IMG/VR virus record: IMGVR_UViG_3300044949_001070
Span: 1-37,881 of that record
Source: a virus
Direction: 5' to 3' (one strand)
DNA: 37,881 nt
Below are positions 1 through 37,881 of this stretch, piece after piece. The translations under genes and the position numbers were made by a program. The notes under the pieces were generated by a model. That model did no database searches, was not told where the DNA came from, and was given only the letters and a program-made list of their open reading frames with translations. Positions within the stretch are counted from its first letter, which is position 1. Each line of letters begins with the position of its first letter.

Positions 1-1887
1 TCTACAACTGCGTCAATAGCCTACACCCAATCTCATATGACAGAATATGATATAGATATTAAATACGCTGGTTCATCAATATCTGGATACCCAAGAACAG
101 TAACATCTCCATCAACACCTATTTCTATTACTGGATTGTTGGCACCAAGAGAATATTCATATACTATATCGCCAAAAAATGGTGAAAAAACATTTGGAAC
201 TTCAGCAACTGGAACATTTAATACAGTTGCAGCTCCTACAATATCTGGAATATCTATTTCCAATACAACCATAGTGCCTTCATCTGCAACAAGTGTTTCT
301 GTATCAAATACGGCACCATCTAATACTGGATCTGTTTCGTGGGCAAATGGATTAAATACTTCAGCAGCAGGATTGTTTACAGTCTCTGGAGCAGGATCTG
401 GCGGATCATCACCAACAAACCCATCATCACTTTTAACTTCTGGAAGTTTTAGCGTTACATCAACTGGAACAGCAAATGTTAGCATTAGAGCAGTTAATAC
501 TAATAAAAGAGTTAATGTTACATGGTCACAAACAAATGCCCAAAGCTACAGAATACTCTACACTGTAAGCGGAACTCCAGGAACGCAAACTCTAAATGGA
601 GATTCTTCAGACGCTAACCCATCTATATTAATTGGTACAAGTGCCAATACATTTACACTTCAGAGTGTGACAGTTTATCCACAAATTACCCAGGGTGGCA
701 CTGGAGTTACATTAGCTTCAACTGCATTTGCAACAGGTGCAGATGCAGTAAGAGATACCACTGGCTCTGGAAGTGTTACATTTACATCCCCAACTTGGAC
801 CATTACATGGAATGCAAATGGAGGAAATGGTGGTGGAACAACAACACAAAACCAAGGAGTTTCTCATACAGCACCTTCCCCAGGAACCAGAGACGGATTT
901 GATTTCGTTTATTATAGAAACCCGTCTAGCGGGGATATTTTATATACAGTAAATGATGGAGGCACATTTAATCCAACAAGTAGCTTAAGTTTTACTGGAG
1001 TCTGGACAGCAAAAACATACGCAGTAACTTTTAATGCCAATGGTGGAACGGGCGCACCCGCATCTCAAACTAAAATTCATGGAACTACCTTGACATTAAG
1101 TTCAACAGCACCAACTCGTGCAACAGTTGGCAGCACACAGTATACGTTTAATGGCTGGAACACTGCAGCCAATGGAACTGGAACAAGTTATGCCGCTGGA
1201 GCGTCATATACATCAAATGCAGCGCTCAGCTTATTTGCTCAATGGACAGAGACTACATTAAATTGGTCTATTGATTGGAGACCTAATGGAGGAACCACTG
1301 GAGGATTGCCTGCTGGAGGTACAACAACACGTGCTCGAGGTCTTGCACATACAGCACCTTCCCCAGGAACCAGATCTGGATTTAATTTTTCACAATGGAG
1401 AAAGCCAGAGTTTGGTGGAGACCCCACATTTGTTGCTAATAATGGCACATTTACACCAACAGCAAATGATACGTTCTGGGCTCAGTGGACCGCAATTCCA
1501 GTTGCTGGATCTGTTACATCTATATCAGGCTCAACTGGCGGAAGAAATGGAACATTGTCTACCTCCCCATGGAGAGATCCTAAGTCATCCTTCAGTATAA
1601 CTTTTGCAAACACTACATCGGCAACAGCAAGAATACAGAGATCATTGAGTAATGATTTTTCAACTCCAGGACAATTTACAAACGGCGCTGCAGAATCTTT
1701 AACAATAGCTTCAAATATAGCAACAATAACAACAAATCAGCCTACAGGAACCACCTCTGCATCTGCAAACTTTTACTATAGAGTTCAAATTACTATTATT
1801 AATGGAACTACATTGGCTAGTCCAATTACTAGCGCATCAATACAAAATACAGTAACAGCAAAAAGCGGCGTTGCGGTTTACCCATAG
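1..1887 (+). CDS. Tail/adhesion repeat protein with InlB-type B-repeats (5' partial)
   Basis: The frame is open from the first base, so the gene starts upstream; the first visible ATG (37) is probably internal. The N-terminal part is a Ser/Thr/Gly-rich beta protein resembling fibronectin type III. Three Listeria-Bacteroides (InlB B / Flg_new) repeats follow at about 790-1010, 1015-1255 and 1260-1500, recognisable by W-x-A/P-N-G-G, GF-x-F/GW-N and a closing W-T/AQWT. Another beta domain ends the protein. There is no visible membrane anchor or LPXTG motif. By family, such repeats sit in extracellular surface proteins; beside small coiled-coil genes in a phage a tail fibre or virion adhesin is likely, but that role is inferred. 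Confidence 0.7.
   Translation, partial: STTASIAYTQSHMTEYDIDIKYAGSSISGYPRTVTSPSTPISITGLLAPREYSYTISPKNGEKTFGTSATGTFNTVAAPTISGISISNTTIVPSSATSVSVSNTAPSNTGSVSWANGLNTSAAGLFTVSGAGSGGSSPTNPSSLLTSGSFSVTSTGTANVSIRAVNTNKRVNVTWSQTNAQSYRILYTVSGTPGTQTLNGDSSDANPSILIGTSANTFTLQSVTVYPQITQGGTGVTLASTAFATGADAVRDTTGSGSVTFTSPTWTITWNANGGNGGGTTTQNQGVSHTAPSPGTRDGFDFVYYRNPSSGDILYTVNDGGTFNPTSSLSFTGVWTAKTYAVTFNANGGTGAPASQTKIHGTTLTLSSTAPTRATVGSTQYTFNGWNTAANGTGTSYAAGASYTSNAALSLFAQWTETTLNWSIDWRPNGGTTGGLPAGGTTTRARGLAHTAPSPGTRSGFNFSQWRKPEFGGDPTFVANNGTFTPTANDTFWAQWTAIPVAGSVTSISGSTGGRNGTLSTSPWRDPKSSFSITFANTTSATARIQRSLSNDFSTPGQFTNGAAESLTIASNIATITTNQPTGTTSASANFYYRVQITIINGTTLASPITSASIQNTVTAKSGVAVYP
865..1374 (+). repeat. Exact 27-bp direct repeat inside the B-repeat region
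   Basis: The same 27 bases occur at 865-891 and 1348-1374, both encoding H-T-A-P-S-P-G-T-R at the same point of two B-repeats. Exact nucleotide identity inside otherwise diverged repeats suggests recent gene conversion or strong codon constraint. Confidence 0.8.
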
Positions 1888-1895
1888 GAGATAGA

Positions 1896-2123
1896 ATGAC
1901 AATTACAATACAAGATAAAATAGAGATAATTGAAGAAAAAATTCGTGAGACCGAAAGGACCATTAGGTATACCCAAAATCCTTCTCAAGAAGAAATTGAT
2001 GCACAGATATTAAATGGAATTAGAGAGCAAATAGTTGAGCAGGTTATAAGACAAAACCAGGCAATTGAGTTTTTTAATGTAACCATAAATGATCTAAAAA
2101 ACGGTATTGACCAAATAGGTTAA
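1896..2123 (+). CDS. Small coiled-coil protein
   Basis: A 75-residue acidic protein, helical almost throughout, with heptad-like spacing (IEIIEEKIRETERTI). No known domain is recognised. The start follows GGAGATAGA eight bases after the stop of the large adhesion gene, so the two are probably co-transcribed. A tail-fibre chaperone or accessory role is possible from position only. Confidence 0.6.
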   Translation: MTITIQDKIEIIEEKIRETERTIRYTQNPSQEEIDAQILNGIREQIVEQVIRQNQAIEFFNVTINDLKNGIDQIG

Positions 2124-2134
2124 TATGCTATAAT
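2107..2134 (+). promoter_or_regulatory. Promoter TTGACC-N16-TATAAT with extended -10
   Basis: The -35 TTGACC (2107-2112) lies inside the end of the upstream gene, and TATAAT is at 2129-2134 preceded by TGC (extended -10). It is followed by a strong AAAGGAGG ribosome site and the ATG at 2152. Confidence 0.6.
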
Positions 2135-2151
2135 ATGAAAGGAGGAATAAA

Positions 2152-2370
2152 ATGTCAACAATTTTAACAAATGAAGAAAAGACTGCAATTGTAAATCAAC
2201 ATATTAAAAATATTGAGTATTCAATTTACAACCTAGAAGTTTCCGTTATTGAAGAGGAAGCTGTTCAGTCTCCAGACTCTAGCAAAATTTCTAGTCTTAA
2301 TTCTGATATTACAGAATTAAATGCAAAGAAAGCTGCTCTTACAACAGAGCTAGCATCACTCACAGCATAG
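2152..2370 (+). CDS. Small coiled-coil protein
   Basis: A 72-residue acidic, helical protein preceded by the strongest Shine-Dalgarno site of the window (AAAGGAGG, 6 nt before ATG) and its own promoter, suggesting high expression. The C-terminal half is a clear coiled coil (SSLNSDITELNAKKAALT). Its layout resembles the preceding 75-residue protein and the following 60-residue one, so the three may be diverged duplicates. The function is unknown; a minor virion protein fits. Confidence 0.6.
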   Translation: MSTILTNEEKTAIVNQHIKNIEYSIYNLEVSVIEEEAVQSPDSSKISSLNSDITELNAKKAALTTELASLTA

Positions 2371-2377
2371 AGGTATC

Positions 2378-2560
2378 ATGATAGAAAAAGCGGAGCTAGT
2401 TATAGCCGCCCTACAGCAACGCATAGGGGAGCTAGTATCAAACTACGAAACACAGGTCGCTGTCCTGCGAGCTGATTTAACACAATTAATGAATGAGAAA
2501 AATGCTAAAGAAGAAGCAGCAAAAGACTACTCAGCCAGTCTTGATAACCTCACAAACTAA
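2378..2560 (+). CDS. Small coiled-coil protein
   Basis: A 60-residue protein, nearly all alpha-helical with leucine/isoleucine heptads. It starts seven bases after the previous stop behind an AGAGGT site. Its last 68 bases overlap the next gene in another frame. No family is recognised. It is placed with the other small coiled-coil genes behind the adhesion protein. Confidence 0.5.
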   Translation: MIEKAELVIAALQQRIGELVSNYETQVAVLRADLTQLMNEKNAKEEAAKDYSASLDNLTN

Positions 2561-2906
2561 TTTTCCATCAGGAATAGCGGTCAAAACAGATACAGGTACA
2601 TACTGGATTAAAGATAGCAAGAAGTATAAGCTTATATCTGAGCGTGCTGCTAGATCCTGGTCATTTGTAGAAGTGCTCGCAACAGACGATGCTTTGTCTG
2701 CTACCAAATCTGCAGGTAGATTGGGGTTTAGAGACGGAACCTTGATAAAAAACATAGCAGATGGTAAAATGTATTTAATATCTCAAAATAAAAGACGTCA
2801 TATACTAAGCCCAGACGTATTTGATAAATATGGACTAAATAGATCTATGTTAATAGAGGTAAGTGAGGCGGAAACAAATATGCATGAACTAGGAGAAAAC
2901 TTATAA
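2493..2906 (+). CDS. Phage structural-type protein, start uncertain
   Basis: Up to 137 residues. After a short basic leader comes a beta-rich segment with repeated short units (G-x-Y-W-I-K-D, G-R-L-G-F-R-D-G, G-K-M-Y-L-I-S) ending in RRHILSPDVFDKYGLN. That resembles short repeats seen in actinophage tail-region proteins. No good ribosome site precedes 2493, and the 68-base overlap with the upstream gene is large; TTG at 2541 is an alternative start. It is joined to the next gene by a TAATG overlap. Confidence 0.55.
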   Translation: MRKMLKKKQQKTTQPVLITSQTNFPSGIAVKTDTGTYWIKDSKKYKLISERAARSWSFVEVLATDDALSATKSAGRLGFRDGTLIKNIADGKMYLISQNKRRHILSPDVFDKYGLNRSMLIEVSEAETNMHELGENL

Positions 2907-3328
2907 TGGCAAATATATTCCAAGAAGGTGAACCGTTAAATGTTACATCTCTAAATGAAATGTATACTGAGCTTGTAAAACTTAGAGGAAATTTTGGAGC
3001 AATGTCAACCGCTGGAGACATTGTAGATTCTTTGCTAGGAACTACCGTTCCAGTTATTTCTGGAAACAGAGAGTCAGTAGACTTAAAGGCAAACGATGTC
3101 GTAACCATAAATATATCTGATCAATTAAGTAAGAAGTATACTGGAAAGACAGAAAACCCATGGATTATAGTGGGGCTTGGCGGAAAGCTAAATGCCAAGG
3201 AAGTTGTCTCTGCAAGTGTTCATGGTTCGGGATTACAAAAAACTATATACGTTACATCTAACGTAAACAAGAACAACTTCGGAATATTTTGGATTGCAGT
3301 ATATTTAAGACCTATTAGCAATAGCTAA
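2906..3328 (+). CDS. Hypothetical protein, probable minor virion protein
   Basis: A 140-residue protein starting on a TAATG overlap with the upstream gene. The N-terminal third is helical, the rest a beta sandwich-like run with alternating hydrophobics (VVTINISD, WIIVGLGG, FGIFWIAVYLR). No signal peptide or transmembrane segment. It is the last gene of the tail/adhesion unit, directly followed by a promoter and terminator, so it probably ends that transcript. The fold suggests a virion component; the function is unknown. Confidence 0.5.
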   Translation: MANIFQEGEPLNVTSLNEMYTELVKLRGNFGAMSTAGDIVDSLLGTTVPVISGNRESVDLKANDVVTINISDQLSKKYTGKTENPWIIVGLGGKLNAKEVVSASVHGSGLQKTIYVTSNVNKNNFGIFWIAVYLRPISNS

Positions 3329-3330
3329 CA

Positions 3331-3358
3331 TTGACACAGCTGTATAATATGTTACAAT
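3331..3358 (+). promoter_or_regulatory. Promoter TTGACA-N16-TACAAT
   Basis: TTGACA at 3331-3336 is a perfect -35, and TACAAT at 3353-3358 a good -10 with 16-bp spacing. A perfect inverted repeat (GTTACA 3351-3356, TGTAAC 3362-3367) covers the -10 and start point and could be an operator. Another TATAAT at 3343-3348 lies too close to this -35. Confidence 0.6.
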
Positions 3359-3370
3359 TACTGTAACATC

Positions 3371-3395
3371 AAAGTCACGTACCCGTGGCTTTTTT
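3371..3395 (+). terminator. Rho-independent terminator
   Basis: The stem AAAGTCACG (3371-3379) pairs with CGTGGCTTT (3384-3392) with one G-T wobble around a TACC loop, and is followed by T to 3395. It should end the tail-gene transcript. It also lies just after the promoter at 3331, so it could attenuate the downstream replication operon. Confidence 0.75.
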
Positions 3396-3411
3396 CGTAT
3401 TAAGGTAAACA

Positions 3412-4212
3412 ATGTCAAACGATTTAAAATGGATGATATCATCAGATCAGCAATTCCCGTATCAAGATGATAAGATGATTGCTCTATGGTTTAAGGTAAT
3501 GAAGTGGTTCAAGCCAGATGTCGTAGACTACCTTGGCGATACAGATGATCAGGCATGTTATAGCAAGTATACAGAGGGCAAATCAGCAGAGTTTTTAAAC
3601 TATCACAAGAATGATAGCAAAGATTTGATTGTTCCAATGATGCGACACGAAGCAAAAGGCGCAAGAGATTTTTATGCTAAGACTAGGGAAATGCTTCCAG
3701 ACGCACAGCTTTTTTCAGCATTAGGTAACCATGATATTAGAGTCTTTAACTACGTAGACGCCAAGCTTCCAGAATATATATCTGAAGTAACTCCAGAATC
3801 AATGTGGAGTCTAGATTCATTAGGATATGAATATATTTATTATAATGAATTGCCAAAGCGACGCTTTGGAGATATCCATGTGCATCACGGACTTTCGGTT
3901 GCCGCAGGTGGCGCAGTAAGAAAAGACATGGAAGATTTGCAGATATCTTTAATTAGAGGACACTCACACAGAATTGCTTCTCATATGGTTACATACGAGC
4001 TTAGAAATAACGGAGAGGGCGAAACTCTTCGTGGATACGAAATAGGACATATGTGTGATGAAAAATCTGATGGGATGAAGTATAGCCAACATCACGATTG
4101 GCAAAAGGGGTTTGCTGTAGCACACATTGTTAATGACTATCCTCATATTCAAATGATTCATGTGTCTCCAGATTATTCGTGTGTTGTTGACGGAAAGGTA
4201 TTTACTTTATAA
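3412..4212 (+). CDS. Calcineurin-like metallophosphoesterase
   Basis: A 266-residue protein with the metallophosphoesterase motif series: D12 (motif D-x-Q where most members have D-x-H), G42-D43, G105-N106-H107-D108, H158-H159-G160 and G183-H184-S185-H186. Family members bind two divalent metals and hydrolyse phosphoesters; phage versions act on phosphoproteins, nucleotides or DNA ends. The missing first histidine is common in divergent phage members, but activity is unproven. It opens the replication block after a terminator, behind AAGGTAAAC. Confidence 0.8.
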   Translation: MSNDLKWMISSDQQFPYQDDKMIALWFKVMKWFKPDVVDYLGDTDDQACYSKYTEGKSAEFLNYHKNDSKDLIVPMMRHEAKGARDFYAKTREMLPDAQLFSALGNHDIRVFNYVDAKLPEYISEVTPESMWSLDSLGYEYIYYNELPKRRFGDIHVHHGLSVAAGGAVRKDMEDLQISLIRGHSHRIASHMVTYELRNNGEGETLRGYEIGHMCDEKSDGMKYSQHHDWQKGFAVAHIVNDYPHIQMIHVSPDYSCVVDGKVFTL

Positions 4213-4397
4213 TGTGGTGTCAAAAATGTAACGGAAGAGTATTTGTTGATAGGGTATTCTCTCAAAAACTACATGTGGAGCTATTCTGCGTAATGTGCGG
4301 GAAGCGATGGATGATTAATAAAGAAACGAGTGCATTAGGTAAATGGCTAGAAAAACAAGATCAAAGACACGCAAAAAGTTTCTTTATTTCTTCTTAA
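4212..4397 (+). CDS. Small zinc-ribbon protein
   Basis: A 61-residue protein starting on a TAATG overlap with the phosphoesterase gene. C3-x2-C6 and C26-x2-C29 form a likely four-cysteine zinc ribbon; the tail is basic. It overlaps the next gene by 55 bases. No specific function is recognised. Similar micro-proteins with paired CxxC motifs recur throughout the window. Confidence 0.6.
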   Translation: MWCQKCNGRVFVDRVFSQKLHVELFCVMCGKRWMINKETSALGKWLEKQDQRHAKSFFISS

Positions 4398-4825
4398 ACG
4401 GGAAAATTCATAAAGTATTAAAATCATCAAGAGCCAAAGATGAATTAATTGCTTGGTCGTATGAAGATAAAAAAAGAATGTTATACTCATACACTCAAGT
4501 AGAAAAATCTATGGAGAATGCTTATTCAATCAAAGATGTATCAGCTCTTTTAAATAAGCATAAGGTTACTATAGAAGATTATATATTAGAGGGCAAGATT
4601 AAAGTTCCTGCCAGAATATATCCAATTGGTAATCCAGATAGCTCATGGTCTAAGTTTATGTTCAGTCATAAAGACATATTAGATCTACATGAGTTTATCT
4701 TAGAGGTTGGCCATTCGTCAAAAGTTCCTTCAAGGGCTGAGATATTGGCACTTCTCAAACACAACTTAATATTGTATACTAAGACCGAAGAAGGAAAGTT
4801 TGTCCCTGTATGGAAGGCGGAATAA
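4343..4825 (+). CDS. Putative DNA-binding protein with helix-turn-helix region
   Basis: 160 residues. A very basic N-terminus (MARKTRSKTRKK) is followed by a MerR/excisionase-like segment near residues 52-80 (YSIKDVSALLNKHKVTIED) and a mixed C-terminal half. The start lies within the upstream gene behind only a weak AGG, so the N-terminus may be shorter. DNA binding is inferred from the basic leader and predicted helices. Its place just ahead of the helicase gene would suit a replication or regulatory protein. Confidence 0.5.
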   Translation: MARKTRSKTRKKFLYFFLNGKIHKVLKSSRAKDELIAWSYEDKKRMLYSYTQVEKSMENAYSIKDVSALLNKHKVTIEDYILEGKIKVPARIYPIGNPDSSWSKFMFSHKDILDLHEFILEVGHSSKVPSRAEILALLKHNLILYTKTEEGKFVPVWKAE

Positions 4826-5037
4826 TGTCAGACACTAGAGTTAAAGTAGACCTATCGTTTACTCGCAACCTTGGCAATTACGAAAGTATCAAGATTGGTA
4901 TTGGAATAGAAGATTCAGTTCGTCAAGGCGAAGGCGTTGAGGCTGCAACAGAACGTGTTTATAAGTTTGTAGAAGAAAAGCTTATTGAGAAGACTCGTGA
5001 AGTTGAAGAAGAATTGAAGAAGCCTAGTGGCAAATGA
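4825..5037 (+). CDS. Hypothetical protein
   Basis: 70 residues from the ATG at 4825, which overlaps the upstream stop (TAATG) and follows GGAAGGCGG. An in-frame ATG at 4810 lacks a ribosome site. The first half is beta-like (VKVDLSFTRNL, SIKIGIGIEDS), the second a charged helix ending VEEELKKPSGK. It is unrecognised, and compact enough to be an accessory replication protein. Confidence 0.55.
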   Translation: MSDTRVKVDLSFTRNLGNYESIKIGIGIEDSVRQGEGVEAATERVYKFVEEKLIEKTREVEEELKKPSGK

Positions 5038-5344
5038 GAAAGAGCCGTATGTCCTAATTGGACTATATGAATCTTTATACTTAGAAAAGTATGGCCGAAA
5101 GCCAAAGCTAAATAAGTTTAGAGAAAAGTGGGCAATGCAAGATGTAATTGATAGCGTAGGGTTTGATTGTGCCAAAGAGCTATTAATATATTATTTTAAG
5201 ACAAGTAAGTCTGGCCACCCATTAAACTTTTTCTTTTACAACTTTGATAAGATTGATCATTTAAGAGTTGCAATGGAAAAAGATGTAGAGAATCGTCGTA
5301 TGCTATTAGAAGCAACGAAGAAATTAGTTGAAGGCGGGGAGTAA
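5027..5344 (+). CDS. Hypothetical protein upstream of the helicase (possible helicase loader)
   Basis: 105 residues with a GTG start inside the end of the upstream gene. It is mostly helical, with a basic patch (YGRKPKLNKFREKW) and an aromatic segment (NFFFYNFDKIDHL). Its stop overlaps the helicase ATG by one base. Phages often encode loaders or replisome organisers directly ahead of DnaB, so a loader role is suggested by position alone. Confidence 0.5.
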   Translation: MANEKEPYVLIGLYESLYLEKYGRKPKLNKFREKWAMQDVIDSVGFDCAKELLIYYFKTSKSGHPLNFFFYNFDKIDHLRVAMEKDVENRRMLLEATKKLVEGGE

Positions 5345-6588
5345 TGAATACAGAAGCAGAAGTAATCTCCGCAGTATGTAAGAATAAAGACATTAGTACA
5401 TTACTAGCAGATAACGTAGATGAGATATTTACATCACACAGAGATATCTGGGAATCTTTAAAATCATACTATTATAAGTTCAAGGCTGTTCCAGAAGTGG
5501 GTATCCTGTCAGAAAGATTTAAAGACTTTGAGCCAGTTAATACAAAGGCTGAAACAGGATATTACTTAGATAAGCTTAAGAATGAATATTTAAGTAGCAG
5601 ACTTAAAAGTATATTAATTCAATCTGGGTCAGCATTAAAGGAAGATGCAGCGGGTAGAGTTATTGCTGATATGCAGGCAAAGCTATCTCAGCTTTCTAAG
5701 TTTACTAATAACGTAAGAGATTTAGATGTTACAGATCTTGAGTCTGCAGCCACCCACTTTGCTTCAGTAAAAGAACGCTCTGCAGCAATGGGTGGAAGCC
5801 CTGGAATCCTTACTGGCTTTGATGCAATTGATAAAGCGTATCCTACTGGAATGGCTCCAGGACATTTAATTGTTGCTATTGGTTGGCCAGGACGTGGTAA
5901 GACTTGGTTTACCTCATACCTTGCATGCAAGGCTTGGGAGCAAGGATTTAAACCAATGATTGTCTCTCTTGAAATGTCTCCAGAAGATATGCGTAATCGT
6001 ATATATACAATGATGGGCTCAGGTCTATTCCGTGCAAGCGATTTTGCAAAGGGAGATGTTAATATAGATGACCTAAAGTCTTGGGGATCTAAGAAGTTTG
6101 AAAATAAAAACGGTTTTGTATTGGTGTCAAGCGAAGGAATGTCTGATGTAAGCGCAAACACAGTTCAAGCAAAAATTGATCAGCATAAGCCAGACCTAGT
6201 AATTCTTGATTATCATCAGTTATTCTCAGATACAAAGCGTAGCTCAGGTGCAACAGAACGTAACATGAACATCTCTCGTGAGTTTAAAATGTTAGCAATG
6301 ACAAACGGAATTCCAGTTATTGATATTACTGCGGCAACAATGGATGATATTACAGATCAAGATGCTCCACCAATGCTATCTCAGGTTGCATGGTCAAAGG
6401 CTATCGAGTACGATGCTGATATGGCTATTGCAATTCACAAATACACTAATACAAACATGGTTGAGGTGGTTAGCCGAAAGAACAGGCATGGACAAGACTT
6501 TAATGTATTCTTAGATTGGGATATCAATAGGGGTATCATCAAAGAGATTTATGAGAATCCCTTCCAAAATGACTCACAAAAAAATTAG
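5344..6588 (+). CDS. dnaB: DnaB-like replicative helicase
   Basis: A 414-residue RecA-fold hexameric helicase that would unwind DNA 5' to 3' at the phage fork. A short helical N-terminal domain is followed by Walker A GWPGRGKT (180-187), Walker B LVILD (285-289) with H-Q after it as in DnaB motif H3, and a C-terminal SRKNRHG segment like the DnaB arginine-finger strand. It is a little shorter than bacterial DnaB (about 450-470), mainly in the N-terminal domain. It is translationally coupled to upstream and downstream genes and sits next to the primase. Confidence 0.9.
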   Translation: MNTEAEVISAVCKNKDISTLLADNVDEIFTSHRDIWESLKSYYYKFKAVPEVGILSERFKDFEPVNTKAETGYYLDKLKNEYLSSRLKSILIQSGSALKEDAAGRVIADMQAKLSQLSKFTNNVRDLDVTDLESAATHFASVKERSAAMGGSPGILTGFDAIDKAYPTGMAPGHLIVAIGWPGRGKTWFTSYLACKAWEQGFKPMIVSLEMSPEDMRNRIYTMMGSGLFRASDFAKGDVNIDDLKSWGSKKFENKNGFVLVSSEGMSDVSANTVQAKIDQHKPDLVILDYHQLFSDTKRSSGATERNMNISREFKMLAMTNGIPVIDITAATMDDITDQDAPPMLSQVAWSKAIEYDADMAIAIHKYTNTNMVEVVSRKNRHGQDFNVFLDWDINRGIIKEIYENPFQNDSQKN

Positions 6589-6871
6589 AAGATTTCAAAT
6601 TAATGTTGAGTTTTTAGATGATTCTGAAATGATTAAAATTAAGCATCAGTATGAAAGCATGCTTACACATCAAATGCGTGACAAAGGGTACGCAAGGGTA
6701 CTTGACATAGATCCAGCCTTTGCAGTAGAATTCACAGGAGAAACATGGAAGTTCTTAATGACCTTGCATGGAGTTTACGTAGGAAAGAAGAAGGCATGGC
6801 TATCAGAGGGAATGTCTCAGGGAAAACTGATCTCACGCAATATGCGCCCAACCATATCAAATCGATCTTAA
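6551..6871 (+). CDS. Hypothetical protein overlapping helicase and primase genes
   Basis: 106 residues from the ATG at 6551 (AAAGAG upstream); ATG at 6569 is an alternative without a ribosome site. It overlaps the helicase by 38 bases and the primase by 127 bases. The sequence looks like a real protein rather than a shadow (EFLDDSEMIKIKHQYESML, FTGETWKFLMTLHGVYVGKKKAW), with a helical N-terminal half and a basic C-terminus. No family is recognised. Confidence 0.5.
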   Translation: MRIPSKMTHKKIRRFQINVEFLDDSEMIKIKHQYESMLTHQMRDKGYARVLDIDPAFAVEFTGETWKFLMTLHGVYVGKKKAWLSEGMSQGKLISRNMRPTISNRS

Positions 6872-7794
6872 AGTCTTTAGGTTTAGATATAGTTGGAGAA
6901 ACATCAAACGATTTTCTATGCTATTGTCCATTTCATTCAAACAGACATACGTCAAGCTTTAGCGTAAGTCGTGATAAAGGCGCATTTATTTGTTTTAATC
7001 CTGCCTGCGGTGAAGCTGGAACGTTGATTGAGCTAATTAAAAAGGTTCTCAACAAGAATGACTTTGAGGCTATGAGGTATATTGCCGCTAAGGAAACAGA
7101 GTCCCTCAATAACTTTGATGAATTGATGGCGGAGATGTTAGAGGATAAACCAGTGTTTGAGGAATTTTCACAAGATACTTTAGTTAAACTAAATGATGAT
7201 CTAGTTACGGAATGGAAAGCACAGAAATATTTTGAGTCCAGAGGAATTAATATGGCTTCTGGTAAATATTTTAATTTAGGATATTCGAAGAATATGGATA
7301 TGGTTACAGTTCCAGTTCACAGTCCAGACGGAATGCCTATCGGAATTGTTGGTAGATCAATAGAGGGCAAATCATTTAAGAATAGCACGAATCTTCCAAA
7401 GAGCAAAACCTTGTTTAATGTTCACAGGGCAAAGAAGATTGGTGATCATGTAGTTGTAGTTGAGTCTAGCTTTGATGCAATTCGTGTTCATCAGGCTGGA
7501 TTTCCAAATGTTGTGGCTACACTTGGAGGATTTATTTCAAACGAACAGCATCATCTTTTAAATAGATACTTTAATCGAATAACAATAATGACTGATGCAG
7601 ATGAAGCTGGAAGGGCATTAGGAATGAGCATTGCTAATAAATTAAAGAATAAAGACATCTTGTGGGCTTCTTATGAATATGGTAAGATATATCCACATGC
7701 AGCAAAAGACGCAGGTGATATGTCAGAAGATGAGATAAAAACTTGTATAAAAAACGCAGTTTCCGATATCGAATATCGATCTTGGAACCCATGA
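6745..7794 (+). CDS. DnaG-like primase
   Basis: 349 residues. The N-terminal zinc-binding domain has C61-x2-H64 and C83-x4-C88. The Toprim domain has E240 (VVVVESSFDAI) and D284-x-D286 (TDADEAGR), the metal-binding residues for RNA primer synthesis. There is no C-terminal helicase-interaction domain, so it is shorter than host DnaG. The start at 6745 has an excellent AGGAG five bases upstream; ATG at 6796 is a weaker option. It completes a helicase-primase pair with the DnaB-like gene just upstream. Confidence 0.88.
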   Translation: MEVLNDLAWSLRRKEEGMAIRGNVSGKTDLTQYAPNHIKSILKSLGLDIVGETSNDFLCYCPFHSNRHTSSFSVSRDKGAFICFNPACGEAGTLIELIKKVLNKNDFEAMRYIAAKETESLNNFDELMAEMLEDKPVFEEFSQDTLVKLNDDLVTEWKAQKYFESRGINMASGKYFNLGYSKNMDMVTVPVHSPDGMPIGIVGRSIEGKSFKNSTNLPKSKTLFNVHRAKKIGDHVVVVESSFDAIRVHQAGFPNVVATLGGFISNEQHHLLNRYFNRITIMTDADEAGRALGMSIANKLKNKDILWASYEYGKIYPHAAKDAGDMSEDEIKTCIKNAVSDIEYRSWNP

Positions 7795-7826
7795 TATAAT
7801 AGCAATACAGACAGATATATACTGTC
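7764..7826 (+). promoter_or_regulatory. Promoter of the ssDNA-binding protein gene with flanking dyads
   Basis: TATAAT at 7795-7800 carries an extended -10 TGA. Upstream is a perfect dyad CGATAT-cga-ATATCG (7764-7778), which lies in the primase coding end. Downstream, around the expected start point, is GACAG-N7-CTGTC (7810-7826). Either dyad could be an operator. A GAGG ribosome site and ATG 7850 follow. Confidence 0.5.
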
Positions 7827-7849
7827 AACTATATGAAAAGAGGATATAA

Positions 7850-8524
7850 ATGGGTATCGTTAAGGGATTAAAAGACCTAAACAAAGTAATGGATAAGCCA
7901 CAGTCATCAGGTGGCGAAGGAACTAAAGCACGTTGGGTTAAGCTAGAAGATACAGAAAGCGTTAAGATTCGTTTTCTACAGGAGCTAGATCCAGATTCAC
8001 CAAGTTATAATGAAAAGAATGGACTTGGCTTTATTGCAGTAGAGCACACAAACCCTAAAGACTATCGCCGCAAGGCGCTATGCTCAATGGAAGATCAGGG
8101 CAAGTGCTATGGCTGTGAACAACATCGCAAAGATTACAAGGCAGGCTGGAAAGGTCGTTCACGACTCTACATTAATGTTTTAGTAGACGATGGCAAAGAA
8201 GAACCTTATGTTGCAATTCTTTCACAGGGTTCTAGCGGAAAGACAGTAACACCAACATTAATTGAATACGCTGGAGAAATGGGTAGCATTACAAACCTAA
8301 TGTGGCGTATTAAACGTTCTGGCACAAAGACAGATACAAGCTACACTATTATTCCTTTAGCAAAAGACGAGTCAGACTTTGACTCATCTTCACTAGAGTT
8401 GTATAAGCTTGAAGAAACTGCTGTTCGTGATATGCCATATACAGAACAAGAAGCTTTCTTTAACGGAGAAGCTGGACAAGAGTCTTCTGACTCATCAACA
8501 AACAGTAGCCTAGACTGGTTATAA
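7850..8524 (+). CDS. Single-stranded DNA-binding protein, T4 gp32-like
   Basis: 224 residues with the architecture of gp32-type SSBs: a short helical/basic N-terminus, an OB-fold core with a probable HC3H zinc site (H66, C78, C86, C89, H92), and a Ser/Asp-rich acidic tail ending SLDWL. In this family the acidic tail recruits replication partners. It would coat ssDNA for the polymerase, primase and RecA encoded around it. It has its own promoter, consistent with the high amounts such proteins need. The assignment rests on architecture rather than a diagnostic motif. Confidence 0.75.
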   Translation: MGIVKGLKDLNKVMDKPQSSGGEGTKARWVKLEDTESVKIRFLQELDPDSPSYNEKNGLGFIAVEHTNPKDYRRKALCSMEDQGKCYGCEQHRKDYKAGWKGRSRLYINVLVDDGKEEPYVAILSQGSSGKTVTPTLIEYAGEMGSITNLMWRIKRSGTKTDTSYTIIPLAKDESDFDSSSLELYKLEETAVRDMPYTEQEAFFNGEAGQESSDSSTNSSLDWL

Positions 8525-8531
8525 TTTGGCG

Positions 8532-8553
8532 GAGGGCAGAGAAATCTGCCCTC
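8532..8553 (+). terminator. Perfect 9-bp stem-loop between ssb and tRNA
   Basis: GAGGGCAGA (8532-8540) and TCTGCCCTC (8545-8553) flank a GAAA tetraloop. Only two T residues follow, so it is a weak intrinsic terminator at best. It could instead protect the upstream mRNA end or mark tRNA processing. Confidence 0.55.
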
Positions 8554-8557
8554 TTAT

Positions 8558-8630
8558 GCCAGAGTAGCCCAGCGGTAGAGGCGGTAGACTTAAAATCTAT
8601 ACAGCGTGGGTTCGAATCCCACCTTTGGTA
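8558..8630 (+). tRNA. tRNA-Leu(UAA), short variable loop
   Basis: A 73-nt cloverleaf: acceptor GCCAGAG/CTTTGGT with G-T wobbles, 3-bp D stem, anticodon stem GTAGA/TCTAT around loop CTTAAAA (anticodon TAA, reads UUA), a 5-nt variable loop, T arm GTGGG-TTCGAAT-CCCAC and discriminator A. CCA is not encoded. Bacterial tRNA-Leu normally has a long variable arm; this one has a class I loop, so its charging identity is uncertain. UUA should be a common codon in this AT-rich phage. Confidence 0.85.
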
Positions 8631-8650
8631 CATGATAGAAAACGGCGGAA

Positions 8651-8857
8651 ATGATTAACTTAGAGATACCAGACCCATTTGATACATTTGTGTCAAACAA
8701 GTATAAAGATTTTAAAGGCATGCTCTACGACTTTTTTGCAAAGGAATGGCATATGAATTGCTTATGCTGTAATGAAGATTTATATGCACCAAATAAAAAG
8801 GTTATGACAAAGATTAGGCTTTATCATACTAGAAATGAATGTCAGGGCGGATACTAA
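8651..8857 (+). CDS. Small putative zinc-binding protein
   Basis: 68 residues starting after GGCGGAA. A helical N-terminal half is followed by C37-x2-C40 and a downstream H/C pair (YHTRNEC) that could complete a metal site. It ends immediately before the polymerase gene. The function is unknown. Confidence 0.55.
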   Translation: MINLEIPDPFDTFVSNKYKDFKGMLYDFFAKEWHMNCLCCNEDLYAPNKKVMTKIRLYHTRNECQGGY

Positions 8858-11800
8858 ATGAGCTTTACACACTTGCATGTCCACTCTTATTATTCACTAA
8901 TGGATGGATTAAATTCCCCAAAAGAATTATGCCAAGCAGCATTGGATGCTGGACAGACGGCAATTGCAATTACGGATCACGGAACTTTGTCATCCCACAG
9001 AGATATGCAAATTGCTGCGAAGGAATTAGGAATCAAGCCCATACTTGGAGTTGAAGCATATATATCTCCAACGGATAGATTTGATCGTTCATCAAAAACA
9101 GATAAATCTATTCAGGCATACAATCATATTATTCTTCTGGCTAAGAACAAAAAGGGCTTAGAGAATATAAATATTTTGCAGGAACTTGCATGGAACGAAG
9201 GCTTTTATCATAAGCCACGTATTGATAGAGAGGTTTTAAAAGAATATGCGGAAGGTATTATTGTCCTTTCTGGATGCCTTAACGGAATTGTTTCTAAGGC
9301 TATTGAAAAAGGAGACTTCTCCGAAGCCAAGCTTTTACTACAAGATTTTAAGAAAACTTTTTCTGAAGACTTTTACGTTGAGGTGCAATCTCACAATCCC
9401 AAAGAGATAAACTCAAAGCTACTTGAGCTAGCAGATGAACTTAAAATTAAAGCGGTGGCAACAGGAGATGCCCACTTTGCTAAAGAAGAAGATAGAATAT
9501 TGGAAGAAGCATTATTAATTCTATCCACATCTCCTAAGTTTGATAAAGATGCTGACTTTGATATGTCTCGTAATATGAAGGATATGTTAGATAGATTTAA
9601 TTATCTTTATCCAGATCGTAGAATTTCCTTTCAAGATTACAATCTGTTTATTCAGTCACGCTCAGAAATTGAATCTGACTTTAATAAGGCTGGAATTAGC
9701 CGTACTGATATATATGAAAATACTATGGAGATTGCTAACAAGGTTAGTGATTATGACTTCAATCAGAATCTTGACCTTCTGCCAGTACCAAAAACAGATG
9801 CCGATGAGAAGCTTAGGGAGTTGGCTTATCAGGGCTTAGAGAGGCTTCAGAAGGCCTCAGATGATATTTATGTGGCTCGTGTAGAGGAAGAGCTATCCGT
9901 CATTGCCTCAAAGAACTTTGCCTCATATTTCTTGGTTATTGCAGATATGATTAATTGGGCTAAAGAAAATAATATTAAGGTTGGGCCAGGGCGTGGTTCT
10001 GCCGCTGGATCTTTAGTTTGTTATTCATTGGGAATTACAGATGTTGATCCAATTAAATATGACCTTCTTTTCTTCAGATTTATTAATCCAGAGCGAAATG
10101 ACTTTCCAGACATTGATACAGACTTTGAAGACCGCCGCAGAAAAGAAGTTAAAGAATACCTAAAGAAAAAGTTTAAGCACGTAGCTTCAATTTCAACTTA
10201 CACTTATTTTAAAGATAAGGGCGTTGTTCGTGATGCTGCTCGTGTATTCATGGTTCCACTTCAAGAAGTAAATCGTGCACTAAAAACCGTAGACACCTTT
10301 GAAGATTTTATGGATTCACCAAATACAAAAGATTTTAGAGCAAGGTACCCAGAGGTAGTTTGGCTTGCTGAAAGATTGCGTGGTCGCATTAGGTCAGTTG
10401 GAGTACATGCTGCTGGGGTTGTCGTAGCAAAAGATGATTTAAGAAATTATGCACCAGTTGAGTCTCGTGAAGATTCACAAGATAAGGTATCTGGAAGAAT
10501 TCCAGTCGTCGCATACGATATGGATACGGTTGCTGATATAGGTCTTATTAAACTAGATGCACTAGGCCTTAAGACTTTATCAGTAATCTCAGATACGCTT
10601 CAGTCTATCAAGGAAAGATCTGGTAAAGACATTAATCTTTCTGAGCTTACTATGGATGATCCCAAAGTTTATAAAATGTTAAGCGAAGGATATACGAAGG
10701 GTGTTTTTCAGGCGGAAGCAACCCCATATACAAATCTTTTAATGAAGATGGGTGTAGATAAGTTTGAGGACTTGGTTGCATCAAATGCTTTAGTTCGTCC
10801 AGGAGCAATGAATACAGTTGGTGCTGCATATATTAACCGTAAGCACGGTAAAGAAGCAGTTGATTATAGCCATGTTATTATGAAAGAGTTTACTGAAAAT
10901 ACATATGGTGTTATTATATATCAGGAGCAGGTTATGCAAGCCTGCGTATACCTAGGTGGTATGTCTTGGTCAGAGGCTGATAAGGTCCGCAAGATTATTG
11001 GAAAGAAAAAAGATGCAAAGGAATTTGACCAATTCAAAGATCAATTTATTGCTGGGGCTTCAAAGCAAATTACTCAGAAAAAAGCAGAGCAGCTTTGGCA
11101 TGATTTTGAAGCACATGCTGGGTATTCTTTCAACCGCTCTCATGCTGTTGCTTACTCTATGCTTAGTTATTATACTGCTTGGCTTAAGTCCTATTATCCT
11201 CTTGAGTTCATGTTTTCAATTCTTAAAAACGAAAATGACAAAGATGCGAGAACAGAATATTTAATTGAGGCTAAACGACTAGGTCTTAAAATTAAGCTGC
11301 CTCATGTAAATGAATCTGACATATACTTTTCTTTAAAGAATGATTCAATCATATTTGGTTTAGCTGAGATTAAATTTATTTCAGATAGTATTGCAAACAA
11401 GATATTAGACAAGAGACCATTTAAAGACTACTCTGACTTTATTGACAAGGCTTCTAAGAAGGGAAGCGGAATAAATAGCAGGGCAATAGCTGCACTAAAT
11501 GCTATCGGCGGAGCTGCTTTTAACGATAACCCTAGAGCTGGTAATGAAAAGGATAGCTACTACGAGTATCTTGGAATACCAACATTTAATTTAGAGGGAA
11601 TCCCTCCACGAATTAAGGCTCAAGCAAGACCTATCGACGACTTTGATGACCTAGGTTCGTTTGTTATGTTTGGAATGGTAAAAAGCATAAAGCGAGGAAC
11701 TGGTTGGGCAAGAGTTGAGCTTGTTGATGAAAGCGGTACTGTCGGCTTATTCCACCACGAGGATACTCAGATTGAGCCAAATCAGATGTACTTTATTCTG

Positions 11801-12127
11801 GTGGGAGACAATAGAATTGCTAGATATGTAAATGTAAAAGATATTAAGCCAGACACTGCAGATATATTTGTAGACTATTTATATAGAAAAGAATATGATC
11901 TAGAAAAAGACGAGTATATGGTAATTAATTTTACGCCATACAAAACCAAGGCTGGCAAAATGATGAGCCATATAGTATTGTCTAACAGTGAAAAAGAATT
12001 AACACGAGTAATTGCATTCCCAACTATGTACAAGATGTCTTTTGCAAAAATGCGTGAAGGTATGAAATGTAAGGTTGTGCTAGCTAAATTAGATGATGGC
12101 ACATTAAATGTAAAGGAAATAAAATGA
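8858..12127 (+). CDS. dnaE: DNA polymerase III alpha subunit (C-family)
   Basis: 1089 residues. An N-terminal PHP domain begins HLHVHS (residues 5-10). The polymerase palm holds VGPGRGSAAGS (375-385) and the catalytic aspartates in P-D418-I-D420-T-D422-F. Finger, thumb and tandem HhH regions follow, and a C-terminal OB-fold region near residues 920-1089. This would be the phage replicative polymerase. Most tailed phages carry family A or B enzymes, so a full C-family alpha is noteworthy. Its size is slightly below host DnaE (about 1160). No proofreading exonuclease is seen nearby; PHP may serve if its metal ligands are intact. Confidence 0.95.
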   Translation: MSFTHLHVHSYYSLMDGLNSPKELCQAALDAGQTAIAITDHGTLSSHRDMQIAAKELGIKPILGVEAYISPTDRFDRSSKTDKSIQAYNHIILLAKNKKGLENINILQELAWNEGFYHKPRIDREVLKEYAEGIIVLSGCLNGIVSKAIEKGDFSEAKLLLQDFKKTFSEDFYVEVQSHNPKEINSKLLELADELKIKAVATGDAHFAKEEDRILEEALLILSTSPKFDKDADFDMSRNMKDMLDRFNYLYPDRRISFQDYNLFIQSRSEIESDFNKAGISRTDIYENTMEIANKVSDYDFNQNLDLLPVPKTDADEKLRELAYQGLERLQKASDDIYVARVEEELSVIASKNFASYFLVIADMINWAKENNIKVGPGRGSAAGSLVCYSLGITDVDPIKYDLLFFRFINPERNDFPDIDTDFEDRRRKEVKEYLKKKFKHVASISTYTYFKDKGVVRDAARVFMVPLQEVNRALKTVDTFEDFMDSPNTKDFRARYPEVVWLAERLRGRIRSVGVHAAGVVVAKDDLRNYAPVESREDSQDKVSGRIPVVAYDMDTVADIGLIKLDALGLKTLSVISDTLQSIKERSGKDINLSELTMDDPKVYKMLSEGYTKGVFQAEATPYTNLLMKMGVDKFEDLVASNALVRPGAMNTVGAAYINRKHGKEAVDYSHVIMKEFTENTYGVIIYQEQVMQACVYLGGMSWSEADKVRKIIGKKKDAKEFDQFKDQFIAGASKQITQKKAEQLWHDFEAHAGYSFNRSHAVAYSMLSYYTAWLKSYYPLEFMFSILKNENDKDARTEYLIEAKRLGLKIKLPHVNESDIYFSLKNDSIIFGLAEIKFISDSIANKILDKRPFKDYSDFIDKASKKGSGINSRAIAALNAIGGAAFNDNPRAGNEKDSYYEYLGIPTFNLEGIPPRIKAQARPIDDFDDLGSFVMFGMVKSIKRGTGWARVELVDESGTVGLFHHEDTQIEPNQMYFILVGDNRIARYVNVKDIKPDTADIFVDYLYRKEYDLEKDEYMVINFTPYKTKAGKMMSHIVLSNSEKELTRVIAFPTMYKMSFAKMREGMKCKVVLAKLDDGTLNVKEIK

Positions 12128-12336
12128 CAGAAAAAACACCAGAAGAACTATTTAAAGAAATGAGCTTAAGCAAAGTTCTAGTTGCAATAATGGAAACTAT
12201 TAAAGAAATTAATGTTCCAGTTATGACGTTTTTAGATTCAGCAAATGAAGACAAAGAGTTAGAGGTTGAGTATAATTCAGATGCACAGACATTTGTATTT
12301 AAGCTAAAAAACAAGGTTTCTGATAATGGTAACTGA
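12124..12336 (+). CDS. Hypothetical protein, paralogue of the gene at 12671
   Basis: 70 residues, ATGA-overlapped with the polymerase gene. It has a helical N-terminus and a beta hairpin (LEVEYNSDAQTFVFKL). The pattern VAI-x(n)-VP-x(3)-F-x(n)-V-x-Y-x-S-x(4)-F-x-F-x-L is shared with the protein encoded two genes later, suggesting a duplication around the MazG gene. The function is unknown. Confidence 0.55.
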   Translation: MTEKTPEELFKEMSLSKVLVAIMETIKEINVPVMTFLDSANEDKELEVEYNSDAQTFVFKLKNKVSDNGN

Positions 12337-12658
12337 TTACGGACTAGATGCATTATCCGCAGTTATACACGAGACCGCAATTGAAAAAGGTTTTTGGGAT
12401 GGGCCAAAAAATCATGACAAGATAGGAAATAAGCTAGCTCTTGTACACTCTGAAGTTACTGAAGTTTTAGAAGCTATTCGAAAAAATAAAGGTTCGCAGC
12501 AGGTTGTAGAAGAAATGGCAGATGTAATAATTCGCTTACTAGACATATACGCATCCATGATGAACGGCGGACTAATTGAGCATAGTCTTGACGAAGAATT
12601 AAGTAAAAAAATGGAAGTAAATTCTAGTAGAGCAAGACTTCACGGCAATTTATTTTAA
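12326..12658 (+). CDS. MazG-like NTP pyrophosphohydrolase
   Basis: 110 residues, an all-alpha NTP-PPase. The metal-binding motifs are E43-x2-E46 (HSEVTEVLEA) and E63-x2-D66 (EEMADVIIRLLD), the EExxE/ExxD arrangement of MazG-like enzymes. They hydrolyse (d)NTPs to (d)NMPs, and phage versions are thought to adjust nucleotide pools or (p)ppGpp signalling. A second protein of similar type is encoded at 19910. It overlaps the upstream gene by 11 bases. Confidence 0.8.
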   Translation: MVTDYGLDALSAVIHETAIEKGFWDGPKNHDKIGNKLALVHSEVTEVLEAIRKNKGSQQVVEEMADVIIRLLDIYASMMNGGLIEHSLDEELSKKMEVNSSRARLHGNLF

Positions 12659-12667
12659 TGGTATACT
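12659..12667 (+). promoter_or_regulatory. Extended -10 promoter TGG-TATACT, likely leaderless start
   Basis: TGGTATACT ends three bases before ATG 12671 and six before ATG 12674. A transcript starting at the usual distance would begin at the second start codon. There is no -35 consensus. Confidence 0.5.
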
Positions 12668-12670
12668 GAT

Positions 12671-13000
12671 ATGATGAATAGCGAAGAGCTAAAAATAATA
12701 TTTGAAAACCTTAGAGCCACCAGTGCATTTGTTGCTATATTAAAGCATCAGGGCAAAGTGTCTGTACCAGCAGAAATGTTTGAAGAGCTCCTAGAGGAGC
12801 AGTCTTGGCCAAATGATTTTATTACAAATAATGGAAGCGCAATGTGCGTTACATATGATTCAAATAAAAATGAGTTTGGTTTTGAGTTAATGTATGAAGA
12901 TGATGGCTATAAACCATACGATGCAATAGGCTTTCAATGCACAAGGGGAAACCTTGAAGTAGGATTTGTAGACTACAATAGCCCATATTATAGAAAGTAG
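12671..13000 (+). CDS. Hypothetical protein, paralogue of the gene at 12124
   Basis: 109 residues (108 if translation starts at the second ATG, 12674, which lies six bases from the -10 like other leaderless genes here). It shares the VAI...VP...F...Y-x-S...F-x-F-x-L pattern with the 70-residue protein at 12124 and adds an acidic beta-rich C-terminus. It lies directly upstream of recA. The function is unknown. Confidence 0.55.
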   Translation: MMNSEELKIIFENLRATSAFVAILKHQGKVSVPAEMFEELLEEQSWPNDFITNNGSAMCVTYDSNKNEFGFELMYEDDGYKPYDAIGFQCTRGNLEVGFVDYNSPYYRK

Positions 13001-13004
13001 TAAA

Positions 13005-14009
13005 ATGAAAATAGATATAGATAGTTTATTAGCAAAGCTAGATCCAAAAACAAGAGCTAGGGTTCAGTCAGCGCAAAATGTTGTTGTTGATAAACAAAAA
13101 ACGCCAAGTATAGGTTTAAACATGGCGCTAAAAGGCGGTCTTGGTTACGGTAGACAGACTTTAGTTTGGGGCAATAAGTCAGCAGGCAAGTCTTCCTTCT
13201 GCCTACAGATGATTGCTATGGCTCAAAAAGATGGTAAAACCTGCGCTTGGATTGATGCAGAAGATTCTTATGACCAGTCCTGGGCAGAATCGCTAGGAGT
13301 AGACTCAGCATCTTTAATCCACTCTAAAGTGAAAACAGTTAATGATATGGTTGATGTGGCTACAAAGCTTATGGATGCTGGCATTGATGTTATTGTTGTT
13401 GATTCCATATCAGCACTTCTGCCAGCCATCTATTTTGAAAAAGATGGAAATGAAATGAAAGACTTACAGGATACCAAACAAATTGGTGCAGAAGCAAAGG
13501 ACATGACACATGCAGTTAAAATGCTCAACTATGCAAATAAGAACACGCTCTTGGTACTTATTTCTCAACAGCGCAATCAGTTTGGCAGCATGCATGCAAG
13601 CCATATTCCTACGGGCGGCATGGCGGTTAAATTTTTCTCCTCTACTGTCATTAAACTTTGGTCTAGCGAAGCTGAGGCTAACGCTATTAAATCAGGCATT
13701 AAGGTTGGAGATAAGATTATTGAGCAAAGGGTCGGAAGGCCAGTAAACTGGATAATTGATTATAATAAGCTTGGTCCACCAAACTTGTCTGGGCAGTATG
13801 ATTTTTATTATCAGGGCGAACATATAGGAGTAGATTTTGTTGGAGAAACCCTTGACGTGGCAGAAATGTGCGGTATAGTAGAAAAAGGCGGAGCCTGGTA
13901 TACGGTTAATGAAGAAAGGTTTCAAGGACGTGCAAAAACAGTTGCATACCTAAGAGAAAATCCAGATGTTGTGGATAGATTAATTAAGGAAATCAATGCC
14001 AAATCTTAA
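13005..14009 (+). CDS. recA: RecA/UvsX-type recombinase
   Basis: 334 residues, with Walker A G56-NKSAGK-S63, a Walker B strand VIVVDSISAL, the Q-R-N segment of L2 (LLVLISQQRNQFGS) and a C-terminal ligand-core beta domain. It would form ATP-dependent filaments on ssDNA for strand exchange and recombination-dependent replication. It is similar in length to host RecA but without the long C-terminal domain. Resolvase-like and exonuclease genes follow within 4 kb, and the next small gene overlaps its 3' end by 14 bases. Confidence 0.9.
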   Translation: MKIDIDSLLAKLDPKTRARVQSAQNVVVDKQKTPSIGLNMALKGGLGYGRQTLVWGNKSAGKSSFCLQMIAMAQKDGKTCAWIDAEDSYDQSWAESLGVDSASLIHSKVKTVNDMVDVATKLMDAGIDVIVVDSISALLPAIYFEKDGNEMKDLQDTKQIGAEAKDMTHAVKMLNYANKNTLLVLISQQRNQFGSMHASHIPTGGMAVKFFSSTVIKLWSSEAEANAIKSGIKVGDKIIEQRVGRPVNWIIDYNKLGPPNLSGQYDFYYQGEHIGVDFVGETLDVAEMCGIVEKGGAWYTVNEERFQGRAKTVAYLRENPDVVDRLIKEINAKS

Positions 14010-14193
14010 TGAGTTTTTAAATAATCCTGACAAGCAATCTGGCCCAGACTATAATGAATTAGAAAGTCTTGATGGAATTAGGCCATGCTCTAAGTGTGAT
14101 TTAGATGTGGACGGCGCTTTATGGGATTCAAACAAATTATTGTTGACATGGAAATGTAGTAGTGGACATGAGAATTCAATACAGGTTGGATAA
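13996..14193 (+). CDS. Small zinc-finger protein
   Basis: 65 residues. C31-x2-C34 and C54-x3-H58 form a probable zinc knuckle; the N-terminus is acidic and Asn-rich. It overlaps the recA end and is joined to the next gene by TAATG. The function is not recognised. Confidence 0.6.
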   Translation: MPNLNEFLNNPDKQSGPDYNELESLDGIRPCSKCDLDVDGALWDSNKLLLTWKCSSGHENSIQVG

Positions 14194-14498
14194 TGTCAGA
14201 AAGGTCAGAAGTAAAACGTGATGGTGCAAAAGCTCAAAAAAATAGTGGTAGGGGTGACTATCAAAAGGGTGATGCACAGTGGAATCAGTTTCTCGTAGAT
14301 TATAAAGAGGCATCTAAATCTTTTACTTTAAATAAAGATGTATGGGCAAAAATATGTACGGACACCTTTAAAGTAAATAGAGACATGCACCCAGCATTAA
14401 AGATTATAATTGGGGAGCAGTCTAAAGTAAGGCTTGGCATAATAGAATGGTCAGTCCTAGAAGAATTGATAGAGTTTTGGGAAAAAAGTCATGAATAA
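14193..14498 (+). CDS. Putative PD-(D/E)XK nuclease, Holliday-junction resolvase-like
   Basis: 101 residues with a basic N-terminus, G-D27, then a strand carrying D36-Y-K38 (FLVDYKEASKSF), followed by a helix W51-AKICTD and a strand PALKIIIG. This order (acidic residue, D/E-x-K, aromatic helix, strand) matches small PD-(D/E)XK resolvases such as Hjc-like phage enzymes, in which it binds metal and cuts branched DNA. It lies between recA and the Cas4-like gene. It is a pattern-based call; a separate RuvC-type enzyme is encoded at 17787. Confidence 0.5.
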   Translation: MSERSEVKRDGAKAQKNSGRGDYQKGDAQWNQFLVDYKEASKSFTLNKDVWAKICTDTFKVNRDMHPALKIIIGEQSKVRLGIIEWSVLEELIEFWEKSHE

Positions 14499-15393
14499 AA
14501 AATTTACTAAGCATGAGATATTAAAAAATATTTTTGTATACAAAGGTTTATTTACCGATGTAAAAAATACTTTAAAAGTAATTAAAGATTCAGAAAACCA
14601 GGACAAAGAGATATACATAAAGGATTGGTGGGAGTGGTCCGATTTAGGATCAATGTCTAAGTCAGACCCAAATAATTTTTATAGCATTAACACAGATAAA
14701 TTAGATGAAAAAAGTTTAAAAGAACATATTGTTTTAAAAGAAATTTACGATATATATAAGTTTGTTGCAGAAGATTATTTAAAAAATAATTTTAATAATG
14801 TAGATTGGGAGTACGGTGTAAGCACACCAGACCTGTCTCACCCAATGTGGAGCCTTGGCGAAATAAGCATATTAAAACATCGTGGTAAGCCTCATAATGG
14901 AAATCAAATGAGCTACCATACGGACGAGCACCAATGGGATAAAGATGTTCCTGGTAAAAAATTTGCACTTACAGTTACAATGTATTTAGAGGATGAACAT
15001 GTTGGAGGAGAAGTTTCTTTTTTTAATGAAAAAGATAGCAATATCTCTTTAATAAATTTTCATCCAGCACCTGGAGATATAACAGTGTTTCCATCTTTCT
15101 ATCCATATTATCACGGAGTTCTTCCATTAAAGTCTGGAGAAAAATATTTAATAAGAATGTTTTTTTATTGGTACTTTCCTGGAAGCAAAGAGTGGATAGA
15201 AAATAGGATGTCTTACAGTAAAGAAGAGTGGGAGCAAATAGAATTAAAAAGAAAATCAGATGAGTTTAATTCTGGAAAATATAGTAGGCACATTTCAATT
15301 ATAGGCGAACCAGAAATTACAGATCAAACAAGCGTGCCAGTACACATTAAAAAGGAAAGTGTAACTTTTTTAAACGGAAAAGATTTGGTATAA
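14491..15393 (+). CDS. 2-oxoglutarate/Fe(II)-dependent oxygenase
   Basis: 300 residues. The prolyl-4-hydroxylase-type core has the iron triad H143-x-D145...H208 and K218 ten residues on as the likely 2-oxoglutarate ligand, within GGEVSFF...PGDITVFPS. Such enzymes hydroxylate proteins, sugars or small molecules using O2. The first 110 residues match no family I know. It resembles the next gene, including FPGSKEW/HPGSKEW and a C-terminal tail. It is visibly more AT-rich (AAA, TTT, ATA) than the replication genes, suggesting an acquired accessory gene. It overlaps the preceding gene by 8 bases. Confidence 0.85.
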   Translation: MNKKFTKHEILKNIFVYKGLFTDVKNTLKVIKDSENQDKEIYIKDWWEWSDLGSMSKSDPNNFYSINTDKLDEKSLKEHIVLKEIYDIYKFVAEDYLKNNFNNVDWEYGVSTPDLSHPMWSLGEISILKHRGKPHNGNQMSYHTDEHQWDKDVPGKKFALTVTMYLEDEHVGGEVSFFNEKDSNISLINFHPAPGDITVFPSFYPYYHGVLPLKSGEKYLIRMFFYWYFPGSKEWIENRMSYSKEEWEQIELKRKSDEFNSGKYSRHISIIGEPEITDQTSVPVHIKKESVTFLNGKDLV

Positions 15394-15394
15394 T
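15386..15394 (+). promoter_or_regulatory. Extended -10 promoter TGG-TATAAT
   Basis: TGGTATAAT overlaps the stop codon of the first oxygenase gene and lies 45 bases before the second. There is no clear -35. A GGGAG ribosome site precedes ATG 15440. Confidence 0.45.
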
Positions 15395-15439
15395 TAATGT
15401 TAATGTTTATTATAAATAAAAAAGTTTGGGAGAAAAAAT

Positions 15440-16393
15440 ATGAATAAGATATCCATTATGCCACAGGTTACAGTCTATAGAGATATACTTTCTGATGATC
15501 AGATTGAGTTACTGTTAAATGAAATACGCATATCTCAAAAAAATTATCAGGAGATGGAAAAAACAGACCCATCTTTATCAACTTATTATGACTTTCATGG
15601 ACCTCAGCCACAAAATAGAGATGACGGAACACTTATTATGACATGGACTCCATGGTACACATATGGTCTGAGAAGCGTTTGGTCAAATCCATATGATATA
15701 AAAAATAAAAAAGAGCATATTAGTGGTTATAATATAATTAAAAATGCAATTGCAGAAGCCCACTTCGACTACTTAAGCGACTATAAAGATAGCGGAAGAT
15801 GGACTTATGATATTAAAGAGTGGGACATTCTAGCGCCAGAAGATGAAGAGGGCAACAACATGCCCCTGTCTACATTTGAAATATTGCAGCACAGACTTAA
15901 TCTAGATCAAGACTACACAATTGGTGTTCACACAGATTGGCACAATCATAGGCTTGATGAGCCTGGCCCAAAACAAATATTAACTTATACAATATATTTA
16001 AATGATGATTACGAAGGCGGGGAGATAGATTTTGTAGACGAAGAAAATAATAAGTTGATAGTCTATAAGCCCAAAAAGGGAGACATAACTATATTCCCGT
16101 CTGGCCAACCTTATTGGCATGGAGCTAGAGCCGTCAAGTCAGAACCCAGTAAAATATTTATAAGAACTTTTGGTATATACAGACACCCTGGTAGCAAAGA
16201 ATGGAACACTGGACTTAAGCTGCACGGCATTAAAAATTGGATCGATAAAGAAAACGAAAGAGTAAAAGACTTTGCAGATAAAGGAAATGTCGGAAGGCAA
16301 ATAGTATTTGAGGGCGAATCTCCAAATATTGGAAATAATTTACTTCCACTCTATATTAAGTCGGAAGAATATATAGATGGAAGAGGTGTCTAA
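15440..16393 (+). CDS. 2-oxoglutarate/Fe(II)-dependent oxygenase, tandem paralogue
   Basis: 317 residues with iron ligands H164-x-D166 and H227, and candidate 2-oxoglutarate ligands K238/R242. The core strands (GGEIDFVDEENN, KKGDITIFPSG) align with those of the upstream gene, and both share the HPGSKEW/FPGSKEW turn and a related C-terminal segment, so they are duplicates that have diverged strongly. The substrate is unknown. It is AT-rich like its neighbour, with a GGGAG ribosome site and its own -10 promoter. Confidence 0.85.
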   Translation: MNKISIMPQVTVYRDILSDDQIELLLNEIRISQKNYQEMEKTDPSLSTYYDFHGPQPQNRDDGTLIMTWTPWYTYGLRSVWSNPYDIKNKKEHISGYNIIKNAIAEAHFDYLSDYKDSGRWTYDIKEWDILAPEDEEGNNMPLSTFEILQHRLNLDQDYTIGVHTDWHNHRLDEPGPKQILTYTIYLNDDYEGGEIDFVDEENNKLIVYKPKKGDITIFPSGQPYWHGARAVKSEPSKIFIRTFGIYRHPGSKEWNTGLKLHGIKNWIDKENERVKDFADKGNVGRQIVFEGESPNIGNNLLPLYIKSEEYIDGRGV

Positions 16394-16395
16394 TA

Positions 16396-16737
16396 ATGCA
16401 AGAAAATAGCGTTAATACTTTAGAGTTAATTAGTAGTATAACTGAATTTAACGACCTTCATGATTTTATGAATGACGATCATCTGGATAAAGCATTAGCA
16501 ATTGTTGTTAAGCTTTTAATGAATCCAGATGTTCCTTCGGCTAAATCACCAATGCTTATTATGGAGCTACAAGCAATGTCTACGAAGTTTGCAGTTCTTG
16601 CATCCTATTACTCAACTATTGCAAAAGACAAAGCTGGCACAGAAAATAACAACAAGAAGAATATATATTATTCTTTAAAGGAGTCCATAGACAAACTTGT
16701 AGATGCACTTAAGTATGTTGTTAGGTACAATTCTTAA
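16396..16737 (+). CDS. Hypothetical helical protein
   Basis: 113 residues, predicted all-helical, with no cysteine motifs, signal or membrane segment. It starts two bases after the oxygenase stop and overlaps the Cas4-like gene by TAATG. Co-expression with the recombination nuclease is likely; the function is unknown. Confidence 0.55.
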   Translation: MQENSVNTLELISSITEFNDLHDFMNDDHLDKALAIVVKLLMNPDVPSAKSPMLIMELQAMSTKFAVLASYYSTIAKDKAGTENNNKKNIYYSLKESIDKLVDALKYVVRYNS

Positions 16738-17528
16738 TGGGTAGAGATATAGTAAAGAATCTTAAATTTAAAAAACACACAGGTAAGTTCTTTGATCCAG
16801 AAAGATTTGCCGAGCTTCTTGATGAATCCTACAGAAATACAAAGCGTGCAGATGGAGATATGACTAAAAAGTCTTTTAGTCCAAGCTCACTAGGTTACGG
16901 ACATGGAACGTGTCCAAGATATTGGTATATGGCTTTCAGTGGGGCTATGTTTATAGATAACAATGATGCAGTAGCGGTTGCTAATATGGCACAAGGAACT
17001 CAAGCGCATGAAAGGCTTCAAAAGCTTATTGCTACTATGCCAGAGTTTAGGGCAGAAGAAGAGGAAATTATTAATGAGTATCCTCCAATTCGTGGCTTCA
17101 TTGATTTAATTATGGAGTACGATGGAGAAACTGTTATAGGGGAAATAAAAACGGCAAAGCAAGAGGTATGGGATACAAGACAGGCTGAAATGAAGTCTTC
17201 TCCAAATCACATGCTTCAGCTTCTTACATACATGAAGCTTAAAAATGCCAAAGAAGGATTCTTCTTGTATGAAAATAAAAATACTCAGGAGATACTTGTA
17301 ATTCCAATTGTTATGAATGATAAAAATAAAAAGATAATCGAAGATACCTTTTTGTGGATGCAGGAAGTCTGGGACAACTTTAAAGAGGGCGGTCTTCCCA
17401 TGAGGCCAGCTGGATCAACTAAATCTAAAATGCCATGTACATACTGTCCAGTTAAAAAAGAATGCTATAGCAAAGAAACACCAGTCGGAGAAGTTCAAAT
17501 TGAGCTATTTAAGGTTCCATCTTTATGA
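16737..17528 (+). CDS. Cas4/RecB-like Fe-S exonuclease, PD-(D/E)XK family
   Basis: 263 residues. The nuclease core has H91, D123 (GFIDLIME), E136-x-K138 (GEIKTA) and Q161 (QLLTYMKL). Four cysteines, C59 near the N-terminus and C234, C237, C243 at the C-terminus, match the split [4Fe-4S] cluster of Cas4/AddB nucleases. Phage members are thought to resect DNA ends for RecA-mediated recombination. No cas1/cas2 or repeats are nearby, so a CRISPR role is not indicated. Confidence 0.85.
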   Translation: MGRDIVKNLKFKKHTGKFFDPERFAELLDESYRNTKRADGDMTKKSFSPSSLGYGHGTCPRYWYMAFSGAMFIDNNDAVAVANMAQGTQAHERLQKLIATMPEFRAEEEEIINEYPPIRGFIDLIMEYDGETVIGEIKTAKQEVWDTRQAEMKSSPNHMLQLLTYMKLKNAKEGFFLYENKNTQEILVIPIVMNDKNKKIIEDTFLWMQEVWDNFKEGGLPMRPAGSTKSKMPCTYCPVKKECYSKETPVGEVQIELFKVPSL

Positions 17529-17800
17529 TATGTCACAATAAAGAATGCTCAAAAGAATTTGAAGCAAAGACACACAATCAAAAATACTGCACAGATGAGT
17601 GCTGTAGAATTGCAACTAATAGAAGGATAATGGAGAAGTATTATGAAAAGAAGTCAATACGAAACGGCGCTTTCAGAGCTTGTAAGTGTGGAGTTCAACT
17701 AAGTAGATATAATCAAGGGAATAAGTGTTCTTCCTGTGAGAAGAAAAATAGTGATTCTGCTAGATCCAAGTTGCTAGGAATGATTGATGACATTAGCTAG
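17525..17800 (+). CDS. Small protein with two zinc knuckles
   Basis: 91 residues on an ATGA overlap with the Cas4-like gene. The first site is C3, C8, C22, C26 (HNQKYCTDEC, as in zinc fingers attached to HNH or integrase-like proteins). The second is C53, C55, C68, C71. The linker is basic. It probably binds nucleic acid; it lies between two DNA-processing enzymes. Confidence 0.6.
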   Translation: MICHNKECSKEFEAKTHNQKYCTDECCRIATNRRIMEKYYEKKSIRNGAFRACKCGVQLSRYNQGNKCSSCEKKNSDSARSKLLGMIDDIS

Positions 17801-18353
17801 TCTAAAGAAGACTCAGGCAAATAGGGTTCTAGGAATAGATGCGTCAACTAATTCCATAGCATTTTGTTTAATGGAGAATGATATACCTATTAAATGGGGC
17901 AAGGTAAATCTTGAGGGCATTGATATATATGAGAAGATATATGACGCTAAAAGAAAAATGGCTATGATGTTAGATGAATTAAAGTCTGATTATATTGTCG
18001 TAGAAGGAGCGATCCTTGTCAGATCACCAGATGCTGTGATAAAATTGTCCTATGTATATGGCGTTGTCATTGCTGAACTTATGTCTACGGGTGCTAGTGT
18101 TATTACTATTTCTCCAACGTCTTGGCAGGCGTATATTGGGAACAAGAACCCCACAAAAGAAGAAAAGGCAGCTATAAGACTAAAGAGTCCAGGATATGCT
18201 GACTCATGGTACAAGAATCAAATAAGAAATATGCGTAAGCAAAGAACTGTAGACTATTTTAATACTAAGTATGGTTTATCGCTAGATGATTTTGATGTTG
18301 CAGATTCATTCGGAATTGCACACTATGCAAATAAGGTTTTGACTGAACGATGA
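17787..18353 (+). CDS. RuvC-like Holliday junction resolvase
   Basis: 188 residues from ATG 17787 (AGGAA upstream; an in-frame TTG lies at 17784). The RNase H-like fold has the four acidic catalytic residues: D18 (VLGIDASTNS), E73 (IVVEGA), D170 and D173 (DDFDVADSFGIA). RuvC-type enzymes cleave four-way junctions symmetrically, which would resolve recombination intermediates before packaging. The inserted basic segment at about 120-152 could contact DNA. It overlaps the upstream zinc-knuckle gene by 14 bases. Confidence 0.8.
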   Translation: MTLASLKKTQANRVLGIDASTNSIAFCLMENDIPIKWGKVNLEGIDIYEKIYDAKRKMAMMLDELKSDYIVVEGAILVRSPDAVIKLSYVYGVVIAELMSTGASVITISPTSWQAYIGNKNPTKEEKAAIRLKSPGYADSWYKNQIRNMRKQRTVDYFNTKYGLSLDDFDVADSFGIAHYANKVLTER

Positions 18354-18496
18354 AATTATATCAAAGTAAAGAATGGCTATACAGAAGATATGTTGTACAA
18401 AAGAAAACAGTGACAGAAATAGGAAAAGAGTGTCAAGTATCTGCTATGACCATACAAAGATACCTAGAGCAGTTTGGATTAATTAAAAAAAGATGA
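18350..18496 (+). CDS. 48-residue helix-turn-helix protein
   Basis: A small gene on ATGA overlaps at both ends (upstream resolvase, downstream glycosyltransferase). It reads SKEWLYRRYVVQKKTVTEIG, then a turn and a recognition-like helix (VSAMTIQRYLEQFG), ending in KKR. This is the form of a resolvase/HNH-associated HTH, with almost nothing outside it. DNA binding is likely; it may regulate the junction between recombination and sugar genes. Confidence 0.6.
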   Translation: MKLYQSKEWLYRRYVVQKKTVTEIGKECQVSAMTIQRYLEQFGLIKKR

Positions 18497-19251
18497 GCAT
18501 TCAAAAAATTATTTGGCAGACATATGAAACATCATATGAAGATTTACCAACTTATGCAAAAGATAGCATAAATACCTGGAAGCATAATAATCCAGATTGG
18601 CAACACGGATATATGAGTGGACCAGATAGAGAATCGTTTTTTAAAGAAAACTTTTCTGAAGAAGTATATAACACGTATATTAATTTGCCTTTAGGTGTCA
18701 TGAAGGCTGGCCTATGGAGATTTGCAATTCTTTATATCAATGGTGGAGTCTATGCAGACATGGATACACACTGCAAGTCACCAATTTCAGATTGGCTAAG
18801 TGAAGATAATGATGTGCTTTTAGATATAGAAAGAGACACTCCGTGGCTAGCCACACAAGTAATTGCTGCAAAGGCTGGGAGCCCGATAATGAAGGCAGCA
18901 ATTGATCTATGCGTTGAAAGATGTGCAAGCGGTATTATCAAACATAACCATATGGTTCATTATTATACAGATGTTCAAATGTTTACTGACGCTGTGTATA
19001 AAGAGCTTGGGGTTGAGCCTTATCAAAAACATTTAAATGATTGGGCACCAGAGCTTATGGAGATGGACTGGTTAAAAAATAATAATGTAAAGATATTAAA
19101 TGGCGAAGAAGCAAGGCGCTTACTCGATAGAGATGTAGTTCATTTGTATTGGGGCGATGATAGAGAAGCTGGATGGATTGCATGGAAAAAAGATCCAATG
19201 GTTAATGAGTCATACCCTAATGGATTTAATCCTCATGAGTGGGATAAGTGA
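18493..19251 (+). CDS. GT32-type glycosyltransferase
   Basis: 252 residues. It begins IQKIIWQTYE, typical of the DXD-sugar-binding (Gly_transf_sug / OCH1-like) family, and has the nucleotide-sugar and metal motif D89-M-D91 in GGVYADMDT. Members transfer a sugar from a nucleotide donor in a retaining reaction. There is no membrane segment, so it acts in the cytoplasm or on a soluble acceptor. The nucleotidyltransferase gene just downstream could supply the donor. Confidence 0.85.
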   Translation: MSIQKIIWQTYETSYEDLPTYAKDSINTWKHNNPDWQHGYMSGPDRESFFKENFSEEVYNTYINLPLGVMKAGLWRFAILYINGGVYADMDTHCKSPISDWLSEDNDVLLDIERDTPWLATQVIAAKAGSPIMKAAIDLCVERCASGIIKHNHMVHYYTDVQMFTDAVYKELGVEPYQKHLNDWAPELMEMDWLKNNNVKILNGEEARRLLDRDVVHLYWGDDREAGWIAWKKDPMVNESYPNGFNPHEWDK

Positions 19252-19910
19252 TGTCAACAATAGGAATTTTACCTGCATCAGGAAAAGCTTCACGTGTAGG
19301 CGGCATACCTAAGTTTTGCCTGCCCATCTCAGATGAAAGATCTCTTTTGCAATGGCACGTTGAGCAAATGCTAGAAGTTTGTGACGAGGTTAGAGTTTCA
19401 ACTAGAGCTGAATGGGTTCCAATTATCCAGAATATGGATATGAATATCAAGCTAATAGTTCGTGAGCCATCAACTATGTCAGATGCTGTAAAGTTTATGG
19501 TAGGAGATTATAACGATACCGTTTTAGTTGGAATGCCAGACACATATATTCATGGAGCACAAAATAATATCTATAAAGAAATGAATAGGGTTCCTGGAGA
19601 CCTTGTTTTAGGTGTATGGGAATGTAGTGAAGAGTTAAAGGGTAGAGTTGGGCAAGTATTGTTATCTGGAGATAAAGTTGTTTCTTCTATGGATAAAACA
19701 AATAATTGCGACTATCCAAACATGTGGGGAACTATGCTATTCCGCAAAAATTTGGTAAGATATATTGATCCAGATTTAGAGCATCCAGGAAAACAAATAC
19801 AGGAATGGATTGATATGAGTTTAGATATCAGGGCTGTGAGGCCAGGCGGAAAGTATATGGATATAGGAACACTAAAAGGTCTTAAGCAACTATACAAGGA
19901 GATGGAATAA
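19251..19910 (+). CDS. Sugar-1-phosphate nucleotidyltransferase-like protein
   Basis: 219 residues from ATG 19251 (TGATG overlap; GTG 19248 also possible). The N-terminus GILPASGKASRVGG-x-PK is the NTP-binding signature of RmlA/GlmU-type enzymes, with PK at 20-21. The VGMPDTY segment provides the metal aspartate, and GKYMDIGT the product-side loop. It has no acyltransferase repeats. It would activate a sugar phosphate to an NDP-sugar, a natural partner of the upstream GT32 gene. Confidence 0.8.
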   Translation: MSTIGILPASGKASRVGGIPKFCLPISDERSLLQWHVEQMLEVCDEVRVSTRAEWVPIIQNMDMNIKLIVREPSTMSDAVKFMVGDYNDTVLVGMPDTYIHGAQNNIYKEMNRVPGDLVLGVWECSEELKGRVGQVLLSGDKVVSSMDKTNNCDYPNMWGTMLFRKNLVRYIDPDLEHPGKQIQEWIDMSLDIRAVRPGGKYMDIGTLKGLKQLYKEME

Positions 19911-20254
19911 TGGCGGGAACAGATTATCCAAATAAGGATAGCTATCAATCATGGGTTACAGATTTGCAACTGATTGCAACAGATGCACCATCTGGACATA
20001 AAATTATAGTAGAGTGCCTTGAAATTGCAGAGATGCTGATTAAAAAAAATATATCATATGGAGACTCAGCATTATCTCCTATTCGCATATTCTCTCAAGC
20101 AGATAATCAAGAGCAGATTAAGATCAGAATTGATGATAAAATTAATAGGATCAAGAATGGCTCAGGTTTTGCAGGAGACAATGATATTGACGATATGATT
20201 GGTTATTTAATCTTACTTAAAATTGCTAAGAAACTTGCTATTTCAGTCAACTAG
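19910..20254 (+). CDS. All-alpha NTP-pyrophosphatase-like protein (DUF1599-like)
   Basis: 114 residues, helical. The segments KNISYGDSALSP and IRIDDKINRI...DNDIDDMIGYLILL resemble the DUF1599 / nucleotide-modification-associated family, related to MazG-type pyrophosphatases, with D/E residues on paired helices. The family occurs in phages and near base-modification genes. The role here, nucleotide-pool editing or base modification support, is inferred. It overlaps the nucleotidyltransferase stop by one base. Confidence 0.6.
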   Translation: MAGTDYPNKDSYQSWVTDLQLIATDAPSGHKIIVECLEIAEMLIKKNISYGDSALSPIRIFSQADNQEQIKIRIDDKINRIKNGSGFAGDNDIDDMIGYLILLKIAKKLAISVN

Positions 20255-20257
20255 AAG

Positions 20258-20263
20258 TATAAT
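20258..20263 (+). promoter_or_regulatory. -10 box TATAAT six bases before the terS start (leaderless)
   Basis: TATAAT is followed by six bases and then ATG 20270; no ribosome site fits in between. There is no -35 consensus. The packaging genes would start from a leaderless mRNA. Confidence 0.55.
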
Positions 20264-20269
20264 AAATCT

Positions 20270-20812
20270 ATGGCTGAAATAGAACTCGCACAACATTTTG
20301 ATAGAATGAACAAGGTGGTTGAAGAACTACTTAAGGGTAACAGTGCTACCCAAATTGCAAGTATTACAGGGTTTTCTCGTAAAGAAGTTGTTGAGTTTAT
20401 TGATGAGTGGAAGAGTGTTGTTCACAATGATAGCAGCCTTAGAGACCGTGCCAAAGAAGCAATCTTGGGCGCAGACCAGCACTATGCAATGCTCATCAAA
20501 GAGGCCTGGAAGACCGTAGAGGACGCAGATCAGGCTGGCCAACTAAATGTAAAGGCTGGAGCATTAAAGCTCATAGCAGACATTGAGGGCAAGAGAATAG
20601 GCATGCTGCAAGAGGTCGGGGTGCTTGAAAATAATGAAATTGCTTCTCAGATTGCAGAGACAGAGCGAAAGCAGGAAGTCCTTGTAAAGATATTAAAAGA
20701 GGTAACTTCATCATGCCCTAAGTGTAAGATGGAGGTTGCAAAACGTCTTTCTCAAATAACTGGTATAGTTGAGTCAGTTGTAATTGAATCAGATGAGGTA
20801 GTAAATGTTTAA
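20270..20812 (+). CDS. Putative terminase small subunit
   Basis: 180 residues. An N-terminal HTH at about 19-46 (GNSATQIASITGFSRKEVVEFI) is followed by a long helical region and a CPKC pair near the C-terminus. Small terminases bind the packaging site through such an HTH. The call rests on this and on the large terminase 0.56 kb downstream, separated only by an inserted oxygenase gene. It has its own -10 box. Confidence 0.7.
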   Translation: MAEIELAQHFDRMNKVVEELLKGNSATQIASITGFSRKEVVEFIDEWKSVVHNDSSLRDRAKEAILGADQHYAMLIKEAWKTVEDADQAGQLNVKAGALKLIADIEGKRIGMLQEVGVLENNEIASQIAETERKQEVLVKILKEVTSSCPKCKMEVAKRLSQITGIVESVVIESDEVVNV

Positions 20813-21377
20813 TAATTTTAAAAAAATTGGTGAAGACATTTATGTTTATGAAAATTTTTTAAGCTTAGATCAGTGCAATGATATTGTAAATTTTTTAGAA
20901 CTACTGGAAGAAGATAAATGGGTATCTGACAGTCCGTATTTTGAAAATGTAATGAAAAGAACAGACCCAATAAGCAATGTTAATGAGGTAAGGATAAAGA
21001 TTGAATCTTTAATCCCAGAAGGATGGTTTTTAGGACCAAGCACCTGCGCCGTAAGAATGCAGGAAGGAAGTTCATGGGGCGAGCATGCAGACGTTCACGA
21101 CTTTGCAGAAATAGAAGAAAAAGCATCTTTATACGTAGAAGGAATGCCATATGAAGAAAAAGATTTATCTATATATGGAACTGTGGTTTACTTTAATAAA
21201 TTTGAAGGAGGAGAAATATATTATCCAACTCAAGGGATAGAATATTCTCCAAATCCTGGCGATTTAGTAATTCATAGCTCATCTCCAGAATGCCTTCATG
21301 GAGTTAAAAAAGTTATTTCTGAAAAAAGATATTCTTATAGTAATCATATTTATAAAAAAATAAAGGTACCAGTTTAA
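20805..21377 (+). CDS. 2-oxoglutarate/Fe(II)-dependent oxygenase inserted between terminase genes
   Basis: 190 residues, a minimal prolyl-4-hydroxylase-type core: H94-x-D96, H165 and R175 ten residues on as the 2-oxoglutarate anchor, with GTVVYFNKFEGGEIYYP as the double-stranded helix core. It overlaps the small terminase by 8 bases and the large terminase by one (TAATG), with a GAGGT ribosome site. It is not closely similar to the tandem pair at 14.5-16.4 kb. It could modify a virion or host protein, a sugar or a nucleotide; no substrate is evident. Confidence 0.83.
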   Translation: MFNNFKKIGEDIYVYENFLSLDQCNDIVNFLELLEEDKWVSDSPYFENVMKRTDPISNVNEVRIKIESLIPEGWFLGPSTCAVRMQEGSSWGEHADVHDFAEIEEKASLYVEGMPYEEKDLSIYGTVVYFNKFEGGEIYYPTQGIEYSPNPGDLVIHSSSPECLHGVKKVISEKRYSYSNHIYKKIKVPV

Positions 21378-23167
21378 TGGATTTTAACTTTAATGATTTA
21401 ATTGATATTTTAGACGGCGAAGAGTTTGAAGAAAAGCCAGTAGACTTACGAACATTTGTACAAAGCCCAGATTATTTAGGGCTGCCTCCTCTTTCAGAAT
21501 ACCAGTACACATTAATTGAAAAAAGTTCTCAAATATATAAAGAATCAACTTTGATTAAGCTGTTTGGCGAAGAAGAAGGCAAAAGAATGTTTAAGCAAAC
21601 AGCCAATGAGGTTGTGGCTCAACTAGGTAAGGGTTCTGGAAAAGATTACTGCTCTACAATTGCGGTATCCTATATAGTTTATTTACTATTGTGCTTAAAA
21701 GACCCAGCAACATATTACGGAAAGCCTCCTGGTGACTCGATTGATATCATTAACATTGCTATTAACTCTCAACAGGCAAACAATGTTTTCTTTAAAGGAT
21801 TCAAAACACGAATAGATAAATCGCCATGGTTTGTTGGTAGGTATGAGGCAAAAGCATCTGAGATTAAGTTTGATAAGGCGATTACTGTTCATTCAGGTCA
21901 CTCTGAAAGAGAAGCTTGGGAAGGCTACAATGTTATTGTAATTATTCTCGACGAAATTTCTGGCTTTGCAATTGAAAATACAACTGGTCACGAGCAGGCA
22001 AAAACTGGTTCTGCAATTTATGACATGTATAGAGCATCCGTAGATTCACGTTTCCCAGACTTTGGCAAAGTTATTTTACTTTCTTTTCCAAGATACAAGA
22101 ATGATTATATACAACAAAGATACGATGACGTAGTCGCTGAAAAAGAAACTGTTGTGAGGACCCATCATTTCAAGCTAGACGATGATCTTCCAGACGGAAC
22201 AGAGGGCAATGAGTTTGATGTTGAATGGGAAGAAGATCACATTATTTCTTACAAGTATCCCAAGATGTACGCACTTAAAAGACCTACTTGGGAAGTAAAC
22301 CCAGTTAGATCTATAGAAGATTTTAAGGTAGCATTTTATAAGAATCCATCGGATGCCCTAGGAAGATTTGCATGCATGCCAGCCGAAGCCATAGATGCAT
22401 TCTTTAAATCAAGAGAAAAGATTGAATCTGCATTTAGAAATACGGCTGTAGCAATAGACAACTTCGGTAGATTTGAAAACTGGTTTGCACCTGATCCAGA
22501 TAAAGAATATTTTATACATGTTGACTTAGCTCAAAAACATGACCATTGTGCCGTTTCTTTAGCTCATGTTCAAAAATGGGTCAACATAAAGATAACTAAT
22601 GAGTATTCTCAGCCAGCACCAATTGTTGAAGTTGATGCAGTAAGGTACTGGACTCCAACAGCAGATAAGTCTGTAGACTTTACAGAAGTTAAAGACTATA
22701 TACTGGCATTAAGAACCATGGGGTTTAAGATTCGTGTTTGCACATTTGATAGATGGAACTCTCATGATATGATGCAGCAGCTAAAGCAATACGGAATCAA
22801 TACTGAAATATTATCAGTTGCTAAAAAACATTACGATGATATGGCTATGATCGTATTAGAAGAAAGACTTATAGGGCCAAGAATACCTTTATTGATTGAT
22901 GAATTGCTTCAGCTAAAAATAATGCGTGACAAGGTCGACCACCCAAGAAAGGGTTCTAAGGACTTAGCTGACGCAGTTTGCGGTTCAATATATAATGCAA
23001 TAAGCAGAACTAGATTTGAAAGAAATGAAGAAATAGATATACACACATATAGCTCTATGATAAATGATAGAGAAAGTAAAGAGATTGAATATGTTCAGAA
23101 CATGGTTAGGGCACCAAGAATGCCACAAGAATTAAAAGATTCAATGGACAGGATGTTAATAATATGA
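21377..23167 (+). CDS. terL: Terminase large subunit
   Basis: 596 residues, the ATP-driven packaging motor and headful nuclease. Walker A is L83-GKGSGKD (to 90), Walker B VIVIILDE (186-193). The C-terminal RNase H-like nuclease has D383 (YFIHVDLAQKHDH), D458 (VCTFDRWNS) and D529/D532 (SKDLADAV). It is full length for the family. It pumps DNA into proheads whose genes lie outside this window. Confidence 0.93.
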   Translation: MDFNFNDLIDILDGEEFEEKPVDLRTFVQSPDYLGLPPLSEYQYTLIEKSSQIYKESTLIKLFGEEEGKRMFKQTANEVVAQLGKGSGKDYCSTIAVSYIVYLLLCLKDPATYYGKPPGDSIDIINIAINSQQANNVFFKGFKTRIDKSPWFVGRYEAKASEIKFDKAITVHSGHSEREAWEGYNVIVIILDEISGFAIENTTGHEQAKTGSAIYDMYRASVDSRFPDFGKVILLSFPRYKNDYIQQRYDDVVAEKETVVRTHHFKLDDDLPDGTEGNEFDVEWEEDHIISYKYPKMYALKRPTWEVNPVRSIEDFKVAFYKNPSDALGRFACMPAEAIDAFFKSREKIESAFRNTAVAIDNFGRFENWFAPDPDKEYFIHVDLAQKHDHCAVSLAHVQKWVNIKITNEYSQPAPIVEVDAVRYWTPTADKSVDFTEVKDYILALRTMGFKIRVCTFDRWNSHDMMQQLKQYGINTEILSVAKKHYDDMAMIVLEERLIGPRIPLLIDELLQLKIMRDKVDHPRKGSKDLADAVCGSIYNAISRTRFERNEEIDIHTYSSMINDRESKEIEYVQNMVRAPRMPQELKDSMDRMLII

Positions 23168-23397
23168 GTACGTATCAAGAAAAGGCTAAAGAGTGCAAAT
23201 GCTGCGGCAAACATGTTCCGCTACCTACAATACTAAAAGAGTACAGAGATGTAGTTGTATGTCCTACCACATTTGCAAATATTATAGAGTATAAAAGAAT
23301 ATGGACAGATTTAGGATCAAGGCCTCCTGGAAATGTTAGAAAACATTTTTCAGAGTATGTTCAGCAAATTGTTGAAAAAACTTTTATTGAAATGTAA
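23164..23397 (+). CDS. Small cysteine-rich protein
   Basis: 77 residues on an ATGA overlap with terL. C11, C13, C14 and C33 could bind zinc; the C-terminal half is helical and basic. It is unrecognised, and probably co-translated with the terminase. Confidence 0.55.
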   Translation: MSTYQEKAKECKCCGKHVPLPTILKEYRDVVVCPTTFANIIEYKRIWTDLGSRPPGNVRKHFSEYVQQIVEKTFIEM

Positions 23398-23402
23398 AGA
23401 TA

Positions 23403-24374
23403 ATGATATCTTTTAGTGAGATTAATTACAAGACTTTTAATGATGCTCCAGATGGAGCGCCAAGATGTACTAATTTTAAAGATATAAATTTAACAAACAA
23501 TATAGAAAGCAATAAAAAAATAATATCAGATAAAGTTTTTATCGCTTTTTTAGATGATAGGCCTCACCATTTAATCACCGACACCCTGCTTCAATATGAG
23601 TATTTAAAAAAATTTATTCCAGAAATAAAAATATTATTTTTTAAAAATTATTATTACAAGCATTCTAAATTTAGCGAATTCATATTTAATGAGTATTCTG
23701 GATTCGAAGAGCTATTTGACTTAGATAAAGACGACTTGCTTATAAAAGATGCTTATTTTATTTTTCAAGAAGGCAGCTACAAATCTATATTTAGTTATGA
23801 AATTTTAGATTTTTATTCTGTTAATTCTGAAGAGATGTCTATTATCCATAGGGTAAGAGCTAATGGAAATCCTTATGGAGAGCTTAATTTAAGAGTAGTT
23901 CAGAAAAATGGATTACCTGGGCTAACCAATAAATTTAAGGATGACTTTGATATAGAGAGCAGTAAAAAAATATATGTATCCAGATCACTTGCAAATAAAA
24001 GACATAAAGATGGAAATGCAGAGCCTGAAAGCAAGTACAGGTACTACGATAAAGAACATTTAATAGAAAAATATTTTATGGAAAAGGGCTATACTTCAGT
24101 GTGTCTTGAAAACCTATCCCCACAAGATCAGATACATCTTATGAAAAGCTCATCCCATGTTGCGGGATGCCAAGGTACTGGAATGCTAATGACAATTTTT
24201 TGTAAAAGTGGCACAAAGATTATTGAGCTTGATGTTAGTCAGCTAGGAACAACGTATCTTTATTATAATCAAGATTTAAACCATGATGTATACAGGATTA
24301 ACTTAAAGGGCATAGCGTCTGATAAAGATATTTTAAGTTCATTAAATATGCACTATGAATCTTTTAAGATATAG
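23403..24374 (+). CDS. GT61-type glycosyltransferase
   Basis: 323 residues. The C-terminal half carries the family 61 (DUF563) pattern: KKIYVSRSLANKR, a linker, LIEKYFMEKGYTSVCLENLS, then QDQIHLMKSSSHVAGCQGTG, where most members have H-G-A/G. The N-terminal half is poorly conserved. No membrane helix is seen. It is very AT-rich, with AGA arginines and TTA leucines, and starts six bases after the upstream gene with only AAAG as ribosome site. It probably transfers a sugar onto a glycan. Confidence 0.7.
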   Translation: MISFSEINYKTFNDAPDGAPRCTNFKDINLTNNIESNKKIISDKVFIAFLDDRPHHLITDTLLQYEYLKKFIPEIKILFFKNYYYKHSKFSEFIFNEYSGFEELFDLDKDDLLIKDAYFIFQEGSYKSIFSYEILDFYSVNSEEMSIIHRVRANGNPYGELNLRVVQKNGLPGLTNKFKDDFDIESSKKIYVSRSLANKRHKDGNAEPESKYRYYDKEHLIEKYFMEKGYTSVCLENLSPQDQIHLMKSSSHVAGCQGTGMLMTIFCKSGTKIIELDVSQLGTTYLYYNQDLNHDVYRINLKGIASDKDILSSLNMHYESFKI

Positions 24375-24409
24375 TACGTACGGCGTTTGCCACATATCAA
24401 TAGCTTTGA

Positions 24410-24418
24410 TGGTATAAT
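24410..24418 (+). promoter_or_regulatory. Extended -10 promoter TGG-TATAAT
   Basis: TGGTATAAT lies 31 bases before ATG 24450. A short dyad ATCAA-N5-TTGAT sits just upstream of the box. A strong GGAGG ribosome site follows. Confidence 0.55.
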
Positions 24419-24449
24419 TATGTATACTTATATAGCTGTAGGAGGAAAT

Positions 24450-24596
24450 ATGTTTAAGATAGAAAAAGATTTTAATGGTCAGCCAGGCTGGTCAGTTTTA
24501 GATAAGAGCAATAACGTAATTGGTGTCTATAATGACAAAGCTCATGCAGACATGGAAGTTCGTAAGCAAATAAAAATTATTCTTAATAGAGGATAG
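24450..24596 (+). CDS. 48-residue hypothetical protein
   Basis: Starts at ATG 24450 behind TAGGAGGAAAT, clearly better than an in-frame codon at 24387 that lies upstream of the promoter. It has a beta-beta-alpha layout: FKIEKDFNGQPGWSVLDK, NNVIGVYNDKAHADMEVRKQI. It resembles small KTSC/DUF-like single-domain proteins common in phages, but no family can be assigned. The strong ribosome site suggests abundant product. Confidence 0.65.
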   Translation: MFKIEKDFNGQPGWSVLDKSNNVIGVYNDKAHADMEVRKQIKIILNRG

Positions 24597-24610
24597 TTTT
24601 TAATATTTTT

Positions 24611-24631
24611 GTTGGGGTATTCAATCCCAAC
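24611..24631 (+). other. Stem-loop ahead of the carbamoyltransferase gene
   Basis: GTTGGG (24611-24616) and CCCAAC (24626-24631) form a perfect 6-bp stem with a 9-base loop, extendable by one wobble. No T run follows, so it is not a standard terminator. It lies 24 bases before the start codon and might affect translation. Confidence 0.4.
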
Positions 24632-24654
24632 GCCTTTAGTATTGGAAAAATGCA

Positions 24655-26103
24655 ATGATCATTTTAGGTATCAATGAGACCTCTCATGATGCATCCGTAT
24701 CCTTAATAAAAGACGGAGAGATACTATTTGCTGGGCATGCTGAAAGATATAGCAAGAATAAGAATGACTGGTATGTAAATCAAGAACTAGTCGATGATGC
24801 TTTACAATATGGGTTTCCAGATAAAATTGCATACTACGAGAAGCCGTTGTTAAAAGCATCTAGATTATTTTTAAAAGGCGGAGCTGGTGAATGGAAACCA
24901 AAATTTAATATAGATGGAGTTCCAAGAAAATCCTTTAGCCATCACTACTCACATGCTTGTGCTGGCTATTACACAAGCAAATTTAAAGATGCGGTAATTG
25001 TAGTTATTGATGCAATCGGAGAGTACAATACATCTACAATTTGGTCTGGCGAAGGCGATAAGGTAAAATTAAAATATAAGCAAAATTATCCAGTCAGCTT
25101 TGGACTTTTTTATTCTGCATTTACGCAGCTTATTGGACTAATGCCAAATCAAGAAGAGTATATAATGATGGGGATGGCTGGATACGGAGACCCTAATAAA
25201 TATTTAAAAAGAATTGTCGAATACTTCCCGTCATATTATGAGCAAAAATACAACTTTCACAAAGGAATAACCGACTGGAACGATGTAATATCAGATCAAG
25301 ATAGATTTGACATTGCCGCATCTGTACAAGTTGTTTATCAAAGCAGGCTAATGGAATTTATGCATATGGCAAAAAGCATTACTGGCAAAGATAATTTAGT
25401 TTTTATGGGTGGATGTGCTTTAAATTGTTCTGCAAATACCGCACTGTGGAAAATTTTTAATGATATTTGGATAATGCCAAATCCTGGTGATGCTGGAAGC
25501 TCATTGGGTGCAGCCGCTGCTTTGTATGGCAAACATATTAATTGGAAGACTCCGTATTTAGGAACAGACCTTGGTCAAAATTGGCCTATAGATAAAGTTT
25601 TTCAAGAGCTAAAAGAAAATAAAATTGCAGCAGTTGCAGCTGGAAGAGCAGAGTATGGCCCAAGAGCTTTTGGCAATAGAAGCATCTTAGCAGACCCAAG
25701 AGATCCTGATATAAAAAATGAAGTAAATAAGATTAAGCAGAGAGAACTATTTAGGCCGTTTGCACCAATTGTTCTTGAGCATTTTGCTCACGAGTGGTTT
25801 GAGATGCCAACAAGATCAACTCCTTATATGCAGTATTCAGTTAAATGTAAGCAGCCAGATAAGATTCCTTCGGTAGTGCATGTAGATGGAACCTCTAGGG
25901 TTCAGACTGTTAACGAGCACGATCACCCACAGTTACATTTTTTGCTTAGGCAGTGGTATTGGCATACTGGCGTACCAGTTCTATTAAACACTAGTTTAAA
26001 CATAAAGGGTCAGCCGTTGCTGAATGACTCTCAAGATATTTTAAACTGGCAAGCCAAATATAATCATACTATAATTACATCAATCAAGAAAGAAGAAAAG
26101 TAG
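24655..26103 (+). CDS. NodU/CmcH-family O-carbamoyltransferase
   Basis: 482 residues. The N-terminal ASKHA domain starts MIILGINETSHDASVSLI with metal/nucleotide-site residues H11 and H96...H100 (SHHYSHACAGYY). The C-terminal domain holds EYGPRAFGNRSILADPRD, the carbamoyl-phosphate-binding signature. Such enzymes make carbamoyl-AMP and transfer carbamoyl to sugar hydroxyls of Nod factors, antibiotics or capsules. It is shorter than typical members (about 550-620). Its neighbours, GT61 and SGNH genes, support action on a glycan, though a nucleotide substrate is not excluded. Confidence 0.9.
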   Translation: MIILGINETSHDASVSLIKDGEILFAGHAERYSKNKNDWYVNQELVDDALQYGFPDKIAYYEKPLLKASRLFLKGGAGEWKPKFNIDGVPRKSFSHHYSHACAGYYTSKFKDAVIVVIDAIGEYNTSTIWSGEGDKVKLKYKQNYPVSFGLFYSAFTQLIGLMPNQEEYIMMGMAGYGDPNKYLKRIVEYFPSYYEQKYNFHKGITDWNDVISDQDRFDIAASVQVVYQSRLMEFMHMAKSITGKDNLVFMGGCALNCSANTALWKIFNDIWIMPNPGDAGSSLGAAAALYGKHINWKTPYLGTDLGQNWPIDKVFQELKENKIAAVAAGRAEYGPRAFGNRSILADPRDPDIKNEVNKIKQRELFRPFAPIVLEHFAHEWFEMPTRSTPYMQYSVKCKQPDKIPSVVHVDGTSRVQTVNEHDHPQLHFLLRQWYWHTGVPVLLNTSLNIKGQPLLNDSQDILNWQAKYNHTIITSIKKEEK

Positions 26104-26192
26104 TGTTAATTAGATATTACGCATACAATGTTTACTTTAAATTAAAAAAAATATTTAAAAAAGATAAAAAACAAGAAAGGTATTTATACTGA
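26103..26192 (+). CDS. 29-residue basic micro-protein
   Basis: A GTG start overlaps the upstream TAG (TAGTG), and the TGA overlaps the downstream ATG (TGATG), so the reading frame exactly bridges two genes. The peptide is aromatic then very lysine-rich (FKLKKIFKKDKK). The perfect stitching argues for translation, perhaps mainly to couple the carbamoyltransferase and SGNH genes. It is too short for a function call. Confidence 0.45.
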   Translation: MLIRYYAYNVYFKLKKIFKKDKKQERYLY

Positions 26193-27187
26193 TGGACTTA
26201 GATGAATACCTTAAATGGGAGACTCCTAATTCAAACTATCATTTTAACACCGCTGCCATAGATTCATTTTTTTTAAATGGGATGAAGAATCCTAAAAATA
26301 TTGATCCTGACTATAAAAAACATTACAAATTAAATTCCGAAGGGTTTAGATCAGAAGAGTTCAAGAATAACCCAGAGATATTATTTTCTGGCTGCTCCTT
26401 TACATATGGATCTGGAATACCGATTGATTATTTGTGGAATAAAATTGTATCTGAAAACTTTAAAGTTTCTCATCAAAATTTAGGAGTTCCAGGGGCATCT
26501 GTTATGTTCACAGTATCTAATTTATTTGAGCATTTTAGGATATATGGAAACCCCAAAGTAGTAGCATGTCTATTCCCAAGTTTTTACAGAACCTTTAGAA
26601 TTAAAAACTATAAATTTGGTTATAGCGAATACGATTATGCTAGACATGAGCTTCTTAAAGCTGGCGACGATTATGTTCTAGATGAAGATAGATACTATGA
26701 AAATGTTCAAAATCTGTATACAGAGATGGACGGACCAAAAATAATTAAAATGCCAACAGATATAAGAAATATAATACAGCCAGACACATCCTACTACTTA
26801 TCAATGATGTCAATCAATATTTTAGAGCAGTATTGTAAATCAAATGGTATTAATTTTGTTTGGTCGACATATGATGCTTTTAATATGCATTCTCTTAATA
26901 TAATAAAACAAAGAAATCCAGATAGACTTGAGGGTTTAATAGACTTACAGCAAGATATGTGGCACAGAAACTTTGATGAGCTTATTGAAAGTTATTATGA
27001 GCTTTCAAATGACGGTACAAGGACTGAAATAAAGTGCCACCAAGATTTATTAGAAAAAGACCCTTATATATTTCACATGGGATTTGATAGGAAAAGTGGT
27101 CCCTGGGACATGCATTGGGGTTCTCACAGGCACAAGCACATATCAGATGCGTTCACTAAAGCTATAGCCAGTTTAAATATTTTTTGA
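26192..27187 (+). CDS. SGNH/GDSL-like hydrolase
   Basis: 331 residues. Block I is ILFSGCSFTYGSG, with S69 in the nucleophile position; NLGVPGASV follows as block II-like. Near the C-terminus WDMHWGSHRHK fits the D-x-x-H block. SGNH proteins remove or transfer acyl groups on sugars or peptidoglycan. There is no signal peptide. With the adjacent carbamoyltransferase and GT61 gene it fits decoration of a saccharide. It is highly AT-rich like its neighbours. Confidence 0.65.
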   Translation: MDLDEYLKWETPNSNYHFNTAAIDSFFLNGMKNPKNIDPDYKKHYKLNSEGFRSEEFKNNPEILFSGCSFTYGSGIPIDYLWNKIVSENFKVSHQNLGVPGASVMFTVSNLFEHFRIYGNPKVVACLFPSFYRTFRIKNYKFGYSEYDYARHELLKAGDDYVLDEDRYYENVQNLYTEMDGPKIIKMPTDIRNIIQPDTSYYLSMMSINILEQYCKSNGINFVWSTYDAFNMHSLNIIKQRNPDRLEGLIDLQQDMWHRNFDELIESYYELSNDGTRTEIKCHQDLLEKDPYIFHMGFDRKSGPWDMHWGSHRHKHISDAFTKAIASLNIF

Positions 27188-27193
27188 TATACT
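27185..27193 (+). promoter_or_regulatory. Extended -10 promoter before tRNA-Arg
   Basis: TGA-TATACT, with TATACT at 27188-27193, places a start point near 27200, two bases before the mature tRNA 5' end. There is no -35 consensus. Confidence 0.45.
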
Positions 27194-27201
27194 AGCAAAA
27201 T

Positions 27202-27274
27202 GCCTTTGTAGCTCAGTGGACAGAGCATTCGGTTTCTACCCGACTGGTCGCAGGTTCGAATCCTGCTAAGGGCA
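27202..27274 (+). tRNA. tRNA-Arg(UCU)
   Basis: A 73-nt cloverleaf: acceptor GCCTTTG/TAAGGGC, D stem GCTC/GAGC, anticodon stem TTCGG/CCGAC with a T-C mismatch at the top, loop TTTCTAC (anticodon TCT, reads AGA), variable loop TGGTC, T arm GCAGG-TTCGAAT-CCTGC, discriminator A. CCA is not encoded. AGA is conspicuously used in the nearby accessory genes. Confidence 0.93.
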
Positions 27275-27295
27275 CAAATATGGAAAGGTTGTATT

Positions 27296-27964
27296 ATGAA
27301 AAGAATATTGGTAACGGGCGCTAGCTTTGGAATAGGTAAATCGATCTGTGAGTCTTTAGCTAAAGAAGGGCACACGGTCATAGCTGTTGCAAGAAGTCAG
27401 GAAGAGCTAAAAAAACTTTCTATGTCTTACAGCAATATATTGACCTACTCATTGGATATAACTAACTTAGAATCATTAGACATATTGGTAAAAGAGGTAG
27501 GCCAAATCGACGTTGTTGTGCATAATGCAGGAGGCGGCGGTACTAATAAATCAGTATTAAATGATCAAATTGAAAGCTGGGACTACTCATATAAAATTAA
27601 TGTCTTGGCTCCAGTATATATAACTAAAGCATTTCTTCCAGAAATGATTAAAAATAAAAATGGTCATTTTATTTTTATAACATCCACATGCGGACATTTT
27701 GTATATAAAAATGGATCTGGATACACTGTATCAAAGCATGCAGAGGTCGCACTGTCTGAGTTGCTGAGAATGGAACTGGTTGGAACTGGAGTAAGGGTTA
27801 CAGAAATAGCCCCTGGCAATGTAAATAGCAGAGGCAACGGAGATCCAGCCAGCAGTCTCACACCAGAAGATGTTGCGGAGGCGGTAAGATGGTCAGCGTC
27901 AATGCCAAGTCACGTAAATATTGACTCCATAAAGCTTTTGCATGTCAATAATTCAATTAGATAG
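27296..27964 (+). CDS. Short-chain dehydrogenase/reductase
   Basis: 222 residues, classical SDR. The cofactor motif TGASFGIG is at 7-14, N77-A-G-79 on the central strand, and the catalytic N102, S130, Y143-x3-K147 tetrad is complete. AVARSQ after the second strand (R33) suggests NADP(H) preference. The substrate is unknown; next to glycosylation genes a sugar or lipid-type carbonyl is plausible. It starts behind GGAAAGG, 21 bases after the tRNA. Confidence 0.9.
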   Translation: MKRILVTGASFGIGKSICESLAKEGHTVIAVARSQEELKKLSMSYSNILTYSLDITNLESLDILVKEVGQIDVVVHNAGGGGTNKSVLNDQIESWDYSYKINVLAPVYITKAFLPEMIKNKNGHFIFITSTCGHFVYKNGSGYTVSKHAEVALSELLRMELVGTGVRVTEIAPGNVNSRGNGDPASSLTPEDVAEAVRWSASMPSHVNIDSIKLLHVNNSIR

Positions 27965-27977
27965 ACAAATATTTAAA

Positions 27978-27986
27978 TGGTATAAT
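27978..27986 (+). promoter_or_regulatory. Extended -10 promoter of the endolysin gene
   Basis: TGGTATAAT lies 75 bases before ATG 28062, giving a leader of about 65-70 nt; TATAAA at 27992 is a second possible box. The leader ends with TTAGGAG. Confidence 0.55.
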
Positions 27987-28061
27987 TGTAGTATAAATTA
28001 GATGGCATAAGAGTTACTTTATTTGAGTGCTAATAAATTAATAAGAATTAGGAGAATTAAA

Positions 28062-28676
28062 ATGGCAGCAGTACAAGGATCAGCAGCAAGATTAGTAGAG
28101 GTAGCATTAGCGGAAATTGGATACATTGAAGGTCCAAAAGATAACGAGACAAAGTACGGTAAGTTTACAAAGTCTAACTTCCAACCATGGTGCGGAAGTT
28201 ATGTAATGTGGTGTGCAAATGAAGCTGGCGTAAAGATGCCAAACACAGTCTACACTCCAGCAGGTGCACAAGCATTTATTAAAGCAGGCACATGGCAGCC
28301 AGTGGAGACAGCAACACCAGCAGTTGGGGATATAGCCTATTTTGATTTTCCAAACGATGGTGTCGATAGAATTTCTCATGTAGGAATTGTTACTGCAGTT
28401 AATGCAGATGGAACAGTCGATGTTGCAGAAGGAAACACCAGCCCAGATAAAAAGGGAGATCAGAGAAATGGTGGACAAGCATGTCTTAAGAATCGTGCAT
28501 ACAAGAAGAAGAACGGTTCAAAGCTTCGCAAGAGCCAGCCAGTCTTTATTGTTGGATTTGGACGTCCAGCATTTGGTCAAGCAGTTAAACCAAAGACAGA
28601 TAAGCCAGTTGCTAAAAAGGCAGCACCAGCAAAGCCAGCAAAGGGTGGCGGCGGAAAGCCAGCAGCAACAAAGTAA
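28062..28676 (+). CDS. CHAP-domain endolysin with basic C-terminal tail
   Basis: 204 residues from ATG 28062 (TTAGGAG upstream). An N-terminal CHAP/NlpC-type amidase or peptidase domain has C44 (PWCGSYVMWC), H106 (RISHVGIV) and E123-x-N125 (AEGN). From about 175 a Lys/Ala/Pro/Gly-rich tail resembles histone H1 tails and may hold the enzyme to anionic cell-wall polymers. It would cut peptidoglycan peptide bonds at lysis or infection. There is no signal peptide, so release needs a holin; candidates lie at 32.0-32.5 kb. Confidence 0.88.
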   Translation: MAAVQGSAARLVEVALAEIGYIEGPKDNETKYGKFTKSNFQPWCGSYVMWCANEAGVKMPNTVYTPAGAQAFIKAGTWQPVETATPAVGDIAYFDFPNDGVDRISHVGIVTAVNADGTVDVAEGNTSPDKKGDQRNGGQACLKNRAYKKKNGSKLRKSQPVFIVGFGRPAFGQAVKPKTDKPVAKKAAPAKPAKGGGGKPAATK

Positions 28677-29083
28677 TGTTTGAATACTATGTAAAAAAAG
28701 TTACTAAGGTTGTTGATGGAGATACAATAGATGTAGAGATAGATCTAGGATTTGATATCTCATTTAGCTCAAGAGTTAGGTTAGCTGGAATTGATACACC
28801 AGAAAGTAGAACTACAGATAAAATGGAAAAAGCTCTTGGCTTAGAAGCAAAAGCCTATTTAAAAAAATCAATTGACTCAGCAAAAACTATTGTAATTAAA
28901 ACAGAAAAGATGGACTCTTCAGAAAAATATGGAAGAATTTTGGGCTGGGTATTCCTTGACGGATCAGAAAAGTCTATTAATGAACAAATGATTATTGATG
29001 GACACGCATGGGGTTATATGGGAGACACTAAGGTAAAGGATTTTGATGCTTTAGCAAAGGCAAGAGCGAAATCAAAAAAGTAG
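28676..29083 (+). CDS. Staphylococcal-nuclease-like thermonuclease
   Basis: 135 residues, a single OB-fold SNase domain. The active-site residues are all present: D14/D16 (VVDGDT), R35, D40-T41 and E43 (RLAGIDTPES), R87 (KYGRILG). There is no signal peptide, so it would act in the cytoplasm, perhaps degrading host DNA or RNA for nucleotides. Its ATG overlaps the endolysin stop (TAATG). Confidence 0.9.
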   Translation: MFEYYVKKVTKVVDGDTIDVEIDLGFDISFSSRVRLAGIDTPESRTTDKMEKALGLEAKAYLKKSIDSAKTIVIKTEKMDSSEKYGRILGWVFLDGSEKSINEQMIIDGHAWGYMGDTKVKDFDALAKARAKSKK

Positions 29084-29113
29084 TTGCATTTCTAGTTACC
29101 TAGATGGTATAAT
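29084..29113 (+). promoter_or_regulatory. hsp20 promoter with operator-like palindrome
   Basis: TTGCAT (29084-29089), an 18-bp spacer and TGG-TATAAT (box 29108-29113). The perfect palindrome TCTAG-TTAC-CTAGA (29091-29104) occupies the spacer, a classic repressor position. Confidence 0.6.
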
Positions 29114-29148
29114 AATATGGTCACCTGCCAAATGGGGGTGGCCATATT
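29114..29148 (+). promoter_or_regulatory. 5'-leader hairpin of hsp20
   Basis: AATATGGTCACC (29114-29125) pairs with GGTGGCCATATT (29137-29148), 12 bp with one G-T wobble. Part lies upstream of the expected start point; the GG-TCACC part would form a 7-bp stem at the RNA 5' end. It ends 24 bases before the start codon, with AAGGAG outside the stem. Confidence 0.5.
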
Positions 29149-29171
29149 ACTTGCTTAAAAGGAGAAATAAA

Positions 29172-29591
29172 ATGGTAACACAATTTGCTATGGATCTTTT
29201 TAGAGATCCATTTTTTATAGGCTTTAATCGTGATTTGGAAAGAATAAATAGCGTGCATCAAACAGCAGCTAGACAAACATATCCTCCATATGATGTTTTA
29301 AAGTTAGATGAAGATACTTTTCAAGTATCAATTGCAGTAGCTGGATTTACAAAAGACGATATAAACGTATCTGTAAACAATGGCACTCTAATTGTAACTG
29401 GAGAGATTCAGGAAGTGACTGACGGAGAGTACTTGCATAAGGGAATCGCGTCTAGAAAGTTCACACGTACATTTGCACTTGGCGAATATATGGAAGTTAC
29501 TGGGGCAAAGATTGAAGATGGTATGTTGCATATCAATGTAGATCGAATAGTTCCAGAAGAAAAAAAGCCTAAAACAATTAAGGTTAAATAA
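29172..29591 (+). CDS. Hsp20-family small heat shock protein
   Basis: 139 residues from ATG 29172 (AAAAGGAG upstream). The alpha-crystallin domain runs from YPPYDVLKLDEDTFQVSIAVAGF to HINVDRIVP, IbpA-like, with a C-terminal TIKV resembling the IxI/V oligomer anchor. It holds unfolding proteins without ATP. T4-like cyanophages also carry hsp20, perhaps to assist virion protein folding. It has its own regulated-looking promoter. Confidence 0.92.
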   Translation: MVTQFAMDLFRDPFFIGFNRDLERINSVHQTAARQTYPPYDVLKLDEDTFQVSIAVAGFTKDDINVSVNNGTLIVTGEIQEVTDGEYLHKGIASRKFTRTFALGEYMEVTGAKIEDGMLHINVDRIVPEEKKPKTIKVK

Positions 29592-29660
29592 TCTTCGATT
29601 CGCTACCGAAGGCAGACCTGAGCAAGTCTTTAAAATGCTCATTAATATTAAGGATAAATA

Positions 29661-29849
29661 ATGCCAGTTTACGAATATAAGTGCTCATACGATGAAGCAC
29701 ATGCAATCATGTCGGTAAATAGATCAATTAGCGAAAATGATCCAGGATATACATGTATTGAGTGTGAAGCTGATATGGTAAGACACTTCAGTTCATTTGG
29801 AATACAGTTTAAGGGTAACGGATTTTATAAAACTGATAATCCTAAATAG
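29661..29849 (+). CDS. FmdB-like zinc-ribbon protein
   Basis: 62 residues beginning MPVYEYKC, the hallmark of the FmdB family, with C32-x2-C35 as the second pair. The first knuckle has only C8, with H14 the possible partner, where most members have CxxC. It ends FKGNGFYKTDNPK, also typical. The family's molecular role is not established. An AAGGATAAAT ribosome site precedes it. Confidence 0.8.
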   Translation: MPVYEYKCSYDEAHAIMSVNRSISENDPGYTCIECEADMVRHFSSFGIQFKGNGFYKTDNPK

Positions 29850-29851
29850 GG

Positions 29852-29884
29852 TATAATTACTACATAACAAAATTTGTTATGTAG
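29852..29884 (+). promoter_or_regulatory. -10 box followed by an 11-bp perfect palindrome
   Basis: TATAAT (29852-29857) is followed two bases later by arms CTACATAACAA (29860-29870) and TTGTTATGTAG (29874-29884) around AAT. The palindrome covers the start point, and its last bases abut the GGGG ribosome site of the TTG-initiated gene at 29894. It could be an operator or an RNA hairpin limiting translation. Confidence 0.6.
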
Positions 29885-29893
29885 GGGTTATAA

Positions 29894-32002
29894 TTGAAAA
29901 AGGGTAAATTATTTAGAATAACAGCTGCAATCTCTCTTGCATTCAGCTGGCTTTTTATTGCCCCTGCAAATGGAGACGATCCATTAACAATAGGTGCTCA
30001 GAGGATAGAAGCCCTAAATGACAAGGTTTCAAACCTTAATGATAGCGCTGAACTAGTATCACTTATTGATGTAGCACAGGATAAGTATGAGGCTGCAGTA
30101 AGATCCAGGGATAACAAAACCTCAGCAGAAGAATCGTATGACGAGGCAGTGGAAACAGAAGCCAATGCTCTTTCCACCCTTGATGAAAAAATATTAAATG
30201 TATCTACAGCCCAATCAGCAGTAGATGGGCAGACAGCCACAGTAGAAATAGCACTTAATGAAAAGAACTCTGCTCAAGAAGCACTAAATATATCAAACAT
30301 TAATCTTCAAACCGCACAGTCCAATATGCAATCTGCTGGAGGACAAGGTTTGTCATATACTGTTTATCATTTGGCAAGAGTATTCCCTAGTATAGCAGTG
30401 CCAAGCGGTGTAATTTGTTCTGGTACTTGGAACTCAAACTATATGAGCCTTCCAGTTTGTGATAATAGATATGAAAACTTTATAGTTAAGTTTACTGGAC
30501 AAATCACAGTTCCGTCATGGTTTACAACAGTAGCGTTTGCAGGGTATACAGACGATGGCTTTAGAATGTTTATTGATGGAAATCTTGCAGTTAACAACTG
30601 GGTAGAGCAGGGAGTAAGATGGAGTGCTTGGTCCCCAACGTATGATGTAAGCGAAGATAAGACTTTAGATGTAGAGATATGGTGGTATAACGGTGGAGGC
30701 CCAGGTTCCTATCATCTTGGTTGGACAATTCCTGGTGGAATGACTGGTGCAGGTTGTGACTATGCTGGAGACCCAAGAGTCTGGGGACAAAATTTTAGTT
30801 GTAATCTTGGAACATTTTCTTCTGGTCCAGGGGCAACTCAGGAGCAGATAAATGATTATAACGAGGCACTTGAAGCAAGGAATGCAGCGCAACAAGAATA
30901 CAACAGCAGATCACTTGCATATACACAAGGTTCTGCAACATTAAATAGCTTACAGAATGATTTAGAATTAGCACAAGATGAAAAAGATCAAGCAGAGACG
31001 GCATATGAGATTGCACAATTAAACACTGCCTTGACATTAGCAGCAAAAGATAGTGCTATTGAAGAATACAATAATGCAATTGAAAATATGAATGATGCCA
31101 TTACTGCTGCTGAAGAAGAGTACGCTGCTCAATGGGATTTTGAAGAAAAGCAAAGAATTAATGCTGCTATTGCCACTGCCCTTGCAAATATGCCACAGCC
31201 AGAACCAACACCAGAGGTTACAGTTGAACCTACCCCAGAGCCTTCTCCAGAACCATCAACTGAGCCAACAGAGGAACCTACTGAAGAACCTACACCAGAG
31301 CCTTCTCCAGAGCCTACAAATGAGCCTACAGAAGACCCTAAGCCAGAGCCAACTGAAGAGCCTACACCTGAACCAGAACCAACAGATGAGCCAGTCGTAG
31401 AGCCTACAGAAGAGCCAACTCCAGAACCAGAACCAACTCCTGAACCAGAACCAACAACTAATCCTGAAATAGAAGATGAAGAGTTGGCTGAACTTATTCC
31501 TGAAAATGGTACAGGAACAGCAGAAGATCTATCTGGAGTTATTGCTAATCTTACAAGCAAGGATAACAAATTAGTTAAACTTTCACCAGAGCAGGTAGCA
31601 GCAGTTAGTCAGACACTTAAGTCGTTAACACAAGAAGCAAAGGCAGAAATTGCTGAAGACCTTGGTATTGCTCCTACAGAAGTAGCAAAGATTGCTGAGC
31701 AGATGAAAGAAAACCCAGCGCTTGCCTCAGCATTTGTTGAGTTCGCAGAAAGAGCAGGGGATGCAGGAGAAACCCCAATGCCATTTACATTAGCAGATGC
31801 AGTAACAGAAGTACAAACAGAAGCATTCTTAGCAGACCCACTTGGAGCAATATTTGCAGTGGACCCATTAGAACTCCTATCCAATTTCTCTGAATTGGGT
31901 ATGGACATGACAGATGATCAGAGAGAAAAAGCCCAGGAAGTCATTATCCCAGTAATCATTGTTTCACAGATTGCAAACGTAATGATTGGGATGAGGAGAT
32001 AA
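29894..32002 (+). CDS. Secreted PA14-domain protein with Pro-Glu-Thr repeat stalk
   Basis: 702 residues with a TTG start behind GTAGGGG. A signal peptide of about 27 residues (cleavage near PANG) is followed by a coiled coil to about 145, then a PA14/GLEYA-type beta domain at 150-280 ([25 protein letters not shown]), a second coiled coil to 430, and an E-P-T/S-rich stalk at about 434-525. A helical domain and a hydrophobic C-terminal helix ([18 protein letters not shown]) follow. PA14 domains bind carbohydrate. It may be a cell-surface or virion adhesin; export by the host Sec system is inferred from the signal. Confidence 0.8.
31196..31465 (+). repeat. Degenerate Pro-Glu-Thr coding repeat
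   Basis: About 90 codons of irregular EPT-x-EP / PEPS / PEPT units within the PA14 gene, encoding an extended acidic linker. The degeneracy is mostly in third positions. Confidence 0.75.
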
Positions 32003-32003
32003 T

Positions 32004-32210
32004 ATGAAAATAATCAAAAAGGTTGTGAAGGGATTCTTCACATGGCTAAAAGATGCAGGAGTGGAAGTAATTGCACAGGCCTTTACGCTCCTAGGCTTCT
32101 TCATCGCATGGCTAACTTTGACGGGATCAGCAAGGGATATTGTTGGTATTGCAGTGCTTGCAACAACAGTAATCTGGCTAATTACAATACCGTTAAGAAA
32201 GGATAAATAA
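32004..32210 (+). CDS. Putative holin, two transmembrane segments
   Basis: 68 residues: a basic amphipathic N-terminus, TM1 at about 22-42 (VIAQAFTLLGFFIAWLTL), TM2 at about 46-65 (IVGIAVLATTVIWLITIPL), and an RKDK tail. Small two-helix proteins with a basic tail are typical phage holins. It is 3.3 kb from the endolysin and directly followed by another hydrophobic protein. It has an AGGAG ribosome site. Confidence 0.6.
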   Translation: MKIIKKVVKGFFTWLKDAGVEVIAQAFTLLGFFIAWLTLTGSARDIVGIAVLATTVIWLITIPLRKDK

Positions 32211-32530
32211 TGAATAGCGTAAAAAATATTAAAAATATATTGATGAGAATAGTCGCAGTATTTGCTGCTAACGGACTTGCCGTAATTGGAGCTGGAGCAA
32301 TTGCTGGAATTTCAACAGCAAAAGCTATAACAGTTGCTGGATTAACAGCAGTTGCAGCTGTAGTTGAGAAGCTTGCTCGTGCATTTATGGACGACGGCAG
32401 ACTAACAGCAGATGAAATTAATGCAGCATTTTCAACTGTCGATAAGGGCGCAAAAACTGTAGCAGATGTTGAAGTTGAAGAGCGTCAATTGTCTGATAAA
32501 GTTAAATCATCCAGAGCACCTAAAGCTTAA
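32210..32530 (+). CDS. Putative membrane protein of the lysis region
   Basis: 106 residues: Ala/Gly/Ile-rich hydrophobic stretches at about 12-32 and 36-52, then a soluble part with DGRLTADEINAAF, reminiscent of actinophage holin-like proteins, and a basic tail. It overlaps the upstream stop by one base behind AAGGATAAAT. A second holin, antiholin or other membrane protein is possible. Confidence 0.55.
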   Translation: MNSVKNIKNILMRIVAVFAANGLAVIGAGAIAGISTAKAITVAGLTAVAAVVEKLARAFMDDGRLTADEINAAFSTVDKGAKTVADVEVEERQLSDKVKSSRAPKA

Positions 32531-32533
32531 AAA

Positions 32534-32542
32534 TGCTATACT
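32534..32542 (+). promoter_or_regulatory. Extended -10 TGC-TATACT, leaderless start
   Basis: TATACT (32537-32542) is followed by six bases and ATG 32549; no ribosome site can fit. Confidence 0.5.
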
Positions 32543-32548
32543 TATATT

Positions 32549-32692
32549 ATGAACACATATAAAGTTAAATTAGATGTTGAAATAGAGGTAGAAGCCTTTA
32601 ACCAGGAGGATGCGTCTGAATATGTGCATGATATATTTAATTTAGATGATGAAATTAAAAAGGTTAGTATAGTAAAAATATCTCAAAAGTAG
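32549..32692 (+). CDS. 47-residue hypothetical protein, leaderless
   Basis: A short acidic protein: a strand with alternating residues (YKVKLDVEIEVEAF), then NQEDASEYVHDIFN, then a second strand (VSIVKI). This beta-alpha-beta pattern resembles small proteins common in actinophages. It begins six bases after a -10 box and ends just before the next promoter. It is supported by promoter placement and protein-like sequence. Confidence 0.6.
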   Translation: MNTYKVKLDVEIEVEAFNQEDASEYVHDIFNLDDEIKKVSIVKISQK

Positions 32693-32693
32693 A

Positions 32694-32743
32694 TTGACAT
32701 GGCCGTATGAATTACTGTATAATAATATAGTATCATGCGGCTA
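32694..32743 (+). promoter_or_regulatory. Strong promoter TTGACA-N18-TATAAT inside a long imperfect dyad
   Basis: TTGACA (32694-32699) and TATAAT (32718-32723). An imperfect inverted repeat of about 42 bp (32702-32743) spans spacer, -10 and start: GCCGTATGA with TCATGCGGC outside, TACTGTAT with ATATAGTA inside, wobble pairs and a 2-base bulge. The remaining stretch to 32796 holds no gene. Confidence 0.6.
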
Positions 32744-32796
32744 TATCAATTTATATCCACATTACACTCATCAGGCGGACATACTGATAGGAAAAA

Positions 32797-33027
32797 ATGC
32801 TTACTCTCACACCTTTAGGCGTAGACATATTTATAAATAGAGCCAAATCAAAAACACAAGATCCGTTTTGGGATAACTACAATTTAGTCATATGGAATAA
32901 AAATTCATCTGGTTACTCTGATAAAAAAGGAATGTTTAGAAAAGAGTGGGGACTGGCAGAAATAATTCCTGTCAACGAAGATGGTTTATGGAAGCTGCCA
33001 AAGCGCTATGTCAAATATTTTAAGTGA
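32797..33027 (+). CDS. Hypothetical protein upstream of whiB
   Basis: 76 residues behind ATAGGAAAAA, first gene after the strong promoter at 32694. Aromatic-rich and basic (FWDNYNLVIWNKN, LWKLPKRYVKYF), without cysteine motifs or membrane segments. It overlaps the WhiB gene by 20 bases. It is unrecognised. Confidence 0.55.
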   Translation: MLTLTPLGVDIFINRAKSKTQDPFWDNYNLVIWNKNSSGYSDKKGMFRKEWGLAEIIPVNEDGLWKLPKRYVKYFK

Positions 33028-33319
33028 TTTAGGAGTAGATCAAGAAGATTTTGAATGGTGGCACCTAGGTTTATGCAGAGGAATGGACACAAATCTTTTT
33101 TACGATAAATATGAGTCAGATGTTAATGTAGCAAAAAATATAGATGAAGCTTGCCTGTCTTGCCCAGTCATAGCAATGTGTTATCAGTCTGGTGTTGAAA
33201 ATGAAGAGTACGGTGTGTGGGGTGGAGTTTATTTAAATGCGGGATCAATAAATAAATCACGTAATACTCACAAAGACCAAGAAACATGGAAGAGATTGAA
33301 AAAGAAAAATGTTTATTGA
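33008..33319 (+). CDS. WhiB-family transcriptional regulator
   Basis: 103 residues from ATG 33008 (alternative ATG 32981). Four cysteines, C23, C49-x2-C52-x5-C58, bind the [4Fe-4S] cluster, followed by the G69-V-W-G-G turn and a basic tail (RNTHKDQETWKRLKKK). WhiB proteins occur only in Actinobacteria and their phages; they bind sigma factor region 4 and alter host promoters. Phage versions such as TM4 WhiBTM4 inhibit host WhiB2. This is the main host clue in the window. Confidence 0.92.
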   Translation: MSNILSDLGVDQEDFEWWHLGLCRGMDTNLFYDKYESDVNVAKNIDEACLSCPVIAMCYQSGVENEEYGVWGGVYLNAGSINKSRNTHKDQETWKRLKKKNVY

Positions 33320-33626
33320 TAAAGACAAAAATCATTTTAAGCACGGAATAAATCAGTGGAACGGTGAGCCTAATAAGCCAGTATTTTACACAAAAGAAAT
33401 GGCTCAGAAGGTTAGAGAAATCAATAAGCCAGTTTTTGATTTATTGATGGACATAGTGATGTATCCTGATTTTCTAGCAATAAGACTTTATGAAGACAAT
33501 TTTTTACAGTATGAAGGTACTAAGAAAGAAATGGTTATTGATTATGTTAACAAGGTAAAGAAGTTAATAGAGTCATATGGAGTAAGATGCGAACTAGAGG
33601 GGTCACCAAGTGAAAGAGTACTATGA
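33309..33626 (+). CDS. Hypothetical protein
   Basis: 105 residues overlapping WhiB by 11 bases. A polar N-terminus is followed by helices (EMAQKVREINKPVFDLLMDIVMY) and a central FLAIRLYEDNFLQYEG. No motif is recognised. It is part of the WhiB transcript. Confidence 0.55.
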   Translation: MFIDKDKNHFKHGINQWNGEPNKPVFYTKEMAQKVREINKPVFDLLMDIVMYPDFLAIRLYEDNFLQYEGTKKEMVIDYVNKVKKLIESYGVRCELEGSPSERVL

Positions 33627-33807
33627 TAGGGTAGTTATAGCTTATATAAACCACGAGGGTGTTTTTGGTACAATAGATAAGCTAGGAGCATTTGCATCAA
33701 CTGTAAAATATAAAAAAGATGATGTGGAATACGAAGTAATACTAGAAAACGAAGATTTCGTTATAGTAGATGAAATAGTTTTTGAGCATGTTGAGGAAGA
33801 AAAGTAA
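33610..33807 (+). CDS. Hypothetical beta-rich protein, GTG start
   Basis: 65 residues. The GTG at 33610 follows AGAGGGG at good spacing and overlaps the upstream gene by 17 bases. Mostly beta strands (DVEYEVILENEDFVIVDEIVF) and acidic. The function is unknown. Confidence 0.55.
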   Translation: MKEYYDRVVIAYINHEGVFGTIDKLGAFASTVKYKKDDVEYEVILENEDFVIVDEIVFEHVEEEK

Positions 33808-34043
33808 TGGAAAAAATATTATGTTATTCATGTAATAAGAATAAAAATAAGCTAAACCTAAGAAGATCGACGCTTTTGCCAATAAATCTTTTAGTATGCG
33901 AGACATGCATAGCGTCTAGATTAGAGCCTAGATGGGTAGTAATTTTATCTGGAAGACAGATGGGTTCTGAATATGTAAGAGAATTTATAGTAAAAAAGAG
34001 ATATATTGGAAATGATATATCTGCGTCTGAATTACTAGTTTAA
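33807..34043 (+). CDS. Small zinc-ribbon protein
   Basis: 78 residues on a TAATG overlap. C6-x2-C9 and C31-x2-C34 form a zinc ribbon with a basic insert (RRSTLLP), followed by a basic C-terminal region. The form (LCYSCNKNKNKLNLRRS...LVCETC) is common in actinophages; nucleic-acid binding is likely. Confidence 0.65.
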   Translation: MEKILCYSCNKNKNKLNLRRSTLLPINLLVCETCIASRLEPRWVVILSGRQMGSEYVREFIVKKRYIGNDISASELLV

Positions 34044-34058
34044 TAATCATTTATACGG

Positions 34059-34064
34059 TATAAT
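34059..34064 (+). promoter_or_regulatory. -10 box TATAAT nine bases before ATG
   Basis: TATAAT is followed by nine bases and ATG 34074. The expected transcript would have zero to three leader bases. No ribosome site. Confidence 0.5.
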
Positions 34065-34073
34065 TATGTAATA

Positions 34074-34382
34074 ATGAAATTCGAATCTTATCAAATATTC
34101 ATAACTATCCTTGTTTCAATTTTAAGCGGATTTGGTACTGCCCTTTTTAGTTCTTTAAGAGAAAAGAAAAGGGAGGTTATACGTAAACAAGAAAAAATTC
34201 AAAATGACCTTAAATTAGAATTAAAAGATCTTGAAATTAAGCTATACCAATTAGAAAAAGATCTGCATGAATGGAAAGATAAGTATTACGAGGCTATTCA
34301 GGAATTAATTCAGGTTAAAGCAGAATTAGAAGAAACTTTAATTAAATTGTCTCATATTCAGATACATATAAATGAAGGCTAG
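34074..34382 (+). CDS. Membrane-anchored coiled-coil protein
   Basis: 102 residues: an N-terminal transmembrane helix at about 8-28 (FITILVSILSGFGTALFSSL), a basic stop-transfer (REKKREVIRKQEK), then a long acidic coiled coil. The layout recalls inner-membrane spanins or tail-anchored spacers, but an actinobacterial host may not need a spanin. It is probably leaderless. Confidence 0.6.
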   Translation: MKFESYQIFITILVSILSGFGTALFSSLREKKREVIRKQEKIQNDLKLELKDLEIKLYQLEKDLHEWKDKYYEAIQELIQVKAELEETLIKLSHIQIHINEG

Positions 34383-34397
34383 CACTACGAATTTATA

Positions 34398-34411
34398 AAT
34401 AGTATACTATT
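34398..34411 (+). promoter_or_regulatory. 14-bp perfect palindrome holding the -10 TATACT
   Basis: AATAGTATACTATT contains TATACT (34403-34408), six bases before ATG 34415. The transcript would be leaderless and its promoter directly overlaid by an operator-like palindrome. Confidence 0.5.
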
Positions 34412-34414
34412 ACT

Positions 34415-34969
34415 ATGACTTGTATTGTTGCTATAGCTCAAAATGGAACCGTATATATGGGCTCCGACCACGCCGCATCAGATGATAAAAGCGGATGGGT
34501 TATGTCTAGAAAAGAACCAAAGTGCTTTAAGGTTGGCCAGTATGGTATTGCTTTTACAGATAGCTTTAGGATGGGGCAGATCCTTCAGTACTCCTGGACG
34601 CCGCCAAAGTATACTCCAACAAAAACCAACTCAGGCTTAGATAAGTTTATGAGAACTAAGTTTATTGATTCCGTTAAGGTGGCATTTAAGGATCATGGTT
34701 TTGGAGATATTGGCGGAACAGATGAAGATACTGGCGGCATCTTTATAGTAGGACTAGAAGGAAGAATCTTTGTTGTAGATGAAGACTTTCATGTTGGCGA
34801 GAATGTAGTTAATTATATGGCTGAAGGCTCAGGCGGAATGTTTGCCCTAGGAGCACTGCATGCAACAAAGAATCAAAAGAATCCTAAAATGAGATTAAAG
34901 CTAGCTTTAGAGGCGGCATCAGAATTTTCAATGTCAGTAGCACCACCCTTTACATATATTCAGGTTTAG
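34415..34969 (+). CDS. Proteasome-beta/HslV-like Ntn hydrolase
   Basis: 184 residues. After Met removal, Thr2 becomes the N-terminal nucleophile (TCIVAIAQNGTVYMGSD); D18 (mature D17) and K36 (mature K35, near canonical K33) complete the usual set. AEGSGGMFALGALHAT matches the SGG-xx-A-xGA segment of HslV and proteasome beta chains, and ALEAASEF the following helix. These enzymes cleave peptide bonds in ring complexes. No propeptide is present and no HslU-like ATPase is nearby. It could form its own ring or mimic host proteasome subunits. Confidence 0.8.
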   Translation: MTCIVAIAQNGTVYMGSDHAASDDKSGWVMSRKEPKCFKVGQYGIAFTDSFRMGQILQYSWTPPKYTPTKTNSGLDKFMRTKFIDSVKVAFKDHGFGDIGGTDEDTGGIFIVGLEGRIFVVDEDFHVGENVVNYMAEGSGGMFALGALHATKNQKNPKMRLKLALEAASEFSMSVAPPFTYIQV

Positions 34970-34971
34970 AG

Positions 34972-34977
34972 TATAAT
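34972..34977 (+). promoter_or_regulatory. -10 box TATAAT seven bases before ATG
   Basis: TATAAT is followed by seven bases and ATG 34985. Leaderless by spacing. Confidence 0.5.
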
Positions 34978-34984
34978 TAATTGT

Positions 34985-35296
34985 ATGAAGATGCTAAATA
35001 GAATATCTATTCTAATACTGAGCTTAGTATCAGCATCTGCTGCTAAAAACTTTTTAGATAAATATGAAGTTTTGATATTTGATAAAGAAGATCTGGCACA
35101 AGAAGAAAAAGAGCCAACAGCATTAGATTTACGAGGTACTCCAACTCATACATGTGTATGTGGATCTAATATATGGTACGTTAAAACAGTTTTTGAAAAC
35201 TATGAGATAGCAACCTATTTCTTAGATATGTTATGTGCTTCATGCGGAAATATTGCAACAGCACCAACATTAGTTGATAGAGAGAATATGGAATAA
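34985..35296 (+). CDS. Zinc-ribbon protein with hydrophobic N-terminus
   Basis: 103 residues. The N-terminal hydrophobic stretch (ISILILSLVSASAA) may be a signal or anchor. A linker rich in Glu is followed by C57-x-C59 and C84-x2-C87, a zinc-ribbon pattern with a long beta insert (WYVKTVFENYEIATYFLDM). The function is unknown. Similar cysteine-paired proteins are frequent in actinophages. Confidence 0.6.
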   Translation: MKMLNRISILILSLVSASAAKNFLDKYEVLIFDKEDLAQEEKEPTALDLRGTPTHTCVCGSNIWYVKTVFENYEIATYFLDMLCASCGNIATAPTLVDRENME

Positions 35297-35457
35297 TGAG
35301 AAAATCAGAAAGATTAAGACTTCTTGAGATGGAGCTTTTGCGTACACAATTTCAAATGGAATATGCACTTACAGCAATTGAAATGCTATTAAATCAAAAT
35401 CAGGTAACAGTTCCAGATATGGATGCTGGAAAGTGGTATAAAAAGAAGGTAGACTAG
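35296..35457 (+). CDS. 53-residue helical protein
   Basis: A small gene on a TAATG overlap. Charged amphipathic helices (SERLRLLEMELLRTQFQMEY, TAIEMLLNQNQ) end in the tail GKWYKKKVD. The pattern is that of a short coiled-coil or DNA/RNA-binding protein. The function is unknown. Confidence 0.6.
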   Translation: MRKSERLRLLEMELLRTQFQMEYALTAIEMLLNQNQVTVPDMDAGKWYKKKVD

Positions 35458-35461
35458 GGTA

Positions 35462-35490
35462 TTGACATACCAGTGGCATTTTAGTAGAAT
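35462..35490 (+). promoter_or_regulatory. Consensus promoter TTGACA-N17-TAGAAT, leaderless
   Basis: TTGACA (35462-35467), 17-bp spacing, TAGAAT (35485-35490), then six bases and ATG 35497. This is the best-defined example of a leaderless arrangement in the window, since both promoter boxes are present. Confidence 0.7.
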
Positions 35491-35496
35491 AAAGCC

Positions 35497-36426
35497 ATGA
35501 ACAAAAAACTAATAGCTGCACTAACAACATTAATAGTGCTTATCCCAACAGCATCACATGCTGCATTGAAGTCTTCTACGACTACCGTGCCAACTTTGGC
35601 AATCATAGACACAGCCCTTGATTCAACAATACCAGCTTTTCAGGGAAAAATTGCTCACGAAGTTTGTATCATTAAGTGGAAGTCTTGCCCTAATGGACAA
35701 GATTTTATGGAAGGCCCAGGATCCACATCTCTTCCAATGAATTTGCTTTCTAGCAGAAACTTTAACCATGGAACACAAATGGTTTCCGCTGCTCTAGAAG
35801 CAAATCCAAATATGCAAATAGTTTTTGTAAGAATTATTGGTAACAGCGTTTTTGGTCAAAGACAGTCTACTGGTCCAGCAGAAGTTTCAAAAGCTTTAGA
35901 ATGGGTTATTGCTAACAAAAGTAGATTTAATATCAAGGCGGTTGCTATGGCACAAGGACACCATAACTTGCTTGGCGGGAGCAATTATTGCCCAAACAAT
36001 GCCGATGTTACTCGATCAATTGCAAAGATGTCTGCTGAGGGAATAGCACCGTTCTTTGCATCTGGCAATAATGGAGATAAGGTTAGACTGGATTGGCCAG
36101 CTTGTGTTCCAAACGCAATATCGGTTGGTGCGGTTAGCAATATGGGTGAGATTGAATTTTATTCAAACAACGATAATGCACGACTTACATTTTTTGCCCC
36201 AGGCACATCGAAAATTATTTATCCAGGAGGCTCAAGTGGGTACGGTGTTGGAACATCTGTTTCAACACAAATCGCTGCGGCAAACTTCGTTGAGCTAACT
36301 CAATCAAAGCCTGGGCTTACGTATCAGCAATATCTATCTCTTATGACCTCAACCGCACTTCCAGTTAAAAGTAATGGAGCAACTGTGAATAAGCTTATAA
36401 ATATTAAGGCGGCTATCGGTGGATAA
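35497..36426 (+). CDS. Secreted subtilisin-like serine protease (S8)
   Basis: 309 residues. A signal peptide of about 22 residues (cleavage after SHA) precedes a subtilase domain with a complete catalytic set: D38 (LAIIDTALD), H91 (NFNHGTQM), oxyanion N191 (FFASGNNGD) and S254 (GVGTSVSTQIAAANF). There is no evident inhibitor-type propeptide; D38 comes 16 residues after the signal. It would cut proteins outside the membrane, perhaps surface proteins at lysis or to block superinfection. Four cysteines may form disulfides. It has a strong own promoter. Confidence 0.9.
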   Translation: MNKKLIAALTTLIVLIPTASHAALKSSTTTVPTLAIIDTALDSTIPAFQGKIAHEVCIIKWKSCPNGQDFMEGPGSTSLPMNLLSSRNFNHGTQMVSAALEANPNMQIVFVRIIGNSVFGQRQSTGPAEVSKALEWVIANKSRFNIKAVAMAQGHHNLLGGSNYCPNNADVTRSIAKMSAEGIAPFFASGNNGDKVRLDWPACVPNAISVGAVSNMGEIEFYSNNDNARLTFFAPGTSKIIYPGGSSGYGVGTSVSTQIAAANFVELTQSKPGLTYQQYLSLMTSTALPVKSNGATVNKLINIKAAIGG

Positions 36427-36625
36427 AAATACCGTACTAGAAGGAATAATTAAGGATATTGGTGAAGAGTTATATCAAAAATGGTATAATGGACTGGCAA
36501 TCGAAGATCGCACAGAAGAATCATCTAAAGCAATGGCCAAAAATGCTGGAGAGACAACATTTTGGGTTATTCAAACATTCATGAATAAATTCAATGAAGC
36601 AGCGGACCAACTAAAGGATACTTAA
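36419..36625 (+). CDS. Hypothetical helical protein, GTG start
   Basis: 68 residues starting at a GTG that overlaps the protease stop by 8 bases, behind AAGGCGG. All-helical and acidic (VLEGIIKDIGEELYQKWYNG, FWVIQTFMNKFNEAADQL). It overlaps the thioredoxin start by one base. It is unrecognised. Confidence 0.55.
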   Translation: MDKNTVLEGIIKDIGEELYQKWYNGLAIEDRTEESSKAMAKNAGETTFWVIQTFMNKFNEAADQLKDT

Positions 36626-36927
36626 TGAAAATAACTGATAGCAACTTTAATGAAACTATAAACTCTCACAAAGTTGTTTTGGTTGATTTTTGGGCTGAAT
36701 GGTGTGGTCCATGCAAAAAGTTGTCTCCAATTTTAGATGAAATATCATCTGAAAATAATTTATGGGTTGCAAAGCTAAATGTGGATGAAAATCCAATTAA
36801 GCCTGTAGAGTTCTCAGTAAGTTCAATACCCACTATGGTATTATTTGAAGACGGAAAACCAGTAAAAACTATCATTGGCGCAAAACCTAAGCACGTGCTT
36901 TTAGAGGAATTGTCCAAATGGATTTAG
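36625..36927 (+). CDS. Thioredoxin
   Basis: 100 residues with active site W26-C27-G-P-C30 and a cis-proline loop (SSIPTMVLF). It is a complete thioredoxin fold and close to the usual 105 residues. It would reduce disulfides, for example in ribonucleotide reductase. In T7 host thioredoxin is a polymerase processivity factor, but nothing here shows that. AAAGGA ribosome site. Confidence 0.93.
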   Translation: MKITDSNFNETINSHKVVLVDFWAEWCGPCKKLSPILDEISSENNLWVAKLNVDENPIKPVEFSVSSIPTMVLFEDGKPVKTIIGAKPKHVLLEELSKWI

Positions 36928-37088
36928 ACTTTGAAGCCTGGCTTCTTGTCGGACAAGAAAAAAAATGGATCTCAAATGTTTTTTGTGATACACATGAAGG
37001 TTCACCAATGACAGATGAAGAGGCAGACGAATGGGAGGCTGGATTTGATCCATGCAGCTTTCATGTAAAATTATTGGATCTAAACTAA
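36918..37088 (+). CDS. 56-residue hypothetical protein, possible zinc binder
   Basis: A small gene overlapping the thioredoxin end by 10 bases. Aromatic N-terminus (FEAWLLVGQEKKWIS), then C23-x2-H26-EGSPMTDEEADEWEAGFDP-C46-x2-H49. The C-x2-H/C-x2-H pairs could bind a metal. The THEGxPMTDEEA core resembles short actinophage proteins I recall without an assigned function. Confidence 0.6.
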   Translation: MDLDFEAWLLVGQEKKWISNVFCDTHEGSPMTDEEADEWEAGFDPCSFHVKLLDLN

Positions 37089-37135
37089 ATTTCTGTTCTC
37101 ATCAAGAGGCAGAGGAAATAAGGAGAATAAATTAA

Positions 37136-37881
37136 ATGAACTCATTTAAGAAAATCGCTCTAGCCATGGTTGCAGCCATGACTTTGGGCACAATGGTAGC
37201 AACACCTGCAAGTGCTAACACCATGTCAGTTGTAGCAACAACATGGAACGCATCACTTTCACCCGCAGCTTTTGGTACACCAGCAACCGCTGGAACAGCA
37301 CTAACAACTGCAATTGCACGTCCAGTACCTGCAGACAACACAATTGACAACACAGATGTTGTACAGTTGGTAGCAACAGTAGTTGCTGGAACAAATGTAA
37401 CAGCAACAGCAACTAATGCAACACTAGTTACTGCATTGCATTCATCTGCTGCACCAGTAGGAGCATCTTCAGGTTCTTCTACATTGACAGTTGCAACTGG
37501 TACAGGAACAACTGCAACATTTTATGTATACACAAAGACAACAGCAATTGGAACAGTTGTAATTACAAATGGTCCAGTAACATTAACATACTATGTACAA
37601 GGCACCGCTGGCTTGATCAATAACCTGTCAGTTTCTGCACCTGCAACAGGTGCTGCTGGAACAAAGCAGGACATTGTTGTAACAGCAACAGATGCATTTG
37701 GCAACAAGGTGTCTGGTAAGTCAATTACCGCAACAGTCTTTGCTGCAACAGCAGTTATGGATACAGCAACAGTAACAACTGGTGCAACACTAACAGACTT
37801 TGGAACAGCAACCTTCAAGGCAACTCTTCCAACAACAGGAACACGATCACTGATTACATTTGCTCCAACAACATCAACAGA
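37136..37881 (+). CDS. Secreted Ala/Thr-rich Ig-like protein (3' partial)
   Basis: At least 248 residues, open to the window end. A clear signal peptide (FKKIALAMVAAMTLGTMV, cleavage near PASA) precedes a low-complexity Ala/Thr/Val beta protein. The part QDIVVTATDAFGNKVSGKSI is an invasin/bacterial Ig-like (BIg) signature. An AAGGAG ribosome site lies 11 bases upstream. By family it is exported and surface exposed; it could be a phage-encoded cell-surface protein or a virion component made via Sec. Confidence 0.75.
   Translation, partial: MNSFKKIALAMVAAMTLGTMVATPASANTMSVVATTWNASLSPAAFGTPATAGTALTTAIARPVPADNTIDNTDVVQLVATVVAGTNVTATATNATLVTALHSSAAPVGASSGSSTLTVATGTGTTATFYVYTKTTAIGTVVITNGPVTLTYYVQGTAGLINNLSVSAPATGAAGTKQDIVVTATDAFGNKVSGKSITATVFAATAVMDTATVTTGATLTDFGTATFKATLPTTGTRSLITFAPTTST

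Follow-up and report, generated by a model that had tools for sequence, protein, structure and literature searches.

The window, the whole stretch of DNA analyzed here, is a 37,881-base fragment of the genome of a phage from fresh water, with actinobacteria as its probable hosts. Accessory genes for sugar transfer and modification occupy four slots (A to D) in a conserved backbone, and nucleotide alignments to the nearest relatives break exactly at these slots (Table 1). The terminase genes fall within the studied interval at the positions given by an earlier, sequence-only reading. Patelgo gp87, at the position equivalent to that of Francob gp86 and the window TerS, carries the annotation terminase small subunit. 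An independent contig is 100% identical to window positions 22,576–26,933, so the order TerL-GT61-carbamoyltransferase-SGNH is not an assembly artifact. A scan for sigma-70 promoters returned 41 sites against 45.9 expected from shuffled sequence, with no excess.

Table 1. Accessory and backbone features of the locus, in window coordinates.
Feature	Coordinates	Strand	Evidence
Slot A: P4H-like 2OG-Fe(II) oxygenase 1	14491..15393	+	PF13640 40.5 bits, above cut-off 27
Slot A: P4H-like 2OG-Fe(II) oxygenase 2	15440..16393	+	PF13640 50.4 bits, above cut-off 27
Slot B: GT32 glycosyltransferase	18493..19251	+	PF04488 58.5 bits, cut-off 23; DxD at D89/D91
Slot B: nucleotidyltransferase (NTase), MobA/sugar NTase type	19248..19910	+	homologues match NTP_transf_3; motifs conserved
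Core gene, 114 aa	19910..20254	+	outside cassette; in 71 relatives, including those with slot B empty
Terminase small subunit (TerS), backbone	20270..20812	+	72-95% in relatives; 40% to Francob gp86
Slot C: 2OG-Fe(II) oxygenase 3	20805..21377	+	PF13640 25.2 bits, just below cut-off 27
Terminase large subunit (TerL), backbone	21377..23167	+	PHROG terminase matches; 62-64% to Streptomyces phages
Core gene, 77 aa, immediately 3' of TerL, slot D left edge	23164..23397	+	
Slot D: GT61 glycosyltransferase	23403..24374	+	PF04577 44.4 bits, cut-off 27
Slot D: O-carbamoyltransferase, NodU/TobZ type	24655..26103	+	PF02543 133 bits, PF16861 179 bits
Slot D: SGNH hydrolase	26192..27187	+	conserved S69, D299, H308; GDSL folds in PDB
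tRNA-Arg(tct), within slot D	27202..27275	+	ARAGORN
Slot D: short-chain dehydrogenase (SDR)	27296..27964	+	PF00106 144.8 bits
CHAP-domain endolysin, slot D right edge, backbone	28023..28676	+	PF05257 53.9 bits; PHROG endolysin

Profile and structure searches bore out most family assignments of the sequence-only reading, including the GT32, GT61, carbamoyltransferase, and SDR proteins, the SGNH hydrolase, and the three oxygenases, two of them at 14.5–16.4 kb. The sugar nucleotidyltransferase stands in part: the window protein itself has no Pfam match, whereas 8 of its 14 close homologues match NTP_transf_3 (best 5e-7) and the motifs LPASGKA(S)R...PK and DIGT are conserved among homologues. Its AlphaFold model, made with the 14 close homologues, has a pLDDT of 36. 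The NTase start overlaps the GT32 stop by 4 bp, and a glycosyltransferase lies directly upstream of the NTase in all 57 distinct loci, with an overlap of 4–16 bp. The partner is a GT32 in 30 loci and a GT2-type enzyme in 27, meaning that two unrelated families share the overlapping arrangement. The GT32 DxD motif (D89, D91) is conserved in 24/24 homologues. The NTP-pyrophosphatase-like protein proposed for the interval found no profile support; the gene at 19,910–20,254 is a core gene that lacked a Pfam or PDB match even when searched as a family of 20. DUF1599/Nmad1 was rejected as an identity for this gene, with DUF1599 not found in eight related contigs. A weak MazG match at 12,326–12,658 lies beyond the studied interval and is a core gene too.

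Slot D begins after a core gene whose cluster was seen in 95 of the relatives scanned. The GT61 gene is missing from the nearest relatives in nucleotide alignments, and SDR homologues (36–62%) occur in a minority of relatives. Both Carbam_trans domains of the carbamoyltransferase score above cut-off, and its PDB matches are decarbamoylnovobiocin carbamoyltransferase, GdmN, and TobZ (best E value 3e-52); no cellular relatives of this carbamoyltransferase group were found in genome contigs with the patterns used. The SGNH protein has no Pfam match. Its AlphaFold model (pLDDT 85) retrieved GDSL hydrolases with Foldseek, the best being 4rsh at an E value of 1.4e-4 and a TMq of only 0.35. Because S69, D299, and H308 are conserved (36/36, 35/36, and 36/36, respectively), they are assigned as the putative catalytic triad. 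Single-protein searches of 50,697 phage records found no SGNH relatives. An SGNH gene accompanies the carbamoyltransferase in 71 of 80 loci, separated by a median gap of 56 bp. In two contigs (L131 and L117), slot D combines SGNH, carbamoyltransferase, GT61, and a canonical sugar NTP_transferase, and another (L083) retains the tRNA-Arg(tct) together with the SGNH end.

The oxygenases were called P4H-like rather than TET/JBP-like, and HMM scoring agrees: the three window proteins align with PF13640, the third just short of the cut-off, and none matches Tet_JBP (PF12851) at E≤1. Oxygenase 1 contains the HTD...H...R residues. A PHROG label of "DNA endonuclease" on the oxygenases was rejected as a likely mislabel, given that Pfam identifies a 2OG oxygenase. 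No collagen-like Gly-X-Y repeats, which could be P4H substrates, occur among the window proteins. At slot A, the alignment to the nearest relatives stops at 14,499 and restarts at 16,414; oxygenase 2 homologues reach only 26–34% and occupy the same slot in a few relatives. The oxygenase 3 frame overlaps both TerS and TerL and is missing from the nearest relatives at exactly 20,787–21,378.

Comparison of the slots across relatives speaks against the single coordinated program that had been proposed. Most relatives lack given modules, modules are exchangeable, and slot D is mostly ~1.2 kb long and nearly empty. The oxygenases, the NTase–glycosyltransferase pair, and the carbamoyltransferase–SGNH pair sit in separate slots and show no positive association, and the nearest relative lacks the window's exact combination. 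Separate carriage without co-occurrence, the outcome that the earlier reading said would refute it, applies between modules and not within the two pairs, which are the real units of the locus. A vague modification program is thereby replaced by two concrete linked pairs, both common among phages of freshwater, probably actinobacterial, hosts. Alternative slot genes are mostly glycan genes (GT25, GlcNAc glycosyltransferase, GT2, FkbM methyltransferase, epimerase/GDP-mannose dehydratase-like, and mannose-phosphate isomerase), and a sulfotransferase was seen in other phages that carry the NTase. Unrelated replacements also occur, such as peroxiredoxin-like proteins. These replacements, together with frequent absence and the use of four slots, are what would be expected of loosely kept passengers ("stuffer" or mobile morons) that serve no shared function in the phage; for the LPS genes of cyanophages, Sullivan et al. 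brought up the possibility of "stuffer DNA" (PMC3037559). We nonetheless find this highly improbable, since catalytic residues are retained (DxD in 24/24, the SGNH triad in 35–36/36, and the NTase motifs) and both pairings are stable. The interval is probably not one pathway but a mosaic in which accessory cassettes for glycan modification have been inserted into fixed slots along a conserved actinophage backbone.

That near relatives swap sugar gene sets so freely points to a change in surface or virion sugars rather than modification of the phage's own DNA. Under DNA base hypermodification, an oxidized or hydroxymethylated base would be glycosylated and carbamoylated; oxygenase, glycosyltransferase, and carbamoyltransferase do occur here in combination, and DNA is among the known substrates of phage glycosyltransferases (Pyle et al. 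2024, as cited in PMC12619734). The window oxygenases, lacking any Tet_JBP match, argue otherwise, as do modules that are exchangeable and missing in most relatives and slot alternatives drawn mostly from glycan genes. Among 18 related contigs, which may be incomplete, none carries Tet_JBP above cut-off (only sub-threshold cross-hits), C5-cytosine methylase (PF00145), thymidylate synthase/hydroxymethylase (PF00303), or QueC (PF06508, 7-deazaguanine DNA modification); control genomes were positive for PF00145 and PF00303. The PF00303 result agrees with the earlier report of no deoxynucleotide hydroxymethyltransferase. Likeness to the proposed TET/JBP–glycosyltransferase–carbamoyltransferase clusters is a superficial list of enzyme classes: the window oxygenases belong to PF13640, and base-hydroxylating or hydroxymethylating genes were not found. 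Given these absences, the slot replacements, and the same-slot glycosyltransferases of cultured relatives, hypermodification appears very unlikely, and the glycan interpretation, preferred at the outset, is strongly favored.

From family-level gene identities, their slots, the two linked pairs, and the missing DNA-modification genes, we infer reactions, step order, acceptor, and timing as follows. In the first module, the NTase would activate a sugar phosphate and pass the NDP-sugar to the glycosyltransferase from the overlapping upstream frame, here GT32. In the second, the predicted carbamoyltransferase would esterify a sugar hydroxyl with a carbamoyl group, and the SGNH protein may trim or move ester groups, accompanied here by GT61 and SDR. 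The oxygenases would be separate, exchangeable hydroxylases. Describing these genes as a near-complete set overstated the case, as neither a sugar-activating kinase nor a flippase or polymerase could be found. Since the window is only part of a genome, other pathway genes possibly lie outside it.

Long hydrophobic segments are absent from the cassette enzymes (19-residue Kyte-Doolittle mean ≤1.32), and the proteins look cytosolic. This appearance, along with frames that overlap terminase-region genes, suggests a virion protein as the likeliest acceptor, with late expression read from the gene overlap; host cell-surface precursors rank second. The latter would be the target if the phage instead altered glycans in the cell wall or on the surface of the host it is infecting, and so shut out superinfecting phages or hid receptors. 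The same gene families would suit that role, the slots are similar to glycan/LPS clusters in cyanophages and pelagiphages, a Nanopelagicales phage glycosyltransferase has been proposed to act against superinfection or in DNA protection (PMC10202952), and hypervariable SGNH partners would be expected if they tracked diverse host glycans. However, the cassette lacks a flippase, polymerase, or membrane-bound glycosyltransferase, and overlap with packaging-region genes suggests late expression, leaving a host target rather unlikely in our assessment.

Across 55 loci, carbamoyltransferase pairs are ~81% identical, while their best-matching SGNH pairs are only ~29% identical, and SGNH genes flank both sides in 18 of the 43 loci with an SGNH and enough flank. 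On this basis we tentatively offer a proposal we ourselves regard as doubtful: that the carbamoyltransferase and its hypervariable SGNH partner(s) form an unrecognized two-part phage system, in which a constant writer of carbamoyl esters is joined by SGNH proteins whose role is to set or edit the target and whose sequences diversify in an arms race centered on glycans of the host or the phage. If true, this pairing of a constant carbamoyltransferase with a fast-changing SGNH would be a glycan arms race of a new type in phages.

Known phages offer partial parallels to the locus. Like the window, cyanophage S-CAM1 and Pelagibacter phage HTVC008M place a NodU-like carbamoyltransferase beside nucleotide-sugar genes, glycosyltransferases, and 2OG oxygenases: in S-CAM1 among heptose genes between tail fibers, and in HTVC008M among UDP-glucose dehydrogenase, glycosyltransferase, and 2OG oxygenase genes. 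Their backbone differs (Kyanoviridae), their carbamoyltransferases are only ~30% identical to that of the window, and no SGNH partner was found by profile at either locus. Glycans on capsid and tail tube subunits of actinobacteriophages were reported by Freeman et al. (2023), as cited in PMC12619734 and PMC13313380. The likeness to the window, as described there, lies in an actinobacterial phage with a phage-encoded glycosyltransferase, although here the comparison is with genes alone; the passages on virion glycosylation in these two sources do not describe carbamoyl or SGNH decoration. A further parallel is with Stanwilliamsviridae (Loccivirinae) Streptomyces phages such as Francob, Blueeyedbeauty, and Patelgo, whose TerL proteins match that of the window at 62–64% and which share the order RecA-Cas4-RuvC-...-TerS-TerL. 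Their slot between RuvC and the terminase, the same as in the window, holds two glycosyltransferases and a nucleotidyltransferase, yet blastp aligned none of these with the window GT32 or NTase below E=1, and their NTase, with 150 aa and a TagD-like start, is unlike that of the window. Beyond such content, the window adds the carbamoyltransferase, SGNH, and oxygenases. Because cultured Streptomyces phages have genes of similar function in this same slot, the virion-glycan question becomes testable in a laboratory system.

Related phages share with the window a gene order of RecA, small genes, Cas4, RuvC, a 114-aa core gene, TerS, TerL, and a 77-aa gene, followed by CHAP/SNase/Hsp20. Judged from sequence comparison, the intervening region is a set of slots on this backbone, not an operon. 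In the closest relatives, the DNA alignment breaks off and resumes at slot borders (14499/16414, 20787/21378, and 23381/24654). Slot D spans only ~1.2 kb in most of the 45 TerL-sampled loci where it is complete, and a carbamoyltransferase occupies it in only three. The arrangement is not a chimera because L082, a related contig, repeats window positions 22576-26933 at 100%. A terminator-like hairpin suggests separate transcription of GT61 and the carbamoyltransferase. The 77-aa gene following TerL encodes CKCC and CP motifs and occurs in nearly all relatives.

Slots and other features of the window
Feature	Position	Content or remark
Slot A	14.5-16.4 kb	Oxygenases 1 and 2
Slot B	RuvC to 114-aa gene	GT32 and nucleotidyltransferase (NTase)
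114-aa core gene	19910-20254	Invariant motif NISYGxSAL...RIDDK...GDNDxDD
Slot C	TerS to TerL	Oxygenase 3
77-aa gene	23164-23397	
Slot D	TerL to CHAP	GT61, carbamoyltransferase, SGNH, tRNA-Arg, SDR
Terminator-like hairpin	24610-24632	TGTTGGGG...CCCAACG, between GT61 and carbamoyltransferase
Hsp20	29151-29591	70.1 bits
PA14-like protein	29894-32002	
WhiB-family transcription factor	32981-33319	PF02467, 44.6 bits
Thioredoxin	36625-36927	98.4 bits

The sequence-only reading had described a modification programme around the terminase genes; the sharp slot borders and the absence of positive association between modules do not support a single coordinated one. Among 27 dereplicated loci drawn via TerL with slots B and D readable (small numbers, with contig ends), the NTase and carbamoyltransferase co-occurred in 2, the NTase stood alone in 7, the carbamoyltransferase in 3, and neither was present in 15, giving no association (Fisher p = 1.0, kinship ignored). 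The slot C oxygenase was likewise not associated with either gene (p = 1.0, kinship ignored), nor did positive association between modules emerge from the draw-biased mix obtained by adding loci sampled through module genes.

Within modules, partnerships are far tighter. At all 57 distinct loci with enough upstream DNA, a glycosyltransferase lies directly upstream of the NTase and the frames overlap by 4-16 bp. The partner is GT32 in 30 and GT2-type in 27; a pairing with two unrelated families implies an NTase in the service of the glycosyltransferase, most simply as the maker of its sugar donor. An SGNH gene lies within 4 kb of the carbamoyltransferase in 71 of 80 loci (65 within 300 bp; median gap, 56 bp). 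Three of the nine exceptions were inspected and have a different backbone arrangement in common; several of the nine place a 2OG oxygenase next to the carbamoyltransferase. Across 55 loci, median pairwise carbamoyltransferase identity was 81% (minimum 69%, partly reflecting sample selection), the best SGNH pairs had a median of 29%, and SGNH identity reached a median of only 35% even where carbamoyltransferases were ≥90% identical. Of 50,697 phage records, none matched either of two single-protein SGNH queries. On L243, a marine single-cell virus contig, a weak SGNH profile match adjoins a carbamoyltransferase of 43% identity, which suggests that the pairing reaches marine phages. Another carbamoyltransferase-bearing phage encodes a putative flavin-dependent (tryptophan-halogenase-like) protein, judged by its start only (L121:14746-16263).

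The enzyme classes originally named were right at family level. Matches of the carbamoyltransferase to O-carbamoyltransferases of known structure (novobiocin, GdmN, TobZ) reach E 3e-52. For the SGNH protein Pfam gives no match, yet S69, D299, and H308 are conserved in 36, 35, and 36 of 36 aligned relatives, and its structure model (pLDDT 85) matches GDSL hydrolases in partial alignment (TMq about 0.35), as a longer protein carrying insertions would be expected to do. The NTase assignment is weaker: the window protein lacks its own Pfam match, and 8 of 14 homologues match NTP_transf_3. The NTP-pyrophosphatase proposed inside the interval is unsupported, the 114-aa core protein having no Pfam or PDB match.

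The preference for glycan over DNA hypermodification held up. Slots interchangeably carry GT25, GlcNAc transferase, GT2, FkbM methyltransferase, epimerase/GDP-mannose dehydratase-like, mannose-P isomerase, and cytidylyltransferase genes, and slot D of two related loci (L131 and L117) holds carbamoyltransferase, SGNH, GT61, and canonical NTP_transferase side by side. Other NTase-bearing phages carry a sulfotransferase, the profile match being obtained on the same gene of comparison contig L217. Sulfotransferase and APS-kinase-like genes (L222:11838-12422 and L113:20514-21275, phages with this NTase or carbamoyltransferase) hint at sulfated glycans. The TET/JBP versus P4H scoring that had been proposed matched all three oxygenases to PF13640, the third just under the cut-off, and none to Tet_JBP at E≤1. 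In 18 related contigs (54-118 kb, possibly incomplete), Tet_JBP gave weak cross-hits below its cut-off and PF00303, PF00145, and PF06508 gave no match; control genomes match the latter three. The case against DNA modification is strong but not absolute, given possible contig incompleteness.

In the favored glycan reading, the NTase would make an NDP-sugar for transfer by GT32, GT61 may lengthen the glycan, the carbamoyltransferase would install a carbamoyl ester, SGNH would trim or move esters, and the SDR may alter a keto or hydroxyl group of a sugar. Because cassette proteins lack long hydrophobic segments, no flippase or polymerase was seen, and several frames share bases with terminase-region neighbours (the NTase with the 114-aa core gene, and oxygenase 3 with both TerS and TerL), late-made virion proteins would be the first candidate acceptors, with host surface glycan as a serious rival. 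Virion proteins are reported as acceptors in other actinophages (PMC12619734, PMC13313380). The PA14-like protein, kept in relatives, begins like a signal peptide and has a long stretch rich in Pro, Thr, and Glu near residues 432-526; it is possibly an O-glycan acceptor or an exported protein.

The window is a whole viral record of 37,881 bases with all major genes on the + strand; Hsp20 and thioredoxin genes lie in the same region. The encoded WhiB-family protein supports an actinobacterial host, and low GC with the character of relatives points to a freshwater origin. TerL shows 82-97% identity to many metagenomic viral contigs; its full-length identity to Streptomyces phages assigned to Stanwilliamsviridae is 62-64%. 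In these cultured relatives, slot B holds two glycosyltransferases and a nucleotidyltransferase, similar in kind but without detectable homology to those of the window; the two sets converge in position and in the kind of job they do. The carbamoyltransferase family occurs in cultured phages among nucleotide-sugar and heptose genes, its S-CAM1 member lying between genes for tail fibres. Phage islands with accessory glycan genes were already known (PMC3037559, PMC3909814); as far as our tools show, two features are new: the NTase constantly overlaps a member of one of two glycosyltransferase families, and the carbamoyltransferase is accompanied by SGNH partners that are hypervariable.
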